Shown here piece by piece: positions 1-64,000 of a DNA stretch of 64,000 nt. Within the stretch, counting starts at the first letter, position 1. Each line of letters opens with the position of its first letter. This DNA is from Solirubrobacteraceae bacterium (GTDB lineage Bacteria; Actinomycetota; Thermoleophilia; Solirubrobacterales; Solirubrobacteraceae). A program made the translations under genes and the position numbers. The DNA lies in contig JADGPP010000007.1 in the NCBI GenBank assembly GCA_017882375.1, forward strand, positions 1-64,000, written 5' to 3'. Under the pieces are notes generated by a model that saw only the letters and a program-made list of their open reading frames with translations, ran no database searches and was not told the DNA's origin.

Positions 1-180
1 ACCGAGCCCGGCGCCCCGCTCTCCCGACCACCCCAAACCGCCCGTCACACGGACGCGATCAAACACGCCCACTTGACAAACGACACGACATATCAGCTGT
101 AGTTGGGAAACACACCCAGCCGCCAGGCACGCCGAACGCCCGCCGCAGCATTCCGCGCCCGCCAGGCGGACAATGCGCAG

Positions 181-798
181 ATGGCGACGCATCAGCAACT
201 CGCGCCCGAGAAAGTCTCAGACCAGCTCGAGCGGTGGCTGGCGCAAGACGGTCGCAGGACCCTCGGAGGGCTGATCGACGCCTTCGGCGAGGGCAGCTTT
301 GCGCTGCTCTTCGTCGTGCTCATGGCCGTGCCGGCCCTGCCGCTGCCGACGGGCGGCGTCACGCATGTGTTCGAGGTGATCGTCATGCTGCTCGCGCTCG
401 AGCTGACGCTCGGGCGCCGGACGGTGTGGCTGCCCGAGCGCTGGCGGCGTTTGGAGCTGACCAGTGCCAGACAGGAGAAGTTCGTCGCCACGCTGCTGCG
501 GCGCATCCGCACGCTCGAGCGCTTCTCGCGCCCACGCGGGCGCTGGCTGTTCGGGCACCGCCTCAGCGGCAGCGTGTTCGGCCTCGCCGTGCTCGGGCTC
601 GCGCTCACCGCCTTCCTCGCGCCGCCCTTCTCCGGCCTGGACACGCTGCCATCGATCGGCGTCGTCGTGCTTGCGCTCGGCTACATGATGGCCGACATCG
701 CGCTCGCCTCGGCCGGGCTGCTCATCGGAGCGCTCGGCTTGGCCTCGGTCATCTTCCTCGGAAGCATCGCCGTGAAAGCCGTCAAGAGCGTGTTCTAG
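181..798 (+). CDS. ExoD-family exopolysaccharide synthesis protein
   Basis: A 205-residue membrane protein matching the ExoD family, small integral proteins associated with exopolysaccharide production whose biochemical role is unclear. The N-terminal third is cytoplasmic-like and charged. It is followed by a hydrophobic stretch with the family-typical Pro-rich turn LPLPTGG, a basic loop (RRIRTLERFSRPRGR), and two or three hydrophobic helices to the C-terminus. The ATG at 181 is preferred over an in-frame start at 103, because the extra 26 residues are Arg/Ala-rich and unlike the family. The gene stands alone on the plus strand and fits the polysaccharide theme of the window. Confidence 0.85.
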   Translation: MATHQQLAPEKVSDQLERWLAQDGRRTLGGLIDAFGEGSFALLFVVLMAVPALPLPTGGVTHVFEVIVMLLALELTLGRRTVWLPERWRRLELTSARQEKFVATLLRRIRTLERFSRPRGRWLFGHRLSGSVFGLAVLGLALTAFLAPPFSGLDTLPSIGVVVLALGYMMADIALASAGLLIGALGLASVIFLGSIAVKAVKSVF

Positions 799-850
799 AT
801 CGACTAATCAGATCATCCGATCTGGATAGGTTTGCAACCATTCCCCGGTC

Positions 851-1408
851 ATGCGGATGCTGACATGGGGGATTGTGCTATTCGGACTCGGCATGGGTCT
901 TGCGACGATGCGCGTCCACGGCTCCAGAAACGAGCGCGCGGCGATCATGCGCGCCGTACGAGCCCCGTTCGCCGACCTGCGCCGGCGCGATGCGCGCCGG
1001 CTGTGCGCCGACCTCACCCCCGCCGTCGATGCGCGCCTGGCGCCGGGCAACGGGAGCTGCCCCGCGCGGCTCAGTCAGACCTTTGACCCGACACGCAACG
1101 CAGCCGAGTACCTGGCTGCGCCGGAACCAGCACCGCCGTCGCGGCTGAGCGTGACGCGAATCTCCTGGCACGGCGACCAAGCCAGCGCCGTCTCCTCCTA
1201 CCCCGGCATTGCCGGCAGCGAAAGGCATTGGCGCCTGCAGAGAGTCAGGCAAAGATGGCGGATCGCCACGCCCGCCCGGCTGGATATGCGATCAGACTGC
1301 CAGCATCAGCAGTTCGGCGGGCACGCCTGCGTCAACGCGATGTCGATCCGCTTCGCGCACGCCACCTGCCGGCTAGAGACACGCCACGGCGCATGCAGCG
1401 AGCCCTGA
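851..1408 (+). CDS. small secreted or membrane-anchored hypothetical protein
   Basis: A 185-residue protein with an N-terminal hydrophobic segment (about residues 3-20) that looks like a signal peptide or single membrane anchor, then an Arg-rich soluble domain with five or six cysteines (for example around LCADL, GSCPARL, SDCQH and HACVN), consistent with disulphides outside the cytoplasm. No family is recognised. The middle part (RISWHGDQASAV...HWRLQRVRQRWRI) resembles the lipoprotein-like or NTF2-like secreted proteins common in actinobacteria, but this is only an impression. It converges on the XRE regulator gene with a gap of about 10 bp. Confidence 0.55.
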   Translation: MRMLTWGIVLFGLGMGLATMRVHGSRNERAAIMRAVRAPFADLRRRDARRLCADLTPAVDARLAPGNGSCPARLSQTFDPTRNAAEYLAAPEPAPPSRLSVTRISWHGDQASAVSSYPGIAGSERHWRLQRVRQRWRIATPARLDMRSDCQHQQFGGHACVNAMSIRFAHATCRLETRHGACSEP

Positions 1409-1418
1409 ATGCCGGTCA

Positions 1419-1649
1419 CTACGACGCAGCGTCCTCGACCTCGCCCGCCAGTCGCACGAGCGTGACGTCCAGCGCCTGCGCGAGCCGCTTCACCGTTATC
1501 CACCCGGGGCTGTTGAGTCCGCGCTCGATCCGCGACAGCGCCGACGCCGTTATGCCGGCGTCGAAGGCCAGCTGTTCCTGCGTGATCCCGCGGTCCTCGC
1601 GAAGCTGTTTGAGAAGCCCCGCCAGGATCATGTCCGGATGCTCGTGCAC
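1419..1649 (-). CDS. XRE/Cro-type helix-turn-helix regulator
   Basis: A compact 76-residue DNA-binding protein made almost entirely of one HTH_3/XRE domain: LLKQLREDRGITQEQLAFDAG is helices 1-2, followed by the recognition helix region ITASALSRIERG and the usual closing helices (WITVKRLAQALDV). There is no effector domain, so it is a small repressor-like protein that probably dimerises. It lies just outside the left end of the tRNA-Ser island, so whether it belongs to the island or to the flanking chromosome is uncertain. The displaced tRNA fragment places it outside. Confidence 0.85.
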   Translation of the reverse strand: MHEHPDMILAGLLKQLREDRGITQEQLAFDAGITASALSRIERGLNSPGWITVKRLAQALDVTLVRLAGEVEDAAS

Positions 1650-1814
1650 CTAAGAAACATGCCGGAGTTCTAGGGTCAAAGTCCAGGGATTGCAGTCCTA
1701 GGACTCAAATACATTGTAAGGTGTCGCGCTGCACAATCATCCCCACAGATGGTCAGGTGCATCGACGGGCCGGACGCGCCGGCGAAGGCTCGCGCGCGAG
1801 GCCCGTCCCGCCAG

Positions 1815-1842
1815 GAGCCTCCGGAGCGATCTCCGGGGGCTC
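1815..1842 (-). terminator. strong hairpin downstream of the displaced tRNA-Ser 3' end
   Basis: A 12-bp stem (GAGCCTCCGGAG against CTCCGGGGGCTC, one G-T pair) closed by the loop CGAT. It has no T-run. It lies about 60 bp beyond the 3' end of the truncated tRNA-Ser copy, in the tRNA's reading direction. It probably was the original tRNA terminator, now separated from the working tRNA gene by the inserted island. Confidence 0.5.
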
Positions 1843-1902
1843 TCGGCGTACGCCGGTATGACACTACGCGCCGAGATCGGCATACGCCGGTACAGCACTT
1901 CT

Positions 1903-1971
1903 ACGGAGGGGGAGGGATTCGAACCCTCGTCGGAGGAATCTCCCCCGAAACGGTTTTCGAGACCGCCGCAT
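1903..1971 (-). repeat. attachment-site repeat: truncated tRNA-Ser 3' copy
   Basis: Identical over 69 bp to 5911-5979. It contains nucleotides 23 to 90 of the tRNA-Ser(CGA) gene, from the anticodon stem through the variable arm, T arm and acceptor end, on the minus strand. The D arm and 5' acceptor strand are missing, so it cannot make a functional tRNA. The identity stops abruptly at 1972. Confidence 0.9.
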
Positions 1972-2341
1972 CCAGGGAAAATGAGCCCCCATATTTGGCG
2001 CTAGGACTGGGATCACAGCCACCGGACCATCGGGGAAAAGGCCCGGGGGAATGGCTGGGGGAACGAACTTCCTGGCGAGTTAGTTCGCGTCCGCATTGCT
2101 GCACCGCGCACGCTCGCTCCTCCGCGAAAGGAGGCGCAGGTTCGGCGCGGGCGTGGACGACTGCAGCTCGGTCGTCCAGAGCGAGCGTGAGTCAAGGTCT
2201 TGTTCAGACGCTCGCTCAACCAGATAAGCACAAGCGCGGCGGAGTGGTGGCGCGTGCCCGTAGGCGCGGGTGAGCGTGCGGGGGCGCGGACACCATCGAA
2301 CTCGCCCATGGCGGGCACGATAGCCGTCGGGGTGCACCAGG
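1972..2341. other. gene-free left interior of the island
   Basis: There is no convincing coding sequence in these 370 bp. The only structure seen is the short repeat block at 2044-2072. Open frames crossing this stretch read through the tRNA remnant and show no recognisable domain. Confidence 0.5.
2044..2072 (+). repeat. island-end direct repeat, left copy
   Basis: A 29-bp block matching 5778-5806 at 28 of 29 positions, in the same orientation. Each copy is itself two near-identical 12-bp units beginning GGGGGAAYG. The copies lie about 70 bp inside the left attachment repeat and 105 bp inside the right one. Paired short direct repeats near both ends of an integrated element are what arm-type integrase binding sites look like; that role is inferred. 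Confidence 0.5.
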
Positions 2342-3489
2342 TCAGCCCGTGTGGGTGACCGCGAGCGGCACATCCAAAATGGCTCTCTCGCGGCTTAGAG
2401 CGGGCGGGCGGGCGGAATCGGCGGCCAAGCGTTGACGCCCGAACGAGGCGGCGCGACGCATAAGCGGTCGCTCGAGAAGAAGAAACGACAGGTGCGCGGC
2501 GACCAGGGTAAGGCCGAGGGCCTCTGCGAGGTAGTGCCAGCCGCTCACATTCTTCCCCGCAAGCCAGGCCAGGATCGGATAGTGCCAGAGGTAGACGCCG
2601 TAGGAGCGGTCGCCGAGCCACTTTCCAACCGGCGTTGCATTGTTGCCGCTGGCGTTGATCGCAGTCAGCACGATCAGGGCTGCGAGCAGGCCCAGCCCGC
2701 AGTATTCGAGGAGCGTGCCCTGGGTTGGGTGCGGCGGCGGAGCGAGGTGAGCGGTGAGTAGCAGATAGCCGGCGCCGGCGAGCGCCCACAGGCAGCTCGA
2801 AGGAAGCCTGATCCGTCGAAGCAGCGGTGTGGGTTGAGCAACGACAACCGCGACTGCCATACCGATCGCGAACCATCCCGTATAGCCGAGGATGGTGCCG
2901 CCGAGCACCCCGTCAGGGCTGAAGGCACGCACCGCGATCGAGATGAGGCCCAAGCAGAGCAGCACGAGTCCCTCGAGCCGTCTGGTGTGCGCGCAATCAA
3001 CGACTGCACGCCGAGCGCGATAATTGGTGCGGCGGCGTAGAAGCACAACTCGACGTCGAGCGTCCACGCCACCGACAGCCCGCGGTAGTAGTTGATCGGC
3101 GAGTAGATCTGGCCGAACCCGGCGAAGAGACCAAAGTATTCTGACCCGACCGGCTGCACCTGCTGGGGGAGCAGGACGACGAAGAAGGCGAGGGCGATCC
3201 AATAGGCCGGAGCGATCCGCAACACGCGCCGCACCGCGTAAGCCCACAGGTCCAGGTTGCGACCCGACCGCCGGATCTCGACGAAGGGCCGGTAGATCAC
3301 CAAGCCAGAGATCACGAAGAAGATCGCGACGCCGAAGCGCCCGAGATAGTCGAGCCCCAGATCGGGGGTTCGACCGTGGCGGCCAAGCCAGAACAGCGAG
3401 GCGTGGCAGGCAAAGACCAGCAACGCGGCGACGGCGCGCAGATCGTCGAGGCGGTTCAGACGCGACAGGCGCGAGTGCGAGTACACCAC
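2342..3489 (-). pseudogene. OafA-type membrane acyltransferase with a frameshift
   Basis: Acyltransferase_3 family: integral membrane enzymes that O-acylate surface sugars. The N-terminal frame (3489 down to about 2990) has the family signature, DDLRAVAALLVFACHASLF with the conserved His and FFVISGLVIYRPF with the following Arg. The C-terminal frame (about 2985 down to 2342) continues with transmembrane helices, the motif RSYGVYLWHYP and a final FLLLERP. The frame changes near 2980-2990, at a GCGCGCACACC run in minus-strand reading, where a one-base insertion or a two-base deletion restores a single ORF of about 380 residues. It is either a recent pseudogene or an assembly error. The gene lies inside the tRNA-Ser island. 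Confidence 0.8.
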
Positions 3490-4326
3490 TTCGCTATCGA
3501 CGTATGGCTCGCCTGCCTTAAGAACCAGTTCGGGATCGTCGATCAGATTTGCATCGCGTCCGCGCGGAGTCAGCGCCCCCGCTGAGAGAAGCGCAGCGCG
3601 CCTACCGGAGCCGAGCCGCCCATCTGGGCTTCCACGCTCTTCTTCGCGCCCTCAAGCATCCCCATTGCGACCCAGAAGGTGTGGCATGGGGATCACCGTG
3701 GTCGTGACCATCCGCGGTGCAGGTATTCTGCCGCGCATGAGCGTCGAGCCCGCCACGCAGAGACAGGCACCGGAGGGCGTCGAAGCCCTGATCGAGTCGA
3801 TGCGTCGCGGCCTGGCCGCGTCGCATTGACCCCGGCGCTCGCGCCCTCAACCTCTGGCCGCTGGCGGCTGGTCGGGTGGGCCGCGCGGCCGGACTCGGGG
3901 GAGATGTACGCAAGCGCCAGCCAAAGACGATGCTCTGCGCACCCGGCCTGACGGTCTTTGACCCCGAGAAGCGTCCGAGCGATGCGACGACGGCCCTGGC
4001 GGTCGTCTGTGCGACCTGGCTGGAAGATGTCGGCATGAGCGACTTCCAGGCGCTGCGCCTGGCGCCGCCCGTGCTGGAGGCATGGGCTCCCGGAGGCCGG
4101 CTCATCTTGCGCGCGGTCGTGGACTTCGATCTGGAGTGGTCGTTGCCCGCTGCGGACGGGATCTAGAGCAAGGACCCTTCAACCGGCCGCCGTGACGACG
4201 CGGTGCGGGCTGCTCCGGATTTCAGAAAGGGCACTTACTGTCCTCCCGACCCATTGAAAGGAATCGGGATTTTCTTTCTAAGCGAGGTAGACTTGGCAAG
4301 CAACCTTTCTATTTCAGAAAAAGCCC
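3490..4326. other. largely gene-poor island segment
   Basis: More than 800 bp between the acyltransferase and the Fic gene without a confident gene. It holds one perfect 8-bp inverted repeat (ATCCCCAT at 3658-3665 and ATGGGGAT at 3686-3693), a doubtful ORF pair at 3737-4166, and a noticeably AT-richer stretch at about 4220-4326 in front of fic. That stretch contains TTGAAA near 4255, the likeliest place for the fic promoter. Confidence 0.4.
3737..4166 (+). other. possible decayed hypothetical gene
   Basis: Two plus-strand frames look weakly coding and might once have been one gene. The first is a 30-residue start (MSVEPATQRQAPEGVEALIE...) at 3737-3829. After a frame change the second runs to the stop at 4164-4166 and includes FDPEKRPSDATTALAVV and WLEDVGMSDFQALRLAP. 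The second part has a balanced, protein-like composition, unlike the Arg-rich shadow frames nearby. No family is recognised. It could equally be chance. Confidence 0.3.
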
Positions 4327-5532
4327 ATGGATTCCGCCATCTTCTCCCCGCAAGCTCCTGGCCGCCTGGTCGGGATCTACGACGGCAACCAAGCCTTCGT
4401 CCCCACCCCCCTTCCACCCAGGCTCGAGTTCACGCATGAGCTGGCCGGGCGTCTCGCGGATGCCGCAAACGGGGTCGGTCTCCTGGCCGGCACCGGCCGA
4501 AACCTCGCCAACCCTGCCCTGCTGATAGCGCCATATCTTCGCCGCGAGGCAGTGCTCAGCTCGCGGATCGAGGGAACCGTGAGCACACTCGACGACCTGT
4601 ACAAGGACGAGGCGACCGATAAGGTCGCGAGCGCTCGACGCGAGGACGTGCGGGAGGTCCGCAATTACCTGCTCGCTCACGAATATGGCCTGGAGCGCCT
4701 CAACACCCTCCCGCTGAGCCTGCGGCTGCTGCGCGAGCTGCACGAGCGGTTGATGCAGGGCGTCCGAGGCCGCGACCGCCACCCGGGCAGGTTCCGGGAT
4801 TACCAGAACTGGATCGGGCGCGATCCCGACGTGCCGATCGAGGAGGCGAGGTATGTGCCGCCTCCGGTGATCGAGATGAGGAAAGCGCTCGGCGAGCTGG
4901 AGACGTTCCTGCATAGCGATGCGCTTCACCCGCTCCTAATCGCGGCACTCGCTCACTACCAGTTCGAGACGATCCATCCTTTCGGCGACGGCAACGGCCG
5001 CCTGGGCAGGCTGCTGATCTCTCTGCTCCTCCACGAGCGGGGTCTCCTGTCGCAGCCGCTGCTCTATCTCTCGGCCTATTTCGAGCGCAGCGGCACCGAG
5101 TATTACGACCGCCTTCTGCGCGTGAGCACCGATGGCGACTGGACCGGCTGGCTCGTGTACTTCCTGCGCGGCGTCGACATTCAGGCGAAGGCGGCGGTCG
5201 ATGACGCCGAGAGGCTTCTCGACCTACAGGCGCGCTACCACGAGCGGCTGGCGAAAGCGAAGGCTCGGCCGGCCGCACGGGACCTCGTCGACGAGCTATT
5301 CATCAACCCATACGTGACCACCAGCCGCGTCGCAGAACGGCTCGACGTCACAGCGCCAACGGCCCGCGCCGCGATCCACGACCTGGTCGAGCAAGGAATG
5401 CTCACGGAGATCTCTGGGCGCAAATGGGGGCAGCTCTTCCTGGCCGGAGAGGTCCTCATCGCCGTGCGGGGCGACACGGACCAGTTCGACGACGGATCCC
5501 AACAGCTATCGCTCGACGGCGACGCCGTCTGA
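4327..5532 (+). CDS. Fic-family protein (probable AMP transferase) with winged-helix tail
   Basis: A 401-residue Fic protein. Fic enzymes usually transfer AMP from ATP to a target hydroxyl. The inhibitory helix motif (S/T)xxxE(G/N) appears N-terminally as S78-SRI-E82-G83, so this is the class with self-inhibition in front of the core. The catalytic loop is complete: H217-P-F-G-D-G-N-G-R-L-G-R228. The C-terminal part (about 310-375) is a winged-helix segment (VTTSRVAERLDVTAPTARAAIHDLVEQGML), the usual layout of regulator-like Fic proteins. No separate antitoxin gene is seen, as expected when the inhibitory helix is in cis. It is the only intact recognisable gene of the tRNA-Ser island. The target is unknown. 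Confidence 0.93.
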   Translation: MDSAIFSPQAPGRLVGIYDGNQAFVPTPLPPRLEFTHELAGRLADAANGVGLLAGTGRNLANPALLIAPYLRREAVLSSRIEGTVSTLDDLYKDEATDKVASARREDVREVRNYLLAHEYGLERLNTLPLSLRLLRELHERLMQGVRGRDRHPGRFRDYQNWIGRDPDVPIEEARYVPPPVIEMRKALGELETFLHSDALHPLLIAALAHYQFETIHPFGDGNGRLGRLLISLLLHERGLLSQPLLYLSAYFERSGTEYYDRLLRVSTDGDWTGWLVYFLRGVDIQAKAAVDDAERLLDLQARYHERLAKAKARPAARDLVDELFINPYVTTSRVAERLDVTAPTARAAIHDLVEQGMLTEISGRKWGQLFLAGEVLIAVRGDTDQFDDGSQQLSLDGDAV

Positions 5533-5910
5533 CCGGAGTGCAGCGGCAGAGAATGCACACTTAGGCGAGGGAGGGAGACCTCGCGCCCCGGAGCATCGAA
5601 TCGCCCAAAGCGACGATTGGGCCGAACGCCCACACGAGAATGAGGCAGTTGCGCGAGCACGAAGAGCGCAGCCCGCGCGCGTGGCGAGCTTGGGGGTAGG
5701 AACCCGCGCGCGGAGCGCTCGGGTTCCAAGCCACGGGCTTCAATCGGCGTCGCCATGAGGGCCGCGAGAAGCCTCCTCGGGGGAACGGCTGGGGGAACGA
5801 ACTTCCGGAAAAGGGGCGTTCGTTGACGTTTGTTGACGCGCCGGCGTGACGGGCCTTGCGTATCCTGAGTGGAGCTTTCTTCCTGCAAACCAGCCAGATT
5901 TGGCTCTACA
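5533..5910. other. gene-free right interior of the island
   Basis: No credible gene. Structures seen are an inverted repeat at 5699-5727 (13-bp arms beginning GGAACCCG, one mismatch, 3-nt loop), which may terminate fic; the right copy of the island-end repeat at 5778-5806; two tandem 10-bp units GTTYGTTGAC at 5818-5837; and a short hairpin (AGCCA-GATT-TGGCT, about 5892-5905) just past the 3' end of tRNA-Ser, which may end its transcript. Confidence 0.5.
5778..5806 (+). repeat. island-end direct repeat, right copy
   Basis: Partner of 2044-2072 (28 of 29 identical). It is followed at 5818-5837 by a separate tandem pair of 10-bp units GTTCGTTGAC/GTTTGTTGAC. These are possible arm-type recombinase sites flanking the attachment core; no experiment or database match supports this here. 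Confidence 0.5.
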
Positions 5911-5911
5911 A

Positions 5912-6001
5912 CGGAGGGGGAGGGATTCGAACCCTCGTCGGAGGAATCTCCCCCGAAACGGTTTTCGAGACCGCCGCATTCAACCGCTCTGCCACCCCTC
6001 C
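5912..6001 (-). tRNA. tRNA-Ser(CGA)
   Basis: A 90-nt gene with a GGAGGGG acceptor strand pairing with CCCCTCC near the 3' end, discriminator G, a Ser-type D arm, anticodon loop CTCGAAA (anticodon CGA), a long variable arm (class II tRNA) and the T-loop core GGTTCGAATCC. The 3' CCA is not encoded. Its 3' 68 nt are duplicated at 1904-1971, which marks it as the integration target of the island. The copy now completing the tRNA is inferred to be the one brought by the element. Confidence 0.95.
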
Positions 6002-6067
6002 AGGCCCGACCGGAGGACGAGCAGTGATCTTAGTCCAGTCGCCGCAGCGTCAATCCCCGCCGGCGGC

Positions 6068-6532
6068 CTAGCGGCGTGAGGCGAAGAACGAGCTGAGCAG
6101 CTCGCCGCATTCCGGCGCCAGCAGACCCCCGGCGACCTGGGGACGATGGTTCAGCGCGGGCTCGGCGAGCACGTCCAGCACGCTGCCGCAGGCGCCTGCC
6201 TTGGGGTCGCTCGCGCCGAACACGACGCGCGCCACGCGCGCCAGCACGATCGCCCCCGCACACATCGCGCAGGGCTCGAGCGTGACGTAGATCGCCGCGT
6301 CGAGCACGCGCCAGCTGCCGACGGCGCGTGCGGCCTCGCGCAGCGCCAGCACCTCGGCGTGAGCCGTCGGGTCCTGGCGCAGCTCGCGCTCGTTGTGCGC
6401 CGCCGCCAGCAACTCGCCGTCGCGCACGACCACGGCGCCGATCGGCACATCCTCGTGAGCGGACGCCAGTTCGGCCTCGCGCAGCGCCAGGCGCATGAAG
6501 TAGTCGTCGCGGGGAAAGAAGCGCTCGCTCAT
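6068..6532 (-). CDS. tadA: tRNA-specific adenosine deaminase
   Basis: A 154-residue TadA, which converts A34 to inosine in tRNA-Arg(ACG). The zinc and catalytic motifs are complete: H58-A-E60 (Zn ligand and proton shuttle) and P87-C88-A-M-C91. The family-specific flanks [27 protein letters not shown] and the terminal FFASRR are present. The length is normal. It is probably essential. It lies just outside the right island boundary. A second, frameshifted copy is at 39256-39715, and a 12-bp element 5' of both copies is conserved. Confidence 0.97.
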   Translation of the reverse strand: MSERFFPRDDYFMRLALREAELASAHEDVPIGAVVVRDGELLAAAHNERELRQDPTAHAEVLALREAARAVGSWRVLDAAIYVTLEPCAMCAGAIVLARVARVVFGASDPKAGACGSVLDVLAEPALNHRPQVAGGLLAPECGELLSSFFASRR

Positions 6533-6587
6533 CGGTCTGCCCGGGGGCTCTGCGACAGTGCGTGCCGCCCGCAGGCTTCCGGCGCAT

Positions 6588-6599
6588 CATCATTACCGA
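6588..6599 (-). promoter_or_regulatory. conserved element upstream of both tadA copies
   Basis: The 12-mer CATCATTACCGA (plus-strand reading) lies about 56 bp upstream of the tadA start and recurs at 39775-39786, about 60 bp upstream of the tadA pseudogene. The bases between element and gene are not alignable. In tadA orientation it reads TCGGTAATGATG and may hold the promoter -10 region (TAATGA). It also sits between tadA and the divergent protease gene. Confidence 0.4.
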
Positions 6600-6608
6600 T
6601 AACCGCCT

Positions 6609-8012
6609 ATGTCTCTTCGCAACCGCCGCACCCTCCGCCGTCCCTGCGCATCCCGCTGGCCGCTCGCCGCCGCCTGCGTCGCGGCGCTGGCCGCGACCCC
6701 CGTCGCGGCGGCCGGCGCGACACCCGCCGTATACGCGCCCAGGCAGATCGTCGTCAAGTACGTGACGGCGACAGCGCCGCGCGCGCGGGCGGCCACGGCG
6801 CACGCCGCCGGAGCGCGCGACCCGGTCGTCACCGCGCCGCACACCAGGCTCCTGCGCCTCGCGCCCGGCGTCAGCGTCGGCGCGGCGCTGCGCCGCCTGC
6901 GTGGCCAGCGCGACGTCGCATGGGCCGTGCCCGACTATCGTGCGCGCGCGGCCGGCGGACTGATTCCCAACGATCGCGGCGAGGGCAGCGCTGCGGGGGA
7001 CTGGCAGCAGCTGCAGTGGAACTTCTCCGGGCCGTTCGGCGTGAACGCGCCGCAGGCGTGGTCGAACGTCGCCGCCGACGGCGCACCCGGCGGAAGAGGA
7101 GTGGTCGTCGCGGTGCTCGACACCGGCGTGGCCTACGCGACGCACGGGCGCTTCCGGCGCTCACCGGACTTCTCGCGCTACGGGTTCGTCGGCGGCTATG
7201 ACTTCATCGCGCACAACCGCTTTCCCGACGACCGCAACGGACACGGCACGTTCGTCGCCGGCACGATCGCCGAGGCGACGAACAACCACTACGGGCTGAC
7301 CGGCCTGGCCTTCGCGGCGCACATCATGCCCGTGCGCGTGCTCAACAGCCTGGGCGAAGGCGAAGCGTCGACGATCGCCGAAGGCGTGCGTTACGCCGTC
7401 AAGCACGGCGCGCGCGTGATCAACCTCAGCCTCGAGTTCTCCAAAATCGTGACTGCCGCGGACATTCCCGAGCTGCTCGAAGCGCTGCGCTTCGCGCGCC
7501 TCCACGGCGTCCTCGTGGTCGCCGCGGCGGGCAACGAGGCGCAGGCCGCAATCGCCTATCCGGCGCGCGCGCGCAACGTGGTCGCGGTCGGTGCGAGCAC
7601 CGAACACGGCTGCCTGGCCGACTACTCCAACGACGGGAGCGGGTTGACGCTCGTCGCCCCCGGTGGCGGCGCCGACGCCAACCTCGCCGGCGACCCGAAC
7701 TGCAATGCAGAAGGCCCCGCCGGTCGAGACGTCTTTCAGGTGACCTTCACCGGCTCCTCGCCACGACGCTTCGGCATGCCCTCCGGCTACGAAGGCACCT
7801 CGATGGCCGCGCCGCACGTCGCGGCGACCGCCGCGCTGATCATCGCCAGCGGCGTGCTCGGCCGCCGCCCGACGCCAGCACAGCTCATCGCACGGCTGCG
7901 CGCCACCGCACGCAAGCTCGGCGGCGGCGGCGACGAAAGCCTGTACGGCGCCGGACTCGTCGACGCCGCGGCGGCGACCGCGCCGGGCGGGCCGGGCGCC
8001 GTGCCGCGCTAG
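6609..8012 (+). CDS. secreted S8 (subtilisin-like) serine protease
   Basis: A 467-residue preproprotein. Residues 1-35 form a signal peptide (Arg-rich n-region, Ala-rich core). A propeptide-like domain follows, containing RQIVVKYV and the typical VAWAVPDY. The catalytic domain starts near 140 and has the full triad: D171 in VLDTGV, H212 in NGHGTFVAG and S398 in GTSMAAPH, with oxyanion Asn in AAAGN (N309). It probably acts outside the cell on envelope or environmental proteins. It is divergent from tadA. The stop is 14 nt before the GTG of the next gene, so the two may be cotranscribed, although the functions are unrelated. Confidence 0.94.
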   Translation: MSLRNRRTLRRPCASRWPLAAACVAALAATPVAAAGATPAVYAPRQIVVKYVTATAPRARAATAHAAGARDPVVTAPHTRLLRLAPGVSVGAALRRLRGQRDVAWAVPDYRARAAGGLIPNDRGEGSAAGDWQQLQWNFSGPFGVNAPQAWSNVAADGAPGGRGVVVAVLDTGVAYATHGRFRRSPDFSRYGFVGGYDFIAHNRFPDDRNGHGTFVAGTIAEATNNHYGLTGLAFAAHIMPVRVLNSLGEGEASTIAEGVRYAVKHGARVINLSLEFSKIVTAADIPELLEALRFARLHGVLVVAAAGNEAQAAIAYPARARNVVAVGASTEHGCLADYSNDGSGLTLVAPGGGADANLAGDPNCNAEGPAGRDVFQVTFTGSSPRRFGMPSGYEGTSMAAPHVAATAALIIASGVLGRRPTPAQLIARLRATARKLGGGGDESLYGAGLVDAAAATAPGGPGAVPR

Positions 8013-8026
8013 GCGGACGGCGAGGC

Positions 8027-9259
8027 GTGTCCGCCCCCGCACCGGCGCGATGCGATCTGGCGGTCGTCGGCGCAGGCATCGTCGGACTCGCGGTCGCACG
8101 CGAGCTCGCGCGCCGGTATCCGCGCGCCTCGCTCTGCGTGCTCGAGCGCGAGCAGCAGCCGGCGACGCACCAGACCGGCCACAGCTCGGGCGTGATCCAC
8201 GCCGGTATCTACTACCGCCCGGGCTCGTTGAAGGCGCGCCTGTGCGTCGACGGTGCACGCGAGCTCTACGTCTACTGCGCCGAGCGGGCAATCGAGCACG
8301 AGCGCTGCGGGAAGCTGATCCTGGCGACCGACGAGCCGCAACTGGCGCGCCTGCGCGAGCTGCACGGCCGCGGCCAGGCCAACAGCGTCGGCGAGCTGCG
8401 CTGGCTGGAGGGCGCGCAGATCGAGCACGTCGAGCCCCACGCCCGCGCGCTCGCCGCGCTGCACTCGCCGAGCACAGGCGTCGTGGATTTCCAGGACGTT
8501 GCGCGCGCGTACGCAAGCGACGTCGCCGAAGCAGGAGGCGTCGTCGCCTGCGGCTGCGGGGTCACTGCGGTGGACGTTCGAGCGCGATCGCTGCGCCTGT
8601 CGCACGCACGCGGCCAGACCGAGGCCACGCACGCGATCTTCTGCGCGGGCGCTTGGTCTGACCGGCTGGCGGTCGCCGCCGGTGCCGACCCCGATCCGCG
8701 AATTGTCCCCTTCCGCGGCGCCTACCTGCGCCTGGTGCCCGAGCGCCGCCATCTCGTTCGCTCGCTGATCTATCCGACGCCCGACCCGTCGCTGCCGTTC
8801 CTCGGCGTTCACCTGACCCGACACCTCGACGGCGACGTGCTGGTCGGGCCGACGGCGCTGATCGTCGGCGCGCGCGACGCCTACGATCTGCGCCGGGTGC
8901 GCCGGCATGATCTGCGCGACACGCTGGCCTGGCCGGGCACCTGGAGAATGCTCAGGCGCTTCTGGCCCGCCGGCGTGAGCGAGCTTCGCCGCTCGACCTC
9001 GCGCGCCGCGCTGGTCGCCGCCGCCGCCCGCCTGGTGCCTGCTCTCAGCGTCGACGACGTCGAGCCACGTGGGGGCTTCGCCGGGGTGCGCGCGCAGGCG
9101 CTCGCGCGTGACGGGCGACTGCTCGACGACTTCTCCTTCTCCGCAGGCGAGCGCGCGCTGCACGTGCGCAATGCGCCCTCGCCGGCCGCAACCGCGTCGC
9201 TGGCGATCGCCCGGCATGTGTGCGAGCGAGCCGAGCGCGCGTTCGGGCTGACCGCCTGA
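8027..9259 (+). CDS. lhgO: L-2-hydroxyglutarate dehydrogenase/oxidase-like FAD enzyme
   Basis: A 410-residue DAO-family flavoprotein. The Rossmann fingerprint GAGIVG (15-20) ends the first strand; E40 is the ribose-binding acid. The LhgO-typical motif HSSGVIHAGIYYRPGSLKA (about 52-70) is present, as are FCAGAWSDRLA, VPFRGAYLRL, LPFLGVHLTR and the C-terminal GGFAGVRAQ. LhgO oxidises L-2-hydroxyglutarate to 2-oxoglutarate as metabolite repair. The start is GTG at 8027 with a purine-rich stretch (GGCGAGG) just upstream. Confidence 0.9.
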   Translation: MSAPAPARCDLAVVGAGIVGLAVARELARRYPRASLCVLEREQQPATHQTGHSSGVIHAGIYYRPGSLKARLCVDGARELYVYCAERAIEHERCGKLILATDEPQLARLRELHGRGQANSVGELRWLEGAQIEHVEPHARALAALHSPSTGVVDFQDVARAYASDVAEAGGVVACGCGVTAVDVRARSLRLSHARGQTEATHAIFCAGAWSDRLAVAAGADPDPRIVPFRGAYLRLVPERRHLVRSLIYPTPDPSLPFLGVHLTRHLDGDVLVGPTALIVGARDAYDLRRVRRHDLRDTLAWPGTWRMLRRFWPAGVSELRRSTSRAALVAAAARLVPALSVDDVEPRGGFAGVRAQALARDGRLLDDFSFSAGERALHVRNAPSPAATASLAIARHVCERAERAFGLTA

Positions 9260-9319
9260 GCGTTCGCCGGCCATGTCGCGCGGCTGCGGCGCCCCGCCGC
9301 GGGACGGCCCTGGGAGCGT

Positions 9320-10246
9320 CTAGCGCTGGACGTCCTGCGCGAGCCGGTCGACGGCGTCGGCGACGCCCTCGCGCGCAGTCGCAAAGCGCGGTCGCCAATC
9401 CAGCTCGCGCTTGATCTTGGCGTTGGAAGAGCGCGCCGAGCGCACGGCGGCGGCGACGGCGTTGCGCCCGGCTACCAGGCGCGCGAGCGCGGCGGGGATA
9501 CGCCGCGGAGGCCCGATGCCCAGCCGCTGCGCGGTCAGCGCCATGAAGTCGTAGAAGCTGATCGGCTCATCATCTGCGACGTGGTAGGTCGACCCCGGCG
9601 CCGCGCGCTCGGCGCCCAGCACCAGCGCGGCGGCGACGTCGTCCACGTGCACGACGTCCCACAGGTTCTCGCCCGAGCCGATCACGGCGAAGCGGCCCGG
9701 CCGGCGCAGCTGCGCGATCAGCTCGCCGGCGTACCAGCCGCCCGGTCCGTAGACGTGCGAGGGGCGAACGACGACGGCTGGTAGACCGCACGACAACACC
9801 AGCCGCTCGCCCTCCTGCTTGGAGCGCCCATAGGGAGTCTGCACGGGCAACGGCGTCTCCTCGGTCAGCAGCGCGCCGCGGGCGTCGCCGGTGACGACGG
9901 TCGAGGCGAACACCAGCCGCGGCCCGGCCGCCGGCTCGGCGCCGGCGAGGGCCGTACATGCGTCCAGGAGGCGCGCGGTGCCATCGACGTTGACCTCGCG
10001 GATCTTGCGCTCGCTGCGCTGCGAGGCGAGCTCCGCGGCAAGGTGCACGACGCACTGCGGGCGCTCGGCGGCGACGATCTGGACGAGCCGCGCACCATCG
10101 CTCAGATCGCCCGGCAGCGCGCGCGTTCCCGCCGGCTGCGAACCGTCTCGGCGCACGAGCGCACCCACATCGTGGCCCTGCGCCAGCAGCTGCGCGCACA
10201 GCACGTGGCCGATGAAGCCGCTCGCGCCGGTGACGAGGATGCGCAT
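9320..10246 (-). CDS. extended SDR (NAD-dependent sugar epimerase/dehydratase-like)
   Basis: A 308-residue extended short-chain dehydrogenase: N-terminal GASGFIG nucleotide-binding motif, D in LPGDLSD, the HLAAE segment, S/T in FASTVVTG and the catalytic YGRSK (Tyr and Lys). VVRPSHVYGPGGWYAGE is the usual substrate-side strand. It is likely to act on a nucleotide sugar or a polyketide/steroid-like alcohol; the substrate cannot be told. It is convergent with lhgO and divergent from the PQQ-like gene. Confidence 0.85.
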   Translation of the reverse strand: MRILVTGASGFIGHVLCAQLLAQGHDVGALVRRDGSQPAGTRALPGDLSDGARLVQIVAAERPQCVVHLAAELASQRSERKIREVNVDGTARLLDACTALAGAEPAAGPRLVFASTVVTGDARGALLTEETPLPVQTPYGRSKQEGERLVLSCGLPAVVVRPSHVYGPGGWYAGELIAQLRRPGRFAVIGSGENLWDVVHVDDVAAALVLGAERAAPGSTYHVADDEPISFYDFMALTAQRLGIGPPRRIPAALARLVAGRNAVAAAVRSARSSNAKIKRELDWRPRFATAREGVADAVDRLAQDVQR

Positions 10247-10329
10247 GACGCGAGCCTAATGGAGCGAGACGCTGCACGCCTGCGATCGCCGGCGGCGGAC
10301 TGGCGGACGAACACGGCTAAGTTGTCCGG

Positions 10330-12153
10330 ATGCGCCCTCGGCTCTGCCTCATCTGCCTGCTCGCCGCGCTGGCCGCGCTGACGGCCGGCGCCCTTGCCCA
10401 GACGGCGGCGGGCGAACCGGCATGGACAACCTATCACCGCGACTCCGTGCGCTCCGGCAGCGATCCCGACGCGACGGCGCCGATCGCGCCCACGCTCGCC
10501 TGGCACTCGCAGGATCTCGGCGCGCCGATCTGGAGCCAGCCGGTAATCCTCGGGTCGCGCGTGTACGCGGCGACCGTCGGCGACAAGATCGTCTCGCTCG
10601 ACGCCGCCACCGGGGCGGTCGTGTGGGAAAGGAGCGTAGGTACGCCGGTGCCGGCGTCCGCGCTGCCGTGCGGCGACGTCACGCCGACCGTCGGCATCGT
10701 CGGCACACCCGTGATCGACCCTGCTACCCAAGTGATCTACGCGGTCGCCGACACGTGGGACGGCTCAAGCGCACACCACGAACTCGTCGGGCTGAGCCTC
10801 GCCGACGGCGAAAAGGTCGTCGGGACCCCCGTCGATCCGCCGGGTGCCGACCCCAAGGCGATCCTCCAGCGCACTGCGCTGAACCTCGACGCCGGACGCG
10901 TGATCTTCGGCTTCGGGGGCAACGAAGGCGACTGCAGCAGCTACGTCGGCGCGGTCGTCTCGGCGCCGGAGGGCGGCGGCATGCCGCTGTACTGGCAGGT
11001 TCCCGTATCGCTGCCCTCGAAATCCGGAGGGGCGATCTGGGCGACCAGCGGGCCGGCGGTCGGCCCGGAAGGGAACATCTATGCGACGACCGGCAACCCG
11101 GTCCCTCCCGAAGGCGAACCGCCGGGTGAATACGACTACTCCGACAGCGTCGTCCAACTCAACTCGTCGCTGTTGCCGATCGGCAGCTTCGAGCCGACGA
11201 ACTGGCGGGAAGAGGGCGAAAAAGACCTCGACCTGTCCTCGGCGGGCGCCGAGCTGCTGCCCGGCGAACTGCTGTTCCAGGCAGGCAAGGACGGCAGGGG
11301 CTATCTGATCGACGAGAAAACGATGGCCGGCAAACCCGGCGCGGCCGCGGTGTTCGGGGCCACGGTGTGCGGCGGCCGCGGCAGCTTCGGCGGCGATGCG
11401 TTCGCCGGCGGGGTGATCTACCTGCCGTGCACGAGCGGCGTGCAGGCGTTGGCCTACAACCAGGCGGCCCGCACGTTCACGCCGCTGTGGCAGGGACCCG
11501 TCGACGCCTTCGGGCCGCCGATCGTCTCGGGCGGGTCGGTGTGGGACATCGCGAGCGGCGGCTTCAGCGGCGGCGGCACCAAGCTCTACGGGCTGGACCC
11601 GTCGACCGGCGCACCGCGCTACACGCTGACGTTGCCAAGCGCCGTCGCCGACCACTTCGCCTCGCCGAGCGCCGCCGGCGGCCGGGTCTTCCTCGCCACC
11701 GGCTCGACCGAGACCGCCTACGTGATCTCAGCAGGCGCGTCGACAGGGCCGGCAGCGCCGGTACCGATCGCCGCTCCGATCGCCGTGAAAGCGGGCTCGC
11801 ACGTGCCGTTGCTGCTGCACTCCAAGCTGCGCGCAGACAAGAAGGGGCGGGTGCGCATCGTGCTGCGCTGCACGCTGGCGACGGGCCGCTGCAGGGGGAT
11901 GATCACGCTGCGGGCACGGTTCGTCTCGTTCAAGCGCGTCAAGCACAAGCGCGTGCGCCGCGTCAGCTACGTCACGCTCGGGCGCGCGCACTTCAACCGG
12001 CGCAAAGGCTCGTTCAAGGTGACGGTGACCCTCGGCAGAAGCTCGCGCGCGCTGCTCAAGCGCCATCACGGGCGCCTGGCGCTTCAGGTGATCCTCGCGG
12101 CGCCTCCGAGCAAGACGCGCAAGCTCAGCGCCACGCTCGTCGCGGCGCGCTGA
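10330..12153 (+). CDS. secreted PQQ-like beta-propeller protein with basic C-terminal domain
   Basis: 607 residues. Residues 1-24 form a signal peptide. The body is a beta-propeller with repeated PQQ/YWTD-like blades (for example VYAATVGDKIVSLDAATGAVVWERSVG, AGGVIYLPCTSGVQAL, GGRVFLATGS). The last about 120 residues form a distinct, strongly basic beta-rich domain (HSKLRADKKGRVRIVLRCTLATGRCRG...) of a kind often attached to secreted actinobacterial proteins. There is no clear dehydrogenase active site, so a structural, binding or assembly role outside the membrane is likelier than PQQ-dependent catalysis. Confidence 0.8.
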   Translation: MRPRLCLICLLAALAALTAGALAQTAAGEPAWTTYHRDSVRSGSDPDATAPIAPTLAWHSQDLGAPIWSQPVILGSRVYAATVGDKIVSLDAATGAVVWERSVGTPVPASALPCGDVTPTVGIVGTPVIDPATQVIYAVADTWDGSSAHHELVGLSLADGEKVVGTPVDPPGADPKAILQRTALNLDAGRVIFGFGGNEGDCSSYVGAVVSAPEGGGMPLYWQVPVSLPSKSGGAIWATSGPAVGPEGNIYATTGNPVPPEGEPPGEYDYSDSVVQLNSSLLPIGSFEPTNWREEGEKDLDLSSAGAELLPGELLFQAGKDGRGYLIDEKTMAGKPGAAAVFGATVCGGRGSFGGDAFAGGVIYLPCTSGVQALAYNQAARTFTPLWQGPVDAFGPPIVSGGSVWDIASGGFSGGGTKLYGLDPSTGAPRYTLTLPSAVADHFASPSAAGGRVFLATGSTETAYVISAGASTGPAAPVPIAAPIAVKAGSHVPLLLHSKLRADKKGRVRIVLRCTLATGRCRGMITLRARFVSFKRVKHKRVRRVSYVTLGRAHFNRRKGSFKVTVTLGRSSRALLKRHHGRLALQVILAAPPSKTRKLSATLVAAR

Positions 12154-12190
12154 AGCCCGACGCTCGATCCGCCGCCCGGCGCCGAGAGCG

Positions 12191-12634
12191 CTAGGTCGTG
12201 CGGATGATCAGCACCGAGCAGGGCGCGTGGTGGGAGACCTTGTTCGGCACCGAGCCGAGCAGGAAGCGCTTGGCGCCGGTCATGCCCTTGTTGCCAACGA
12301 TGATCAGGTCCGCCTCCTGCTCCTCGGCGACATCGAGAATCGCATCGGCCGGGTCGCCCTGGCGCGGGTACACGTCCACGGCGACGCCCGCCTCGCGAGC
12401 GACCGCCGCGGCCGCCTCGAGCGTCGTGTCGACGTCCTCGCGCGGGTTGATCGCCCACTGCAGATCCTCTGGCGCCTCCCGGCGTTCCTCGCGCAGGCGC
12501 TGCTCGGAGACCGGCGCGTAGGCGCTCACCAACTCCACCTTGGCCCCGACGGCGCCGGCGAGGTCAACCGCCTGGCGCACGGCCTGGGTGGCCGTGTCCG
12601 AGCCATCCGTCCCCACCACGATCGACTTGAACAT
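12191..12634 (-). CDS. universal stress protein (UspA family)
   Basis: A single-domain Usp of 147 residues with the ATP-binding type motif near the C-terminus: GNKGMTGAKRFLLGSVPNKVSHHAPCSVLII, matching G-2x-G-9x-G(S/T). The first strand is FKSIVVGTDGSDTA. The ATG at 12634 is chosen over an in-frame ATG at 12661 because AGGAGG lies a few bases upstream. Usp proteins bind ATP and support survival under stress. The gene is divergent from the phosphatase gene. Confidence 0.95.
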   Translation of the reverse strand: MFKSIVVGTDGSDTATQAVRQAVDLAGAVGAKVELVSAYAPVSEQRLREERREAPEDLQWAINPREDVDTTLEAAAAVAREAGVAVDVYPRQGDPADAILDVAEEQEADLIIVGNKGMTGAKRFLLGSVPNKVSHHAPCSVLIIRTT

Positions 12635-12730
12635 GCTCCTCCTAGCCTGTATCGAGACCAATGCAACGAGCGGTGATCATACCCTTGCCCGCGACCATCG
12701 TCGCGTGCTCGGGCTAACGTTCGAGAACCA

Positions 12731-13522
12731 GTGATCGACCTGCACTGCCACATCCTCGCGGGCATCGACGACGGCCCCGAGACGATGGAGGGCTCGCTGG
12801 CGCTCGCGCGCGCCGCCGCCGCCGCCGGCACGCGCACGATCGTCGCGACCCCGCACGTGAGCTGGCGCTATGGCAACGACTCGGCGACGATCGCGCGGCT
12901 CGTGGCGCAGACGAATGCGGCATTCGCCGACACCGACGTCGGCGTGACCGTGCTGGCTGGCGCGGAGATCGCGATGTCGCGCGCCGCCGACCTCGCCGCG
13001 ACGGAGCTCGCCGCGCTGACGCTCGGCGGCGGGCCTTGGCTGCTGATCGAGTGCCCGTTCACCTCGGTCGCGATCGGGCTGGACGAGCTGATTCTCGAGC
13101 TGGAGGAGGCCGGCCACGGCGTCGTGCTCGCACACCCCGAGCGCAGTCCCGCCTTTCAGCGCGACCCGCAGATGCTGGAGTCGCTGGTGCGCGGCGGCGT
13201 TCTCACGTCGATCACCGCCGGATCGCTGGTCGGGCGGTTCGGCGGCACGGTGAGGCGCTTCGCGCTGGGGCTGATGGAAGCCGAGCTCGTGCACAACGTG
13301 GCATCCGACGCGCACGACCCCGAGCAGCGCCGGCCGGGAATGGCCGACGAGCTGCGCGAGGCCGGCCTGGAGGGGATGACCGAGTGGCTGACCGAGGGCG
13401 TGCCGGCGGCGATCATCGCCGGCGAGGACAGCCTGCCTCCGCGCCCGCGAATCGACTTCGCCAAGGTCGCCGCGCGACGCGACTCGTGGTGGCGGCACGG
13501 CCCGCTCAGGCGAGCTTCGTAA
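12731..13522 (+). CDS. CpsB/CapC-type protein-tyrosine phosphatase (PHP fold)
   Basis: A 263-residue PHP-family metallophosphatase. Metal ligands are visible in H5-C-H7 (MIDLHCHILAGIDDGP), TPH in VATPHVS, GAEI, AHPER and SDAHD near residue 196. This is the manganese-dependent CpsB/YwqE type, which dephosphorylates the tyrosine cluster of Wzz/BY-kinase proteins and so controls polysaccharide export and chain length. The likely partner is the BY-kinase at 28001-29584. The start is GTG. The gene opens the large polysaccharide region. Confidence 0.88.
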   Translation: MIDLHCHILAGIDDGPETMEGSLALARAAAAAGTRTIVATPHVSWRYGNDSATIARLVAQTNAAFADTDVGVTVLAGAEIAMSRAADLAATELAALTLGGGPWLLIECPFTSVAIGLDELILELEEAGHGVVLAHPERSPAFQRDPQMLESLVRGGVLTSITAGSLVGRFGGTVRRFALGLMEAELVHNVASDAHDPEQRRPGMADELREAGLEGMTEWLTEGVPAAIIAGEDSLPPRPRIDFAKVAARRDSWWRHGPLRRAS

Positions 13523-13592
13523 TCGCTATGACCATACCCATGAGCACGAACACGACGATCGCGATCTGCATCCAGATCCAGGTCGGCGACAT
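13506..13592 (-). CDS. 28-residue single-span membrane peptide
   Basis: A tiny ORF with an ATG at 13592 and a stop overlapping the 3' end of the phosphatase gene on the other strand. The peptide is almost entirely one hydrophobic helix (starting MSPTWIWMQIAIVVFVLMG, ending TKLA), with charge only at the C-terminus. The gap between the phosphatase and the hydrolase otherwise holds nothing. The ribosome-binding site is weak. Such peptides are easily missed but also arise by chance. Confidence 0.4.
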   Translation of the reverse strand: MSPTWIWMQIAIVVFVLMGMVIAITKLA

Positions 13593-13657
13593 GACGGCTG
13601 ACAGCCTACTTCGCGATAGCGGCTCGGCCCTCCGCTACGGCCCGTAAGCTCTTGTCG

Positions 13658-14986
13658 ATGCGCCGCCGCCCATCCAGGCTCACGCTTGCCCTCCTGCTCG
13701 CATCCTGTGCGCTGGCCGGCGTCATTCCGGGTGCGCCGGCGAGCGCGACCGGACGAGCGCAGCCGGCCTCCCGCGCGGCTGCGCTGCTCGCCGGGGTCAA
13801 CACCGCGGGCCTCGGTCCCGGCTCGACCCCCGTGGAAGCCGACCACACGATCGCCCTCGCGCACGAGCTGAACTCGAAGATCATCCGAATCGAGCTGCCG
13901 TGGTCTGTGCTCGAGCCGCGGGCGCGCGGACAGCTGGACCCACAGGCGCTGGAATACACCGATCGCCTGATGAACGACGCGGCTACGCAGGGCATCGGCG
14001 TGATCGTGATGATCGACGTGACGCCGTGCTGGGCCACCTCGGCGCCGGCGCGCTTGAAGCGCGCGTGCGTGCCCGGAGGGCGGGGGGCGGCAAACAGCTA
14101 CCCGCCGGCGCAGCCAGCCGACTTCGCCGCGCTGGTGAAGACGCTGGCCGAACGCTACGGGACGAAGATGACCGCGCTGGAAGTGTGGAACGAGCCCGAT
14201 CAGGCCAACGAAAAGTACTTCGCCGGGCCGCACAAGCCGCAGCGCTACGCGGCGATCCTCAAGGCCGCCTACACGGCGATCAAGCAGGTCAACCCGCAGG
14301 TCAAGGTGCTCGGCGGGTCGCTGGTCGGTACCAACGGGGTCTTTCTGCGCCTGCTGTACAAGGCCGGTATCAAGGGCTACTACGACGGCCTGGGGATCCA
14401 CTTCTACACGCTCTCGCTGGCCTCGATCCGCGCGTTTCGCGCCGTGCAGGTGGCCAACGGCGACACCACGCCGCTGTGGTTCGACGAGTTCGGCTGGACC
14501 GACTGCTACCCGCGCAAGATCCAGGAGGAACAGGGCTGCGTGACGCCGGCCGTGCAGGCGCAGAACATCACGAACATCTTCCGCGCGCTCGGAAGCAGCA
14601 GCTACATCGCCGCCGCGACGCTGTACGAGCTGCAGGACGAGGGCAGCGAGTCGTTCGGCGTGCTGACGGCGAAGGGTGCGCACAAGCCGGCCTTCGCAGC
14701 GCTGTCGGACGTGCTCGCCTCGCCGATCGGGCCGCTCAGCCCGGTCACGCTCGGCTTGCGCAAAGCCGGCTCGAAGGTGATCGCCAGCGGCTCCGGGCCG
14801 GTCGGCGACTTCATGCACCTGGAAGTCTTCCAGGGCAGCGTGCTGCGCTTCCGCGCCTTGTTCACGCTGAACCGCTTCAACCGCTACTCGCTCAGGCTGC
14901 CCGGCGCGCTCGGCACGCACAACCTGCGCGTGCGCGTCTATATGCAGTGGACCGGCGCGAGCGGCGCGGCCCAGCGCAGCATCTGA
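13658..14986 (+). CDS. secreted clan GH-A glycoside hydrolase
   Basis: About 442 residues with a signal peptide (to about residue 30). The catalytic barrel shows clan GH-A features: IRIELPWSVLEP on an early strand, ALEVWNEPDQ with the acid/base Glu after Asn, GIHFYTLS, and WFDEFGWT with the probable nucleophile Glu. The C-terminal 90 residues form a small beta domain. It resembles GH39/GH5-like enzymes. In this locus it may trim or release the exopolysaccharide; the substrate is unknown. The ATG at 13658 is used, with a TTG two codons upstream as the alternative. Confidence 0.85.
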   Translation: MRRRPSRLTLALLLASCALAGVIPGAPASATGRAQPASRAAALLAGVNTAGLGPGSTPVEADHTIALAHELNSKIIRIELPWSVLEPRARGQLDPQALEYTDRLMNDAATQGIGVIVMIDVTPCWATSAPARLKRACVPGGRGAANSYPPAQPADFAALVKTLAERYGTKMTALEVWNEPDQANEKYFAGPHKPQRYAAILKAAYTAIKQVNPQVKVLGGSLVGTNGVFLRLLYKAGIKGYYDGLGIHFYTLSLASIRAFRAVQVANGDTTPLWFDEFGWTDCYPRKIQEEQGCVTPAVQAQNITNIFRALGSSSYIAAATLYELQDEGSESFGVLTAKGAHKPAFAALSDVLASPIGPLSPVTLGLRKAGSKVIASGSGPVGDFMHLEVFQGSVLRFRALFTLNRFNRYSLRLPGALGTHNLRVRVYMQWTGASGAAQRSI

Positions 14987-14993
14987 GCGGCGT

Positions 14994-16532
14994 CTACTCG
15001 GCGCTGCGCAGCAGCGCGACGAACGTCAGGGCGAGGATCTTCACGTCCAGCCCGAGCGACCAGTTGGCGATGTAGTAGTTGTCCCACTCGACGCGTTCGG
15101 CCAGCGAGGTCTGCCCGCGCAGGCCGTGCACCTGAGCCCAGCCGGTGATCCCCGACTTGACCCGGTGGCGATCGCCGTAGCGCACGATGTCCTGTTTGAA
15201 CAGCTCGACGAACTCCGGGCGCTCGGGGCGCGGCCCGATCAGGCTCATCTCGCCCTTGAGCACGTTGAACAGCTGGGGCAGCTCGTCAAAGGAGGTTCGG
15301 CGCAGGAAGCGTCCGACCGCCGTGCGGCGGTCGTCGCCCTCGACGCCGCCCGGCGCGGTGTCGCCGCCGAGCAGGAACTCCAGCGGACCGGCGTCGTCGT
15401 CGTCGGGGCCCAGATGCCCGTCCTGCATGCGCATGGAGCGGAACTTGTAAAGGTTGAAGGCCTTGCCGTCGCGGCCCACTCGCCGCTGGCTGAACAGCAC
15501 GGGGCCGGTCGAGCTCAGGCGCACGGCGAGCGCCGAGACGAGGATCACCGGGGAGAGCAGCACGAGGAAGACGAGTGCGAGCACGCGGTCCAGGCCGTGC
15601 TTGATCGCAAACTGCACGCCGCGCGGATCGACGGTGGTGAAGGACATCACCGGCAGCCCGCCGACGGTGTCGTAGCCGACGCGGTTGTTGATCGTATCGA
15701 ACATGCGCGGCACGACGGACACCTCCACTCCCAGGTCCTGACAGCGCTGGATCAGCCGGCTGACGCGCTCGTCGGCGACGGAGGAGAAGGCGACGATCAG
15801 GTTACGCACGCCGGTGCGCAGGACCGTCTCATCGAGGTCCTCGACCGTGCCGAGCACCGGCAGGTCGCGCCCGCCCACCTCGGCGATCGAGCGCGGGTCC
15901 TCGTCGAGAAAGCCGATCGGCGCCAGGCCGTACTCCGGATGGCTCTCCAGGCGCCGTGCGACCTGTGCGCCGACCACGCCGGCGCCCATGATCAACACGG
16001 GCTTGCCCACCAGCCGGTGAGCGCGCGCCCAGCGCTGGGCGAAGGACAGCACGATCCGCCCCACACCGACGCCGAGCATCGCGAACAGCCATGCGCGCAC
16101 GACGACCGATTGCGGCGGTGCGTGCCCGTTGACGAACAGCCCGAGCACGGCGGCCGACATCGCGCCGATCGACACCGCGCTGATCACCGGCACGATGCCG
16201 TCGAGCACGAGCGCACGCAGGCGCGTGCGGTACAGGCCGCGCAGGTAGAAGAGCAGGACGACGAGCACCGGGAAGGCAAGCAGCGGCTGGCGAATGGCGC
16301 TCGCATGCAGGGTGCTATGCAGGCCACCCTGGGCCAGCAGGACGGCGATACAGACGAACACGAAATCCACCGTCGGGCGCAGCACGCGCCAGCCGGCGCC
16401 TTCGAGCATCCATTGCAGCCGGCCGCCGAACGTTGCTCTGGACAGGGCCTTTGGACTCGGGGCCGAGCGCGACAGCTCGCCCTGTAGGGGGAGGGTCGTG
16501 GACGTCTGCTGGGTGATCGGTGGGCGCGTCAT
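14994..16532 (-). CDS. polyprenyl-phosphate glycosyl-1-phosphate transferase (initiating enzyme)
   Basis: 512 residues of the WcaJ/WbaP family, which transfers a sugar-1-phosphate to undecaprenyl phosphate and starts repeat-unit assembly. The N-terminal half has about four or five transmembrane helices. The middle is a Rossmann-like CoA-binding domain (LIMGAGVVGAQVARRLE). The C-terminal catalytic domain has the membrane hairpin (LDRVLALVFLVLLSPVILV), FKVYKFRSMR-like LYKFRSMRMQD, RRTSFDELPQLFNVLKGEMSLIGPRPERPEF and SGITGWAQV. It is the last gene of a minus-strand run with the polymerase and a small membrane protein. Confidence 0.95.
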   Translation of the reverse strand: MTRPPITQQTSTTLPLQGELSRSAPSPKALSRATFGGRLQWMLEGAGWRVLRPTVDFVFVCIAVLLAQGGLHSTLHASAIRQPLLAFPVLVVLLFYLRGLYRTRLRALVLDGIVPVISAVSIGAMSAAVLGLFVNGHAPPQSVVVRAWLFAMLGVGVGRIVLSFAQRWARAHRLVGKPVLIMGAGVVGAQVARRLESHPEYGLAPIGFLDEDPRSIAEVGGRDLPVLGTVEDLDETVLRTGVRNLIVAFSSVADERVSRLIQRCQDLGVEVSVVPRMFDTINNRVGYDTVGGLPVMSFTTVDPRGVQFAIKHGLDRVLALVFLVLLSPVILVSALAVRLSSTGPVLFSQRRVGRDGKAFNLYKFRSMRMQDGHLGPDDDDAGPLEFLLGGDTAPGGVEGDDRRTAVGRFLRRTSFDELPQLFNVLKGEMSLIGPRPERPEFVELFKQDIVRYGDRHRVKSGITGWAQVHGLRGQTSLAERVEWDNYYIANWSLGLDVKILALTFVALLRSAE

Positions 16533-16590
16533 GACGGTGGGGGCTCCTGCCCCTATACCACTACTCGGATCGTGAGGGTCATCCCTTTAG

Positions 16591-17154
16591 CTACCGATGG
16601 CTTCCCGCCGCGGATGTCCGCGTGAGCCGCCTCGTGAATACGCCTATGAACACCAGCGTGCCAATTGCCAGAAATATGTACACGAGGTCAGCGCCGGACA
16701 GTCCGAGCGTCCCCGACCGCTCGCCCACGACGATTCGTTCGGAGGCCGGGTAGAAGCTCGCGGTGGTTGCCGGCGCCCCGCCCGTCGCTTCCTGAGAGTC
16801 CTTGTGCGCCGAGCCTCGCGTGTGCCCCGCCCGCGCGCCTGACTTCCCGCCTGCGGACGTGCCGGACCCGCCCGACGCGCCAGTCGCGCTACTCCCGGTG
16901 CCGGTAGCCGTCGGAGAGGCCGTGCCGGCACCGCCTTCCGCCGAGGAGGATCCGCTCGCGCCGCCCGAGCCCCCTCCGCCTCCGCCGCCGCTGCGCGGCC
17001 CGTTCACGAGCGCCGAGCCGAGGATCGCCTGGTTGCCCTGTCCCGGCCCGCCGTATCCGCTGAGCAGCGAACTGGCCAGGCAAGGGGCCGGCAGGGCCGC
17101 CGTCAGGGCCACCAGGAGTCCGCCTATGAAGATGATCGTGCGATGCTCTCTCAT
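16591..17154 (-). CDS. Gly/Ser-rich secreted protein with C-terminal membrane anchor
   Basis: 187 residues: signal peptide, a conserved-looking stretch (LLSGYGGPGQGNQAILGS), a long Gly/Ser/Ala/Thr linker, a short conserved segment (TASFYPASERIVVGERSG) and a C-terminal transmembrane helix (VYIFLAIGTLVFIGVFTRRL). The ATG at 17154 is preferred over 17190 because AAGGAAG precedes it. It lies between the polymerase and the initiating transferase and is probably part of the same operon. A protein of similar layout sits before another polymerase at 61635. The function is unknown; a surface stalk or assembly factor is possible. Confidence 0.65.
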   Translation of the reverse strand: MREHRTIIFIGGLLVALTAALPAPCLASSLLSGYGGPGQGNQAILGSALVNGPRSGGGGGGGSGGASGSSSAEGGAGTASPTATGTGSSATGASGGSGTSAGGKSGARAGHTRGSAHKDSQEATGGAPATTASFYPASERIVVGERSGTLGLSGADLVYIFLAIGTLVFIGVFTRRLTRTSAAGSHR

Positions 17155-17367
17155 GCTTCCTTGCCTTGGGTCCTCGCCCGGTCTGAGCAAACCACCGCGT
17201 AACCCTCCTTGCGAGCTTCCCGCCTGTACTGCGGGCGCTCGCCCTCAGCGTGCTCTGAGCGCCGAACAGCAAAGCCCCGATCTGACTGCAGCCCGCTCAT
17301 ACGGTATCGGAGCATGCGCGCTCTGTCGAGAGGGAAAGTTCCCATTTTCCCGAAATCAGCACTGTCC

Positions 17368-19488
17368 TCACGCGAGTTGACGCGCTTTGAGGAGGATCGA
17401 ACGGTTGAGTTCTTCGATGTTGATCCGCTCGCCCTTGCCAACCAGCCTTAAGACGTCGCTGATGAGTTCGTCGTGGGGGCTCAGCCGCGCTGTCCGTTCG
17501 AGCAGGCGCAGGGCGTCCGCTCGATCGCCGCGTGCGGAGGCGATCGCCCCGCGCTCGAGCGTCGCATAGGCGTCACCCGGGTCGCGATCCAGCGCCAGCG
17601 AGAACTCGCGATCGGCCCGCGCGAGGTCGCCGAAGCGCAGGGCGATACTGCCCGCCAGCAGGTACGGCTCGTCGCTGAGCGGGTTCAGGCGCGCTGCGTC
17701 ATTCAGGTCGCCGAAGGCCCTGCGCGGCGCCGTCGGCCAGATTCGTGCGGCGTTCTGCAGCTGCAGCTGGCTCAGCCACGGAGCGACGAGCGAGGCCGCC
17801 CCGGCGAGCGCCAGTGCCACCCCCGAGGCGAGCGCCAGGCGGCGAAGCGCCGGTCCGCTGAGCGACCGCCGCGTCCTGTCGCTCGCCCGCCGCAGCCCGG
17901 ACGTCCTGGCACTCGCGCCGCTGACGGGCTCGTCCTGATGCCAACGGGCGGCGGGCGCCCTGCGCGGCGCGAGCGCGCAGGCGAGACCCAGCAGCGCGAA
18001 GGCCGGCGCGCCGAGCCCCGCGAACTCCCAGAACCAATCGAAGGAGCCGTGCACCGCCCAGTAGGTAAAGCCGGACAGCGCCGCGGCGGCGACCGCGGCC
18101 CCCAGCGGGTCGCCTCGGCGGCCGATCGACGACAGAGCGGCCCGCCCGCCCGCCAGCAGCGCGGCACCCAGCCCGATCAGCGCGAGCAACACGCCCACGA
18201 TGCCCGTCTGCGACAGGGTGCGCAGCTCGACGCTGTGTGGGTAGTGAGGCGTCTCTTGCACGTGACCGCGCGCGAGGTACTGCTGCGCGAAGTTGTCGGC
18301 GCCGATGCCCACGAGCGGGTGGGCGACGAATTCATCGAGCGCAACCCTGTAGAAGTCGTATCGGCCGCTGCCCAGCCCGCTGACCAAGCGGTTGACGTTC
18401 TTGTCATTCGCTTCGTAGCCGCCCTTGAAGGTGTGCCAGCCGTGTTCGACGCGCGCGAGCGGATCGCCCGCGGCCACCCAGCCGCCCGCGAGCACCGCGA
18501 CGAGCGTTGCCACCGCGACCGCGCCGATCGTCCGCCGCAGGTGACCGCGAGCGGCCTCGTCGATCACCCCGCGGCTCTCGATCGCCGCGCCGAGCGCGAC
18601 GAGCAGCCCGACCAGCAGCGCCGCCACGAGAATCGCCGCGGTGGCGCTGTGCAGCGCCGCGTGCAGGTTGCCACCGTGCGACAGGCGATCGCCCACGTGG
18701 AGCACCGTGGGCGTCGTCACGCCGACCCCGAGGGCGACCGGCAGGAACACCACGAACGTCCGCACGCGCCCTGGGAGAAGGGCGAACACGAGGATCACCA
18801 TGACGACGGTTGCGAACAGCGAGCCGCGGCTCTGACTGAGCAGGGCGAGGTCGGCGAGTAGCACAGTCCCACCGCCGAACAGCCCGCGCAGCGCCCAATG
18901 GAGACGTCCGCCGGCGGACAGCAGGAGGGCCGGCCAGAGCACCATGCACCAGACGGCCGCGCAGGCGTTTTCGTAGTCGGCGGGGTATTTCAGGCGGCCT
19001 TCGCTGAACAGCGCCGCGGGGTGTGCGGCGCTGTCGACGTGCACGAGAACGAACACCGCCAGGGCGATCATCGCGAGCGTCCAGGCGCCCAGCAGCAGCG
19101 CAGCGCTCGCGCCGCGCTGCTGCCACAGTGCGAACAGCGCGAACACGAACAGGTAGACGAGCGTCCGGTTGGCGCCTTCCCACGCGTCCCCCGGCACCTG
19201 CGCCCAGAGGATCGAGAGGTAGCTGAGCGCGGTGTAGAGCGCCAGGCAGAGCAGCGCGACGCGCACCGCGGTTGGGACCTCGCGCAGGCGCAGCGGCAGG
19301 GCGGCCAGCGCGATCGCCAGCAGCGCGAGCAGGATCAGCCCGCCGGGCGCCCAATGGGTGAGCGGATAGCCCGCATCGCTGCCCGCCCAGATCACGAAAA
19401 GTGCAAGTGCTCCGAGCGCTCCGAGCGCGATCGGAGCCTGGCGCAGGGTATCCCTCAGCTTCGCTATCGGCCCTGCGTCAAATGGCAT
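17368..19488 (-). CDS. O-antigen ligase/Wzy-type polymerase with TPR tail
   Basis: 706 residues. About 12 hydrophobic helices carry the Wzy_C-type signature around the large periplasmic loop (GSGRYDFYRVALDEFVAHPLVGIGADNFAQQYL...HYPHSVELRTLSQTGIVG). The C-terminal part (about 565-706) holds TPR-like repeats (LAGSIALRFGDLARADREFSLALDRDPGDAYATLERGAIASARGD). It is likely to polymerise or ligate lipid-linked repeats at the outer face of the membrane. It is one of three members of this family in the window (also 29592 and 62161), suggesting more than one product or separate polymerase and ligase roles. Confidence 0.9.
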   Translation of the reverse strand: MPFDAGPIAKLRDTLRQAPIALGALGALALFVIWAGSDAGYPLTHWAPGGLILLALLAIALAALPLRLREVPTAVRVALLCLALYTALSYLSILWAQVPGDAWEGANRTLVYLFVFALFALWQQRGASAALLLGAWTLAMIALAVFVLVHVDSAAHPAALFSEGRLKYPADYENACAAVWCMVLWPALLLSAGGRLHWALRGLFGGGTVLLADLALLSQSRGSLFATVVMVILVFALLPGRVRTFVVFLPVALGVGVTTPTVLHVGDRLSHGGNLHAALHSATAAILVAALLVGLLVALGAAIESRGVIDEAARGHLRRTIGAVAVATLVAVLAGGWVAAGDPLARVEHGWHTFKGGYEANDKNVNRLVSGLGSGRYDFYRVALDEFVAHPLVGIGADNFAQQYLARGHVQETPHYPHSVELRTLSQTGIVGVLLALIGLGAALLAGGRAALSSIGRRGDPLGAAVAAAALSGFTYWAVHGSFDWFWEFAGLGAPAFALLGLACALAPRRAPAARWHQDEPVSGASARTSGLRRASDRTRRSLSGPALRRLALASGVALALAGAASLVAPWLSQLQLQNAARIWPTAPRRAFGDLNDAARLNPLSDEPYLLAGSIALRFGDLARADREFSLALDRDPGDAYATLERGAIASARGDRADALRLLERTARLSPHDELISDVLRLVGKGERINIEELNRSILLKARQLA

Positions 19489-19573
19489 CTCAGTTGAGAC
19501 TATCGGCGGCGTCGCCCGCCAAAGTGAGCCGGCGCCGAGCCCAAGGTCTGGCGCGAGCCCTACGCTACGGACG

Positions 19574-19735
19574 ATGGTCGAACGCCGCTGGATCCCGCTG
19601 GAAGAGCTCGCAGGCCGCCAGGCCGAGTGGCGCCGGTTGGCGGCCGAGAGTGAGTTCCCGACGGCCCTTCCAGACCCCGCGTGGGTGCTTGCGTGGTGGG
19701 AGCGCCCACCCGCGGCGACGACCAGTCCGGGCTAG
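19574..19735 (+). pseudogene. N-terminal remnant of a CelD/FemAB-type acetyltransferase
   Basis: A 53-residue ORF (MVERRWIPLEELAG...) whose later part, EWRRLAAESEFPTALPDPAWVLAWWE, looks like the start of the CelD/BcsL-type GNAT proteins found in polysaccharide loci. It then ends in a stop without the acetyltransferase core. It lies directly before the deacetylase gene and has no downstream continuation in any frame that I could see. It is probably the stump of a deleted gene. Confidence 0.5.
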
Positions 19736-19765
19736 CGGCGGTCGCAGGAGGCGAGCCTCGAGACG

Positions 19766-20530
19766 ATGCGAACGCTCATGTATCACGACGTAGCGCCGCG
19801 CGCGCAGCGCGAGGCGGTCGGCTTCCCAGGACCGCTCGCGGCGCGCTACAAGCTCGAGCCGGACGCCTTCGAGGCGCACCTCGACGCGCTCGCCGCGACC
19901 GGGCTGCTCGTGCGACCGCTCGACGCCGACGAAGCAGCCCCCGCCACGGCGGTGACCTTTGACGATGGCGGCGCCTCGGCGCCGCTCGCCGCCGCGGCGC
20001 TCGAGCGCCGCGGCTGGCGCGGGCACTTCTTCGTCACCTCTGGGCGCATCGGGACGCCCGGCTTCCTGTCGGCCGACGAGCTGGCGGAGCTCGCTCGACG
20101 CGGGCACCTGATCGGCAGCCACTCGCACACGCATCCGACCTACATGGGCCGGCTCACGCGCGCCGAGCTCGACGAGGAGTGGGCGCGCAGCCGGGCCACG
20201 ATCGGCGAGCTCCTCGGCTCGGCGCCGCGCACGGCGTCGGTGCCCGGCGGCTACCTGTCGGCGGCCGTCATCGCGTCCGCCGCCGCGGCCGGATATGAGC
20301 TGCTCTTCACATCGGAGCCCACCTCGCGCGTCTCTCACCGTGAGCTCATCGTGCGCGGCCGCTACACGATCTGGGCGACGACACCCGCCCGTGTCGCGGC
20401 CTCCTACGCGGAGGGCCGGCGCCTGGCATGCGGACGCCTGTGGCTGGAGTGGAATGCGAAGAAGCTCGCCAAGAGCGCCAGCCCGGCCGCCTACCAGGTG
20501 CTGCGCCGCATACGCGCACGCGGCTCCTGA
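19766..20530 (+). CDS. polysaccharide deacetylase (CE4/NodB fold)
   Basis: 254 residues. NodB motifs: MYHDV (motif-like start), TFDDGG with D66-D67, and HSHTH with H119 and H123 as zinc ligands, then VPGGYLS in place of the usual RxPxG motif. No signal peptide is visible, so it may act on lipid-linked or nucleotide-sugar intermediates in the cytoplasm, or its substrate may lie at the membrane. The second deacetylase is at 22934. Together with the ATP-grasp gene downstream, free amino groups on the glycan are a plausible outcome. Confidence 0.88.
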   Translation: MRTLMYHDVAPRAQREAVGFPGPLAARYKLEPDAFEAHLDALAATGLLVRPLDADEAAPATAVTFDDGGASAPLAAAALERRGWRGHFFVTSGRIGTPGFLSADELAELARRGHLIGSHSHTHPTYMGRLTRAELDEEWARSRATIGELLGSAPRTASVPGGYLSAAVIASAAAAGYELLFTSEPTSRVSHRELIVRGRYTIWATTPARVAASYAEGRRLACGRLWLEWNAKKLAKSASPAAYQVLRRIRARGS

Positions 20531-20579
20531 GGAGCCGGGCACGCCCGCATGGCGGCTTGCCCGGGACGCCCCGGGGGCT

Positions 20580-21737
20580 TCAGCGAGCCGCGGCGAGGTA
20601 CTCGGCGAGCCGCGCCGAGGCTACCTCGAGCGTCCCGCCGCGCGCCCGCTCCAGCCCAGCGTCGATCAGCTCGGTGCGCAGCCGCGGCTCGGCGGCGATT
20701 CGCTCGAGCGCAGCGACCGCCGCGGGGGCATCGTCGGGCCCGACGAGCAGCGCCGCACCTCCGGCCGCCGCGGGCACGCCCCCGACCGCCGTGGCGACCG
20801 TCGGCAGGCCCGAGGCGAAGGCCTCGACAAGCACCTGCGGGAATCCCTCCGTCCAGGAGACATGCAGAAAGGCGTGGCTCGTGCGGTACAGGTCGAGCAG
20901 GCCGCCGTCGATCGGCACGTAGCCGAGCAGCTCGACGCGCCCGAGCAGCCCGAGCTCGCCGAGGCGCTCCTGCAGCCGCGCGCGCAACGGGCCATCGCCG
21001 CACACGAGCAGCCGCCAGCTGCGCGGGCCTTGCAGCAGGCGAGCCATGATGTCCGCGAGCAGCAGCGGGTTCTTCTCGGCGTCGAGCCGTCCGACCGTCA
21101 GCAGCGTCAGCTCTCCACCGTAGTCGCGCGCGGCGACGGCCGCAGCCGCGGCGTCGAGGTCCCGCTCGGAGACCAGCGAGACGGTCGTCGCGAGGACGCT
21201 GCGCGCGTGGCCGTCGCGATACTTGCGCTCCAGCTCGGGACCGACGACGACGACCGCGTAGCGGCGCGCGAGCAGCCTCCAGATCCCCTCCAGCACATCG
21301 GCGCTCCAGTGCATCCAGCGTCGATCGGGGCGGCGACTGCGCACGTACAGGGGCATGTCCTGGCGCACCCCCAACACGAGTCGCCGGCGGCGCAACGCGG
21401 TGAGCAGCGCGAGCAGCACCGAATGGGGATAGGGGCCGAGCACCCACACCGTGTCCACCTCGTCGAGCAGTCTCCAGAAGCGCGCGACGGACACGAGCAG
21501 CGAGCGCGCCACCGACCATGGATGCCCGAGGCTCTCGTAGTGCGGCAGCCCGACGAGCTCGGTCTGCTCGTGCAGCGGGTAGTGCGATCTCCCCGGCTTG
21601 GGGTCGAAGCGGCCGACCAGCACGAGGCGATCGACATGCTCGCGCAGCGCCTCGAGGAAGACGACGAACGCGCGCTGTCCGTAGCGACGCACGCCGTCGG
21701 AGCAGTACTCGTAGTCGGTGTAGACGGCCAGCCGCAC
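20580..21737 (-). CDS. glycosyltransferase family 4 (GT-B)
   Basis: 385 residues. The C-terminal nucleotide-binding half is typical: TVGRLDAEKNPLLLADIMARL, VCGDGPLRARLQERL, VELLGYVP and the EGFPQVLVEAFASGLPTVAT segment with the conserved Glu-x7-Glu. The start is GTG at 21737, two bases after the stop of the GT2 gene, so the two are translationally coupled and probably act in succession. Donor and acceptor cannot be predicted. Confidence 0.9.
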   Translation of the reverse strand: MRLAVYTDYEYCSDGVRRYGQRAFVVFLEALREHVDRLVLVGRFDPKPGRSHYPLHEQTELVGLPHYESLGHPWSVARSLLVSVARFWRLLDEVDTVWVLGPYPHSVLLALLTALRRRRLVLGVRQDMPLYVRSRRPDRRWMHWSADVLEGIWRLLARRYAVVVVGPELERKYRDGHARSVLATTVSLVSERDLDAAAAAVAARDYGGELTLLTVGRLDAEKNPLLLADIMARLLQGPRSWRLLVCGDGPLRARLQERLGELGLLGRVELLGYVPIDGGLLDLYRTSHAFLHVSWTEGFPQVLVEAFASGLPTVATAVGGVPAAAGGAALLVGPDDAPAAVAALERIAAEPRLRTELIDAGLERARGGTLEVASARLAEYLAAAR

Positions 21738-21739
21738 CG

Positions 21740-22873
21740 TCAGGCGTCCTCGCCATGCAGCGAGGGCGCGTATACGCCGGCGATGGCTGCCGCCTCGTCG
21801 GTCGGCGGGATGCCGCGCACGAGGCTCGCGAAGCCCGCCGCCGGCGGGCCGAAGCGACACATGCCGGCGAGCGTTCCGAAGCCCCAGCCGAAGTGCATGA
21901 TGGGCAGCACCGCCAGCAGCAGACCCCCCTCGGCGCGCCGGCCCGGGCGCGCCGCGGTGCTCAGGCCCGTGCCGGCCACGGCCAGCAGGTAGACGAGCAC
22001 GGCGAGGCGCGCGGGCGCGCGCAGCGGGCGCGGAGCGAGCAACGCCGCGATCAGCGCGAGCGCCAGCGCGGGAGCGATCAGATGCGAGCGGCGCATGCTC
22101 CCCGGGTGGCGTCGGAAGGTCTGCGCGCGGTAGTAGCCGTAGCGGTAGTACTGGCGGGCCAGTCCCTTCAGCGAGTCGCGCGGAACGTAGTAGCCGGCCA
22201 TCTCCGGCAGGCACACCAGGCGCGCGCCCTGTGCGAGAAAGCGCGAGGCCATCTCGGAGTCCTGGTTGATCGGCCAGCGCTCGTCCCAGCCGCCCGCGTC
22301 GAGCACTCGCCCCCGCCGCCACACGCCGCCGAACACGCCCGTGTCGAGGTCGCGCTCCTCGGCCCCGTCGAGCACGTCGTCCCACTTGCGCGAGCCGCCG
22401 CGGCCCAGCCAGGACGCGAGCGCCATCCCGACCGCGCGCGAGATCGCGCCGACCGGGCGGGGTACGGCCGGACCGCTGACCCACTCTGTGTCGCCGCGCC
22501 GCAGACGCTCCACGCCTGCGGCCAGATAGCGATCGGCGTAATAGGTGTGCGCGTCCATCCGCGCGACGAACTCGCCGCGGGCCTCGCGCAGGCACACGTT
22601 GAGACCGCTCGCGGTGCGCCGCCGCGGGTTGTCGAGCACGCGGATGCGCGGATCGCTCGCCGCGAGCTCGAGCAGGATCTCCCGCGTGCGGTCCTCCGAG
22701 CGCCCGTCCGCGAACAGCAGCTCGAACTGCCCGTCGAAGCGCTGGGCCTGCATCGCGGCGACCGTCTCGCGGATGTGGCGCTCCTCGTTGAAGACGGGCA
22801 CGAGCACGCTGAGGTCCACGCGCTCGTCGGAGCGTGGCGGCGCAGCCGGACTGGATGTCGGGAGAGCGTCCAC
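21740..22873 (-). CDS. membrane glycosyltransferase family 2 (ExoA-like)
   Basis: 377 residues. The GT-A domain (about 20-250) shows SVLVPVFNEERHI, FADGRSEDRT, a DxD-like RMDAHTYY, and a later acidic motif WPINQDSEMASRF. The C-terminal part has about four membrane helices. The architecture is like ExoA of succinoglycan synthesis, which adds a sugar to the lipid-linked chain. It is the first gene of a two-gene minus-strand unit, divergent from a deacetylase. Confidence 0.9.
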   Translation of the reverse strand: MDALPTSSPAAPPRSDERVDLSVLVPVFNEERHIRETVAAMQAQRFDGQFELLFADGRSEDRTREILLELAASDPRIRVLDNPRRRTASGLNVCLREARGEFVARMDAHTYYADRYLAAGVERLRRGDTEWVSGPAVPRPVGAISRAVGMALASWLGRGGSRKWDDVLDGAEERDLDTGVFGGVWRRGRVLDAGGWDERWPINQDSEMASRFLAQGARLVCLPEMAGYYVPRDSLKGLARQYYRYGYYRAQTFRRHPGSMRRSHLIAPALALALIAALLAPRPLRAPARLAVLVYLLAVAGTGLSTAARPGRRAEGGLLLAVLPIMHFGWGFGTLAGMCRFGPPAAGFASLVRGIPPTDEAAAIAGVYAPSLHGEDA

Positions 22874-22933
22874 GCTCGTTCATTATGCTGTGGGCTCCTT
22901 GAGAACACCGGATCCGGCTTGAGGTGAGAACCC

Positions 22934-23698
22934 GTGACCAACGCGATCGTCCTCTGCTATCACGCGCTCAGCCCGACATGGGACGCCGACCTCTCGACGA
23001 CGCCCGAGCGCTTCGAGGAGCAGGTCGCGATGCTGGTGCGGCGCGGCTATCGAGGAGTGACGTTCAGCGAAGCGGTGCGCGCCGAGCCTGGCGACAGGAC
23101 ACTCGCAGTCACCTTCGACGACGCGTATCGCTCGGTGCTGGAGCTCGCGCGGCCGATCCTCGATCGCTTCGAGCTCCCGGCGACAGTGTTCGCGCCGACC
23201 GCCGGCATCGACGCCGCGAGACCGCTGAACTGGCCGGGTATCGACCACTGGCACCGCGGGCCGCACGAGACGGAGCTGACGCCGATGTCGTGGGACGAGC
23301 TGCGCATGCTTGCGACCGCCGGCTGGGAGATCGGCTCGCATACGGTCACGCACCCGCGTCTCACGCAGCTCGACGACGCAACGCTGAGCGACGAGCTGAC
23401 GCGCTCGAAAGCCGCCTGTGAGCAGCAGCTCGGGAGCCCGTGCACATCGCTGGCCTATCCGTATGGGGACTTCGACGCACGAGTCGTCGCGGCCACGGCC
23501 GGTGCGGGCTACGGCGCGGCTGCCACCCTCCCGCGGCGGCTGAGCCCGGCCGGAGCGCTTCAGTGGCCCCGGATCGGCGTCTACCGGGCGGACGACGAGC
23601 GTCGCTTCCGCGTGAAGGTCTCGCCGACGGTCCGGCGCCTGCGCCGCTCGGCGCTGTGGCACGCGCTCGAGGCGTCGCGCGGCCTGCTGCGACGCTAG
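22934..23698 (+). CDS. polysaccharide deacetylase (CE4/NodB fold)
   Basis: 254 residues with GTG start. Motifs: CYHALSP, TFDDAY with D62-D63, SHTVTH with H136 and H140 as zinc ligands, and LAYPYGDFD as motif 3. There is no signal peptide. It is similar in length but not closely similar in sequence to the deacetylase at 19766; the DD-H-H metal set is complete in both. It probably removes acetyl groups from amino sugars of the polymer or its precursor. The ATP-grasp/flavoprotein fusion follows on the same strand. Confidence 0.9.
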   Translation: MTNAIVLCYHALSPTWDADLSTTPERFEEQVAMLVRRGYRGVTFSEAVRAEPGDRTLAVTFDDAYRSVLELARPILDRFELPATVFAPTAGIDAARPLNWPGIDHWHRGPHETELTPMSWDELRMLATAGWEIGSHTVTHPRLTQLDDATLSDELTRSKAACEQQLGSPCTSLAYPYGDFDARVVAATAGAGYGAAATLPRRLSPAGALQWPRIGVYRADDERRFRVKVSPTVRRLRRSALWHALEASRGLLRR

Positions 23699-23731
23699 CT
23701 CGGAGCACCGAGAGACGCGCCGATTGCGAAG

Positions 23732-26266
23732 GTGGAGCGGTTAAGCTTTGTACCGGCCGGTCGATGCAGTGCGAGAACGGAGATGCTGGCGACGAACGCA
23801 ACAGCGAGCGTGTTGATAACCGATGCCCGGGAGCGGGCGGTCGTCGGGGCTATCCGAGCGCTCGACGCCGCCGGTTACAGGGTGGCGACGACAGGGGATG
23901 CCCGACTGTCTCCGGGGGCATGGTCGCGATCTTGCAGCGAGCACCATCGGGTGTCGTCCCCGAGCGAGGACGGCGAGGCGTTCGTCGGGCAGCTGGAGGC
24001 GATCGTGCAAGACGGCGACTACGCCGCGCTCGTGATCGGCAGCGACGCTTCGCTGCTGGCGATCTCCGAGCATCGCGAGCGGCTGGAGCGGCACGTCCGG
24101 ATCGGCCTGCCCAGCCGCGACGCCGTGCGCGCCGCGCTCAGCAAGGTGGAGCTGGCGCGGGCCGCCGAGGCGGTCGGCTTTGGCACCCCGCGCACGAGGC
24201 TGTGCGAGAGCCGCGAGCAGGCGCGACAGGCCGCTCGCGAGCTCGGCTTTCCGGTCATCGCGAAGTCGGCCTCGACCCTCGTGGCGCGGGGCGAGGCGAC
24301 GGTGCGACCGGATAGTCGCCTGATCGCGGACGAGCCGGCACTCGGCGCGTGGCTGGAGCAGCCCGGGCCGTGGCTGATCCAGCATCGCGAGCGCGGCGAG
24401 GTGTACTCCTGCGCGGGTGTCATGGCTGACGAGGGGCTCGTCGGCTTCGCGCTCGCCCGATACCTGCGCACGTGGCCGCCGCAGGCCGGCAACGCGTCCT
24501 TCGCGGAAACCGTCGCTCCACCCCGCGATCTGCGCGAGTCCGTCTCAGCGCTGCTCGATCTGATGGCTTGGCGTGGGATCTTCGAGCTCGAGCTGATGAG
24601 CTCCGCGGACGGTGGCTTCGTGGCGATCGACCTGAACCCGCGGGTGTACGGCTCGCTTGCGCTCAGCGTGCGGGCAGGCGCCTCGCTGCCGGCGCTGTGG
24701 TGCGATGTGCTGCTCGGCCGCTCGGTTCTGCCAAGGCTCGCCCGTCCAGGGCTCTGCTATCGCTGGGAGGAGGGCGAGGCGCGCAACCTTGCGGCGCTCG
24801 CGCGGCGCGGAGCGTGGCGAGCGGCGCTCGCGGTGCTACGCCCGCGCCGCGGCTGCACGCACGCCGAGTTCTCGATTCGCGATCCTGGCCCGATCGCCGC
24901 GCGAGCGCTTCTGACGGCGCGAAAGACACTCGCGCGCAGCGGCGGCGGCGAGCGTGCCTCCGGCGGCACACGAGGCTTTCGGCGCGCGTCGGCTGCAACG
25001 GCCGGACCGACCCCTACCAACAGATCGGAGCAGCAAATGCCACAAGCCCACAGTCGTGCAAATGGAGCAGGCGGATCGACGCATCCGGTCGCGATCGTCG
25101 GCGCCGGGCCGTATGGACTCGCGGTGGGCGCACACCTGCGCGATGCGGGCGTGGCTGTGCGGCAGTTCGGGCGGACCATGTCCTACTGGCGCGAGCAGAT
25201 GCCGAGTGAGATGCTGCTGCGCTCGTCGCTCAAGGCGTCGTCGATCTCCGATCCAAATCGGGCATTGCGACTCGAGCGCTACGCTGAGGAGAGCGGACGT
25301 CCGGTCGGCCGTCCGATTGAGCTATCGCGGTTCGTCGAGTACGGCGAGTGGTTTCAGCACATCACTGCACCCGACCTCGACGAGCGCTCCGTCGCCCGCG
25401 TCGAGCGCAACGAGGACGGCTTTACGCTCACCCTCGAGGACGACGAGCAGCTGCGCGCCAGCCGCGTCGTTGTGGCCGCCGGACTGTTCCCCTTCGCGCG
25501 CCGGCCGCCGGTCTTCGACGCGCTGCCGCCGACGAGCGTCTCGCACGCCTCCGAGTACGCCGACCTGAGCGTCTTCTCCGGCGCGAGCGTGGCGGTCATC
25601 GGATGCGGACAGAGTGCGCTCGAGTCGGCCGCCCTGCTCAGCGAGCACGGCGCCAAGGTTGAGGTTCTCGCGCGCGCCGAGGAAGTCTATTGGCTCGGCT
25701 GGAACCCGAACGGGGACGTTCCCGCTCGCCTGCGTTGGCCCAAACCGCCAACCGACGTGGGCGGCCGGGTCACGGGTTGGATCGCCTCCACGCCGGGCGG
25801 CTTTCGCCTGATCCCCTCGGCGCGCGCGAAGGAGATCGTCCAGTTCCGTTGCCTCCGTCCGGCCGGGGCCGGCTGGCTGCGGCCGCGACTCACCGAGGTC
25901 ACGCTGTCGCTCGGGCGAGCCGTCCTCGCGGCCGAGCAGGCCGGCGAGCAGGTCGTGCTGACGCTCGACGACGGCACGCAGCGCAACGTCGATCACGTGT
26001 TTCTCGGCACCGGATACGACGTCGACGTGCGCCGCTACCCGTTCCTGGCAGCCGAGCTGAGCGGCGAACTGGAGCTGTCCGACGGGCTGCCGATCCTGCG
26101 CCCCGGTCTGGAGTCCTCGATCCCCGGCCTGCACTTCGTGGGCGCCCCGGCGACCGGCTCCTTCGGGCCGATCATGCGCTTCGTGGTGGGCACGTGGTAC
26201 GCGGCGCCGGCCGTCACGCGAAGGGTGCTCGGACAGCGCCAGCCGCTGCTCAGCCAGTCCTACTGA
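23732..26266 (+). CDS. ATP-grasp ligase fused to FAD/NAD(P)-dependent oxidoreductase
   Basis: One continuous 844-residue frame with two enzymes. Residues about 18-400 are an ATP-grasp protein: a preATP domain (SVLITDARERAVVGAIRALDAAGY), a central FPVIAKSAST strand with the ATP Lys, and FELELMSSADGGFVAIDLNPRVYGS with the metal-binding Glu/Asn. A Gly/Arg-rich linker (about 401-435) leads to a flavin-monooxygenase-like protein (VAIVGAGPYGLAVGAHL, VAVIGCGQSALESA, FLGTGYD). An ATG at 25037 preceded by GGAG could start the second part separately, but no stop separates the halves. The start at 23732 is GTG; an ATG at 23783 is an alternative. Ligation of an amino acid to an aminosugar or uronate, with N-oxidation, is possible but unproven. 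Confidence 0.8.
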   Translation: MERLSFVPAGRCSARTEMLATNATASVLITDARERAVVGAIRALDAAGYRVATTGDARLSPGAWSRSCSEHHRVSSPSEDGEAFVGQLEAIVQDGDYAALVIGSDASLLAISEHRERLERHVRIGLPSRDAVRAALSKVELARAAEAVGFGTPRTRLCESREQARQAARELGFPVIAKSASTLVARGEATVRPDSRLIADEPALGAWLEQPGPWLIQHRERGEVYSCAGVMADEGLVGFALARYLRTWPPQAGNASFAETVAPPRDLRESVSALLDLMAWRGIFELELMSSADGGFVAIDLNPRVYGSLALSVRAGASLPALWCDVLLGRSVLPRLARPGLCYRWEEGEARNLAALARRGAWRAALAVLRPRRGCTHAEFSIRDPGPIAARALLTARKTLARSGGGERASGGTRGFRRASAATAGPTPTNRSEQQMPQAHSRANGAGGSTHPVAIVGAGPYGLAVGAHLRDAGVAVRQFGRTMSYWREQMPSEMLLRSSLKASSISDPNRALRLERYAEESGRPVGRPIELSRFVEYGEWFQHITAPDLDERSVARVERNEDGFTLTLEDDEQLRASRVVVAAGLFPFARRPPVFDALPPTSVSHASEYADLSVFSGASVAVIGCGQSALESAALLSEHGAKVEVLARAEEVYWLGWNPNGDVPARLRWPKPPTDVGGRVTGWIASTPGGFRLIPSARAKEIVQFRCLRPAGAGWLRPRLTEVTLSLGRAVLAAEQAGEQVVLTLDDGTQRNVDHVFLGTGYDVDVRRYPFLAAELSGELELSDGLPILRPGLESSIPGLHFVGAPATGSFGPIMRFVVGTWYAAPAVTRRVLGQRQPLLSQSY

Positions 26267-26303
26267 GTCCTGGGCAACCGAGTCGGTCTGGCTGCGTCCG
26301 AGC

Positions 26304-27695
26304 TCAACGCTTGTGCCGCGCCGAGCGTGCGCGCCTGGCACGAGCCCTACGTGCGGCGCGCCTGTGCCTGTTCGCGGCGGCTGTGCCACGCTTGCGCGTG
26401 GCCGCGGCGTGCTTGGCGCCTGTGCCGGCGCCCCCGTGAGCGGATCCTGTTGGAGGCGCTCCGTGCGTGCCTTCTGGAGGCGCGCCGGCGGAGGGACTTT
26501 CTTCCGCGGGGGCCGACGTCGTGCCGTCCCCGGCTTCTTTTCCCACGGGGGTCGGAGCACTATCCGAGGGAGCCCCGTCAGCGCCCAGGCGGCTTGCGAC
26601 TTCGGGCACCGCGCCGGCGCAGGCCGAGCCGGCGGCCGGGCGAAAGCCACCTTCGCCGGTGCCGACGAGTTCGCTGGCCGATGCGATCACGTTGTTGCGC
26701 GCCGTGAAGCCCCCGCCTCCGGTGTCGATCCCCCGTGTGGAGACGCAGTTGGCCTGCGCGACGTTGGCCACACCCAGCGGGTTGCCGGCCGGGTACCACG
26801 ATTCCACGTCTCGGCGGATCAGCGAGTTGACGATCAGGTTGCGTTCGACCGTGTTGTCGTTCGAGGCGACCCCGCCGTCGCCGGAGAAGATGATGCCCTC
26901 GCCGTTTTCGGAGATCACGTTGCCGCTGATCACCGCGCCGGTCGAGCTGGGATACAGCTGAATGCCACGGTCGGCGTTGCGTGTGATGAGGTTGTCGACG
27001 ATGCGGGTGTTGGTGGCGGCCTGCACGTAGATGCCGTGGTCGTGGTTGGCCGCCGGCATGACCCCGCAGTCGTGAATGCGATTGTCGGCGATCACCGTGG
27101 AGTCGGCCACGCCGTAGCTCGAGCTGCCGACGTCGAAGCAGATTTCGGTGTGGTCGTTCGTCACGTCATCCGATTCGAACGTTGCGTGGTTCGCGTTGAT
27201 CGTCGGGCTGGGGAGCGGCGTGGATTCGGACTGATGGTTTCCGTTGAGATCGAGGTCGGCGGCCGTCACGTAGTCCGAGCCCCGCGGCACCCACATCCGA
27301 CCGGTGATCAGCGCGCGTTCGCCGGGAGCGCTGCGCAGCACGATCGGCGCCGTGGCGCTGCCGCCATGATTGAAGCGCAGGCCATCGCCATAGCTGCCGG
27401 CGCGCAGGCAACCGACCTGCCCGGGCGCCAGCGAGTCGGCGAGCTTCTGCGCGGTGCGAAACGGCGCCGCGGCGGAGCCGCTCCCGGCGTCGGAGCCCAG
27501 CGGCGAGGCCAGCTTGTCGCACACCGTCGGGGCCGAGTCGGCGCGGGCCGGCGCGGCGAGAAGGAATGTCGCGAGACCGGCGAGGACGAGCGCGGTTGCG
27601 AGCTCGAGCGGGCGCGGTCGGACGCTTGGCCGGGCGGCTTTGGCGCGAGCCGGTGCGACGGTGGGGCATGAAACTTGCCTTGCGAGGTTAACCAT
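26304..27695 (-). CDS. secreted right-handed parallel beta-helix protein
   Basis: About 463 residues: a signal peptide (core LATALVLAGLATFLLAAPARA), then a parallel beta-helix with short repeated turns (HDHGIYVQAATNTRIVDNL, ADRGIQLYPSSTGAVISGN, GEGIIFSGDGG), then a Pro/Gly/Ser-rich spacer and a very basic Arg/His/Ala tail. Beta-helix folds of this type are typical of polysaccharide lyases, epimerases and depolymerases. It is paralogous to 32151-33221, sharing ESWYP(A/S)GNP and GEGIIFSGD. The basic tail, absent from the paralogue, may hold it to the acidic polymer. The ATG at 27695 is chosen; 27848 is the longer alternative. Confidence 0.82.
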   Translation of the reverse strand: MVNLARQVSCPTVAPARAKAARPSVRPRPLELATALVLAGLATFLLAAPARADSAPTVCDKLASPLGSDAGSGSAAAPFRTAQKLADSLAPGQVGCLRAGSYGDGLRFNHGGSATAPIVLRSAPGERALITGRMWVPRGSDYVTAADLDLNGNHQSESTPLPSPTINANHATFESDDVTNDHTEICFDVGSSSYGVADSTVIADNRIHDCGVMPAANHDHGIYVQAATNTRIVDNLITRNADRGIQLYPSSTGAVISGNVISENGEGIIFSGDGGVASNDNTVERNLIVNSLIRRDVESWYPAGNPLGVANVAQANCVSTRGIDTGGGGFTARNNVIASASELVGTGEGGFRPAAGSACAGAVPEVASRLGADGAPSDSAPTPVGKEAGDGTTSAPAEESPSAGAPPEGTHGAPPTGSAHGGAGTGAKHAAATRKRGTAAANRHRRAARRARARRARSARHKR

Positions 27696-28000
27696 CGATG
27701 GCTCGATCTCCGTTGGGGTCGTGGGAGGCTCTGCATCGACCTCACACCGCTCGTCCATGACCGAACCGACGACCACCTCAGTCGAACGTCCAAGTGCCAC
27801 CGGCCGCCGCCTTGCGCCCCGAGCCGGTCGGCCGTGGATGCCGCGCACCGTCGAGCGGGTCGCTGCCAGGCGTGATCGCGCCGGCGGCCTGCGATCTCGG
27901 ACGTGGAGCGCATTGGACGGTGGTCCATGCCCTCATCGCCGCGCCGGAATAGCCGCTACCGTTGTCGAGATGCGCCGCCGCCCGCCCGCCCGAGCCAGCC
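27696..28000. promoter_or_regulatory. divergent control region of the beta-helix and Wzz genes
   Basis: 305 bp between divergent genes and without a credible ORF. It contains an operator-like inverted repeat, TGGAC (27914-27918), four bases, then GTCCA (27923-27927), flanked by GCA and TGC. This lies about 75 bp before the Wzz start and could be the binding site of a regulator of the export genes. No good sigma-70 boxes stand out. Confidence 0.35.
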
Positions 28001-29584
28001 ATGCAACGACCTAGCGATCCGGCGCGCGCGCCGGACTGGCTGGCGCCGCAGGGGCCTCGCGAAGGCCTCGGTCATTACGTCGAGATCGTCCGCGATCGTC
28101 GCAAGCTGATCGTCGCGTGCGTGCTGATCGTGACGATCGTGGCGGGCGCATATGCAAAGCTGGCGTCGCCCTCCTACAAGGCCGAATCGCATCTGCTCGT
28201 GACACCCGTCAACGGTGAAACGAGCCTCATCGGCCTCGGCCTGATCACCAACTCGGGCAACCCCACGGGAGACGTGTCAACGGCGGCGAGCCTGGTGACG
28301 ACGTCCGAAGTCGCGGCGCTGGTTGCGGCAAAGGTCGGCCACACAACCGGGCGAGTCGTGCTCGGACAGGTCAGCGCGGTGCCGGTCGCGCAGAGCAACG
28401 TGGTCGCGGTCACGGCCACGGCGTCGAGCGCCAAGCGTGCGCAGACGGTCGCCAACGCCTTCGCGCTGGCGACCGTCGAGAACCGTACTCGTGTACTCCA
28501 CCGTCAGCTCGAGTCGATAATCCCGACGCTCAAGCGACAGGTGGAAGCGCTCCCGGTGACCCAGCGAACGGGGCAGGGCTCACTCGGCGAACGGCTGTCG
28601 TCGCTGCAGACGCTGCTGGCCGGCCCCGATCCGACGATCTCCGTCGAGTCGCTCGCGCAGCGCCCGCAGTCGCCGTCGTGGCCGAAAACTAAGCTCAGCG
28701 TCATCGCGGGCTTTCTGATCGGGCTCGTCATCGGCCTGGGCGGCGCGTTCGCGCTGGAGAGTCTCGACCCACGCGTGCGCCGCGAGGAGACGCTGCGGCG
28801 CATCTTCCGCCTGCCCGTGCTCGCGCGCATCCCGCGCGAGCGCCGGCCCGCGTCGCGCAAGCTGCCGATGCGCCCGGGCGAACTCTCACCGGCCGCGCAG
28901 GAGAGCTACCGCATGCTGCGCGTCGCACTGGGCGCGCGCGGCCACACCGACGGAACGCGCTCGATGATGATCACCGGCTCGACGCGCTCGGAGGGCAAGT
29001 CGACGGTGGCGCTCAACCTCGCCGCCACGCTTGCCTTCTCCGGCCACAAGGTGATCCTCGTGGAGGCCGACCTGCAGCGTCCGTCGCTTGCCGGAGCCCT
29101 CGACCTGCTGGCAAAGCGCGGCAAACGCGGCACCGCCGGCGTCCTGATGGGCGAAATCTCGCTGCGCGATGCGCTCGTGCCGGTCAAGCGCCTGAGCGAC
29201 AACCTGAGCGTGCTGCTCGTCGAGCAGTCGGCTCCCTATCTGGCCGACGGCCTGCTCGCCGCGAGCGACGAGATCGTCGAGCAGGCCCGGGCGCTCGCCG
29301 ACTATGTGATCTTCGACGCGCCGCCCGTGACCGAGGTCAGCGACGCGCTGCCGCTGAGCCAGCACGTCGACGACGTGCTGATCGTCGCGCGCCTCGGATA
29401 CAGCCGCACCGATCAGCTCGTGAACCTGGGCGAAGTCCTCTCGCGCCAGGGGGTTCGTCCTTCGGGCCTGGTGATCGTCAGCGACGACTACAACCAGGGA
29501 AGCGGTTACTACGCTGCCACTCCCTCATCGCCCGGCAGGCTCGGAGCGAGGGTACGCGAGCAGATCCCCGCAATCGGAGCGTAG
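28001..29584 (+). CDS. Wzz-type chain-length regulator fused to BY-kinase
   Basis: 527 residues. The Wzz part has a first membrane helix at about 36-52 and a second at about 228-248, followed by the cytoplasmic tyrosine autokinase. Walker A is G326-STRSEGK333-ST, Walker A' is VILVEAD357, and Walker B is VIFD439. The tail holds a tyrosine group (DDYNQGSGYY), the probable autophosphorylation cluster. Such proteins control polymer length and export with a CpsB phosphatase (candidate at 12731). The ATG at 28001 is preferred to a TTG at 27962. It is followed after 7 bp by a polymerase, with which it forms an operon. Confidence 0.93.
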   Translation: MQRPSDPARAPDWLAPQGPREGLGHYVEIVRDRRKLIVACVLIVTIVAGAYAKLASPSYKAESHLLVTPVNGETSLIGLGLITNSGNPTGDVSTAASLVTTSEVAALVAAKVGHTTGRVVLGQVSAVPVAQSNVVAVTATASSAKRAQTVANAFALATVENRTRVLHRQLESIIPTLKRQVEALPVTQRTGQGSLGERLSSLQTLLAGPDPTISVESLAQRPQSPSWPKTKLSVIAGFLIGLVIGLGGAFALESLDPRVRREETLRRIFRLPVLARIPRERRPASRKLPMRPGELSPAAQESYRMLRVALGARGHTDGTRSMMITGSTRSEGKSTVALNLAATLAFSGHKVILVEADLQRPSLAGALDLLAKRGKRGTAGVLMGEISLRDALVPVKRLSDNLSVLLVEQSAPYLADGLLAASDEIVEQARALADYVIFDAPPVTEVSDALPLSQHVDDVLIVARLGYSRTDQLVNLGEVLSRQGVRPSGLVIVSDDYNQGSGYYAATPSSPGRLGARVREQIPAIGA

Positions 29585-29591
29585 GGCCGAC

Positions 29592-31010
29592 ATGAACGCC
29601 CGGGGGCGCGCGTTCGAGCTGCTCCCGTCGACGATCTTCGCGACGGCGGCGATCATCGGTGTGCTCGCCGCTCTGCAGCCCGTGGTCGCGGTCGCGGCCG
29701 CGGCCGGGGTGATCGTCGCCTACGTCGTGTTCAACGACCTCGCGATGGGCTTCGCGGTGCTCGCGTTCCTCAGCTTCCTGGACACGCTGTCATCGGGCTC
29801 TCTGAGCCCGGCGAAGGGCGTCGGGTTGCTGCTCGTGGTGGCGTGGCTGGGCCACTTCAGCGTGGGCGGGCGCGGCCAGCGCGACTTCTTCGCCGAGCAC
29901 TCGCACCTCACGTGGGTGCTGATCGCCTTTATCGGATGGGGCACCGTGTCGTTGCTGTGGGCCACGCAGCTCGGCCCGGGGCTCGCGTCGCTGTCGCGAT
30001 ACGCGCCCAACATGCTGCTGCTGCCGATCGCTTATACGGCGATGCGCACGCGTCGCGACCTGGCGCTCGTGCTCGGCGCGATCGTGCTCGGCGCGATCGT
30101 CGCCGCCAGCTTCGGGATCCTGCAGCCGGCCGATCCCACGGAAGTGGTCGAAGGCTCCCGTGCTACCGGTACGATCGGCGATCCGAACGAACTCGCGGCC
30201 GTGCTGCTCGTCGGTCTCGCGCTTGGCGCCGGCTTCTTGGTCGGGCGAGGGCGCTCTCCGTTGATGCGGCTCGCTGCGGCACTGGCGGTGCCACTCTGCG
30301 CCGCGGGGGTCTTTCTCAGCCTGTCGCGTGGAGGACTGGTGGCGCTGGGGGCGCTTCTGATCGCCGGCACGGTCTTCGCCGGCCGCTGGCGGCTGGCGAT
30401 CACGGCGATGCTCGTAGCGGTGGCCGTCGGCGGGATCGTGTACTTCACCGAGCTCGCGCCGCTTCCCGCCCGCGAACGGGTGACCAGCGCGAACGGCGGG
30501 TCGGGACGAACAGATCTGTGGACGGTCGGCTGGCGGATGGTGCAGGCGCATCCGGTCACCGGCGTCGGTATCGGCAACTTCCCGGCCGTCTCGGCGAACT
30601 ATGTCCTGCAGCCCGGGGCGACTCAGCGAGCCGACCTGATCTTCTCGAGCGCTCCGAAGGTCACGCACAACACCTACCTGGAGGTGATGGCCGAGATGGG
30701 AGTTCCCGGTCTCCTGCTGTTCGTGGCCGCGATCGTCACGTGCATGGGCTGCGCGTTGAAGGCCGCACGCATCTGGGCGCGGCGCGGGCAGGCGAGCGCG
30801 GAGGCGCTCGCCCGCAGCGTGTTCCTGGGGCTGGTCGGAATGCTGTCGGCCGACTTCTTCATCTCCGACATGTTCAGCAAGCTGCTGTGGGTGATGCTCG
30901 CCCTCGGCCCGGCGATGCTCGCGATCGCTCGTTCCGAGAGCGAGGAGCAACCGCTCAAAGCGTCGGCCGGCCAATCGCCCGAGGCGTCGGCCACCGTCGC
31001 GTCGAGCTGA
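29592..31010 (+). CDS. O-antigen ligase/Wzy-type polymerase
   Basis: 472 residues with about 11-12 membrane helices. The Wzy_C loop is recognisable: SGRTDLWTVGWRMVQAHPVTGVGIGNFPAVSANYV, then THNTYLEVMAEMGVPGLLLF. It is encoded directly behind the Wzz/BY-kinase, which makes it the best candidate for the polymerase controlled by that protein. It converges with a GT4 gene with only 8 bp between the stops. Confidence 0.92.
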   Translation: MNARGRAFELLPSTIFATAAIIGVLAALQPVVAVAAAAGVIVAYVVFNDLAMGFAVLAFLSFLDTLSSGSLSPAKGVGLLLVVAWLGHFSVGGRGQRDFFAEHSHLTWVLIAFIGWGTVSLLWATQLGPGLASLSRYAPNMLLLPIAYTAMRTRRDLALVLGAIVLGAIVAASFGILQPADPTEVVEGSRATGTIGDPNELAAVLLVGLALGAGFLVGRGRSPLMRLAAALAVPLCAAGVFLSLSRGGLVALGALLIAGTVFAGRWRLAITAMLVAVAVGGIVYFTELAPLPARERVTSANGGSGRTDLWTVGWRMVQAHPVTGVGIGNFPAVSANYVLQPGATQRADLIFSSAPKVTHNTYLEVMAEMGVPGLLLFVAAIVTCMGCALKAARIWARRGQASAEALARSVFLGLVGMLSADFFISDMFSKLLWVMLALGPAMLAIARSESEEQPLKASAGQSPEASATVASS

Positions 31011-31018
31011 GCGCGCCT

Positions 31019-32134
31019 TCAGAGGAGCTCCTCGTAGATCGCGCAGACCCGCTCGCACCAGATGTCGAGCGCAAAGTGCTCCAGCAGCCAATTGCGGTCC
31101 TCGGCTCCCGCAGCTGCCCGCACCTCGGGGGATTCGGCGAGCAGCTGCTCGAGCCTGACGGCCAAGGCGCGGTGATCCTCGCTAGGGAAGGTCAGGATGT
31201 GTGGCGCAGCGCCCCAGCCCGCGGTACCGTGGATGTCGGACATCACGACGGGCAGGCCGCAGGCGAGCGCCTCGCCGATCGCGGATGATTGGCCCTCGTG
31301 GCGCGAGGCGCTCACGAAGATGTCGGCGGCTGCGAACAGCCAGGCGGAGTCGCTGACGAAGCTCGAGGTGCGCAGCCAGGGCGGTCGCGTGGGCAGCCGC
31401 TGCGCCAGGAACGACCGCATCTGCTCCTCCCCCACGAGCAGCGCGTTTATCGCCGGATGACGATCGGCGACGAGCTGTAGCGCGTCGACGAGCACGTCGA
31501 CGCCCTTCACGTCGGGCCACCATCCCATGCAGAGGACGACATCGGCGTCGGCGTCCAGCCCAAAGCGCTCGCGTGCCGCGCCACGATCGGGCGGCTGCGC
31601 GAAGCGCTCGATGACGATCGCGTCCGGAACCGTCTCGATCCGCTCGCGCGGGGCCCCGCGCCGGACGGCGAACTCAGCCAACCAGGGCGACACCGCAATG
31701 ATACGCGCGACTCGCCGGCGCGCCACGATCCGCATCTTGAGCAGGTCCTTGGCCCGCTGAGCCAGCGGATAGCCGTTGAAGCCCGTGCGGATGTGCCAGA
31801 CGCACGGCACCCCGATCGCAGCAGCGGCGCTCGAAGCGACCCGGTCGGCAACCGTGAAATGCGAATGCACGAGCATGGCGCCGTGCTCGTGCACGACGGC
31901 GTCTAGATGCGCACGGTGGGCACGGCGCCGTGCTGGCAGGACCGACCACGTGACACCGGCGGCGTCGAGCTCGGCCAGCCACGGCTGGTCCTCCGCGCCG
32001 TGCTCCAGGACGAAATGCGTGCCCAGGCCGAAGCGTGCCCGAACGGCACCTGCGAGCACGAGCTCGCTCGACATGAAGTTGCCGAGGTAGGGGCTGTTCC
32101 AGAGCGTCACCTGCACCACCGAGCGCTCGGTCAT
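31019..32134 (-). CDS. glycosyltransferase family 4 (GT-B)
   Basis: 371 residues. The N-terminal half has VHSHFTVADRVASSAAAAIGVPCVWHIRTGFNGYP; the C-terminal half has VVLCMGWWPDVKGVDVLVDAL and the donor-binding SRHEGQSSAIGEALACGLPVVMSD with the conserved acidic pair. It is probably cytoplasmic and adds a sugar to the lipid-linked chain. It is the last gene of a minus-strand run (36096 down to 31019) containing another GT4, the GINT1-like protein and a beta-helix protein. Confidence 0.9.
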   Translation of the reverse strand: MTERSVVQVTLWNSPYLGNFMSSELVLAGAVRARFGLGTHFVLEHGAEDQPWLAELDAAGVTWSVLPARRRAHRAHLDAVVHEHGAMLVHSHFTVADRVASSAAAAIGVPCVWHIRTGFNGYPLAQRAKDLLKMRIVARRRVARIIAVSPWLAEFAVRRGAPRERIETVPDAIVIERFAQPPDRGAARERFGLDADADVVLCMGWWPDVKGVDVLVDALQLVADRHPAINALLVGEEQMRSFLAQRLPTRPPWLRTSSFVSDSAWLFAAADIFVSASRHEGQSSAIGEALACGLPVVMSDIHGTAGWGAAPHILTFPSEDHRALAVRLEQLLAESPEVRAAAGAEDRNWLLEHFALDIWCERVCAIYEELL

Positions 32135-32150
32135 GGAGCCGGCCTCAGCT

Positions 32151-33221
32151 TCATCGAAGCCGCCCGGCGCGCGCCGTCGACGCGGACGATGGGAGCTTGC
32201 CTTCCAGGATCGGCACGCACGGACTGCCCGAGCTCACGCGGAAGTCGCCGAGCGTCGCGTCTGCGTACTGCGGGTTGGCGATCACGTTGGAGACGGCGGT
32301 GAACCCGCCGGCGGTTGTGACAATCGGTCCTTTGCGTCCGCCAAACAGGCAGTTGTCGCGCACAATGTTCCCGACGCCGACCGGATTGCCGCTCGGGTAC
32401 CACGATTCGACATTGGCCCGGATGCGGGAGTTCGAGACGACGTTGAACTGCACCAGGTTGTGGTTCGAGGCCAGCCCTTCATCGCCCGAGAAGATGATCC
32501 CCTCACCGTTGCCGTCGATCACGTTGCGTTCGATCAAGGTGTATTGCGCGTCGGGGTAGAGCTGGATCCCCCGGTCGGCGTTGTCATAGATGAGGTTTCC
32601 CACGATCCGCGTGCCGTCGGCGCGATTGACGTAGATCCCATGTTCGTGGTTGTTGGCCGGAAGCTGGCCGCAGTTGTGGATGCGATTCCCTTCGATCACC
32701 GTGCCGCGTGCGCGTCCGTAGGAGAAGGAGCCGAGCACGAAGCAGATGCTCGTGTTCTCGTTCGTCACCTCATCGCCCACGAAGCTGATCGCGTTGCCGT
32801 TGACCGTCGGTGAGGGCAGTTCCGCCGCGTTGCGCCCGTCGAGCACGAGGTCGCTGAAGACGTCGTTGCGGGCGGTGCGCGAGAACCACAGGCGCCCCAC
32901 GAGTCGTGCCTGTTCACCGGGGTAGGAGCGCAAGGCGAGACGGCTCTGAGACACCTTGACGTCCTCGACGTAGATGCCACCGCGCAGGCAGCCGGTCTGC
33001 CCTGCTCGCAGCGAGTTCACGAGCCGCTGAACGATCCCCGGGCGCCCATGCCCTGGCCGGGTCCTCTGCGTCGCTGAGGCCACCACCCTGTCGCAGCGAG
33101 CGCCGGCCTGCACGCTCGCGGCCCGCGACGGGCCGCTGCCCGAGATCGCCAGAGCGGCGACCGTCAGGCCGATCGCGAGCAGACCAGCGACCAGCGCCGC
33201 GATGCCCCTCCAGGCGAGCAT
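32151..33221 (-). CDS. secreted right-handed parallel beta-helix protein, second paralogue
   Basis: About 356 residues: signal peptide or anchor (IAALVAGLLAIGLTVAALAISG) and a parallel beta-helix with recurring turns (NRIHNCG, HEHGIYVNRADGTRIVGNLIYDNADRGIQLYPD, GEGIIFSGDEGLASNHNLVQFNVV). It is clearly related to 26304-27695 over the whole helix, but lacks the spacer and basic tail of that protein. The two copies flank the Wzz/polymerase pair. The start at ATG 33221 gives a proper signal sequence; the long upstream extension in the same frame is Arg-rich and not believable. Confidence 0.82.
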   Translation of the reverse strand: MLAWRGIAALVAGLLAIGLTVAALAISGSGPSRAASVQAGARCDRVVASATQRTRPGHGRPGIVQRLVNSLRAGQTGCLRGGIYVEDVKVSQSRLALRSYPGEQARLVGRLWFSRTARNDVFSDLVLDGRNAAELPSPTVNGNAISFVGDEVTNENTSICFVLGSFSYGRARGTVIEGNRIHNCGQLPANNHEHGIYVNRADGTRIVGNLIYDNADRGIQLYPDAQYTLIERNVIDGNGEGIIFSGDEGLASNHNLVQFNVVSNSRIRANVESWYPSGNPVGVGNIVRDNCLFGGRKGPIVTTAGGFTAVSNVIANPQYADATLGDFRVSSGSPCVPILEGKLPSSASTARAGRLR

Positions 33222-33343
33222 CTCATGCTCTCGACGCGCGAGGGGCCGACACGGTGAGAGCGTCGCACATCGGTTCGGCGGACGACCGGCTGGTTGCGCG
33301 TCCAAGCAAGATTGCGAGTCTAGCGCGGGCGCGGGCTGCTCGG

Positions 33344-34903
33344 CTATCGTGCCGAGCGCCGCTTCGCGCGCCTGGCGCTCTGAGCGAGATCGCTTGTGAG
33401 CTGCGCCAGGCGCAAGCTGCCGCGCAGCTCCCGTCGGCGCATGTCGATGGCCTCGAAGCGTCCGTCGGAGGAGTAGGAATGCGTTGCTCGAGCGCCGCCG
33501 ACGTCGGCAGGCTCGAGGCGGGCGATCTCGTGCTCGGCGTACTCCGTGCTGCTCAGCACGTCGATCTCGCGGAACGAGATCGCCCAGCCGTAGCGACGGC
33601 TGCCGTCCTGGCCCGGACGCACCAGCCGTGAGCCGAAGCGCAGGATCGCGCCGGCGGGTCGCGCCCCGCGTACGTCCGACACGACGGGATTGCTTGGATG
33701 CGGATGCCACCTCCCCGCAGGCGTGTCGGCCCAGAAGAGATGCAGCTCGTCAAGCGAGCTCGCGTGCGGGGCGGCTATCCCAACGAACAGCCACAGGCGA
33801 TCGCCATGAGCGAGCAACGTGGCATCGGCGGCCTCCACGTCGTCGAGCATGATCGCCTCGCGCCGCCAGGTCTTCGGGAAGTCGACCGCGCGGTAGAGCT
33901 CCACACGCGACACTGCCGAGGTCTCGGGGATCATGAAGACCTCGTCGCCGTGTGTGAAGAGGAATGGATAGCTGAGGTGGTAGGGCTGTGCCAGAACAGT
34001 CCTCGGCGGGTCCGCCGGACCGCCTTCGGGGCGGAGCTCTGTATGCGAGATCACCGCGCGCTTGGCGCCGAGCGGAACCTCCTCGCAGAAGAGGTGATGG
34101 CCCCCGGCGTGCTCGAACAGGAACGGGTCTGCGTAGAGATGGCCGGGCATCCAACGCACCAGATCGGTGTCGCTGGACCAGCCCTGCGTGAGCTGCGGCC
34201 CGCGCTGGCGTACTCGAATCGACCACGGCCGGCGAAACAGCAGCCGCACCGCCAGCACGCGCATCCACGTCAACGCCGCGTGCACCAGCAACGCCGCAGT
34301 CGAGGGAGCCGGCGCGGCCGGCTGCGACTCGGGCGCGGGAAGATCCAGACCGGGCACACGCTCGGCCGCGCGCCGAATGAGCGCTGCGAGCTTCCACAGC
34401 GCGAGGTCGCAACTCAGGATGGCCGAGAACTGGCGTACCCCGGACACGGTCCGCTCGACGACCACGCTGCCGCCGGAGCGACGCAGAAGGACCTCGGACT
34501 CCACGCAAGCAGCGCCGCTCAGGACCGCACGAGCGAACGCGTCTTCGGCCGGCTCGTGCACTCCTCCATGGCGGACGTACAGGACCTCGCGGTCCTCATC
34601 CCCGGGCATGGGACGCTCCGACAGCCAGACAACCAGCGTCGCCGGCCGAGGGCCGGCGCCCCGGTCGAGCTCCGATCGGTCGACCGGCGCCGGGGAAAGG
34701 GCGTCCGCGCCCAGGTGGAGCAGGCGGCGCTCGGCGGCGGCGTGCAGGCGGCGAGCGATGCCGCGGCGTCGGGGTCCCGCCAGGCGTATCTCGACGACGT
34801 CCAGCTCGGGGGACTCGAGCAGCCCCGACAGCGCCCGCTCCTGCCAAGCTGGCGCGGGCGCGCCGTCGAGGACCACCGCGATCGCACGACGGGCGCCGCT
34901 CAC
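33344..34903 (-). CDS. GINT1-like propeller protein with formyltransferase-like N-terminus
   Basis: 519 residues. The C-terminal about 300 residues form a five-bladed propeller resembling GH43 proteins and the N-terminal domain of plant glucosamine inositolphosphorylceramide transferase: PGHLYADPFLFEHAGGHHLFCEEV, HLSYPFLFTHGDEVFMIPETS, LWLFVGIA, DELHLFWAD, and HPSNPVVSDVRGARPAG. The N-terminal about 180 residues look like the formyltransferase-like domain found in the bacterial homologues. The start is GTG, overlapping the TGA of the upstream glycosyltransferase (GTGA), so translation is coupled. The role in bacteria is unknown; glycan binding or modification is likely. Confidence 0.72.
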   Translation of the reverse strand: MSGARRAIAVVLDGAPAPAWQERALSGLLESPELDVVEIRLAGPRRRGIARRLHAAAERRLLHLGADALSPAPVDRSELDRGAGPRPATLVVWLSERPMPGDEDREVLYVRHGGVHEPAEDAFARAVLSGAACVESEVLLRRSGGSVVVERTVSGVRQFSAILSCDLALWKLAALIRRAAERVPGLDLPAPESQPAAPAPSTAALLVHAALTWMRVLAVRLLFRRPWSIRVRQRGPQLTQGWSSDTDLVRWMPGHLYADPFLFEHAGGHHLFCEEVPLGAKRAVISHTELRPEGGPADPPRTVLAQPYHLSYPFLFTHGDEVFMIPETSAVSRVELYRAVDFPKTWRREAIMLDDVEAADATLLAHGDRLWLFVGIAAPHASSLDELHLFWADTPAGRWHPHPSNPVVSDVRGARPAGAILRFGSRLVRPGQDGSRRYGWAISFREIDVLSSTEYAEHEIARLEPADVGGARATHSYSSDGRFEAIDMRRRELRGSLRLAQLTSDLAQSARRAKRRSAR

Positions 34904-36096
34904 GCGTGCTTTCTCGCGCGCTCTGCGAGCAGCTCCAGGTAGAGATGCTCGAGTCGGCGGACGAGCACGTCGATGTCGAACTCGGCACGCCGGCGCTGCC
35001 GCCCCCGCTCTCCCATCGCCCGCGCACCGTGCGGATCGCCCAGCAGCGTGGCGAGCGCCTCGGCGAGCGCGGCTGGATCGCTCGGGGGCACGAGCAGGCC
35101 GTGCACGCCCGGCTCGATCAAATCCGGCAGTCCTCCGACCTCGGTCGCGACGACGGGCAGGGCGGCGTCCATGTACTCCATCACGGCGAGCGGGCTCCCC
35201 TCGAAGTCCGAGCAACACACGGCGATGTCGAGTGCGCAGAGCACGTCGGGCACGTCTGTGCGCGAGCCCAGAAAGCGGACGGTGTCCTGCAGGCCGAGCT
35301 CGGCGGTCAGTCGCTCCAGGCTCGCTCGTTCGGGCCCGTCGCCAACGATCAGCACGTGGACCTCCGGCCAACTCTCAACGAGCAGAGCGGCCGCGCGCAG
35401 GAGCACGTGATGGGCCTTTTGCGGACGCAGCACGCCAACCACTCCGATCACCGCGGCGCCCGGGCGGATGCCCAGCTCCGCGCGAACGTCGCGCCCGCTC
35501 GGCGCCGGCAGGGAATGCACGCCGTTTGGGATGAACAGCGTGCGGCGGGGATCGATGTGCTCGATCTCGATCATCCGGCGCTGATCCTCACGGGAGACGG
35601 CGATAAAGCGATCGGCGCCGCGCGCAACGACCTCGCGATCGAGGAAGCGACGCAGCGGCTTGCCTTCAAAGGACCACGTGTGCTCGTGGGCGAGCACGAC
35701 CGGGACCCGCGCGAGCCTGCCGAGCAGCGTCCCCCACACGTTGGCACCGAACTTGTGCGCATGCAGCACATCGATGCGCTCCCGCCGCAGGTAACGCACG
35801 AGCCGTGCCCACACCCATACGTCGACCTTGCCTCGCCGGCGAAGGCCAAACAGCCGCACGCCGCTCGCGGACAGCTGCTCGAGCGCTGCGCCGGCCGCCG
35901 TGCTGGGCGGCCCGGGAGGCGGCCAACGACTGACGCACAGGGTGGACTCAAAGCGCGCTGGGTCAAGACGCGTCGCGACGCTCAGCGCGAGCCCCTCGGC
36001 GCCGCCATCGGTCCCCATGAAGTCGATCAGCGTCAGGACGCGCACGCGCCGCGGATGCGGACCGAAGGACGATGGTCGATCCATGTCGGGCAGCAT
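34900..36096 (-). CDS. glycosyltransferase family 4 (GT-B)
   Basis: 398 residues from ATG 36096 (ATG 36084 is an alternative). It shows a complete GT4 layout: TDGGAEGLALSVA acceptor-side glycine loop, DVLHAHKFGANVWG, VLAHEHTWSFEG, VVGVLRPQKAHHVLLRAAALL, LIVGDGPERASLERL and CCSDFEGSPLAVMEYMDAALPVVATEVGG. It is the first gene of its minus-strand unit, divergent from the C5-epimerase gene with about 50 bp between starts, so the two may share control. Confidence 0.92.
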   Translation of the reverse strand: MLPDMDRPSSFGPHPRRVRVLTLIDFMGTDGGAEGLALSVATRLDPARFESTLCVSRWPPPGPPSTAAGAALEQLSASGVRLFGLRRRGKVDVWVWARLVRYLRRERIDVLHAHKFGANVWGTLLGRLARVPVVLAHEHTWSFEGKPLRRFLDREVVARGADRFIAVSREDQRRMIEIEHIDPRRTLFIPNGVHSLPAPSGRDVRAELGIRPGAAVIGVVGVLRPQKAHHVLLRAAALLVESWPEVHVLIVGDGPERASLERLTAELGLQDTVRFLGSRTDVPDVLCALDIAVCCSDFEGSPLAVMEYMDAALPVVATEVGGLPDLIEPGVHGLLVPPSDPAALAEALATLLGDPHGARAMGERGRQRRRAEFDIDVLVRRLEHLYLELLAERARKHA

Positions 36097-36147
36097 GCTA
36101 GGGCCATTGGCCGACGCCGCAACGTCGGCGGTCGTCGCTACGCTCGG

Positions 36148-37179
36148 ATGGTGGACGACCAGGCAAAGGACTCCTCGCCGCGCAAACGGTCGCAGGCGAG
36201 CTTCTTCTCGAGCGTGGCCAGCTTCTCGCTCCCCGCCGGAGCCCATGTCACCCCGGGAGCCGTGCGCGGCTACTACATCGACATGGGGATCAAGGCCGAG
36301 ACGCCCGAATGGCCGCCGCCGGGGATGCCCCCGGCGGAGCTGAGGCTGCGCGTCGCGACGATCCAGTGGGCGCTCGGCGCCTACGAGCACTATCTCGCCG
36401 GCGAGGGTGAGGCGTGGCTGGCCGCCGCCGTGAGCTGCGCCGAGGAGCTGCTCGACGAACAGCAGACCTCGGGAGCGCTCGTCGGCGGCTGGGTACATGC
36501 GCGGCCCTTCCCCCACACCTTCCCGCTGCGCCCGCCGTGGTTGTCGGCGATGTCGCAGGGAGAGGGAGCGAGCCTGTTGGTGCGCCTGTATGCCGAGACC
36601 GGGGAGGAGCGCTATGCAGAGGCCGCGCGGCGGGCCCTGCTCCCATTGCGGCTGGACGCCTCCGACGGAGGCGTGCGAGCGACCCTCGACGGGCGATCCT
36701 TCCCCGAGGAGTACCCGACGAGCCCGCCGTCGTTCGTGTTGAACGGCGGAATGTTCGCGATCTGGGGACTGCACGACGTCGGCGTCGGGCTCGCCGAGCC
36801 TCAGGCTCTGGCCGATTTCGAGCAGGCAGTTGACACGCTCGCCGCCAACCTGCACCGCTGGGACCTCGGCTACTGGTCACGCTATGACCTGTTCCCCCAC
36901 CCGGTACCGAACGTCGCGAGCTCCTTCTACCACGACCTGCACATCAAGCAGCTGCGGATGACGCACCTGCTCGCCCCGCGCCAGGAGCTGGCGGAGGGCG
37001 CCGAGCGCTGGGCCGCATATACGAGCTCGCCCTTCGACCGACGACGCGCCTTTGCCGGCAAGGCGCTCTTTCGCCTGGTCGTCCCGCGCAATCGCGAACT
37101 CGCGCGGCGGTTGCCGTGGTCGGCGATCGACGGCAGCGAAGAGGCGCAGGTGGCGCGTACACCGCGCGGCGCCCGGTGA
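36148..37179 (+). CDS. D-glucuronyl C5-epimerase-like protein
   Basis: 343 residues matching the C-terminal catalytic domain of D-glucuronyl C5-epimerase, an (alpha/alpha) barrel which converts D-glucuronate to L-iduronate within a polymer. Visible family features are YYIDMG near 45, RVATIQWALGAYEHYLAGEG, PLRPPWLSAMSQGEGASLLVRLYAET, the Tyr/Pro-rich EEYPTSPPSFVLNGGMFAIWGLHDVG, and LGYWSRYDLFP with SFYHDLHIKQLR, which carry the Tyr and Arg residues of the active site. No signal peptide is seen. A bacterial member in a polysaccharide cluster with a UDP-sugar dehydrogenase suggests iduronate in the product. Confidence 0.85.
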   Translation: MVDDQAKDSSPRKRSQASFFSSVASFSLPAGAHVTPGAVRGYYIDMGIKAETPEWPPPGMPPAELRLRVATIQWALGAYEHYLAGEGEAWLAAAVSCAEELLDEQQTSGALVGGWVHARPFPHTFPLRPPWLSAMSQGEGASLLVRLYAETGEERYAEAARRALLPLRLDASDGGVRATLDGRSFPEEYPTSPPSFVLNGGMFAIWGLHDVGVGLAEPQALADFEQAVDTLAANLHRWDLGYWSRYDLFPHPVPNVASSFYHDLHIKQLRMTHLLAPRQELAEGAERWAAYTSSPFDRRRAFAGKALFRLVVPRNRELARRLPWSAIDGSEEAQVARTPRGAR

Positions 37180-37180
37180 T

Positions 37181-38047
37181 TCAGCTTGCGCCTTGCTGCG
37201 CGCGTTGCCCCGCCGGCATCTTGCGCGCTATCGCGAACACCCGCTGGCCGTCGTCGGCCATGCCGAACAGCGCCTGACGGTCATCGCCGGCGCGCAGGAA
37301 CTGCTCGAAGCCCCAGTTGTGGTCGACGTCGTCAACGACCACCACGCCCCCGGGGCTCAGCGCGTTCCAGGCCGTCGTCAGCTCCCAGCGAACGTTGCGC
37401 GTCGAGTGCAGGCTGTCGTGGCAGAAGATCTCGATCTGGCCCAGCTGGCGCAGGAGGGGAGACAGGCGGCGCCGGCTGGCGCCCTCGAGGTATGTCCAGC
37501 GCTCGCGCAGCGCTTGGGGTACGGCCGCCCCCACCTCGACTCGACGCTCGGGAATCGTCATCGGAGGCAGGTCGATGCTCCACAGGCGGCCGTCCCCGGC
37601 GCGTTTGAGCGCTTCGAGCATGATGCGGCTGCTCAGCCCGTGCGCGACGCCCGTCTCGACCACGTGGTCGGGGCGCAGATGGCACACCAGGCACCACAGC
37701 GCACGTGCCAGGCCGGGGTCGGCGTCGTCGTCGCCACCGAAGTTTTCGCGGCCCACGCGCAGTCCGTGCTCGGCCATCGTCGCAGTGGCCGAATCCCAAG
37801 CCGGCGCGAACGCAGTGGCGTCCGGGCAAGGCCACGGAGCGCCGATCAGCTCATGCAGGCGACGCTCCCAGTCACCGTCAGCCTCAGCCTGATTGTTCGG
37901 CAGCCGCCCACCGCGCACAGCTCGCTCCCAGCGACGGGCGCACTTCTCCATCACCTTCTGCACGCTCTCGCCCGGATCGGAGATCGCCCCCTTCATGGCC
38001 CGCGCAATGTAGGTTCCGCGCGACGGCGCGATCGAATCTCTGCTCAT
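37181..38047 (-). CDS. class I SAM-dependent methyltransferase
   Basis: 288 residues from ATG 38047 (an upstream start at 38122 would overlap the divergent promoter). Rossmann motif I appears as VVETGVAHGLSSRIML, the acidic residue after strand 2 as WSIDLPP, and the later GGVVVVDDVDHNWGFEQFL resembles the Methyltransf_24 type found in sugar and glycan methylases. It probably O-methylates a polymer or precursor. Its stop is one base from that of the convergent C5-epimerase gene. Confidence 0.85.
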   Translation of the reverse strand: MSRDSIAPSRGTYIARAMKGAISDPGESVQKVMEKCARRWERAVRGGRLPNNQAEADGDWERRLHELIGAPWPCPDATAFAPAWDSATATMAEHGLRVGRENFGGDDDADPGLARALWCLVCHLRPDHVVETGVAHGLSSRIMLEALKRAGDGRLWSIDLPPMTIPERRVEVGAAVPQALRERWTYLEGASRRRLSPLLRQLGQIEIFCHDSLHSTRNVRWELTTAWNALSPGGVVVVDDVDHNWGFEQFLRAGDDRQALFGMADDGQRVFAIARKMPAGQRAQQGAS

Positions 38048-38120
38048 AGTGGGGGGCCCGTCTGGGACCCATAAGGTTGTACCGCAAACAGGCTTCGTAC
38101 AGCAAGATCCCCCCGCGCTC

Positions 38121-38870
38121 ATGACCGATCACGCCGAGCTGGCCCGCTTCTACGAGGACGCCTACTCGCAAGACCCAGCCCAGGCGGCAGTCTACGCCCG
38201 CTGGCGAGCGCTCGGCGCGATCGGTAAGGCCGACCACGTGATCGCGCTGTGCGCGCGCGCCGGAGTCCGCCCGGCGAGCACGCTCGAGGTGGGCTGCGGC
38301 GACGGCGCGCTGCTGTGCGAGCTTCAGCGACGCGGCTTCGGCGGGCGGCTGTCGGGCGTGGAGATCACCGAGGCGGCCGTGGCGATCGCGCGCGAGCGCC
38401 CGCAGATCGATGCGGTGGCTCTGTATGACGGACTGCATCTGCGAGACGCCGACGACGCGCACGAGCTGGGCATCCTCTCGCACGTGCTCGAGCACGTCCC
38501 CGACCCCTCGGCGCTGCTCGCGGAGGTCGCGCGCGCCTGCCGCGCGGTGCTCGTGGAGGTCCCGCTGGAGGCCAACCTGTCAGCGCGGCGATCGGGCAAG
38601 CGCGAGCACGCCGCCGAGGTCGGGCACCTGCAGCGACTCGACCGCGCCGCCACGCGAGGAATCGTCGAGCGCGCTGGCCTGCAGATCGCCTGCGAGCTGG
38701 AGGATCCGCTGCCGCTGAGCGTGCAGCGCTTCTTTGCCGCCACGCGCGCGGCGCGCATGGCGGGCACCGCCAAGTGGGCGCTGCGAGCCGGACTTCACCG
38801 CCTCGCGCCGTCGCTGGCTCGGCGGCTGTTCACGGTGCACTACGCGTGCCTGTGCCGGCCGGCCGCGTAG
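38121..38870 (+). CDS. class I SAM-dependent methyltransferase
   Basis: 249 residues. Motif I is LEVGCGDGALLCELQ, followed by GVEITEAAVAIA and the characteristic SHVLEHVPDPSALLAEVARAC, with a Tyr/Pro-type motif replaced by LVEVPLEANL. It is a Methyltransf_11/12-like protein and is likely to act on a nucleotide sugar or glycan. It starts at ATG 38121 and is divergent from the previous methyltransferase with about 70 bp between starts. Its 3' end overlaps the remnant of a tetR gene on the other strand. Confidence 0.85.
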   Translation: MTDHAELARFYEDAYSQDPAQAAVYARWRALGAIGKADHVIALCARAGVRPASTLEVGCGDGALLCELQRRGFGGRLSGVEITEAAVAIARERPQIDAVALYDGLHLRDADDAHELGILSHVLEHVPDPSALLAEVARACRAVLVEVPLEANLSARRSGKREHAAEVGHLQRLDRAATRGIVERAGLQIACELEDPLPLSVQRFFAATRAARMAGTAKWALRAGLHRLAPSLARRLFTVHYACLCRPAA

Positions 38871-39170
38871 CGCCGGCGAACAGCAGCGACAGCACCGTGC
38901 CCATCAGCTCGTCGGGCACCGCCTCCGAATTGGCCAGCTTCTGGCGGGCGATGCCCATCCCCCAGCGCATCGATCGCCACCGCGAGCTGCTCCGCTGGAA
39001 TCGCCAGCTCGAGTTCGAACTCGCGGGCGCCGTCGGCGATCAGCCTGGTCAGCGCCTCGCGCATCTGCGCGAATCGGGCCGCGTCGCGATCTCGCGTGCG
39101 TGCTCGTCGATCTCGCGCTCCATCAGCACGAGGAACAGGTCCTCCTTACCGTCGAAGTTGGAATACAGCG
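38855..39170 (-). pseudogene. remnant of a TetR-family regulator
   Basis: Pieces of a gene closely related to the intact tetR at 41655: LYSNFDGKEDLFLVLMEREID (about 39170-39100), then a deletion of roughly 50 codons, then ARFAQMREALTRLIADG and FELELAIPAEQLAVAIDALG, then a frameshift and the terminal PDELMGTVLSLLFAGATRPAG. The DNA-binding helix-turn-helix at the N-terminus is missing. It cannot encode a working repressor. The 3' end overlaps the convergent methyltransferase gene. Confidence 0.85.
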
Positions 39171-39255
39171 AGGACTCCAGCAGGAGCATCGACCCCGACA
39201 GGAAGACGATCCCGCGCCCAGCCGCGGCAGGGGGCGGCGGGCGGCGTGGCCACCG

Positions 39256-39776
<521 letters not shown>

Positions 39777-40014
39777 TCATTACCGAAAGCCGGCGGGGTA
39801 CCGGCCGCCCGAGATGCCCGCGCGTGCGAGCCGGCGGGCCGGGACCCCTCCGTGATCGCGCGCGGTCTCCACGGGCCACGAGCCCATCGAGACGGCGCGC
39901 CAAGGGCCTGCGTCATACTCCGAACCGACGCGGCCGGAGCCTCGTGGCCAGGCGGATACCCCCGGTTCAACGCAAAGATCGCCCAAGAAGAGATTCCTGC
40001 CAAGCGAGGAACGA

Positions 40015-40998
40015 GTGAGAGTCTTTCTACTGTCCGCCGCGCCAGCGGGGCCCGAGCGCGCGCACCTCGACCTCGGTTGTCTGCAGGACAGCGCTCGCCT
40101 CGACCGCTTCGGTGTCCATGCCGCGGTCGATTCCCCCGCCGACGCCGACCTGATCCTGTTCGTCGAGACGAGCGTGCACGCTGGACCCTACTTCGAGCAG
40201 GTGCGCAGGCACCCGCTTTACCGCTCGCGCCGGGATGAGAGCTACCTGTTCTGCTCGACCGACAGGTTCATTCCGATGCTGCCGGGCGTCTACGCGGCCG
40301 TCGAGCGGTCCTGGTACTGGCCTCACTGGACGCGTCCCGGTCACTACGTCAACGTGCGCGAACACGGTCAGATGCGCTATGAGGAGCGCGGCCAAGGCGA
40401 GCGGAAGTATCTCTTCTCGTTCATCGGCTCAGCCGCGTCGCATCCGGTCCGCCGCAGACTCCTGTCGGTCGACGACACGGACGCGTTGATGGTCGACACC
40501 GGCTCGCGCTCCCTCGATCCGGGCCGGCTGACGCCCGAGGCCTACGAACGCCGATACGCCGACAGTGTCAAGAACAGCGCGTTCGTCCTGGCCCCCCGCG
40601 GCGGTGGCCCGGCGAGCTTCCGACTGTTTGAGGCGATGATGCTCGGCCGCGTTCCCGTGATCATCTCCGACCAGTGGGTGCCGCCGATCGGTCCCGACTG
40701 GGAGCGCTTCAGCATCCGTGTCGACGAGGCTGACCTGCACGCCATCCCGAGCCTGCTGCAGGCACGCGCCTCGGAAGCCGCGCAGATGGGCGAGGCCGCG
40801 CGGGCGGCCTGGGTCGATTGGTGCTCGGAGAGCGTCTCCTTCCACCGCGTCGTCGAGTCCTGCCTCGATCTGACCGCGTCGGCGTCCTCGAGAACGGGAG
40901 TCCGCAGGTACGCTCCGCACCTTCAGCTGCTGCGCCCTTACCACGCGGCCAGGTGGGTGGCCAAGCGATTCGGACACGGACGCGACGCGCGGCGCTGA
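40015..40998 (+). CDS. exostosin-like glycosyltransferase (GT47)
   Basis: 327 residues with GTG start. The exostosin/GT47 signature is clear: YLFSFIGSAASHPVRRRLL, the Asp/Tyr-rich middle, then SAFVLAPRGGGPASFRLFEAMMLGRVPVIISDQWVPP, the donor-binding region with Arg-Gly and the conserved Glu. Exostosin domains transfer uronic acid or related sugars in animals and plants; bacterial members occur in capsule clusters. It is intact although the neighbours on both sides are decayed. Confidence 0.88.
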   Translation: MRVFLLSAAPAGPERAHLDLGCLQDSARLDRFGVHAAVDSPADADLILFVETSVHAGPYFEQVRRHPLYRSRRDESYLFCSTDRFIPMLPGVYAAVERSWYWPHWTRPGHYVNVREHGQMRYEERGQGERKYLFSFIGSAASHPVRRRLLSVDDTDALMVDTGSRSLDPGRLTPEAYERRYADSVKNSAFVLAPRGGGPASFRLFEAMMLGRVPVIISDQWVPPIGPDWERFSIRVDEADLHAIPSLLQARASEAAQMGEAARAAWVDWCSESVSFHRVVESCLDLTASASSRTGVRRYAPHLQLLRPYHAARWVAKRFGHGRDARR

Positions 40999-41627
40999 AC
41001 CGCTATCCCCAGGTCGGCGCGATCCAGCAGCGCCGTAAGGCTCCGCGTCGAGAACTGGAAGAGGTGCGCAGGGGGCGAGACCGCCGGCCAGTAATCGATG
41101 CGACGCGCGACCCTGTACGAAGAACGTGCGAAGAGCCCATCGAGGTTTGGGGTCAGGATCCCGACCACGCCACCGGGCTTGAGCAGCCGCGCTACGCGGA
41201 GCATCGTGTCGACGGGGGATCCGGTACCTGCTCGATCACATCCCAGAGGGTGATCGCGTCGAAGCTCTCCGGCTCGAAGGTTGCTTTCCTCGAGCCGTGA
41301 GCAGACAACGTTGACGCCGTAGCGTTGTCTGCCAGCGCGGAGGTGTCCTCCGAGAGGTCGATGCCCTGGGCATCCCATCCGTTGTCGGCGGCGGTCTTCA
41401 CGAAGAATCCCGCCGAGGCGCCGATATCGAGGCATCGCCCCTCGAACGCGGTCGGCGGGTTCGTGACAAACGCCAGCCCGCAGCGCGAACAGCGAGCGAG
41501 CTCGTAGCCATCCTTGACGAATACGCCCGCCTCAACCTCGTCCGCCCCGCAAAGCGGGCACTGTCGAGGATCTCCTGCCCAAGAAGCCGGGAAACGCCCG
41601 CCGCAGGATCTCTGACGCGGAGCTCAT
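40938..41627 (-). pseudogene. frameshifted zinc-domain methyltransferase
   Basis: In successive frames one can read a start (MSSASEILRRAFPGFLG from 41627), a zinc-ribbon (CPLCGADEVEAGVFVKDGYELARCSRCG), the SAM motif (CLDIGASAGFFVKTAADNGWDAQGIDLSED), SFDAITLWDVIEQVPDP, and KPGGVVGILTPNLDGLFARSSYRVARRIDYWPAVSPPAHLFQFSTRSL. At least three, probably four, frame changes separate them. The family is the C-methyltransferase/sugar methyltransferase group with N-terminal zinc ribbon. The 3' end runs into the convergent exostosin gene by about 60 bp. Confidence 0.8.
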
Positions 41628-41654
41628 CACGCTGTGCATCGCCCAGGGCGTGCC

Positions 41655-42320
41655 TCAGCCGCTCGCCGGTCGGGTAGCGGCTGAGAACAGCAGCGACAGC
41701 ACCCTGCCCATCAGCTCGTCGGGAACCGCGCCGGGGTCGGCGAGCTTCTGTCGCGCGATGCCGTCGGCGAGCGCGTCGATCGCGACGGCCAGCTGCTCGG
41801 CGGGGATCTCCAGCTCCAGCTCGAACTCGCGCACGCCGTCTTCGATCAGCTTCGTGAGCATGCGCCTGACCTGCGCGAAGCGCGCGGCGACCTTCGGGCG
41901 CACCTTTGTGTCGCGCACGCCGTAGGCCCAGAACTCCATGAACAGCAGCAGCAGCTCGGGCTCGCGCTCGATCATCGTCATCCATTGCCGCGCCCCGCCG
42001 GTGGCCCGCTCGGCGACCGATTCGCGCACGCTGACGGCCTGCGCGATCTCTCGCGCGTGCAGGTCGATCTCGCGCTCCATGAGCACCAGGAAGAGGTCCT
42101 CCTTGCCGTCGAAGTTGGAGTACAGCGCGCCCGTCGAGAAGCCGGCGCGCGAGGCGATCTCCTCGACTGACGCGCCGTGGAAGCCGCTGCTGGCAAAGGC
42201 GCCGCGCGCGGCCGCGAGCAGCCGCTCGCGCGTGTTGGCCTTGCTCTGCTCGCGCGTCATGCGCGCGCTTGCCTGCTCCGCCGCCCGCTGCGGGCCGGCG
42301 GCGGTCTGCGCGGTCCTCAT
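41655..42320 (-). CDS. TetR-family transcriptional regulator
   Basis: 221 residues. The N-terminal HTH is standard: TRERLLAAARGAFASSGFHGASVEEIASRAGFSTGALYSNFDGKEDLF. The C-terminal ligand domain begins with helix EREIDLHAREIAQAV. It is divergent from the diiron-SCP2 gene. The shared promoter region carries an 18-bp-spaced direct repeat at 42342-42371, so autoregulation and control of the neighbour are likely. A decayed relative is at 38855-39170. Confidence 0.93.
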   Translation of the reverse strand: MRTAQTAAGPQRAAEQASARMTREQSKANTRERLLAAARGAFASSGFHGASVEEIASRAGFSTGALYSNFDGKEDLFLVLMEREIDLHAREIAQAVSVRESVAERATGGARQWMTMIEREPELLLLFMEFWAYGVRDTKVRPKVAARFAQVRRMLTKLIEDGVREFELELEIPAEQLAVAIDALADGIARQKLADPGAVPDELMGRVLSLLFSAATRPASG

Positions 42321-42334
42321 GGCCGGAATGGTAC

Positions 42335-42371
42335 TTGACAGAGCGTTCGCTATTGCGATAGCGTTCGTTAT
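42335..42371 (+). promoter_or_regulatory. tetR/diiron promoter with probable TetR operator
   Basis: A good -35 box (TTGACA, 42335-42340) is followed by AGCGTTCGCTAT (42342-42353) and AGCGTTCGTTAT (42360-42371), a direct repeat with 18-bp period. Between them CTATTGCGATAG is nearly palindromic. Repeats overlapping the -35/-10 spacing are typical of TetR-type operators in divergent regulator/target pairs. Confidence 0.6.
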
Positions 42372-42433
42372 CAGTAGTTATTGAAGGGTGGCGAGTGGAT
42401 GGGCCCGACCCGCTCGGGCGTCTGACTGCTACG

Positions 42434-42463
42434 GCAGATGCAACTGCAGATGCAACTGCAACC
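42434..42463 (+). repeat. short tandem repeat in the 5' leader
   Basis: Two full 12-bp units GCAGATGCAACT and a partial third (GCAACC) lie about 45 bp upstream of the diiron gene's ATG, inside its 5' leader. It may be a slippage-prone spacer; no function is evident. Confidence 0.5.
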
Positions 42464-42507
42464 GCAAGCACGCGCGACGCGCACCGACCCCGGATAGGAG
42501 CAGCTTC

Positions 42508-43827
42508 ATGGCGACCGCCGCACCGACCCCCGCAGCTTCGGAATCCAACCTGGCCAGCCTGCCGACCGACGCGATCTCCTATACGGACCTGTACGCCCGC
42601 TGGGAGCGCGGCAACTGGAAGGCGACCGAGCTCGACTTCTCAGAGGACGCGCGCCAGTGGCGCGAGGACTTCACGGAGTTCGAGCGCCAGGCGGCGATGT
42701 GGAACTACTGCTTGTTCTTCTGGGGCGAGGACGCGGTCGCGGACAACCTGTCGCCGTACATCGACGCGGCGCCGCTGGAGGAGCAGAAGTACTTCCTCGC
42801 CACGCAACAGGTCGACGAGGCGCGCCACGCGGTGTTCTTCAAGCGCTTCATGCAGGAGGTGTGCGAAGTCGGCGACGGCTCGATGTCCAGCGGCCTGAAC
42901 GCGATCAAGCCGCAGCTCACCTCGGGCTTTCGCAAGATCTTCGACCGCCTCGACCGAATGGCCGACGAACTGCGGGCCGACCGCTCGCCGGCCAAACTGG
43001 CCGCCGCGGTGACGCTGTACCACGTCGTCATCGAGGCCGCGCTCGCGCAGCCCGGCCAGCACTTCATCTGCAGCTACCTGGAGGAACGCGACCAGCTGCC
43101 GGCGTTCCGCGAGGGCATGGAGAACATCGCCGTCGACGAGCAGCGTCACATCGGATTCGGCGTCAAGCTGCTGTCGGACCTCAACCGCGAAGACCCCGTG
43201 CGGGTCCCCAAGGCGGTCGCCAAGATCCTGCGCGAGGTCACCCGCTACACCTCCCAGGTGCTGATGCCGCCGGGCTGGGACGAACGCTATCTGACGGTCT
43301 TCAACTACACCTTCGACACGGTGGGCGTCGAGGGATTGACCTCGATGACGACCAAGCTACGCTCGGCGGGCCTGCCGGTCGAGAGCCTCCCCGGGCCGGC
43401 GATCCTGCCCCCCGGCCTGACGCCGTTGGAGATCTCCCAGCGCGGCCGCGAGCTCGCCCAGGCCGGCGTGATCGGCGTGCGCGAGGGGCCCTCCACGCGC
43501 GACCCCGAGACGCTTGCGCTGATGTTCGACATGATCCGCCGCCAGGTCAACCCCGAGCACGGCCTGACGCGCCCGACGACCTTCCAGTGGGAGTTCACCG
43601 ACCCCGACGTCCCCACCTGGCACCTGACGGTCAACAACGGCTCGAGCGTCGTCGAGCAGGGCGAGGCGCCGAAGCCAGACCTGCGCCTGCGCCTCTCCTA
43701 CCAGGACTGGGTGGACATCGTCGGCGAGCGTCTCGACCCGCTGCGCGCGCTCGCCACCCGCAGGCTGCGACCGAAGGGCAGCCCGCTCGCCCTCGCTCGG
43801 CTGGCCAGGGTCTTCCCGCGCGCCTGA
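42508..43827 (+). CDS. R2-like diiron oxidase fused to an SCP2 domain
   Basis: 439 residues. The four-helix bundle carries a complete R2-type metal set: E74, E104 and H107 (DEARH), E176, E211 and H214 (DEQRH). The Tyr position of the radical R2 proteins is not conserved after H107 (AVFF), so an oxidase or oxygenase rather than a ribonucleotide reductase is likely. From about 335 onward there is an SCP2 sterol-carrier-like domain (TFQWEFTDPDVPTWHLTVNNGSS...), which could bind a lipid substrate. The ATG at 42508 has AGGAG at the right distance. It is probably regulated by the divergent TetR. Confidence 0.88.
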   Translation: MATAAPTPAASESNLASLPTDAISYTDLYARWERGNWKATELDFSEDARQWREDFTEFERQAAMWNYCLFFWGEDAVADNLSPYIDAAPLEEQKYFLATQQVDEARHAVFFKRFMQEVCEVGDGSMSSGLNAIKPQLTSGFRKIFDRLDRMADELRADRSPAKLAAAVTLYHVVIEAALAQPGQHFICSYLEERDQLPAFREGMENIAVDEQRHIGFGVKLLSDLNREDPVRVPKAVAKILREVTRYTSQVLMPPGWDERYLTVFNYTFDTVGVEGLTSMTTKLRSAGLPVESLPGPAILPPGLTPLEISQRGRELAQAGVIGVREGPSTRDPETLALMFDMIRRQVNPEHGLTRPTTFQWEFTDPDVPTWHLTVNNGSSVVEQGEAPKPDLRLRLSYQDWVDIVGERLDPLRALATRRLRPKGSPLALARLARVFPRA

Positions 43828-43852
43828 CCGCTCGCGGCGGCGCTGTGCGGAG

Positions 43853-45586
43853 TCACGCGGGCTCGGAGTGGTCCGGGCGGCGCCGGCTCCTCAGCTGCTC
43901 GATCCGCGTGCGCGCGGCGTCCAGCAGTTCACGCATCGATCCGGGCACGAGTACGGCGAGGATCGACAGGTAGACCGCCCCGCCCGCCAGCGCCTGGAGC
44001 GTCAGCAGCGCAAGGCCCGCGAACGTACCGTGGCGGTCTGCTCGCACTACGAAGTGCTCGAGGCAGAACAGTCCGCCGGCCATCAACGATGCGGCCAGCG
44101 CCGGCGGCCAGATCTCGCTCAGCAGGTCGGCCAGGCGGATGCCCAGCGCGTGCGCCATCCCCCGCACCGCATAGGCGGCTACGCCGACGGCGCTTGCCGA
44201 CATGCCGATCGCCACGCCCACCAGGCCGAATTGGACGAGGGCGCCCACGAAGATGACCGTGAGCAGGAGCGAGACGCCGTGCATGCGGGGCAGCATGTCG
44301 GTACGCCCGTTCGCCTTCCACGCCTCGCTGGCGATCGAGTCGAGCGACGTTGCCGCGCAGTAGACGCCCAGGGCCATCGCCGCATGGCCGGCTTCACGCC
44401 ATTGCTCGCCGAACACCAGCACCACGGCCGGGCTGCCGAACGGCACGAGCAGCATGCCGGCGGGAAAGGCGAGGACGCACAGCCAGCGCAGCGCGGTGCG
44501 CACCGCCGCGCGGAAGCGATCGTCGTGGGCGGACAGGCGCGCGAAGGCCGGCAGCAGCACGTAGCCGCCGACGTTGACGACAGCCCCGAGCGGCTGGCTG
44601 GCGACGCGCGTTGCATAGTTGAACTGTCCAAGGACGCCTGGCCCGCGAGCGCGACCGAGTGCCAGCACGGGGATCTCTTGGACGGCGTGGCGGAGGAGGT
44701 TGCCTGCCACGACCGGACGCCCGAAGCGCGCCAGTTCCCGCCAGACGTCCAAGCGAGCGAGCCGCGGGCGCGGGCGCCAGCCGGCGAAGACCCAGGCGGC
44801 GATCGCCATGAACACGGCCGCGGCGTAGGTGCCGATCACCAGCGACCAGACGCCCAGGCCGGCCGCGGCCGCGGGGATCGCGCCGGCGGCGAAGAAGATC
44901 GACGACAGCGGGTCGATGACCACCCTGCGGGCGAACGAGAAACGCCGCATGAGCAGTGCGTCGGGCACGAGCGCGATCAGCCGCAGCAGCATCCAGGCGG
45001 ACAGCACCGCGGCGACGACACCCGTCTCGTGGCTGTGGAAGAAGAGCGCGATCAGGGGAGCGGCCGCAAGCGCCAGGAGCGTCAGCGCCACACCCCCGGC
45101 GAGCGTTCCGAGGAAGGCAGAGTTCGCGGCTTGCTCCAACTGCTGGCGACGGTGGATCAATGCGGCTTCGATGCCCGACTCCCCCAGCACGGCGCCCACG
45201 CTGACGACCACGCTGCCCGCCGTGAAATGCCCGAAGTTGGCCGGCGTCAGAAGCCTCGCCAGCGCGAGATAGGTCGCGAGGGTGAGCACCAGGCTGAAGG
45301 CGTAGCCCACCCCTGCCAGGCCGGCACCACGAGTGACGACGCCGCTCAGGCCGGCCGGCGGCGCTCCGCTGTCGTCTGTCAGCAGCTGGTTGGAGGACGG
45401 CACGCTTGAAGTATCGGCAGCTGGCTCGGGATTCCCGCTAGGTGCCTCGGGATCCACGTCGCGATCGCCCTCGACGCCGCCGGCCGTTCTTGCCGAGACC
45501 CAGTCCCGGGAAGGCCTGCGCGACGCCGGGGGGCGGCGCGGCTCGTTGTCGCCAACGAGTGCGCGGCGCCCGCGTCGCAGCAGCAA
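43853..45586 (-). CDS. Wzx-type polysaccharide flippase (MOP superfamily)
   Basis: Up to 577 residues with about 12-14 membrane helices in the MOP/PST pattern: TRGAGLAGVGYAFSLVLTLATYLALARLLTPANFGHFTAGSVV at the first helices and FGRPVVAGNLLRHAVQEIPVLALGRARGPGVLGQFNYATRV in the middle. It is likely to flip lipid-linked repeats across the membrane. The first about 75 residues are Pro/Arg/Ser-rich and overlap the GT2 gene upstream. A GTG at 45403 would start just before the conserved region and avoid the overlap, so the true start is uncertain. Confidence 0.88.
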   Translation of the reverse strand: MLLRRGRRALVGDNEPRRPPASRRPSRDWVSARTAGGVEGDRDVDPEAPSGNPEPAADTSSVPSSNQLLTDDSGAPPAGLSGVVTRGAGLAGVGYAFSLVLTLATYLALARLLTPANFGHFTAGSVVVSVGAVLGESGIEAALIHRRQQLEQAANSAFLGTLAGGVALTLLALAAAPLIALFFHSHETGVVAAVLSAWMLLRLIALVPDALLMRRFSFARRVVIDPLSSIFFAAGAIPAAAAGLGVWSLVIGTYAAAVFMAIAAWVFAGWRPRPRLARLDVWRELARFGRPVVAGNLLRHAVQEIPVLALGRARGPGVLGQFNYATRVASQPLGAVVNVGGYVLLPAFARLSAHDDRFRAAVRTALRWLCVLAFPAGMLLVPFGSPAVVLVFGEQWREAGHAAMALGVYCAATSLDSIASEAWKANGRTDMLPRMHGVSLLLTVIFVGALVQFGLVGVAIGMSASAVGVAAYAVRGMAHALGIRLADLLSEIWPPALAASLMAGGLFCLEHFVVRADRHGTFAGLALLTLQALAGGAVYLSILAVLVPGSMRELLDAARTRIEQLRSRRRPDHSEPA

Positions 45587-46415
45587 CTACGCCTCTCGCC
45601 GCCATCAGGATCCGGCCTTTGCGACTCGAGCGGCGGGCTTCCAGCTCGCGAAGCTCGTCCAAGCGAGCCTCGGCGAGCGCTCGCACACGCGGCGGGGCGG
45701 AGTGGCGCTCGAGGACCGCCCTGTAGGCCAAGCGCACCCCAGCCTCCATCGCCTCTGTGTCGCCCGAGAGCGAGCGCGGCGAATCACGCTTGATCGCCAG
45801 TGGGCCAGCGACACGCACTGCCGTGAAGCCCGAGATGGCGATTCGCAGCCAGAGCTCGTAGTCCTCGCCGTGGGACATGCTCGGGTCATAGCCACCCACC
45901 TGGTCCAGCACAGACCGGCGCACGGTCACCGCGTTGTAGACGAAGTTGCGCTGCATGAGCTCCGCCACGAACCGCTCGTGAGGCAGCGTCTCCGCGGGCG
46001 GCCGCTGTCGGGCCGTTGCTGTGGCCTTGAGAAAGCGCCCGCTGGCCTCGTCAAGCTCCCACGCGTCGGTGTACGCGAAGCCCGCCTGGGGATCCAGATC
46101 CAAGGCCCTGCCCATCTCCGCCAGGTAGTCCGCAAGCCACAGATCGTCGCTGTCGAGCATGCTCACGTACTTGCCCGCGCTGGCCGAGATCCCGTGATTG
46201 CGCGCAGCGGAGGGACCGGCGTTCGCCTGGCGGTAGACGCTCACCCGATGATCTTCGGCTGCAATCGCTTCAGCGACAGCCGCCGTATCGTCGCTTGAGC
46301 CGTCGTCTATGACGATGACCTCGAAGTCCTGACGGGTCTGGGCCAGAACCGACTTGATGGCCGCCCCGACGGTGCTCGCCGCCTGGTATGCCGCGATCAC
46401 CACGCTGAATGTCAT
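45438..46415 (-). CDS. glycosyltransferase family 2 (GT-A)
   Basis: 325 residues from ATG 46415. GT2 motifs: FSVVIAAYQAASTVGAAIKSVLAQT, VIDDGSSDDT, NAGPSAARNHGI, the DxD motif in SMLDSDDLW, and SHGEDYELWLRIA near 205. The C-terminal about 70 residues are Arg-rich and probably cytoplasmic. The downstream flippase reading frame overlaps its 3' end, which may mean coupled translation or a later start for the flippase. Confidence 0.9.
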   Translation of the reverse strand: MTFSVVIAAYQAASTVGAAIKSVLAQTRQDFEVIVIDDGSSDDTAAVAEAIAAEDHRVSVYRQANAGPSAARNHGISASAGKYVSMLDSDDLWLADYLAEMGRALDLDPQAGFAYTDAWELDEASGRFLKATATARQRPPAETLPHERFVAELMQRNFVYNAVTVRRSVLDQVGGYDPSMSHGEDYELWLRIAISGFTAVRVAGPLAIKRDSPRSLSGDTEAMEAGVRLAYRAVLERHSAPPRVRALAEARLDELRELEARRSSRKGRILMAARGVVAAATRAPRTRWRQRAAPPPGVAQAFPGLGLGKNGRRRRGRSRRGSRGT

Positions 46416-46576
46416 TGCGCGAACGCTATCGGTCTGTGCGGGATTCCGATCGACACCGCTGGCCAACGGCTGACTTCGCCCGGCGCTCCGGCCCGAGGCA
46501 GCTGCGGTTGCAGGGCACTTCGAAGGGACGGGCCGGGGCGGCCGCTCGAGATGGGAGTGCTCGCGAGACCAACTAC

Positions 46577-48067
46577 CTATCCGGGCGCGAACTCTCGCTG
46601 AGCGGCGGGCACGCTGCCCGCGGACGCTCCACTCGCTAGCGCCGAACCAGGCGAGCCCGCCGCGGCGGGCGATGCCTGCGTGCCCGCGGCGGTGGCCGGG
46701 CCGGCCGACGCGGCTCTCGCCGTCGGTGCGCCCGACCCGGCGGACGCGCTGGTGGGACGGCCGCCCGGCGCCGTCGCCTGCTCAGGCCCGAACTCGCGGC
46801 TGGCCCGCGCCGCGCCGGCAATCGTCGTCGGCGCCGCCTGCGGCGCACCACTCGACTGTTCGCGCAGGCCGAGCCGCCCGCCGGCGAGGGCTGCGCCGCT
46901 CGCCTGTACACCGCGTGGGGACCGGCCGGCGTGCGCGTCGCGCGCGGCGTGGCGCCGCTGCACGGGCGCCTGCAGATGACCGGGGCCGCCACCGAGCGCT
47001 GCACAGCCGGCCCCCACACCGAGCGCCAGCAGGCACCCGACGGCAAGCTTTGCGCCGAGCGGGCCGGCGGCGAACCACCAGCTTCCGCCGGCGGCGCCGA
47101 CGCCCGCCGCGCTCGACGCCGACAGCGCGCCGCCGGCCAGGCCCGCGCCGGCAGGGGCGGCGCCGGTTGCCGCCGCGCCGCTGCCAGCCGGGCCAACGGC
47201 GCCGCCGGCGCCCGTGGCCCCGCCGACGCCGGCGCTTGCAGCTCCGGTGGCGGCTCCGGCGCCTAGCGCCCAGTGCAACATCAGCGGCGCGGGCGGGAGC
47301 ACTGCGGCGAGGCCGCGCAGCGAGAGCACGTACGCGCGACAGGCGGGGCACGCGTCGCGGTGCAGCAGCGCAACCCGGTAGCGCTCGCCCTCGGGGTCGA
47401 GGATGCCGTAGGCGAGAGCGCGCATCAGCGAGCCCTGCTGCTCGCACCACTCGCCGGCGCCGATCGTGTGCACGAGCGCACCCACCTTCGCAGCGACGCC
47501 GGGTGAGCCGTCTCCGCGCCCCTCCATCAGCTTGCGCATCCGCGACTCGCTGACCCCCATGCGAGCGGCGGCGTCGGCGCGCGAGAGGCCCTGCAGGTAG
47601 CAGAGCGTCGCCGCCTGCTGCTCGCGCTTGCTCAGGCGCACGCGCAGTGCCTCGAACAGCTGACGCAGCCGTGCCTGGTCGTCGAGCTGAGCCGCGATGT
47701 CGCAGTCGCGCGCCTGCCGGCCGTCGCGCGCCGTCACGACCCCGGTGGGCGCGAGATCGAGCCGGGCGCGGTGTTCGCGGAGCTCGGGGGAGAGTGCGCG
47801 ACGCGATCGGTGCTCGTCGATCGCCCGGCGGTAGGTCACGAGCGCCAGCCAGGCGGCCGGGTTGTCGATCTGCGCTCCATCGAGCACCGCCGCGTACAGA
47901 CCCTGCCAGGCCTGGGAGTAGCACGCATCGAGATCGCTGGCGTCCAGGCGCGCACCGACCGCCCGGAGTCGCTGCGACACGCCGCCGATGACTCGCTTGC
48001 GCAGTCCCTCGAACTCGTCGCGCAGCAGACGCTCGGCACGGTAGCGGCGAACAACGAACGGACTCAT
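46577..48067 (-). CDS. ECF sigma factor fused to an anti-sigma-like zinc motif, membrane helix and tail
   Basis: 496 residues. Residues about 10-90 are sigma region 2 (DLDACYSQAWQGLYAAV...PAAWLALVTYRRAIDEHR); about 130-185 are region 4 (LSKREQQAATLCYLQGLSRADAAARMGVSESRMRKLM). Beyond this, H236-RDA-C240-PA-C243 matches the HxxxCxxC motif of zinc-binding anti-sigma factors, followed by a Gly/Ala linker, one membrane helix (about 331-358) and a Ser/Ala/Gly/Pro-rich tail of about 135 residues that would lie outside the cell. So sigma factor, anti-sigma and anchor are one chain; proteolytic release is the obvious activation model. The ATG at 48067 is chosen. It is divergent from a secreted protein gene. 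Confidence 0.82.
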   Translation of the reverse strand: MSPFVVRRYRAERLLRDEFEGLRKRVIGGVSQRLRAVGARLDASDLDACYSQAWQGLYAAVLDGAQIDNPAAWLALVTYRRAIDEHRSRRALSPELREHRARLDLAPTGVVTARDGRQARDCDIAAQLDDQARLRQLFEALRVRLSKREQQAATLCYLQGLSRADAAARMGVSESRMRKLMEGRGDGSPGVAAKVGALVHTIGAGEWCEQQGSLMRALAYGILDPEGERYRVALLHRDACPACRAYVLSLRGLAAVLPPAPLMLHWALGAGAATGAASAGVGGATGAGGAVGPAGSGAAATGAAPAGAGLAGGALSASSAAGVGAAGGSWWFAAGPLGAKLAVGCLLALGVGAGCAALGGGPGHLQAPVQRRHAARDAHAGRSPRGVQASGAALAGGRLGLREQSSGAPQAAPTTIAGAARASREFGPEQATAPGGRPTSASAGSGAPTARAASAGPATAAGTQASPAAAGSPGSALASGASAGSVPAAQREFAPG

Positions 48068-48095
48068 CGGCCGCAGATTACGAGAATCTTGCGAG

Positions 48096-48114
48096 CCAGA
48101 CAAATTCTATCTGG
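48096..48114. promoter_or_regulatory. inverted repeat between the ECF and secreted-protein genes
   Basis: CCAGA (48096-48100) and TCTGG (48110-48114) separated by nine AT-rich bases, roughly midway in the 100-bp divergent spacer. It may be an operator or promoter element shared by both genes. The spacer is markedly AT-richer than its surroundings. Confidence 0.35.
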
Positions 48115-48167
48115 TCGATTCCTTATGATCAGCCCGCCACTGACAAGACCGACTGAGGAGGCCGTCC

Positions 48168-49010
48168 ATGCAAAAGCTGTACCGCTGGCTCCTACTCGCG
48201 CTCGTCTCGCTCGGAGTCTCCGCCGGCTGGGCGCCGGCGCAGGCTGCGACGCTCCTCGATCGCAACCTGAACAAGGCGTCATTCTCGCTGACCCCGGAAG
48301 CGAACGCGCCGCCGGAATTCGGCAGGTGCATCAAAACGACGGGGGGCGCATACAAAGACACGGGCTGCACGGAAACGGCCGGTGTGACCGAAAAAAGCTA
48401 CGAATGGTATGCCGCGTTCGGCAGCAGCCATCCGTTGGAAAAGGTCGGCTTCACGAACGTGCTCAAAGAAGCGACGACGGCCTCGCTGGAAACCGTCGGC
48501 AAAACGACCGTCACGTGCAAAGGCGAGAGCAGCACGGGCGAATACACGGGCAACAAGAAAATCGGCAAAGTGGTCATCACGTTCAGCAGCTGCAACGCAT
48601 TCGGAGTCTCCTGCAACAGCGAAGGCGCGGCTGATGGGACGATCGTGACGGACACGCTCGAAGGAGCGCTCGGCGTCGAAGAACTGGCGGCGGAACCGGT
48701 CAACTACAAGATCGGTCAGAGCCTCTACCCGGTCGGCCACACCGGGCCTTTCGCGAAATTCAGCTGCGGGGGCCTGTCGGTGGTCATCACCGGCGCGATC
48801 ATCTCGCCGGTGGCGCCCAACTCGATGAAACTCACGACACAGATCAAAACGAAAGCGGCCAAAGGCAAACAGAGACCGGAAAACTTCGTGGGCGGACCGT
48901 CGGAAGTCCTGATGACGCAGATCGGCGAAGGGTCTCCCGAACAGGCGGGCGAGACGCTCACGACGGTTCAGACCAACGAAGAAAAGGTCGAGATCAACTC
49001 GGTCGTCTGA
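48168..49010 (+). CDS. secreted hypothetical protein with atypical codon use
   Basis: 280 residues with a signal peptide (about 1-26, ending PAQA). The mature protein is beta-like, rich in Thr, Lys, Glu and Gly, with paired cysteines (GRCIKTTG...TGCTETAG; TVTCKGESST...SSCNAFGVSCN). No family is recognised. Codon use differs from the neighbours: AAA and GAA clearly dominate over AAG and GAG. AGGAGG precedes the ATG. It is divergent from the ECF fusion and may be its target. Confidence 0.7.
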   Translation: MQKLYRWLLLALVSLGVSAGWAPAQAATLLDRNLNKASFSLTPEANAPPEFGRCIKTTGGAYKDTGCTETAGVTEKSYEWYAAFGSSHPLEKVGFTNVLKEATTASLETVGKTTVTCKGESSTGEYTGNKKIGKVVITFSSCNAFGVSCNSEGAADGTIVTDTLEGALGVEELAAEPVNYKIGQSLYPVGHTGPFAKFSCGGLSVVITGAIISPVAPNSMKLTTQIKTKAAKGKQRPENFVGGPSEVLMTQIGEGSPEQAGETLTTVQTNEEKVEINSVV

Positions 49011-49218
49011 CGACTGGGCGTCGCGCACGGGTCGTGACCTGGACCTGTGTCCGCACGGCGGCGGGCTCCGGCCGCCGCCGTGCGCCGTACCGGGTGTCGC
49101 GGCCGCGGCCGACGGGTATCTTCACGCGATCGCCACGCCCGTCCCGACAGCACCCCCCCCAACGCCGCCGACGGCGGAGATCCTCGGCATTCCGCTGGCG
49201 ATCTCCGACTACGAGCAT

Positions 49219-49950
49219 GTGATCGACTGGATGGACGCGATGATCGCCGCCGGCGCGCGGGGATACATCACGGCGGCGGCCGTCAACCTGGTGATGTCGG
49301 CGCAGGAGCAGCCGGCCGCGCTCGCGGCGACGCTCGGCGCCACGCTGGCTGTGCCGGATGGCCAGCCGCTCGTGTGGGCGCTGCACGCGCTGGGACATTC
49401 GCAGGCGACGCGCGTCTACGGCCCGGACCTGATGGCGAAGTTCTGCGAGCGCGCTGCGCGCGACGGGACGCCGATCTACCTCTACGGCGGGCGCGGCCCG
49501 GCCGAGCGCGAGCTGCTGGAGAGGCGATTGCGCGAGCGCTTCGCAGGCCTGCGCATCGCTGGCGGCTCCTCACCGCCCTTCCGCACGCTCACGGCGGCCG
49601 AGAACGACCGCGAGATCGAGCTGATCAACTCCTCGGGGGCAGCCGTCGTGTGGGTGGGAACCGGACAGCCGCGCCAGGAGCAGTGGATGCACGAGATGCG
49701 CTCGCGCCTGGCGCCACCGCTGCTGGTGGGCGTCGGTGCGGCATTCGACTTTCACGCCGGGCTCGTGTCCCAGGCGCCACCGTGGATGCAGCGCAACGGG
49801 CTGGAGTGGGTCTATCGCCTGTCGCACGAGCCGCGGCGCTTGTGGCGGCGATACGCCCGCTACAACCCGCTGTTCGTCGCGGGCTTCGCGCGACAGTACG
49901 CGCGCCACCTGCGCGCACAGCGCTCAGAGACCGCCAAGCGCCACGCATGA
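49219..49950 (+). CDS. WecB/TagA/CpsF-family glycosyltransferase (GT26)
   Basis: 243 residues from GTG 49219. Family features: AAAVNLVMSAQEQPA, the ADG-like VPDGQPLVWA, PIYLYGGRGPAERELLERRL and VVWVGTGQPRQEQWMHEMR with LVGVGAAFDFHAG. These enzymes add the second sugar (often ManNAc or a uronate) to the undecaprenyl-linked primer. The frame stays open upstream and encodes EILGIPLAISDYEH, which belongs to the normal N-terminus, but contains no ATG, GTG or TTG back to 48916. The start is therefore non-canonical or lost by a frameshift, perhaps in the C8 run at 49153-49160. The stop overlaps the next gene's ATG. Confidence 0.85.
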   Translation: MIDWMDAMIAAGARGYITAAAVNLVMSAQEQPAALAATLGATLAVPDGQPLVWALHALGHSQATRVYGPDLMAKFCERAARDGTPIYLYGGRGPAERELLERRLRERFAGLRIAGGSSPPFRTLTAAENDREIELINSSGAAVVWVGTGQPRQEQWMHEMRSRLAPPLLVGVGAAFDFHAGLVSQAPPWMQRNGLEWVYRLSHEPRRLWRRYARYNPLFVAGFARQYARHLRAQRSETAKRHA

Positions 49951-50966
49951 GCAGAGTGCTGATCACCGGCGGCGCCGGCGTGCTCGGCGCCGCGGTCGCC
50001 AGGCGCCTGCTCGCCGATCCCAACTACGACGTGCGTGTCTCAGACGAGCGCGCCGCGCCGCAGTGGATGCGCGAGGCGTGCGAGATCCGCGGCGCGGACC
50101 TGCGAGCGCCGGCGCAGGCGCAGGCGGCGCTGAAGGGCTGCTCGCAGGTGATCCATCTCGCGAGCTTTCGCGCAGACGATGCAGCCGGGGCAGCGCTCGC
50201 GCACACGCAGATCGAGTACGAAAACGCGCTGCACAACGCGGTGATCCGCGCGGCGCTCGACTGCGCAGTGGAGCGCTTCGTGTACGTCTCCTCGCCGCTG
50301 GTGTTCGAGCGCGCCGAGGTGTTTCCGACTCCGGAGGACTACTTGGCGCAATGCCCCGTCGCGCTCTCGCCGGGCGGCTTTGCCAGGCTGAGCGGCGAGC
50401 GCTACTGCCGCGCGGCGCACGACGAGCACGATTTCCCGTTCACGATCTGCCGCCCGTTTGCGACGTACGGACCGACGCCGGCGCCGACGCCGGCGCCGGC
50501 GTCGGCATCGGCATCAGCATCGGCGAGCGAACCGGGCGTCAGCGGGGCCGTGGCCGAACTGATCGACGGAGCGCTCGCGGGCAGGCACCCGCTGCGGGTC
50601 GACGCAGCCGGCGAGCAGACGATGTCGCCGACGCACGTCGACGACATCGCCGACGGGATCGTCGCGGCGCTGGGCGCGCCGGCGGCGCTGAACGAGGACT
50701 TCAACCTCGCGAGCTCGCGCGCGCTGAGCGTCGCGGAGATCGCACAGCTCGTCTGGCAGGCATGCGGCGAGCAGGCCAGCGAGCTCGCGCTCGAGCAGAT
50801 CGGCGCCGGCGATCGCAAGCCTACGCGCAGCCAGCCGGCCACGGACAAGGCCCGCGAGCTGCTCGGCTGGCAGGCGCAGATCGCCTTCGAGGACGGCGTC
50901 GCCGCGACGGTCCGATCGCTGCGCGAGCGGGCGATGGCCGACAGGCATATCGGCAGCGCTCTATAG
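49947..50966 (+). CDS. extended SDR lacking the YxxxK motif
   Basis: 339 residues with an ATG overlapping the previous stop (ATGA). The NAD-binding motif GGAGVLGAAV, the HLASF strand and FVYVSSPLVF are regular, and the C-terminal SDR features (VDDIADGIVAAL) are present. Where the catalytic YxxxK should stand the sequence reads GGFARLSGERY, so Tyr and Lys are both missing. A low-complexity insert of Pro/Ala/Ser repeats (about 175-195) follows the TYGP motif. It may be a non-catalytic or altered sugar-nucleotide enzyme. Confidence 0.8.
   Translation: MSRVLITGGAGVLGAAVARRLLADPNYDVRVSDERAAPQWMREACEIRGADLRAPAQAQAALKGCSQVIHLASFRADDAAGAALAHTQIEYENALHNAVIRAALDCAVERFVYVSSPLVFERAEVFPTPEDYLAQCPVALSPGGFARLSGERYCRAAHDEHDFPFTICRPFATYGPTPAPTPAPASASASASASEPGVSGAVAELIDGALAGRHPLRVDAAGEQTMSPTHVDDIADGIVAALGAPAALNEDFNLASSRALSVAEIAQLVWQACGEQASELALEQIGAGDRKPTRSQPATDKARELLGWQAQIAFEDGVAATVRSLRERAMADRHIGSAL
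50472..50528 (+). repeat. in-frame hexamer microsatellite
   Basis: Repeated CCGACG/GCGCCG-type and GGCATC/GGCATC-type units encode Pro-Ala-Pro-Thr and Ala-Ser repeats inside the SDR gene. Unit length is a multiple of three, so slippage changes the loop length without breaking the frame. Confidence 0.6.
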
Positions 50967-51950
<984 letters not shown>

Positions 51951-51955
51951 GCGCG

Positions 51956-53035
51956 ATGGCGGTCCCGCTGTTCGAAACCGCGGCGACGCTCGCTCCGCTG
52001 CGCGACGAGCTGCGCGCGGCGATCGACCGGGTGCTGGACTCCGAACGCTTCATCCTCGGCCCCGAGGTGCAGGCGTTCGAGAGCGAGCTCGCCGCCTACA
52101 CGGGTGCCGCGCACGGCGTGGGTGTGGCAAACGGAACCGACGCGATCACGATTGCTCTGCGCGCGATGGGCGTCGGCCCGGGTGACGAGGTCGTCGTGCC
52201 GTCGTTCACCTTCTACGCCTCCGCCGAGGCTATCCCGCCGACCGGTGCCACGCCGGTGTTCTGCGACATCGACCCGGCGACGTATTGCGTGACCGCCGAG
52301 ACGGTCCGCGCCGCGCTGACGCCGCGCACCAAGGCGGTGGTCGTCGTGCATCTGTTCGGCAACGTCGCGCCGGTGGCGCAGATCGAGGCGCTGGGCGTGC
52401 CGGTGCTGGAGGACGCCGCGCAGGCCGTCGGCTCGGACTCGGCCGACGGGCGCGCGGGAGCGCTGGCAACGGCGTCGACGATCTCCTTCTACCCGTCGAA
52501 GAACCTCGGCTGCTTCGGCGACGGCGGGATGATCCTCAGCTCCGACGAGCGGATCGCCGAACAGGCGCGCATCCTGCGCTTCCACGGATCGCGCGACAAG
52601 GTGGACTACGAGCAGCTCGGCTACAACTCGCGCCTGGACGAGCTGCAGGCGGCGATCATGCGCGTGCAGCTGCCGCACCTGGACGACTGGGCCGCCGGGC
52701 GCCGCGAGACCGCACGACACTACGAGCAGGCGGGGCTCGGCGAGCTGGTCACGCTCCCCGTGCCCGTGACCGGTGCGTCGCCGGCGTGGCACCTGTACGT
52801 GGTCGGGCATCCTCAGGTCGGACGCCTGGAGCAGGCACTGGCGGCGGCGAACATCGGCTACAAGCCCTACTACCGCACGCCGGTCCACCGCCAGCCGCCG
52901 ATGCGCCAGTGGGCCGCCGGGCTCGAGCTGCCGGGCACCGAGGAGGCGGCAGCGCGCCACCTGGCGATACCGATGAGCCCGGTGCTCACGCGCGAGCAGG
53001 CCGACGAGGTCGTCGCCGCGGCGTGCACGGCCTAG
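51956..53035 (+). CDS. DegT/DnrJ/EryC1/StrS-type sugar aminotransferase
   Basis: 359 residues. PLP-enzyme motifs: GVGVANGTDAI, VVVPSFTFYASA, VLEDAAQAVGS with D153 and SFYPSKNLGCFGDGG with the PLP lysine K182, which is retained, so it is catalytic rather than a dehydratase. It aminates a keto-sugar nucleotide; directly behind gmd, GDP-4-keto-6-deoxymannose to GDP-perosamine is plausible, though other 3- or 4-keto sugars are possible. Its 3' end overlaps the convergent acyltransferase gene by four bases. Confidence 0.92.
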   Translation: MAVPLFETAATLAPLRDELRAAIDRVLDSERFILGPEVQAFESELAAYTGAAHGVGVANGTDAITIALRAMGVGPGDEVVVPSFTFYASAEAIPPTGATPVFCDIDPATYCVTAETVRAALTPRTKAVVVVHLFGNVAPVAQIEALGVPVLEDAAQAVGSDSADGRAGALATASTISFYPSKNLGCFGDGGMILSSDERIAEQARILRFHGSRDKVDYEQLGYNSRLDELQAAIMRVQLPHLDDWAAGRRETARHYEQAGLGELVTLPVPVTGASPAWHLYVVGHPQVGRLEQALAAANIGYKPYYRTPVHRQPPMRQWAAGLELPGTEEAAARHLAIPMSPVLTREQADEVVAAACTA

Positions 53036-53739
53036 CGCCAGTTCTCGAGCAAGTCCTCGTCGGGGACGTCGCGCACGACGCGCGCCGGGGCGCCCATGAC
53101 GACCGCTCGCGCCGGCACATCGCTGGTGACGAGGGCGCCGGCGGCGACGAACGCCTCCTCGCCGATCTCCACGCCGGGGGTCAGCACGGCGCCGCCGCCG
53201 ATGCGACAGGCACGGCGCAACGTCGCGCCGAGCAGCGGCGCGCCCGGTGGGTGGCGGGCCATCGTGTCGTCGTTGGTGGTGACAACGCCCGGACCGACGA
53301 ACACGTCGTCCTCGACGATCGTGAAAGCCGTCAGGTAGACGTTGCTCTGCACGCGCACACGTGCGCCGACGGTGACGTCGTTGTCGACGACGCTGCCGCG
53401 CCCGATCACCGAGCCGGCGCCGACGGACGAGCGCTCGCGGACGAAGGACTGGTCGCCGACGATCGCCTGCTCGCCGAGCGTCGCGCCGGCGAACACGACC
53501 GCGCCCGAGCACACGGTGACGCCCTCTGCGATCTGTAGCCGGCCGACGTCTCCGTGAGCGGCCGAGCTGCGGGCCAAGCGCGGGCGCTTGCCCAGCAGCG
53601 CGCGGTCCTCGATCGTGCAGCCCGCGCCGACGATCGTTCCGGCGTGCACGATGACGCCCGCGCCGAACGACACGTCGTCGGCGATCTGGACGTCCTCGCC
53701 GAGCAGCAGCCCGGGGGCGCGCGAGTCGGGATTCAGCAC
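53032..53739 (-). CDS. left-handed beta-helix (hexapeptide) acyltransferase
   Basis: 235 residues, mostly hexapeptide repeats ([LIV]-G-x4) folding as a left-handed beta-helix: LLGEDVQIADDVSFGAGVIVHAGTIVGAGC, VIGRGSVVDNDVTVGARVRVQSNVYL, VFVGPGVVTTND and RIGGGAVLTPGVEIGEEAFVAAGALVTSDVPARAVVMGAPARV. This is the WbpD/PglD-like type that N-acetylates amino sugar nucleotides made by DegT enzymes. The start is GTG at 53739, 39 bp after the UDP-sugar dehydrogenase stop, so the two share a transcript. Confidence 0.88.
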   Translation of the reverse strand: MLNPDSRAPGLLLGEDVQIADDVSFGAGVIVHAGTIVGAGCTIEDRALLGKRPRLARSSAAHGDVGRLQIAEGVTVCSGAVVFAGATLGEQAIVGDQSFVRERSSVGAGSVIGRGSVVDNDVTVGARVRVQSNVYLTAFTIVEDDVFVGPGVVTTNDDTMARHPPGAPLLGATLRRACRIGGGAVLTPGVEIGEEAFVAAGALVTSDVPARAVVMGAPARVVRDVPDEDLLENWR

Positions 53740-53778
53740 GACGCTCGGCTCCGGCGGCGCGACCGTCGCAGGGGCACG

Positions 53779-55029
53779 CTAGAGCCGGACGACGCTGGCG
53801 ACACCGGAGGAGCGCGTGACGCCGCGCAGGTCGACGACCAACCGCGCGCGCTGGGCGATCTGGTCGTGGTCGACGCTCGGATGGGCGGTCACGATCAAGG
53901 TCAGATCGGCGTCGTTGACCGCCTCGTCGAGTGGCCGGCTGCTGAGGCCGAACTCCGTGAGCGTCGGCACGTGCGGGTCGTGGTAGCAGACGTCCGCGCC
54001 GAGCTCTTTGAGCAGCGAGATGATCTTCAGCGCAGGCGACTCGCGGATGTCGCCGACGCCGGGCTTGTAGCTGACGCCGAGCACCGCCACGCGTGCTCCT
54101 TTGACCGACAGCCCGGCGCTGTTGAGCGCACGCTGGGCCTTCTCGACGCAGTGATAGGGCATCTGCTGGTTGACCTTGCCGGCGAGCTCGATGAACTCCG
54201 TGGACATGTCGAACTCGCGCGCGCGCCAGCTGAGGTAGAAGGGGTCGACGGGCAGGCAGTGGCCGCCCATGCCCGGTCCCGGTGAGAAGGGCATGAACCC
54301 GTAGGGCTTGGTCGATGCCGCATCGACGACCTCCCAGATGTCGATGCCCATGCGGTCGGTGAGCATCGCCAGCTCGTTGACCAGCGCGATGTTGACCGAG
54401 CGGAAGATGTTCTCCAGGAGCTTGGTCAGCTCGGCGGCCTCGGGGCTGGAGACGCGTACGAGCTCTTCGCAGACCAGGCCGTAGATCTCCTCGGCGCGCT
54501 GCACGCACGCCTCGGTCAGCCCGCCGAGCACCTTCGGCGTGTTGCGCAGCGTGAAGTCGGTGCGCCCGGGGTCGACTCGCTCGGGCGAGAACGCCAGGTG
54601 GAAGTCGCGCCCAGCCGCCAAGCCGGACTCCTCGAGCAGCGGCGCCACGCGCTCGCGCGTCGTGCCGGGGTAGGTGGTCGACTCGAGCACCACGAGCTGG
54701 TTGGGCTGCAGCACCTCGGCGAGCGACTGCGCGGTATCGATCAGCGGTCCGAGATCTGGCTCGCGGTTTCGCGTCAGCGGCGTCGGCACGCAGATCAGCA
54801 CGGCGTCGGCTTTTGCCAGGCGCGCGTAGCGCGTCGTCGCCTGGATGCGGTCTTTGAACTGCGTGAGCAGCTGCGAGGGCACGTCCTCGATGTAGGAGTC
54901 GCCCGCCTCGATCGCCTCGATCTTGCGCGGGTCGACGTCGACGGCGATCACGTCGCAGCCCTCCTGTGCGAACGCCACAGCGAGCGGCAGGCCGACGTAG
55001 CCCAGCCCGATGATCCCGACTGTCGTCAT
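53779..55029 (-). CDS. nucleotide-sugar dehydrogenase (UDP-Glc/UDP-GlcNAc type)
   Basis: 416 residues. N-terminal GLGYVGLPLAVAFAQEG (NAD-binding), VPTPLT, ESTTYPGTT, FSPERVDPG, the conserved K203 in ELTKLLEN, and the catalytic C258 in GPGMGGHCLPVDPFYLSW, followed by GVSYKPGVGDIRESPAL. The FSPERVDPG and GGHCLPVDP forms are typical of the WbpA/Cap5L (UDP-HexNAc) branch, so UDP-GlcNAc or UDP-ManNAc may be the substrate rather than UDP-glucose; both give a uronate. It is relevant to the C5-epimerase at 36148. Confidence 0.93.
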   Translation of the reverse strand: MTTVGIIGLGYVGLPLAVAFAQEGCDVIAVDVDPRKIEAIEAGDSYIEDVPSQLLTQFKDRIQATTRYARLAKADAVLICVPTPLTRNREPDLGPLIDTAQSLAEVLQPNQLVVLESTTYPGTTRERVAPLLEESGLAAGRDFHLAFSPERVDPGRTDFTLRNTPKVLGGLTEACVQRAEEIYGLVCEELVRVSSPEAAELTKLLENIFRSVNIALVNELAMLTDRMGIDIWEVVDAASTKPYGFMPFSPGPGMGGHCLPVDPFYLSWRAREFDMSTEFIELAGKVNQQMPYHCVEKAQRALNSAGLSVKGARVAVLGVSYKPGVGDIRESPALKIISLLKELGADVCYHDPHVPTLTEFGLSSRPLDEAVNDADLTLIVTAHPSVDHDQIAQRARLVVDLRGVTRSSGVASVVRL

Positions 55030-55120
55030 TCGGGGCCAGTGTAGGGGGTGCCTCGCATTGGACCGAATCGGCCCTGCGAACCAATGCCTTTAGCGGCTGC
55101 CCGGCCGCGAATGCGGGCCC

Positions 55121-56101
55121 TCAGTTTGCAGCGGCGCCTTGCAGGGCGCGCAGGTCGGCGCGCACCATTCGCTCGACGAGCTGCTCGAAGGACAGGCTCG
55201 GCTGCCAGCCGAGGCGCTCGCGCGCCTTGCCCGGGTCGCCCACGCTCGGCGTGCTCTCGGGCGCACGCACGAGCGAGGAGTCGACGCGCAGGTAGCGCTC
55301 GGCGTCGAGGTCGACGCACGCGAAGGCCGTTCGTGCGAGGTCGGCGACGGTGTGCGGCACGCCGCTGGCGAGCACGTAGTCGCCGGGGCGGTCCTGCTGG
55401 AGCATCAGCCAGGCGCCGTGCATGACGTCGCCGGCGAACGACCAGTCGCGCACGGCGTCGAGCGCCCCGAGCGCGAGCTCCTGCTCGCGCTTCAGCGCGA
55501 TCGCGGCGACGGCCCGGGTGATGCGGCGTGTCACGAAGTGCTCGGGCCGGCGCTCGGACTCGTGGTTGAAGGCGATGCCCGAGCTGACGTGCAGGCCGTC
55601 ATGCTCGCGCAGCGCGCCGACGAGCTGGTGCGCGGCGAGCTTGGCGATCGCGTAGGGCGTCTGCGGCCAGCATGGCGTGTCCTCGTTCTGCGGACTCTCG
55701 CGCGCATCGCCGAAGATCGCGCCGGAAGATGCCACGAATACGCGCGCGTCGCTGTCCAGGTCACGCACCGTCTCGAGGATCGCGGCGGTCGACCCGGCGA
55801 TCGCGCCGAGCGTCTCCCCCGGTCGCTGCCACGATGCGGGTACGAACGAGGGCGCGGCGAGGTGATAGATCTCGCTCGCGCTCGTGCGCTCGATCGCCGC
55901 GCGAAGCGTGGCCGGCTCGCGCAGGTCCCCGGACACGAGCTCGACGCGCTCGCGCAGGTGCTCTGAGCAGCCGAGCGACGGCGCGCGCTCGTCGCGGACG
56001 AGCCCGATGACGCGGTAGTGCTTCTCGAGCAGCAGCTCGGCCAAGAACGAGCCGTCCTGGCCGGTCAGGCCGGTTATCAGCGCGCTGGGCTCGGGGGACA
56101 C
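55121..56101 (-). CDS. GDP-mannose 4,6-dehydratase-like SDR (second copy)
   Basis: 326 residues, similar to Gmd at 50976 over the whole length: [65 protein letters not shown] (Tyr/Lys), [21 protein letters not shown] and DYVLASG. Differences include VRDERAP in place of VRRAST and SGAIFG in place of SSEMFG. It may be a divergent dehydratase or a GDP-6-deoxymannose-type reductase. It is located next to a dehydrogenase and GT genes. Confidence 0.85.
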   Translation of the reverse strand: MSPEPSALITGLTGQDGSFLAELLLEKHYRVIGLVRDERAPSLGCSEHLRERVELVSGDLREPATLRAAIERTSASEIYHLAAPSFVPASWQRPGETLGAIAGSTAAILETVRDLDSDARVFVASSGAIFGDARESPQNEDTPCWPQTPYAIAKLAAHQLVGALREHDGLHVSSGIAFNHESERRPEHFVTRRITRAVAAIALKREQELALGALDAVRDWSFAGDVMHGAWLMLQQDRPGDYVLASGVPHTVADLARTAFACVDLDAERYLRVDSSLVRAPESTPSVGDPGKARERLGWQPSLSFEQLVERMVRADLRALQGAAAN

Positions 56102-56354
56102 GGGCGCAGCTTAGACGCGCGCGTGGCGATCTGCTCTTTGTGGAGTTGGTGCGCGATCGTATCTACAGTCTGGCGCGCAAACGCTCGTTTCGGCTCCTAC
56201 GGGCGGCGTCTGTATATACGTTGGCGCACAAAGTCTGCGGTTCACAGACCCGCCCTCGGCGAGCTTGCCCTGCCAGGCGCGGCGGGACACACTGGATCGC
56301 ACGGAGTCGCCGAGATCGACTCTCCCACCTCACGCTCGCACGCGCGCGCGAAAG

Positions 56355-57560
56355 CTAGTCGCCTCCGTCGTACAGCCGCGCGAGCTCACCCGCCACGACT
56401 TCGGGCGAGCACAGCAAGCGAACGCGCTCGCGGCCCTGCATCGCGGCCACGCGATCGCCAGCCAGCCGGCCGATCGCCTGCGCCAGCGCGCCCGACTCAC
56501 CGGGCGCCACCAGCGCGCGCTCGTCGAGCAGCTCCGGCAGCGCGCCGACTCGGCTCGCCGCCACCGGCACGCCGGCGGCCATCGCCTCGGCGGCCGCCAG
56601 GCCGAAGGTCTCGGCCGAGCGCGACGGCACGAGCGCGATCGACGCACCGGCGCGCAGGCGCGCGAGCTCGGCGTCCTCGACGTACCCGGCGAATGTCACG
56701 GCGGCGTTCGAGCGCGCCGCGCGCGCTTGCAGCTGCGCCCGCTGCGGCCCGTCACCGGCGATCACCAGCGGCATGCCGGCGGCGCGACAGGCGTCGATCG
56801 CCACGTCGACGCCCTTCTCGGGCGCCAGGCGCGAGACGACCAGCGCGTAGGCGCCGGCGCCCGGCGCAGGCCCCGGCGCAGGCCCAACCGCCGATCCGGC
56901 GCCGTGTCCCGGGATCGGCGCTGCTCCCGATCGGCGCTCAACGTCCGGCGGGTCCTGCTTTGCGAGCGCGCGAATGGGCGGCGCGATCACGTGCACGCGA
57001 TCCCACGGCAGCGGCGCGCCGAGCGCGCGCAGGCGCTCGCGCGCGAACTCGCTGGGGACGACGAAGGCGTCGGCCTGCTCGACCATGCGCCGCTGCCAGA
57101 TGGCGAGCGAGGCGGCGTAGGCGGCGGCCTCGGGCACGCTGCCGCGGCAGTTCAAGCGGACGCCCGGGAGCGTGTCTCGCCCATGACAGCGCGTGCATTC
57201 GGCGCCGCGCGTGAAGCACACGCCGATCGCGCAGACGAGCCGGTACTGGTGCAGATGCAGCACCACGCGCGCGCCGGCCGAGCGCGCGGCGGCAAGCGCG
57301 CGCCAGCCGAGCGCCGGCTGGAGGTTGTGCGCATGCACGACGCGCGCGCCGCCGGCAGCGACCGCGCGCGCCACCTCCTGCGACTCCAGGCCGCCGCGCA
57401 GCAATCCGAGCGCGGCGCCCCCTCGGCCGAGATCGGCAGACGAGCGCGAGAGCAGCTCGGCGGGCTCGCGCAGCTGCTCGCGCACGAGCCACATGAGATC
57501 CTCGACGACCCGCTCCTCTCCGCCGGTGGTGCGGTAGCGGTTGTGCAGGAACAAGACCAT
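56355..57560 (-). CDS. glycosyltransferase family 4 (GT-B)
   Basis: 401 residues. N-terminal NRYRTTGGEERVVEDL is the GGxE-type acceptor loop; the middle has VVHAHNLQP and a Cys-rich segment (CAIGVCFTRGAECTRCHGRDTLPGVRLNCRGS), characteristic of a GT4 subgroup and possibly metal-binding. The donor side reads ALVVSRLAPEKGVDVAIDACR and SRSAETFGLAAAEAMAAGVPVAAS. A Gly/Pro-rich insert (GAGSAVGPAPGPAPGAGA) separates the halves. It is divergent from the GT2 gene. Confidence 0.9.
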   Translation of the reverse strand: MVLFLHNRYRTTGGEERVVEDLMWLVREQLREPAELLSRSSADLGRGGAALGLLRGGLESQEVARAVAAGGARVVHAHNLQPALGWRALAAARSAGARVVLHLHQYRLVCAIGVCFTRGAECTRCHGRDTLPGVRLNCRGSVPEAAAYAASLAIWQRRMVEQADAFVVPSEFARERLRALGAPLPWDRVHVIAPPIRALAKQDPPDVERRSGAAPIPGHGAGSAVGPAPGPAPGAGAYALVVSRLAPEKGVDVAIDACRAAGMPLVIAGDGPQRAQLQARAARSNAAVTFAGYVEDAELARLRAGASIALVPSRSAETFGLAAAEAMAAGVPVAASRVGALPELLDERALVAPGESGALAQAIGRLAGDRVAAMQGRERVRLLCSPEVVAGELARLYDGGD

Positions 57561-57633
57561 CTGCGCGAGAGCCTATTGCCAGGCGCGCGCGCCAAACGGC
57601 GCAAACCGGCTGCAAACCTAGACTGTCCCGACG

Positions 57634-59325
57634 ATGATCCCCGCCTCGATCGTGATTCCCACACGCGCACGCCTGTCCTACCTGGAGGTGGCGCTGGCGT
57701 CGATCGCCGCGCAGGCCGCGCAGGCGGGCGCGGAGGTGCTCGTCGTCGACGACGCCGGCCCCTCCGAGCGGGCGCGCGCGCTCGCCGAGCGATTCGGCGC
57801 GCGCTATGAGCCGCACGACGCGCCGCTGGGGCTGAACGTGGCGCGCAACACCGGCGTGGAGCGCTCGTCGGGCGAGCTGGTGGCGTTCGTCGACGACGAC
57901 GTCCGCGCGAGCCCCGGCTGGCTCGCGGCGCTGCTTGCAGCCGCGCGCGAGCACGGCGACGTGGACGTCTTCACGGGACCGATCCGCCCGAGCCTGGAGG
58001 GTCATCGCTGGCGCTCGTGCGGGCGCGAGGGGCCGCCGATGACGTCGCTTGATCTCGGCCCGCAGGACACCGATGCGCGCTACGCGTGGGGCGCGAACAT
58101 GGCGATCCGGCGAACGGCGCTTGTACGCGTGGGTCGATTCGACGAGTCGCTGAAGGACGGCGGCGATGAGCAGGAGTGGCAGGATCGTTCTAGGGCCGCC
58201 TCCGGCGGAGCGGGTCGCGTGCTGTACGTAGCCGGCGCCTGCGTGGAGCATCGCCGCGCCGGTCGCGACGCGCGCCTGGGCGCGCTGTCGCGCGCGGCGG
58301 CCGTGCGCGGTCGCGCGGCGCGGCGCTTCGACGCGCGTCAGGGCAGAGCGCCGACGCTGGCGCGCGAGTCGCTGACGCTGGCGGCGTGCGCCGGACACGT
58401 CGTGCGCCGGCGCTGCCCGGCGGGCGTGACGATGGTCGCGCACAGCGCCGGGCGGCTGCACGAGGGCCTGCGCGAACGCATCGGCGGGCGCGAGCCGGCG
58501 CTTGCCGGCGCCGCGAACGGTGGCAGCGACGACTTCCTGTCGGGGACCAGTGGGACGGTCGGCGGCCTTGACGCCGTCCTGCGCGTCGTGCGCGACGAGG
58601 CGGTGGACCTGGGCGAGCTCGCCACCGGGCGGCGGCTGCGCCTGGCGCTTGCCGCGCGCCGCGAGCCGCCCCGGCGGCGCGTGCTGGTGCTGGGGATCGA
58701 GCGCGCCGAGCACCGCACGCTGGCAGCGCGCGCGCAGGCCGAGCTGGCGCGCTCGCGCCACGAGGTCGAGCTGCACACGCGCGCACCGGGCGGCGAGGGC
58801 AAGTTCGAGAACCTCAATCGGCTGCTCGACGACCATCCGGCGGCCGGGCACGACTGGCTGATCGTGCTGGACGACGACGTGCAGCTGCCGCACGGCTTTC
58901 TCGACCGCTTCCTGTTCCTGTGCGAGCGCTTCGGCCTGGCGCTCGCGCAGCCGGCGCACCGCCTGAACTCGCACGCGGCGTGGCCGCAGACGCGGCGGCG
59001 GCCGGGCAGCGTCGTGCGCGAGACGCGCTTCGTGGAGATCGGCCCGGTGACGGCCTTTGCCGGCTCGACGTTCGCCACGCTGCTGCCGTTTCCTCAGCTG
59101 CGCATGGGCTGGGGGCTTGACGCGCACTGGGCGGCGCTGGCGCAGGAGCACGGCTGGCGCTGCGGCGTGACCGACGCCGTGGCGATCCGCCATCGCGCCG
59201 CGCCGGCCGCGGACGCCTACTCGCGCGAGGCGGCGATCGCCGAGGCGCGGGCGTTCCTCGCAGAGCGTCCGTACGTGACCGCGCAGGACGCGCGACGCAC
59301 CGTGACGACGCACCGCCACTGGTGA
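57634..59325 (+). CDS. two GT-A glycosyltransferase domains fused
   Basis: 563 residues. The first domain (about 1-270) is a GT2 with ASIVIPTRARLSYL, VLVVDDAG, the DxD motif V-D87-D-D89 and GGDEQEWQDR. After an Arg/Ala-rich helical linker, the second domain (about 350-563) has KFENLNRLLDD, a new DxD in LIVLD413-D-D415, GSTFATLLPFPQLRMGWGLDAHW and a terminal mixed segment. Both carry acidic metal motifs, so both may be active and add two residues in sequence. The stop overlaps the next gene's GTG by four bases. Confidence 0.82.
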   Translation: MIPASIVIPTRARLSYLEVALASIAAQAAQAGAEVLVVDDAGPSERARALAERFGARYEPHDAPLGLNVARNTGVERSSGELVAFVDDDVRASPGWLAALLAAAREHGDVDVFTGPIRPSLEGHRWRSCGREGPPMTSLDLGPQDTDARYAWGANMAIRRTALVRVGRFDESLKDGGDEQEWQDRSRAASGGAGRVLYVAGACVEHRRAGRDARLGALSRAAAVRGRAARRFDARQGRAPTLARESLTLAACAGHVVRRRCPAGVTMVAHSAGRLHEGLRERIGGREPALAGAANGGSDDFLSGTSGTVGGLDAVLRVVRDEAVDLGELATGRRLRLALAARREPPRRRVLVLGIERAEHRTLAARAQAELARSRHEVELHTRAPGGEGKFENLNRLLDDHPAAGHDWLIVLDDDVQLPHGFLDRFLFLCERFGLALAQPAHRLNSHAAWPQTRRRPGSVVRETRFVEIGPVTAFAGSTFATLLPFPQLRMGWGLDAHWAALAQEHGWRCGVTDAVAIRHRAAPAADAYSREAAIAEARAFLAERPYVTAQDARRTVTTHRHW

Positions 59326-60518
59326 AGGTCCTCGTCGTAGCCGAGTTCTACCCGAGCCGCCGCGACCCGGTGATGGGAGTCTGGGCTCACCGCCAGGCGC
59401 TCGCCGCGCGCGACGCCGGCGCGGAGGTGCGCGTGCTCGTGCTGCACCGCCTGGTCCCGCCGCGCGCGTCGCTGGCGGCCGGCCCCGTCGCCGCTGCGCG
59501 CGCGCTGGCGCAGCGCGCGCGCGAGCCGCGCGCGCAGACGCGCGACGGTCTGTCGATCGCCTACGTGCCCTACGTCTCGCCCGAGCGTCAGCGCTCGTAC
59601 GCCTCGTGGGGGGCCTGGGCCGCCGCGCCGCTGGCGCTGGCGATGGCGCGCGTGCGCCGCTCCTTCGCGTTCGACCTCGTGCACGCGCACAACGCCGTCC
59701 CGGCCGGCGACGCCGTGCGCCGCGTGCCCGCCTTGCGCGGCGCGCGCGCGCCGCTGGTGGTCTCGGTGCACGGCGGCGACGTGCTGTACACCGCGGGGCG
59801 CGTGCGTGCAGGCGACGAGACCGTCCGCCGCACGCTGGCGCACGCGCGGCTGGTGCTCGCCAACAGCGCCGGTATCGCCGAGCTGTCGCTCGCGCACGGC
59901 GCGCGCGAGACGCGCGTGGTGCATCTCGGGACCGACATCCCCACAGCGGCCCGACCGGCGGCGCGCGGCGTGGCGCCGACGCTGGTGACGGTCGCGCATC
60001 TGGTCGCGCGCAAGCGCCAGGCCGACGTGCTGCGCGCGCTCGCCGTGCTGACGCCGCGCCATCCGACGCTGCGCTACGCGATCGTCGGCGACGGCCCCGA
60101 GCGCACGACGCTGCAGCGCCTGGCGCAGCGACTCGGCGTCAGCGAGCGGGTCGACTTCCACGGCCAGCTCGCGCCGGAGGAGGCGGTCGAGCGGGCACGC
60201 GAGTGCACGCTGTTCGTGATGCCGTCGACGGAGGAGGCGTTCGGCGTGGCGTACGTCGAGGCGATGGCCGGGGGCGTTCCCGCAATCGGCTGCCGCGGCG
60301 AGCCCGGACCGGAGGAGATCGCCGCGGCGGGCGACGGCATGGTGCTGGTGCCGCCGGGCGACATCGAGCGCCTGACGCAACGCATCGACGAGCTGCTGTC
60401 CGATCCGCAGCGGCTGCGCGAGGCGCGCCAGCGGGCGCGCGCGACCGTGCTCGCGAACTTCACATGGGAGCGCTGCGGCGAGCAGACGCTGGCCGCCTAC
60501 GAGCACGCGCTGCGGTGA
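59322..60518 (+). CDS. glycosyltransferase family 4 (GT-B)
   Basis: 398 residues, GTG start overlapping the previous TGA (GTGA). Layout: VLVVAEFYPSRRDPVMGVWAHRQALAARDAGAEV, DLVHAHNAVPAGDA, VHGGDVLY, LVTVAHLVARKRQADVLRALAVL, AIVGDGPERTTL and PSTEEAFGVAYVEAMAGGVPAIGCRG. It is one of three glycosyltransferase genes in a row translationally coupled by four-base overlaps, suggesting sequential addition steps made in fixed amounts. Confidence 0.92.
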   Translation: MKVLVVAEFYPSRRDPVMGVWAHRQALAARDAGAEVRVLVLHRLVPPRASLAAGPVAAARALAQRAREPRAQTRDGLSIAYVPYVSPERQRSYASWGAWAAAPLALAMARVRRSFAFDLVHAHNAVPAGDAVRRVPALRGARAPLVVSVHGGDVLYTAGRVRAGDETVRRTLAHARLVLANSAGIAELSLAHGARETRVVHLGTDIPTAARPAARGVAPTLVTVAHLVARKRQADVLRALAVLTPRHPTLRYAIVGDGPERTTLQRLAQRLGVSERVDFHGQLAPEEAVERARECTLFVMPSTEEAFGVAYVEAMAGGVPAIGCRGEPGPEEIAAAGDGMVLVPPGDIERLTQRIDELLSDPQRLREARQRARATVLANFTWERCGEQTLAAYEHALR

Positions 60519-61618
60519 AGCCGCTGCTGTTCGTCACCGGCCACGCGCCCGCCTACCGCGTGGGGGCGCTGGCGCGCCTGCACGAGCGCGAGCAGATCGA
60601 GCTGGCGCTGTTCGGCGGGCGCTACAAGCACGGCGGCGCGGGGTTTGAGGGGGAGATGCCGTTTCCCCACCGGTACGTGCACCCGCTCGAGCTGTTCGCG
60701 CTGGCCGCCAGTGGCGACTACCGCGCGGTCGTCTGCCCGACCGGCGGGCGCCTCGCACCGCTGGCGACGTGGGCGGGCGCGCGGCGCGCGCGTGTGCCGC
60801 TGATCCTCTGGGCGTCGCTGTGGGGGCACCCGCGCAGCGCCGCGCACGCGCTCAGCTACCTGCCGCTGCGACGGCTTTATCGCTCGGCCGATGCCGTGGT
60901 CACGTACGGGCCTCACGTCAGCGAGTACGTGAGCGCACACGGCGCGCACAACGTGTTCGTGGCAGCGCAGTCGGTCGACAACGAGTTCTGGAGCAAACCG
61001 GCAACCGCGGCGCCGAGCGCGCGCACGTGGCCGGCGAGCGCCGAAACGCGTTTCTTGTTCGTGGGGCGCGACGCGCGCGAGAAGGGCGTGGCGGTGCTGA
61101 TCGAGGCGTGGCGGCTGGCCGAGCTGGCGGCCCCGGCCAATGCGCTCGTGCTCGTCGGCACCGGCTCCGGCGGGGCGGCCTTCGCGCCGGCGGGCTTACG
61201 GCGCGAGGGGGATGCGGGAGTTGTCTCGCTGGACGCCGTCGCGCCGGCGCAGCTGCGCGACATCTACGCCGCGTGCGACGTGCTCGTGGTGCCGTCGATC
61301 CCCACGCGCACCTTTCGCGAGCCCTGGGGCCTGGTCGTCAACGAGGCGATGAACCGCGGGCTGGCGGTGATCGCCTCAGACGCGGTCGGAGCCACTGCCG
61401 GCGGGCTCGTGCGCGACGGCGCCAACGGCTTGGTCGTGCCGGCCGGCGACAGCGGGGCGCTGGCGGCGGCGATCCGGCGCCTGGCCGACGACGCCGGGCT
61501 GCGCGCGAGGCTCGGCGAGCAGGCGGCGCAGGACGTGCGCAGGTACAGCCACGAGGCCTGGGCGCTGGGCTTCGGCGAAGCCCTGGCAAGCCTCGGCCTC
61601 GCCCGCGGGCGTTGGTAG
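60515..61618 (+). CDS. glycosyltransferase family 4 (GT-B)
   Basis: 367 residues from GTG 60515, which overlaps the stop of the previous GT by four bases. It shows VTYGPHVSEYVSAHGAHNVFVAAQSVDNEFW, FLFVGRDAREKGVAVLIEAWRLAELA, LVLVGTGSG and the donor-binding RTFREPWGLVVNEAMNRGLAVIASDAVGA. It is followed by the secreted Gly-rich protein and the third polymerase. Confidence 0.92.
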   Translation: MKPLLFVTGHAPAYRVGALARLHEREQIELALFGGRYKHGGAGFEGEMPFPHRYVHPLELFALAASGDYRAVVCPTGGRLAPLATWAGARRARVPLILWASLWGHPRSAAHALSYLPLRRLYRSADAVVTYGPHVSEYVSAHGAHNVFVAAQSVDNEFWSKPATAAPSARTWPASAETRFLFVGRDAREKGVAVLIEAWRLAELAAPANALVLVGTGSGGAAFAPAGLRREGDAGVVSLDAVAPAQLRDIYAACDVLVVPSIPTRTFREPWGLVVNEAMNRGLAVIASDAVGATAGGLVRDGANGLVVPAGDSGALAAAIRRLADDAGLRARLGEQAAQDVRRYSHEAWALGFGEALASLGLARGRW

Positions 61619-61634
61619 CGTTGCGTCGCCCACT

Positions 61635-62180
61635 ATGAGAATCGCCCTCTCTAAGAGCCGCGCGGTCCGCCTGGCCGTGCTTGTCGCGCTGGTCTCGCCC
61701 GCCGGACTCGCGCCGGCAGCAAGCGCCGACACCGGCACGAAGATCATCGAACGCTGCACCCACGGCCAGAGCCTCGGTGGCTTCAGCCAGCAGGACTACC
61801 GCCGTGCCCTGCAGGAGCTGCCGACGGAAGTCGAAGAGTATTCGGACTGCGCCAACCTGATCCGCCGCGCGCAGCTCGCGGCGGCTGGTGGCGGTGCAGG
61901 CGCGGGCGGCGCAGGCGGCGCAGGCGGCGCGGCGGCCGTCGCCACCCCCCTCTCGGCGGCGGAGCGCGGCGCGCTGAACAACGTGCCGAAGTCGGGCGCC
62001 GCGCCGCTGCGCGTCGGCGGCCAGGTAGTGCACCCGGGCGTCGTGCACGCTGACATCGCCTCGGCGTTCAGCTCGCTGCCCGACCCGCTGCTGGCCGTGC
62101 TCGCCTTCCTGCTCGCCTGCGCGCTGGCGCTGGGCGGGCGGGCGATCGGAAGGAGCGTGCGTGCCCACCGCTCCGGCTGA
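61635..62180 (+). CDS. small secreted protein with C-terminal anchor, before a polymerase gene
   Basis: 181 residues: signal peptide (ends ASA), a compact conserved-looking domain with two cysteines (IIERCTHGQSLGGFSQQDYRRALQELPTEVEEYSDCANLIRRAQLAA), a Gly/Ala linker, a second short segment (GAAPLRVGGQVVHPGVVHADIASAFSSLPDPL) and a C-terminal membrane helix. The layout is like the protein at 16591 next to the first polymerase. It overlaps the polymerase start by 20 bp. Role unknown; a partner of the polymerase or ligase is plausible. Confidence 0.72.
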   Translation: MRIALSKSRAVRLAVLVALVSPAGLAPAASADTGTKIIERCTHGQSLGGFSQQDYRRALQELPTEVEEYSDCANLIRRAQLAAAGGGAGAGGAGGAGGAAAVATPLSAAERGALNNVPKSGAAPLRVGGQVVHPGVVHADIASAFSSLPDPLLAVLAFLLACALALGGRAIGRSVRAHRSG

Positions 62181-64000
62181 GCCCCCCGCTGCTGCGACGG
62201 GCCCCGCACCGCCGCCAGGCGCCGGCGTGAGCACCGGCGAGCCCGCGCCACGGCGATGGCTGCACGGGCGCGGCGATGGCGGTGCACGCGCCGGTTCGAG
62301 CGCCCCGCGCGAGCGCTGGCTTGCCCGCGCCGACGCGTGGTGGCCGACGCTGCTGATCGCCGGGATCCTCTGCTTCGTCGCGTTCGTCGCCGGTGGCGGA
62401 TTGAACCTCGGCGACATGACGACCGTCGAGATCGCGCTGACGCTCGGCTCGGGCCTGATCGCTGCGGCCGCGGTGCTGCTCGGCCCGTCCGGCATCCGCG
62501 CCTACGGCGCGTGGCCGCTTGGGCTGCTGATCGCCTTCGCCGCGCTGACGGCGCTGTCGGCCGTCTGGTCGGTGCAGCCCGACGACAGCTTCAAGGACGC
62601 CGGACGCATGCTCGCCTACTGCGGCGTGTTCGGCGCGGCGATCGTGCTCGCGCGCACCGTCCCGGACCGCTGGCCGGCCGTGCTCGGCGGCGTCGTGCTG
62701 GCGGCGGTCGTCGTCTGCGGCTACGCGCTGTTGACCAAGGTCTTCCCCGACCAGCTGGACGCCGGCGACATCTACTCGCGCCTGCGCGCCCCGTACAGCT
62801 ACTGGAACGCGATCGGCCTGACGGCGGCGATGGGAGCGATCGGCTGCATGTGGCTGGGTGCGCGCCGCGCCGGGCACGCGCTGCTCACGGCGCTGGCCTA
62901 CCCGGCGATGGGGCTGATGCTGCTGACGCTGATGCTCGCGTACTCCCGCGGCGCGCTCGTCGCGCTCGTGCTCGGCCTGGCGCTGTGGTTCTGCGTTGTG
63001 CCGCTGCGCCTGCGCGGCGCCGCGATCCTGATCAGCGGCGCCGTGCTGGCAGGCGCCGTCGTCGCCTGGGACTTCTCCACGCACGCGCTGAACACCGACA
63101 GCGTGGAACTGGCCGCGCGCACCAGCGCAGGGCACCAGCTCGGCGCGCTGATCGTCGTGATGCTCGTGCTGCAGACGCTCGCCGGGCTGGCCTTCGGCTT
63201 CTGGACCGGACGCAACGCTCCGTCGATCGTCAGCCGCCGGCGGGCCGGCGTGCTGCTGTTGAGCCTGCTGGCCGTCGTGATCCTGGCGTTTGCCGGCGCG
63301 CTGGCGGCCAGCCAGCGCGGCTTCAGCGGCGCAATCTCCCACGGCGTGCACTCGCTGACCGACCCGCACGCCGCGGTCCCGCCGAACACGCCAGGGCGTC
63401 TGACCGCCGTCGGCAGCGTGCGCGCGCGCTACTGGAACGAGGCGCTGAAGGTGTTCCAGGCGCACCCGGCGCTCGGCACCGGCGCGGAAGGCTACGCGAC
63501 GGCGCGCCTGCGCTACCGCACAGAGACGCTCGACGTCCGCCACGCGCACGGCTACATCGTGCAGACGCTCGCCGACCTCGGCGTCATCGGGCTCGCGCTG
63601 ACGCTCGTGCTGTTGCTCACGTGGATGGCTGCGGCCGGGCGCAGCACGCATCCGTTCAACCGTCGCTGGACGAGCTGGGCGGCGTTGCGCGGCTGGCTCG
63701 ATCGCGCCGGCAGCGGCGGATATCCGGCGTGGAGGCGGCTGATGATCGCCGGGCGCCCGGCGCCGTACACGGCCGAGCGCGTGGGCATGCTCAGCATGCT
63801 CTGCCTCGTCGTCGTCTTCGGCATCCACTCGCTCGCCGACTGGACGTGGTACGTGCCCGGAAACGCGTGCGTGGCTCTGCTGTGCGCCGGCTGGCTGGTC
63901 GGCCGCGGGCCCCTGCGCGCAACCGAAGCAGGCGCCGCCACAGTCGCCGCCGCCGACCTGACGGTCAGCGGCGGGGCGCTCGCGGCGTCGCCGGCCGGAG
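62161..64000 (+). CDS. O-antigen ligase/Wzy-type polymerase, cut by the window end
   Basis: At least 613 residues, open to the last base. The start is GTG at 62161, with AAGGAG just upstream, inside the previous gene's last codons. A Pro/Ala-rich cytoplasmic leader is followed by many membrane helices, the LSAVWSVQPDDSFKDAGRML segment, SRLRAPYSYWNAIGL, and the Wzy_C-type loop (ARYWNEALKVFQAHPALGTGAEGYATARLRYR...HAHGYIVQTLADLGVIGLAL). It is the third member of this family in the window. The C-terminus is outside the window. Confidence 0.9.
   Translation, partial: MPTAPAEPPAAATGPAPPPGAGVSTGEPAPRRWLHGRGDGGARAGSSAPRERWLARADAWWPTLLIAGILCFVAFVAGGGLNLGDMTTVEIALTLGSGLIAAAAVLLGPSGIRAYGAWPLGLLIAFAALTALSAVWSVQPDDSFKDAGRMLAYCGVFGAAIVLARTVPDRWPAVLGGVVLAAVVVCGYALLTKVFPDQLDAGDIYSRLRAPYSYWNAIGLTAAMGAIGCMWLGARRAGHALLTALAYPAMGLMLLTLMLAYSRGALVALVLGLALWFCVVPLRLRGAAILISGAVLAGAVVAWDFSTHALNTDSVELAARTSAGHQLGALIVVMLVLQTLAGLAFGFWTGRNAPSIVSRRRAGVLLLSLLAVVILAFAGALAASQRGFSGAISHGVHSLTDPHAAVPPNTPGRLTAVGSVRARYWNEALKVFQAHPALGTGAEGYATARLRYRTETLDVRHAHGYIVQTLADLGVIGLALTLVLLLTWMAAAGRSTHPFNRRWTSWAALRGWLDRAGSGGYPAWRRLMIAGRPAPYTAERVGMLSMLCLVVVFGIHSLADWTWYVPGNACVALLCAGWLVGRGPLRATEAGAATVAAADLTVSGGALAASPAG

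What the first reader, a model, noticed from the sequence alone, without database searches (positions are those of the whole stretch)
36148..37179. Possible iduronate-containing polysaccharide: C5-epimerase, exostosin and UDP-sugar dehydrogenase in one cluster
D-glucuronyl C5-epimerases are known chiefly from heparan sulfate synthesis and are uncommon in bacteria. Here one sits among glycosyltransferases with a GT47 exostosin (40015), a uronate-forming dehydrogenase (53779), two deacetylases that could make free aminosugars, and methyltransferases. Together this resembles the chemistry of a glycosaminoglycan-like polymer built by a Wzx/Wzy route.
Basis: partly seen in the sequence, partly recalled or inferred. 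Interest (0 to 1): 0.75.

Follow-up and report, generated by a model that had tools for sequence, protein, structure and literature searches.

The report
Heparin-type sugar epimerase in soil-bacterium capsule locus
A soil actinobacterium carries, inside a conserved capsule-building gene cluster, a convincing relative of the animal enzyme that makes iduronic acid in heparin, and in related bacteria it is paired with (once fused to) a sugar deacetylase, so these bacteria may make a heparin-like sugar unit inside the cell before export; no chemistry has been shown.

Summary
The gene at 36148-37179 (+) encodes a real D-glucuronyl C5-epimerase homologue. It scores 140.8 bits against Pfam C5-epim_C (cut-off 23.3), and all five catalytic residues of human GLCE are present. 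The confident model (pLDDT 88.5) has GLCE as its only hits below E=1e-3 (rmsd 2.1 A). It lies in a Wzx/Wzy capsule locus of a Solirubrobacterales-type actinobacterium, conserved in relatives: divergent GT4, epimerase, CE4/NodB deacetylase, Wzz-kinase, Wzy, beta-helix protein, WcaJ. In eight relatives the deacetylase is the next gene or, in one 612-aa ORF, fused to the epimerase; some loci also hold sulfotransferases. Neither enzyme has a signal peptide, so I infer action on the lipid-linked repeat in the cytosol before flipping, unlike animal heparin enzymes.

The exostosin GT47 has no counterpart in related loci. The dehydrogenase at 53779 is of the UDP-N-acetyl-hexosamine type in a neighbouring locus; the UDP-glucose dehydrogenase is on another contig. 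The Pfam family is common in this order as a separate, mostly secreted class, and bacterial GLCE homologues were known (Bermanella). New variant of a known kind: enzyme strongly supported; iduronate and a GAG-like polymer plausible but unproven.

The parts
36148..37179 (+). C5-epimerase (GLCE-like, capsule class), 343 aa, no signal peptide; catalytic motifs EEYPTSPPSFVLNG, SRYDL, FYHDLH
   Evidence: PF06662 140.8 bits; phmmer to 6hzz 1.4e-23; AF2 pLDDT 88.5; Foldseek only GLCE below 1e-3; hydropathy
22934..23698 (+). PDA2: CE4/NodB polysaccharide deacetylase without signal peptide, orthologue of the deacetylase adjacent or fused to the epimerase in relatives
   Evidence: PF01522 88.3 bits; motifs TFDD60 and HTVTH136; 46-56% identity to orthologues; fusion P0007
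34900..36084 (-). GT4c glycosyltransferase, divergent neighbour of the epimerase, conserved in most related loci
   Evidence: translation P0002; phmmer to orthologues beside the epimerase; GT4-type PDB relatives
27962..29584 (+). Wzz chain-length determinant fused to BY-kinase-like ATPase
   Evidence: PF02706, PF13614; conserved in related loci
29592..31010 (+). Wzy-type polymerase (Wzy_C), conserved in related loci
   Evidence: PF04932 75.3 bits
43853..45403 (-). Wzx-type flippase
   Evidence: PF13440 188.9 bits; orthologues next to epimerase-deacetylase in L069, L070, L072, L073
14994..16409 (-). WcaJ-like initiating sugar-phosphate transferase
   Evidence: PF02397; TIGR03025 over cut-off, TIGR03023 just below
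12731..13522 (+). CpsB/CapC-like phosphatase
   Evidence: PF19567
17368..19395 (-). Second Wzy_C / ligase-like membrane protein, conserved in related loci
   Evidence: PF04932
20580..21737 (-). GT4a glycosyltransferase, conserved in related loci
   Evidence: PF00534; 47-58% identity orthologues
21740..22819 (-). GT2a glycosyltransferase, conserved in some related loci
   Evidence: PF00535
32151..33221 (-). NosD2: right-handed beta-helix protein with N-terminal hydrophobic signal, lyase/epimerase-like fold
   Evidence: PF13229/PF05048; AF2 pLDDT 81.9; Foldseek Pel9A, PL6, chondroitinase B, RbmB, AlgG/AlgE4 at 10-15% identity
26304..27524 (-). NosD1: paralogous beta-helix protein
   Evidence: PF13229/PF05048; A3 alignment 47% identity to NosD2
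19778..20530 (+). PDA1: second CE4 deacetylase, motifs intact
   Evidence: PF01522 72.3 bits; TFDD60, HSHTH115
31019..32134 (-). GT4b glycosyltransferase
   Evidence: PF13692
33344..34876 (-). GINT1_N domain protein, no counterpart in related epimerase loci
   Evidence: PF24793 115.8 bits; no hits
37181..38047 (-). Methyltransf_24/CmcI-like methyltransferase, not conserved in related loci
   Evidence: PF13578; no hits
38121..38870 (+). Methyltransf_23-type methyltransferase
   Evidence: PF13489
40015..40998 (+). GT47 exostosin-family protein; genome-specific, not part of the conserved module
   Evidence: PF03016 74.3 bits; EXT1/EXT2 E about 1e-5; over cut-off in 1 of 81 relatives; absent from related loci
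53779..55029 (-). UDP-HexNAc-type 6-dehydrogenase of the neighbouring locus; not the UDP-Glc dehydrogenase

Best explanation
The protein is a cytosolic uronosyl C5-epimerase of the GLCE fold that works in a Wzx/Wzy capsule pathway. Proposed order of events: WcaJ starts an undecaprenyl-linked repeat unit; glycosyltransferases, including the divergently encoded GT4c, build it with a GlcA residue and an N-acetylhexosamine; the CE4 deacetylase PDA2 frees the amino group; the epimerase inverts C5 of GlcA to give L-IdoA, by abstracting and re-adding the C5 proton with the conserved Tyr/Glu residues; Wzx flips the unit, Wzy polymerises it, Wzz sets its length, and the secreted beta-helix proteins trim or further modify the polymer. 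Shown: fold, catalytic residues, conserved locus, deacetylase pairing and one fusion, absence of signal peptides, availability of a UDP-Glc dehydrogenase. Inferred: GlcA as substrate, order of steps, action before flipping, presence of IdoA in the product.
For: Pfam and phmmer matches. Conserved GLCE catalytic residues, which PMC13308652 lists as E499/Y500/N510/Y560/Y578: all present in the window protein; N199, Y246, Y261 and H265 invariant in 26 sequences spanning four phyla. The AF2 model matches only GLCE below E=1e-3, 2.1 A over 213 columns. Conserved capsule locus in relatives. Epimerase immediately followed by the CE4 deacetylase in seven distinct loci and fused to it in L065:9908-11746. 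All 8 genomes with the capsule-class epimerase also carry the deacetylase subfamily, against 12 of 73 without (Fisher p=3.9e-6; 3.9e-5 at the strict threshold). No signal peptide in 26 epimerases, while four of six examined proteins of the other class show an N-terminal hydrophobic segment. UDP-Glc 6-dehydrogenase in 7 of 8 epimerase genomes.
Against: Only the helical catalytic domain of GLCE is present, so animal substrate specificity cannot be carried over. No uronic-acid dehydrogenase of the UDP-Glc type lies in the window. In the window the deacetylase is 13 kb from the epimerase rather than adjacent. The deacetylase subfamily also occurs without the epimerase. No polymer has been analysed. 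The archaeal enzyme Agl32 shows that GlcA C5-epimerisation is also done by proteins without the GLCE residues (PMC13308652), so fold and reaction do not map one to one.
Confidence: 0.6

Rival explanations
1. The enzyme epimerises an amino-uronic acid rather than GlcA, for example GlcNAcA or 2,3-diamino uronic acid residues to the L-gulo/L-ido forms. The UDP-HexNAc dehydrogenase, aminotransferase and hexapeptide acetyltransferase at 51956-55029 would supply the precursor.
For: UDP-HexNAc-type dehydrogenase in the window with a DegT aminotransferase related to WbpE and a hexapeptide acetyltransferase; homologues of this dehydrogenase (50-63% identity) sit in the epimerase loci L075, L076, L080 and L084. 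That some bacterial O-antigens contain L-gulo amino-uronic acids is my own background knowledge.
Against: In the 15 closest named epimerase loci (L060-L074) neither dehydrogenase type lies within the fetched flanks. In the window the dehydrogenase belongs to a neighbouring locus. The GLCE active site that is conserved here handles GlcA, and a UDP-Glc dehydrogenase is present in 7 of 8 epimerase genomes.
Confidence: 0.2
2. The product is truly heparin-like: alternating hexosamine and uronic acid, N-deacetylated, C5-epimerised and sulfated, with sulfotransferases acting in trans in this genome.
For: Sulfotransferases lie in the epimerase loci L064, L069, L072 and L073. The own genome has 12 PF13469 matches, an APS kinase on the same contig as most of them, and a sulfotransferase 9-10 kb from the second epimerase copy.
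Against: No sulfotransferase in the window. Two epimerase genomes (G061, G074) have none at all, and the genome-level association is not significant (p=0.29). Nothing shows a disaccharide backbone; there are many glycosyltransferases in the locus.
Confidence: 0.15
3. The protein kept the GLCE fold but does something else, such as isomerising another sugar or acting as a lyase or hydrolase-like enzyme.
For: The alpha-barrel fold is shared with AGE-type epimerases, GH76 mannanases and unsaturated glucuronyl hydrolases (weaker Foldseek hits). Distant family members lose the Y500 equivalent.
Against: All five GLCE catalytic residues are present here and no other fold family reaches E=1e-3.
Confidence: 0.1
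4. One reading: GT47 exostosin makes the backbone with GlcA supplied by the 53779 dehydrogenase, as in heparan sulfate.
For: GT47 matches EXT1/EXT2 weakly (E about 1e-5).
Against: GT47 is absent from all related epimerase loci and passes the family cut-off only in this genome of 81. The dehydrogenase is UDP-HexNAc type in a different locus.
Confidence: 0.05

Closest known systems
Animal heparan sulfate D-glucuronyl C5-epimerase (GLCE; PDB 6HZZ, 6I01, 4PW2, 4PXQ)
   Same: Homologous catalytic helical domain (31-32% identity, rmsd 2.1 A over 213 columns) and the five catalytic residues.
   Different: Lacks the N-terminal beta domains of GLCE; no signal peptide or membrane anchor; encoded in a Wzx/Wzy capsule locus; substrate unknown.
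Bermanella marisrubri RED65_08024, the one characterised bacterial D-glucuronyl C5-epimerase (Raedts 2013, as cited in PMC13308652 and PMC4432689)
   Same: Bacterial GLCE homologue; precedent that such enzymes convert GlcA to IdoA in vitro.
Halobacterium salinarum Agl32 (archaeal D-glucuronyl C5-epimerase)
   Same: Works like the mechanism proposed here: acts on a short glycan rather than a long polymer (PMC13308652).
   Different: Does not share the GLCE catalytic residues; not a member of the same family.
Heparan sulfate N-deacetylase domain of NDST1
   Same: Metal-dependent deacetylase with Asp-His-His triad acting on GlcNAc, upstream of epimerisation (PMC10864358); PDA2 carries the CE4 Asp and His-xxx-His motifs.
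   Different: PDA2 is a single-domain CE4/NodB protein without sulfotransferase domain; relationship to NDST1 not tested.
Mannuronan C5-epimerases AlgG/AlgE
   Same: Uronic acid C5 inversion in a bacterial polysaccharide pathway; the locus also has beta-helix proteins with this general fold.
   Different: The epimerase here is alpha-helical GLCE type, not beta-helix; the beta-helix proteins match AlgG only at fold level (10-15% identity).

Membership tests
D-glucuronyl C5-epimerase family (GLCE / PF06662) | Sequence match to the C5-epim_C catalytic domain over the curated cut-off | tested here: met
   140.8 bits against 23.3
D-glucuronyl C5-epimerase family (GLCE / PF06662) | Catalytic residues E499, Y500, N510, Y560, Y578 | tested here: met
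   All five aligned to identical residues (list from PMC13308652)
D-glucuronyl C5-epimerase family (GLCE / PF06662) | GLCE helical-domain fold | tested here: met
   AF2 pLDDT 88.5; only GLCE below E=1e-3
D-glucuronyl C5-epimerase family (GLCE / PF06662) | Converts GlcA to IdoA in a glycan | not testable with these tools
   Needs purified protein
Animal-type GLCE | Additional N-terminal beta domains used for dimerisation and signal anchor | tested here: not met
   343 aa, model covers the helical domain only; no hydrophobic N-terminus
Wzx/Wzy-dependent capsule pathway | Initiating transferase, flippase, polymerase and chain-length regulator in the locus | tested here: met
   WcaJ 14994, Wzx 43853, Wzy_C 29592, Wzz 27962
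Glycosaminoglycan-type biosynthesis (heparan sulfate-like) | N-deacetylase acting with the epimerase | tested here: inconclusive
   CE4 deacetylase adjacent or fused in relatives, motifs intact; substrate unknown
Glycosaminoglycan-type biosynthesis (heparan sulfate-like) | Sulfotransferases in the pathway | tested here: not met
   None in the window; present in four related loci and elsewhere in the own genome
Glycosaminoglycan-type biosynthesis (heparan sulfate-like) | Alternating hexosamine-uronic acid backbone | not testable with these tools
   Needs polymer analysis
UDP-glucose 6-dehydrogenase (for the gene at 53779) | Closest to UDP-Glc dehydrogenases, GFGGSCFPKD active site | tested here: not met
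   Motif GPGMGGHCLPVDP; UDP-HexNAc class scores higher; the true one is L038:3206-4519

The most novel reading that the evidence does not exclude
A bacterial heparin-type modification pair, C5-epimerase plus CE4 N-deacetylase and in one species a single fused protein, acts in the cytosol on an undecaprenyl-linked repeat unit and gives an iduronate- and free-amine-containing, in some species sulfated, GAG-like capsule in soil actinobacteria.
Probability: 0.2. Interest if true: 0.8.

Novelty: new variant of a known kind. Interest (0 to 1): 0.52.

Why it matters
Iduronic acid in bacterial polymers has been reported chemically only a few times, and one bacterial GLCE-type enzyme is characterised, with an unknown natural substrate. 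A conserved locus that ties a GLCE-type epimerase to a deacetylase and a complete export pathway gives a defined place to test how bacteria make iduronate, whether inversion can happen before polymerisation, and whether heparin-like chemistry arose outside animals. A cytosolic enzyme active on short acceptors, or an epimerase-deacetylase fusion, would also be useful for enzymatic heparin synthesis. A cultured carrier of the epimerase, Actinopolymorpha rutila DSM 18448 (L085), makes a sugar analysis practical.

Tried and rejected
- Exostosin as part of the module: rejected, no homologue in any related epimerase locus and over the cut-off in only 1 of 81 genomes.
- The 53779 dehydrogenase as UDP-GlcA supplier: rejected on class and locus.
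- Sulfation as a fixed part of the system: rejected at genome level (p=0.29; two epimerase genomes without any sulfotransferase). It remains possible in L064, L069, L072 and L073.
- The long open frame 34906-37179 as one 757-aa protein: rejected; the upstream part overlaps GT4c on the other strand, and homologues start near the same Met as 36148.
- Genome-contig search with the single protein gave nothing; the alignment A1 gave 31 loci.
- The Raedts 2011 and 2013 papers are not held; they are cited only through PMC13308652 and PMC4432689.
- NosD2 against PDB by sequence: no hit; the fold search gave only generic beta-helix lyases and epimerases, so its activity is left open.
- Several loci are the same contigs fetched twice (L042=L060, L043=L067, L045=L062, L039=L072, L041=L073); they were counted once.

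Full report
WHAT WAS CHECKED. The ORF at 36148-37179 (+) is real: 343 aa, Pfam C5-epim_C at 140.8 bits with a cut-off of 23.3. Against the PDB it finds only D-glucuronyl C5-epimerases, E=1.4e-23 for human GLCE. In that alignment the catalytic residues of human GLCE, listed as E499, Y500, N510, Y560 and Y578 in PMC13308652, all fall on identical residues (EEYPTSPPSFVLNG, SRYDL, FYHDLH). A 26-sequence alignment keeps N199, Y246, Y261 and H265 invariant from Actinomycetota to Bacteroidota, Bacillota and Calditrichota. The AlphaFold2 model has mean pLDDT 88.5; of all PDB chains only eight fall below E=1e-3, all GLCE, with 2.1-2.2 A rmsd over about 213 columns and 31-32% identity.

SETTING. The window is contig C167 (69.9 kb) of a 3.57 Mb draft genome, 95.9% complete. 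Around the epimerase the window has a complete Wzx/Wzy-type set: WcaJ-like initiator 14994, Wzy_C proteins 17368 and 29592, Wzz-kinase 27962, Wzx 43853, CpsB 12731, several GT2/GT4 glycosyltransferases, two CE4 deacetylases with intact motifs, and two beta-helix proteins. Gene calls are from my own codon-usage script, checked by Pfam.

CONSERVED MODULE. Regions around the epimerase in relatives were fetched and compared. A capsule locus with GT4a, Wzz-kinase, Wzy2, GT4c, epimerase, PDA2, Wzx or beta-helix, WcaJ and CpsB recurs. GT4c is usually the divergent neighbour of the epimerase, as in the window. Counting each genome once, the CE4 deacetylase PDA2 is the next gene in L060, L061, L067, L069, L070, L072 and L073. 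In L065 (contig coverage 91x by its title) a single 612-aa ORF holds both domains, with TFDDGY and HTCSHP motifs intact (P0007). In the window PDA2 is 13 kb away in the same locus. Across 81 related genomes all 8 with the capsule-class epimerase have the deacetylase subfamily, against 12 of 73 without (Fisher p=3.9e-6; 7 of 8 against 10 of 73 and p=3.9e-5 at E<=1e-80). These genomes are related, so the p-values overstate independence.

TWO CLASSES OF THE FAMILY. PF06662 is found in 66 of 81 relatives, so the family itself is ordinary in this order. The tree separates a longer class (100/100) from the capsule class; four of the six proteins of that class examined show a clear N-terminal hydrophobic segment, as expected of secreted proteins. 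The capsule class is rare: 9 of 397 actinobacterial genomes at E<=1e-30. None of 26 capsule-class epimerases has a signal or membrane segment, and PDA2 has none either. From this I infer that both act in the cytosol, on nucleotide- or lipid-linked sugars before Wzx, unlike the animal enzymes, which work on the growing or finished chain in the Golgi (established knowledge).

WHAT FAILED. GT47 at 40015 resembles EXT1/EXT2 weakly (E about 1e-5), but no related epimerase locus has it, and it exceeds the family cut-off in only this genome of 81. The dehydrogenase at 53779 is a UDP-HexNAc 6-dehydrogenase by score, best PDB relatives and motif, and lies in the adjoining locus with WecG, a GDP-mannose dehydratase, aminotransferase, acetyltransferase and its own GTs, Wzy and WcaJ. 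A TuaD-like UDP-Glc 6-dehydrogenase with GFGGSCFPKD is at G000:C150, and 7 of 8 epimerase genomes have one, so GlcA supply is plausible. The methyltransferase next to the epimerase and the GINT1_N protein are also not conserved.

SULFATION. Sulfotransferases (PF13469/PF00685) lie in the epimerase locus of L064, L069, L072 and L073. The own genome has 12 PF13469 matches, most in an array on C56 whose contig also holds an APS kinase; the adjoining large and small ORFs look like CysNC/CysD (the naming is from size, order and the APS kinase match, not a separate test). Another sulfotransferase lies near the second epimerase copy on C108 in a further capsule locus. But G061 and G074 have the epimerase and no sulfotransferase, and the association over genomes is not significant (p=0.29). 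Sulfation is thus an option, not a defining step.

HOW IT MOST LIKELY WORKS. A lipid-linked repeat unit containing GlcA and an N-acetylhexosamine is built in the cytosol; PDA2 frees the amine; the epimerase inverts C5 of GlcA to IdoA; Wzx, Wzy and Wzz export and polymerise; beta-helix proteins, whose fold is nearest to Pel9A, PL6, chondroitinase B, RbmB and AlgG/AlgE4 at 10-15% identity, act outside. Fold, residues, locus, pairing and fusion are shown; substrate, order and product are inferred. The main rival is an amino-uronic acid substrate, suggested by UDP-HexNAc dehydrogenases in L075, L076, L080, L084 and next to the window locus.

PRIOR ART AND NOVELTY. GLCE homologues in prokaryotes are known; one bacterial enzyme (Bermanella) has shown activity with an unknown natural target, and a 2015 review states that sulfation had not been seen in prokaryotic GAGs (PMC4432689; PMC13308652). 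The archaeal Agl32 acts on a short glycan but lacks the GLCE residues. Literature searches found no description of a conserved actinobacterial locus pairing this epimerase with a deacetylase, within an open-licence library only. I rate it a new variant of a known kind.

Noticed in passing
G000 contig C56 (L101, L116, L117): A contig with an APS kinase domain ORF, an array of about seven sulfotransferases, several GT4 genes, an Asn-synthase-like ORF, a Wzz-kinase-like gene and a WcaJ-like gene: looks like a dedicated sulfated-polysaccharide locus.
   Followed up: partly
G000 contig C108, L036:11192-12175: Second capsule-class epimerase in another capsule locus (WecB, sulfotransferase, Wzx, AsnB, AT3-SGNH acyltransferase, Wzy) of lower GC (61.7% against 70.8%); the residue at the Y500 position is Ala (EEAPGAP).
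   Followed up: partly
L037:7569-9098, L049:7449-8993, L050:9347-10876: Longer, probably secreted class of C5-epim_C proteins, near-universal in the order, keeping the same catalytic motifs and with a C-terminal extension; role unknown.
   Followed up: partly
window 39265-39715, minus strand: Frame-shifted remnant about 80% identical to the intact deaminase-like (TadA-type) gene at 6068-6532 (tblastn E=5e-49).
   Followed up: partly
G053:C1:637137-639026 and G069:C70:4077-6788: UDP-Glc dehydrogenase reading frames split by an in-frame insertion at about residue 250-265, beside the catalytic Cys; could be an intein.
   Followed up: no
window 33344-34876: Bacterial protein with a GINT1_N domain, known from a plant glucosamine inositolphosphorylceramide transferase.
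   Followed up: no
window 42508-43827: Protein joining a ribonucleotide-reductase-small-chain-like domain to an SCP2 domain, next to a TetR regulator, inside the capsule region.
   Followed up: no
G062:C36:34319-35071: Deacetylase of the PDA2 subfamily with an internal TGA stop, on the same contig as the epimerase about 39 kb away.
   Followed up: no
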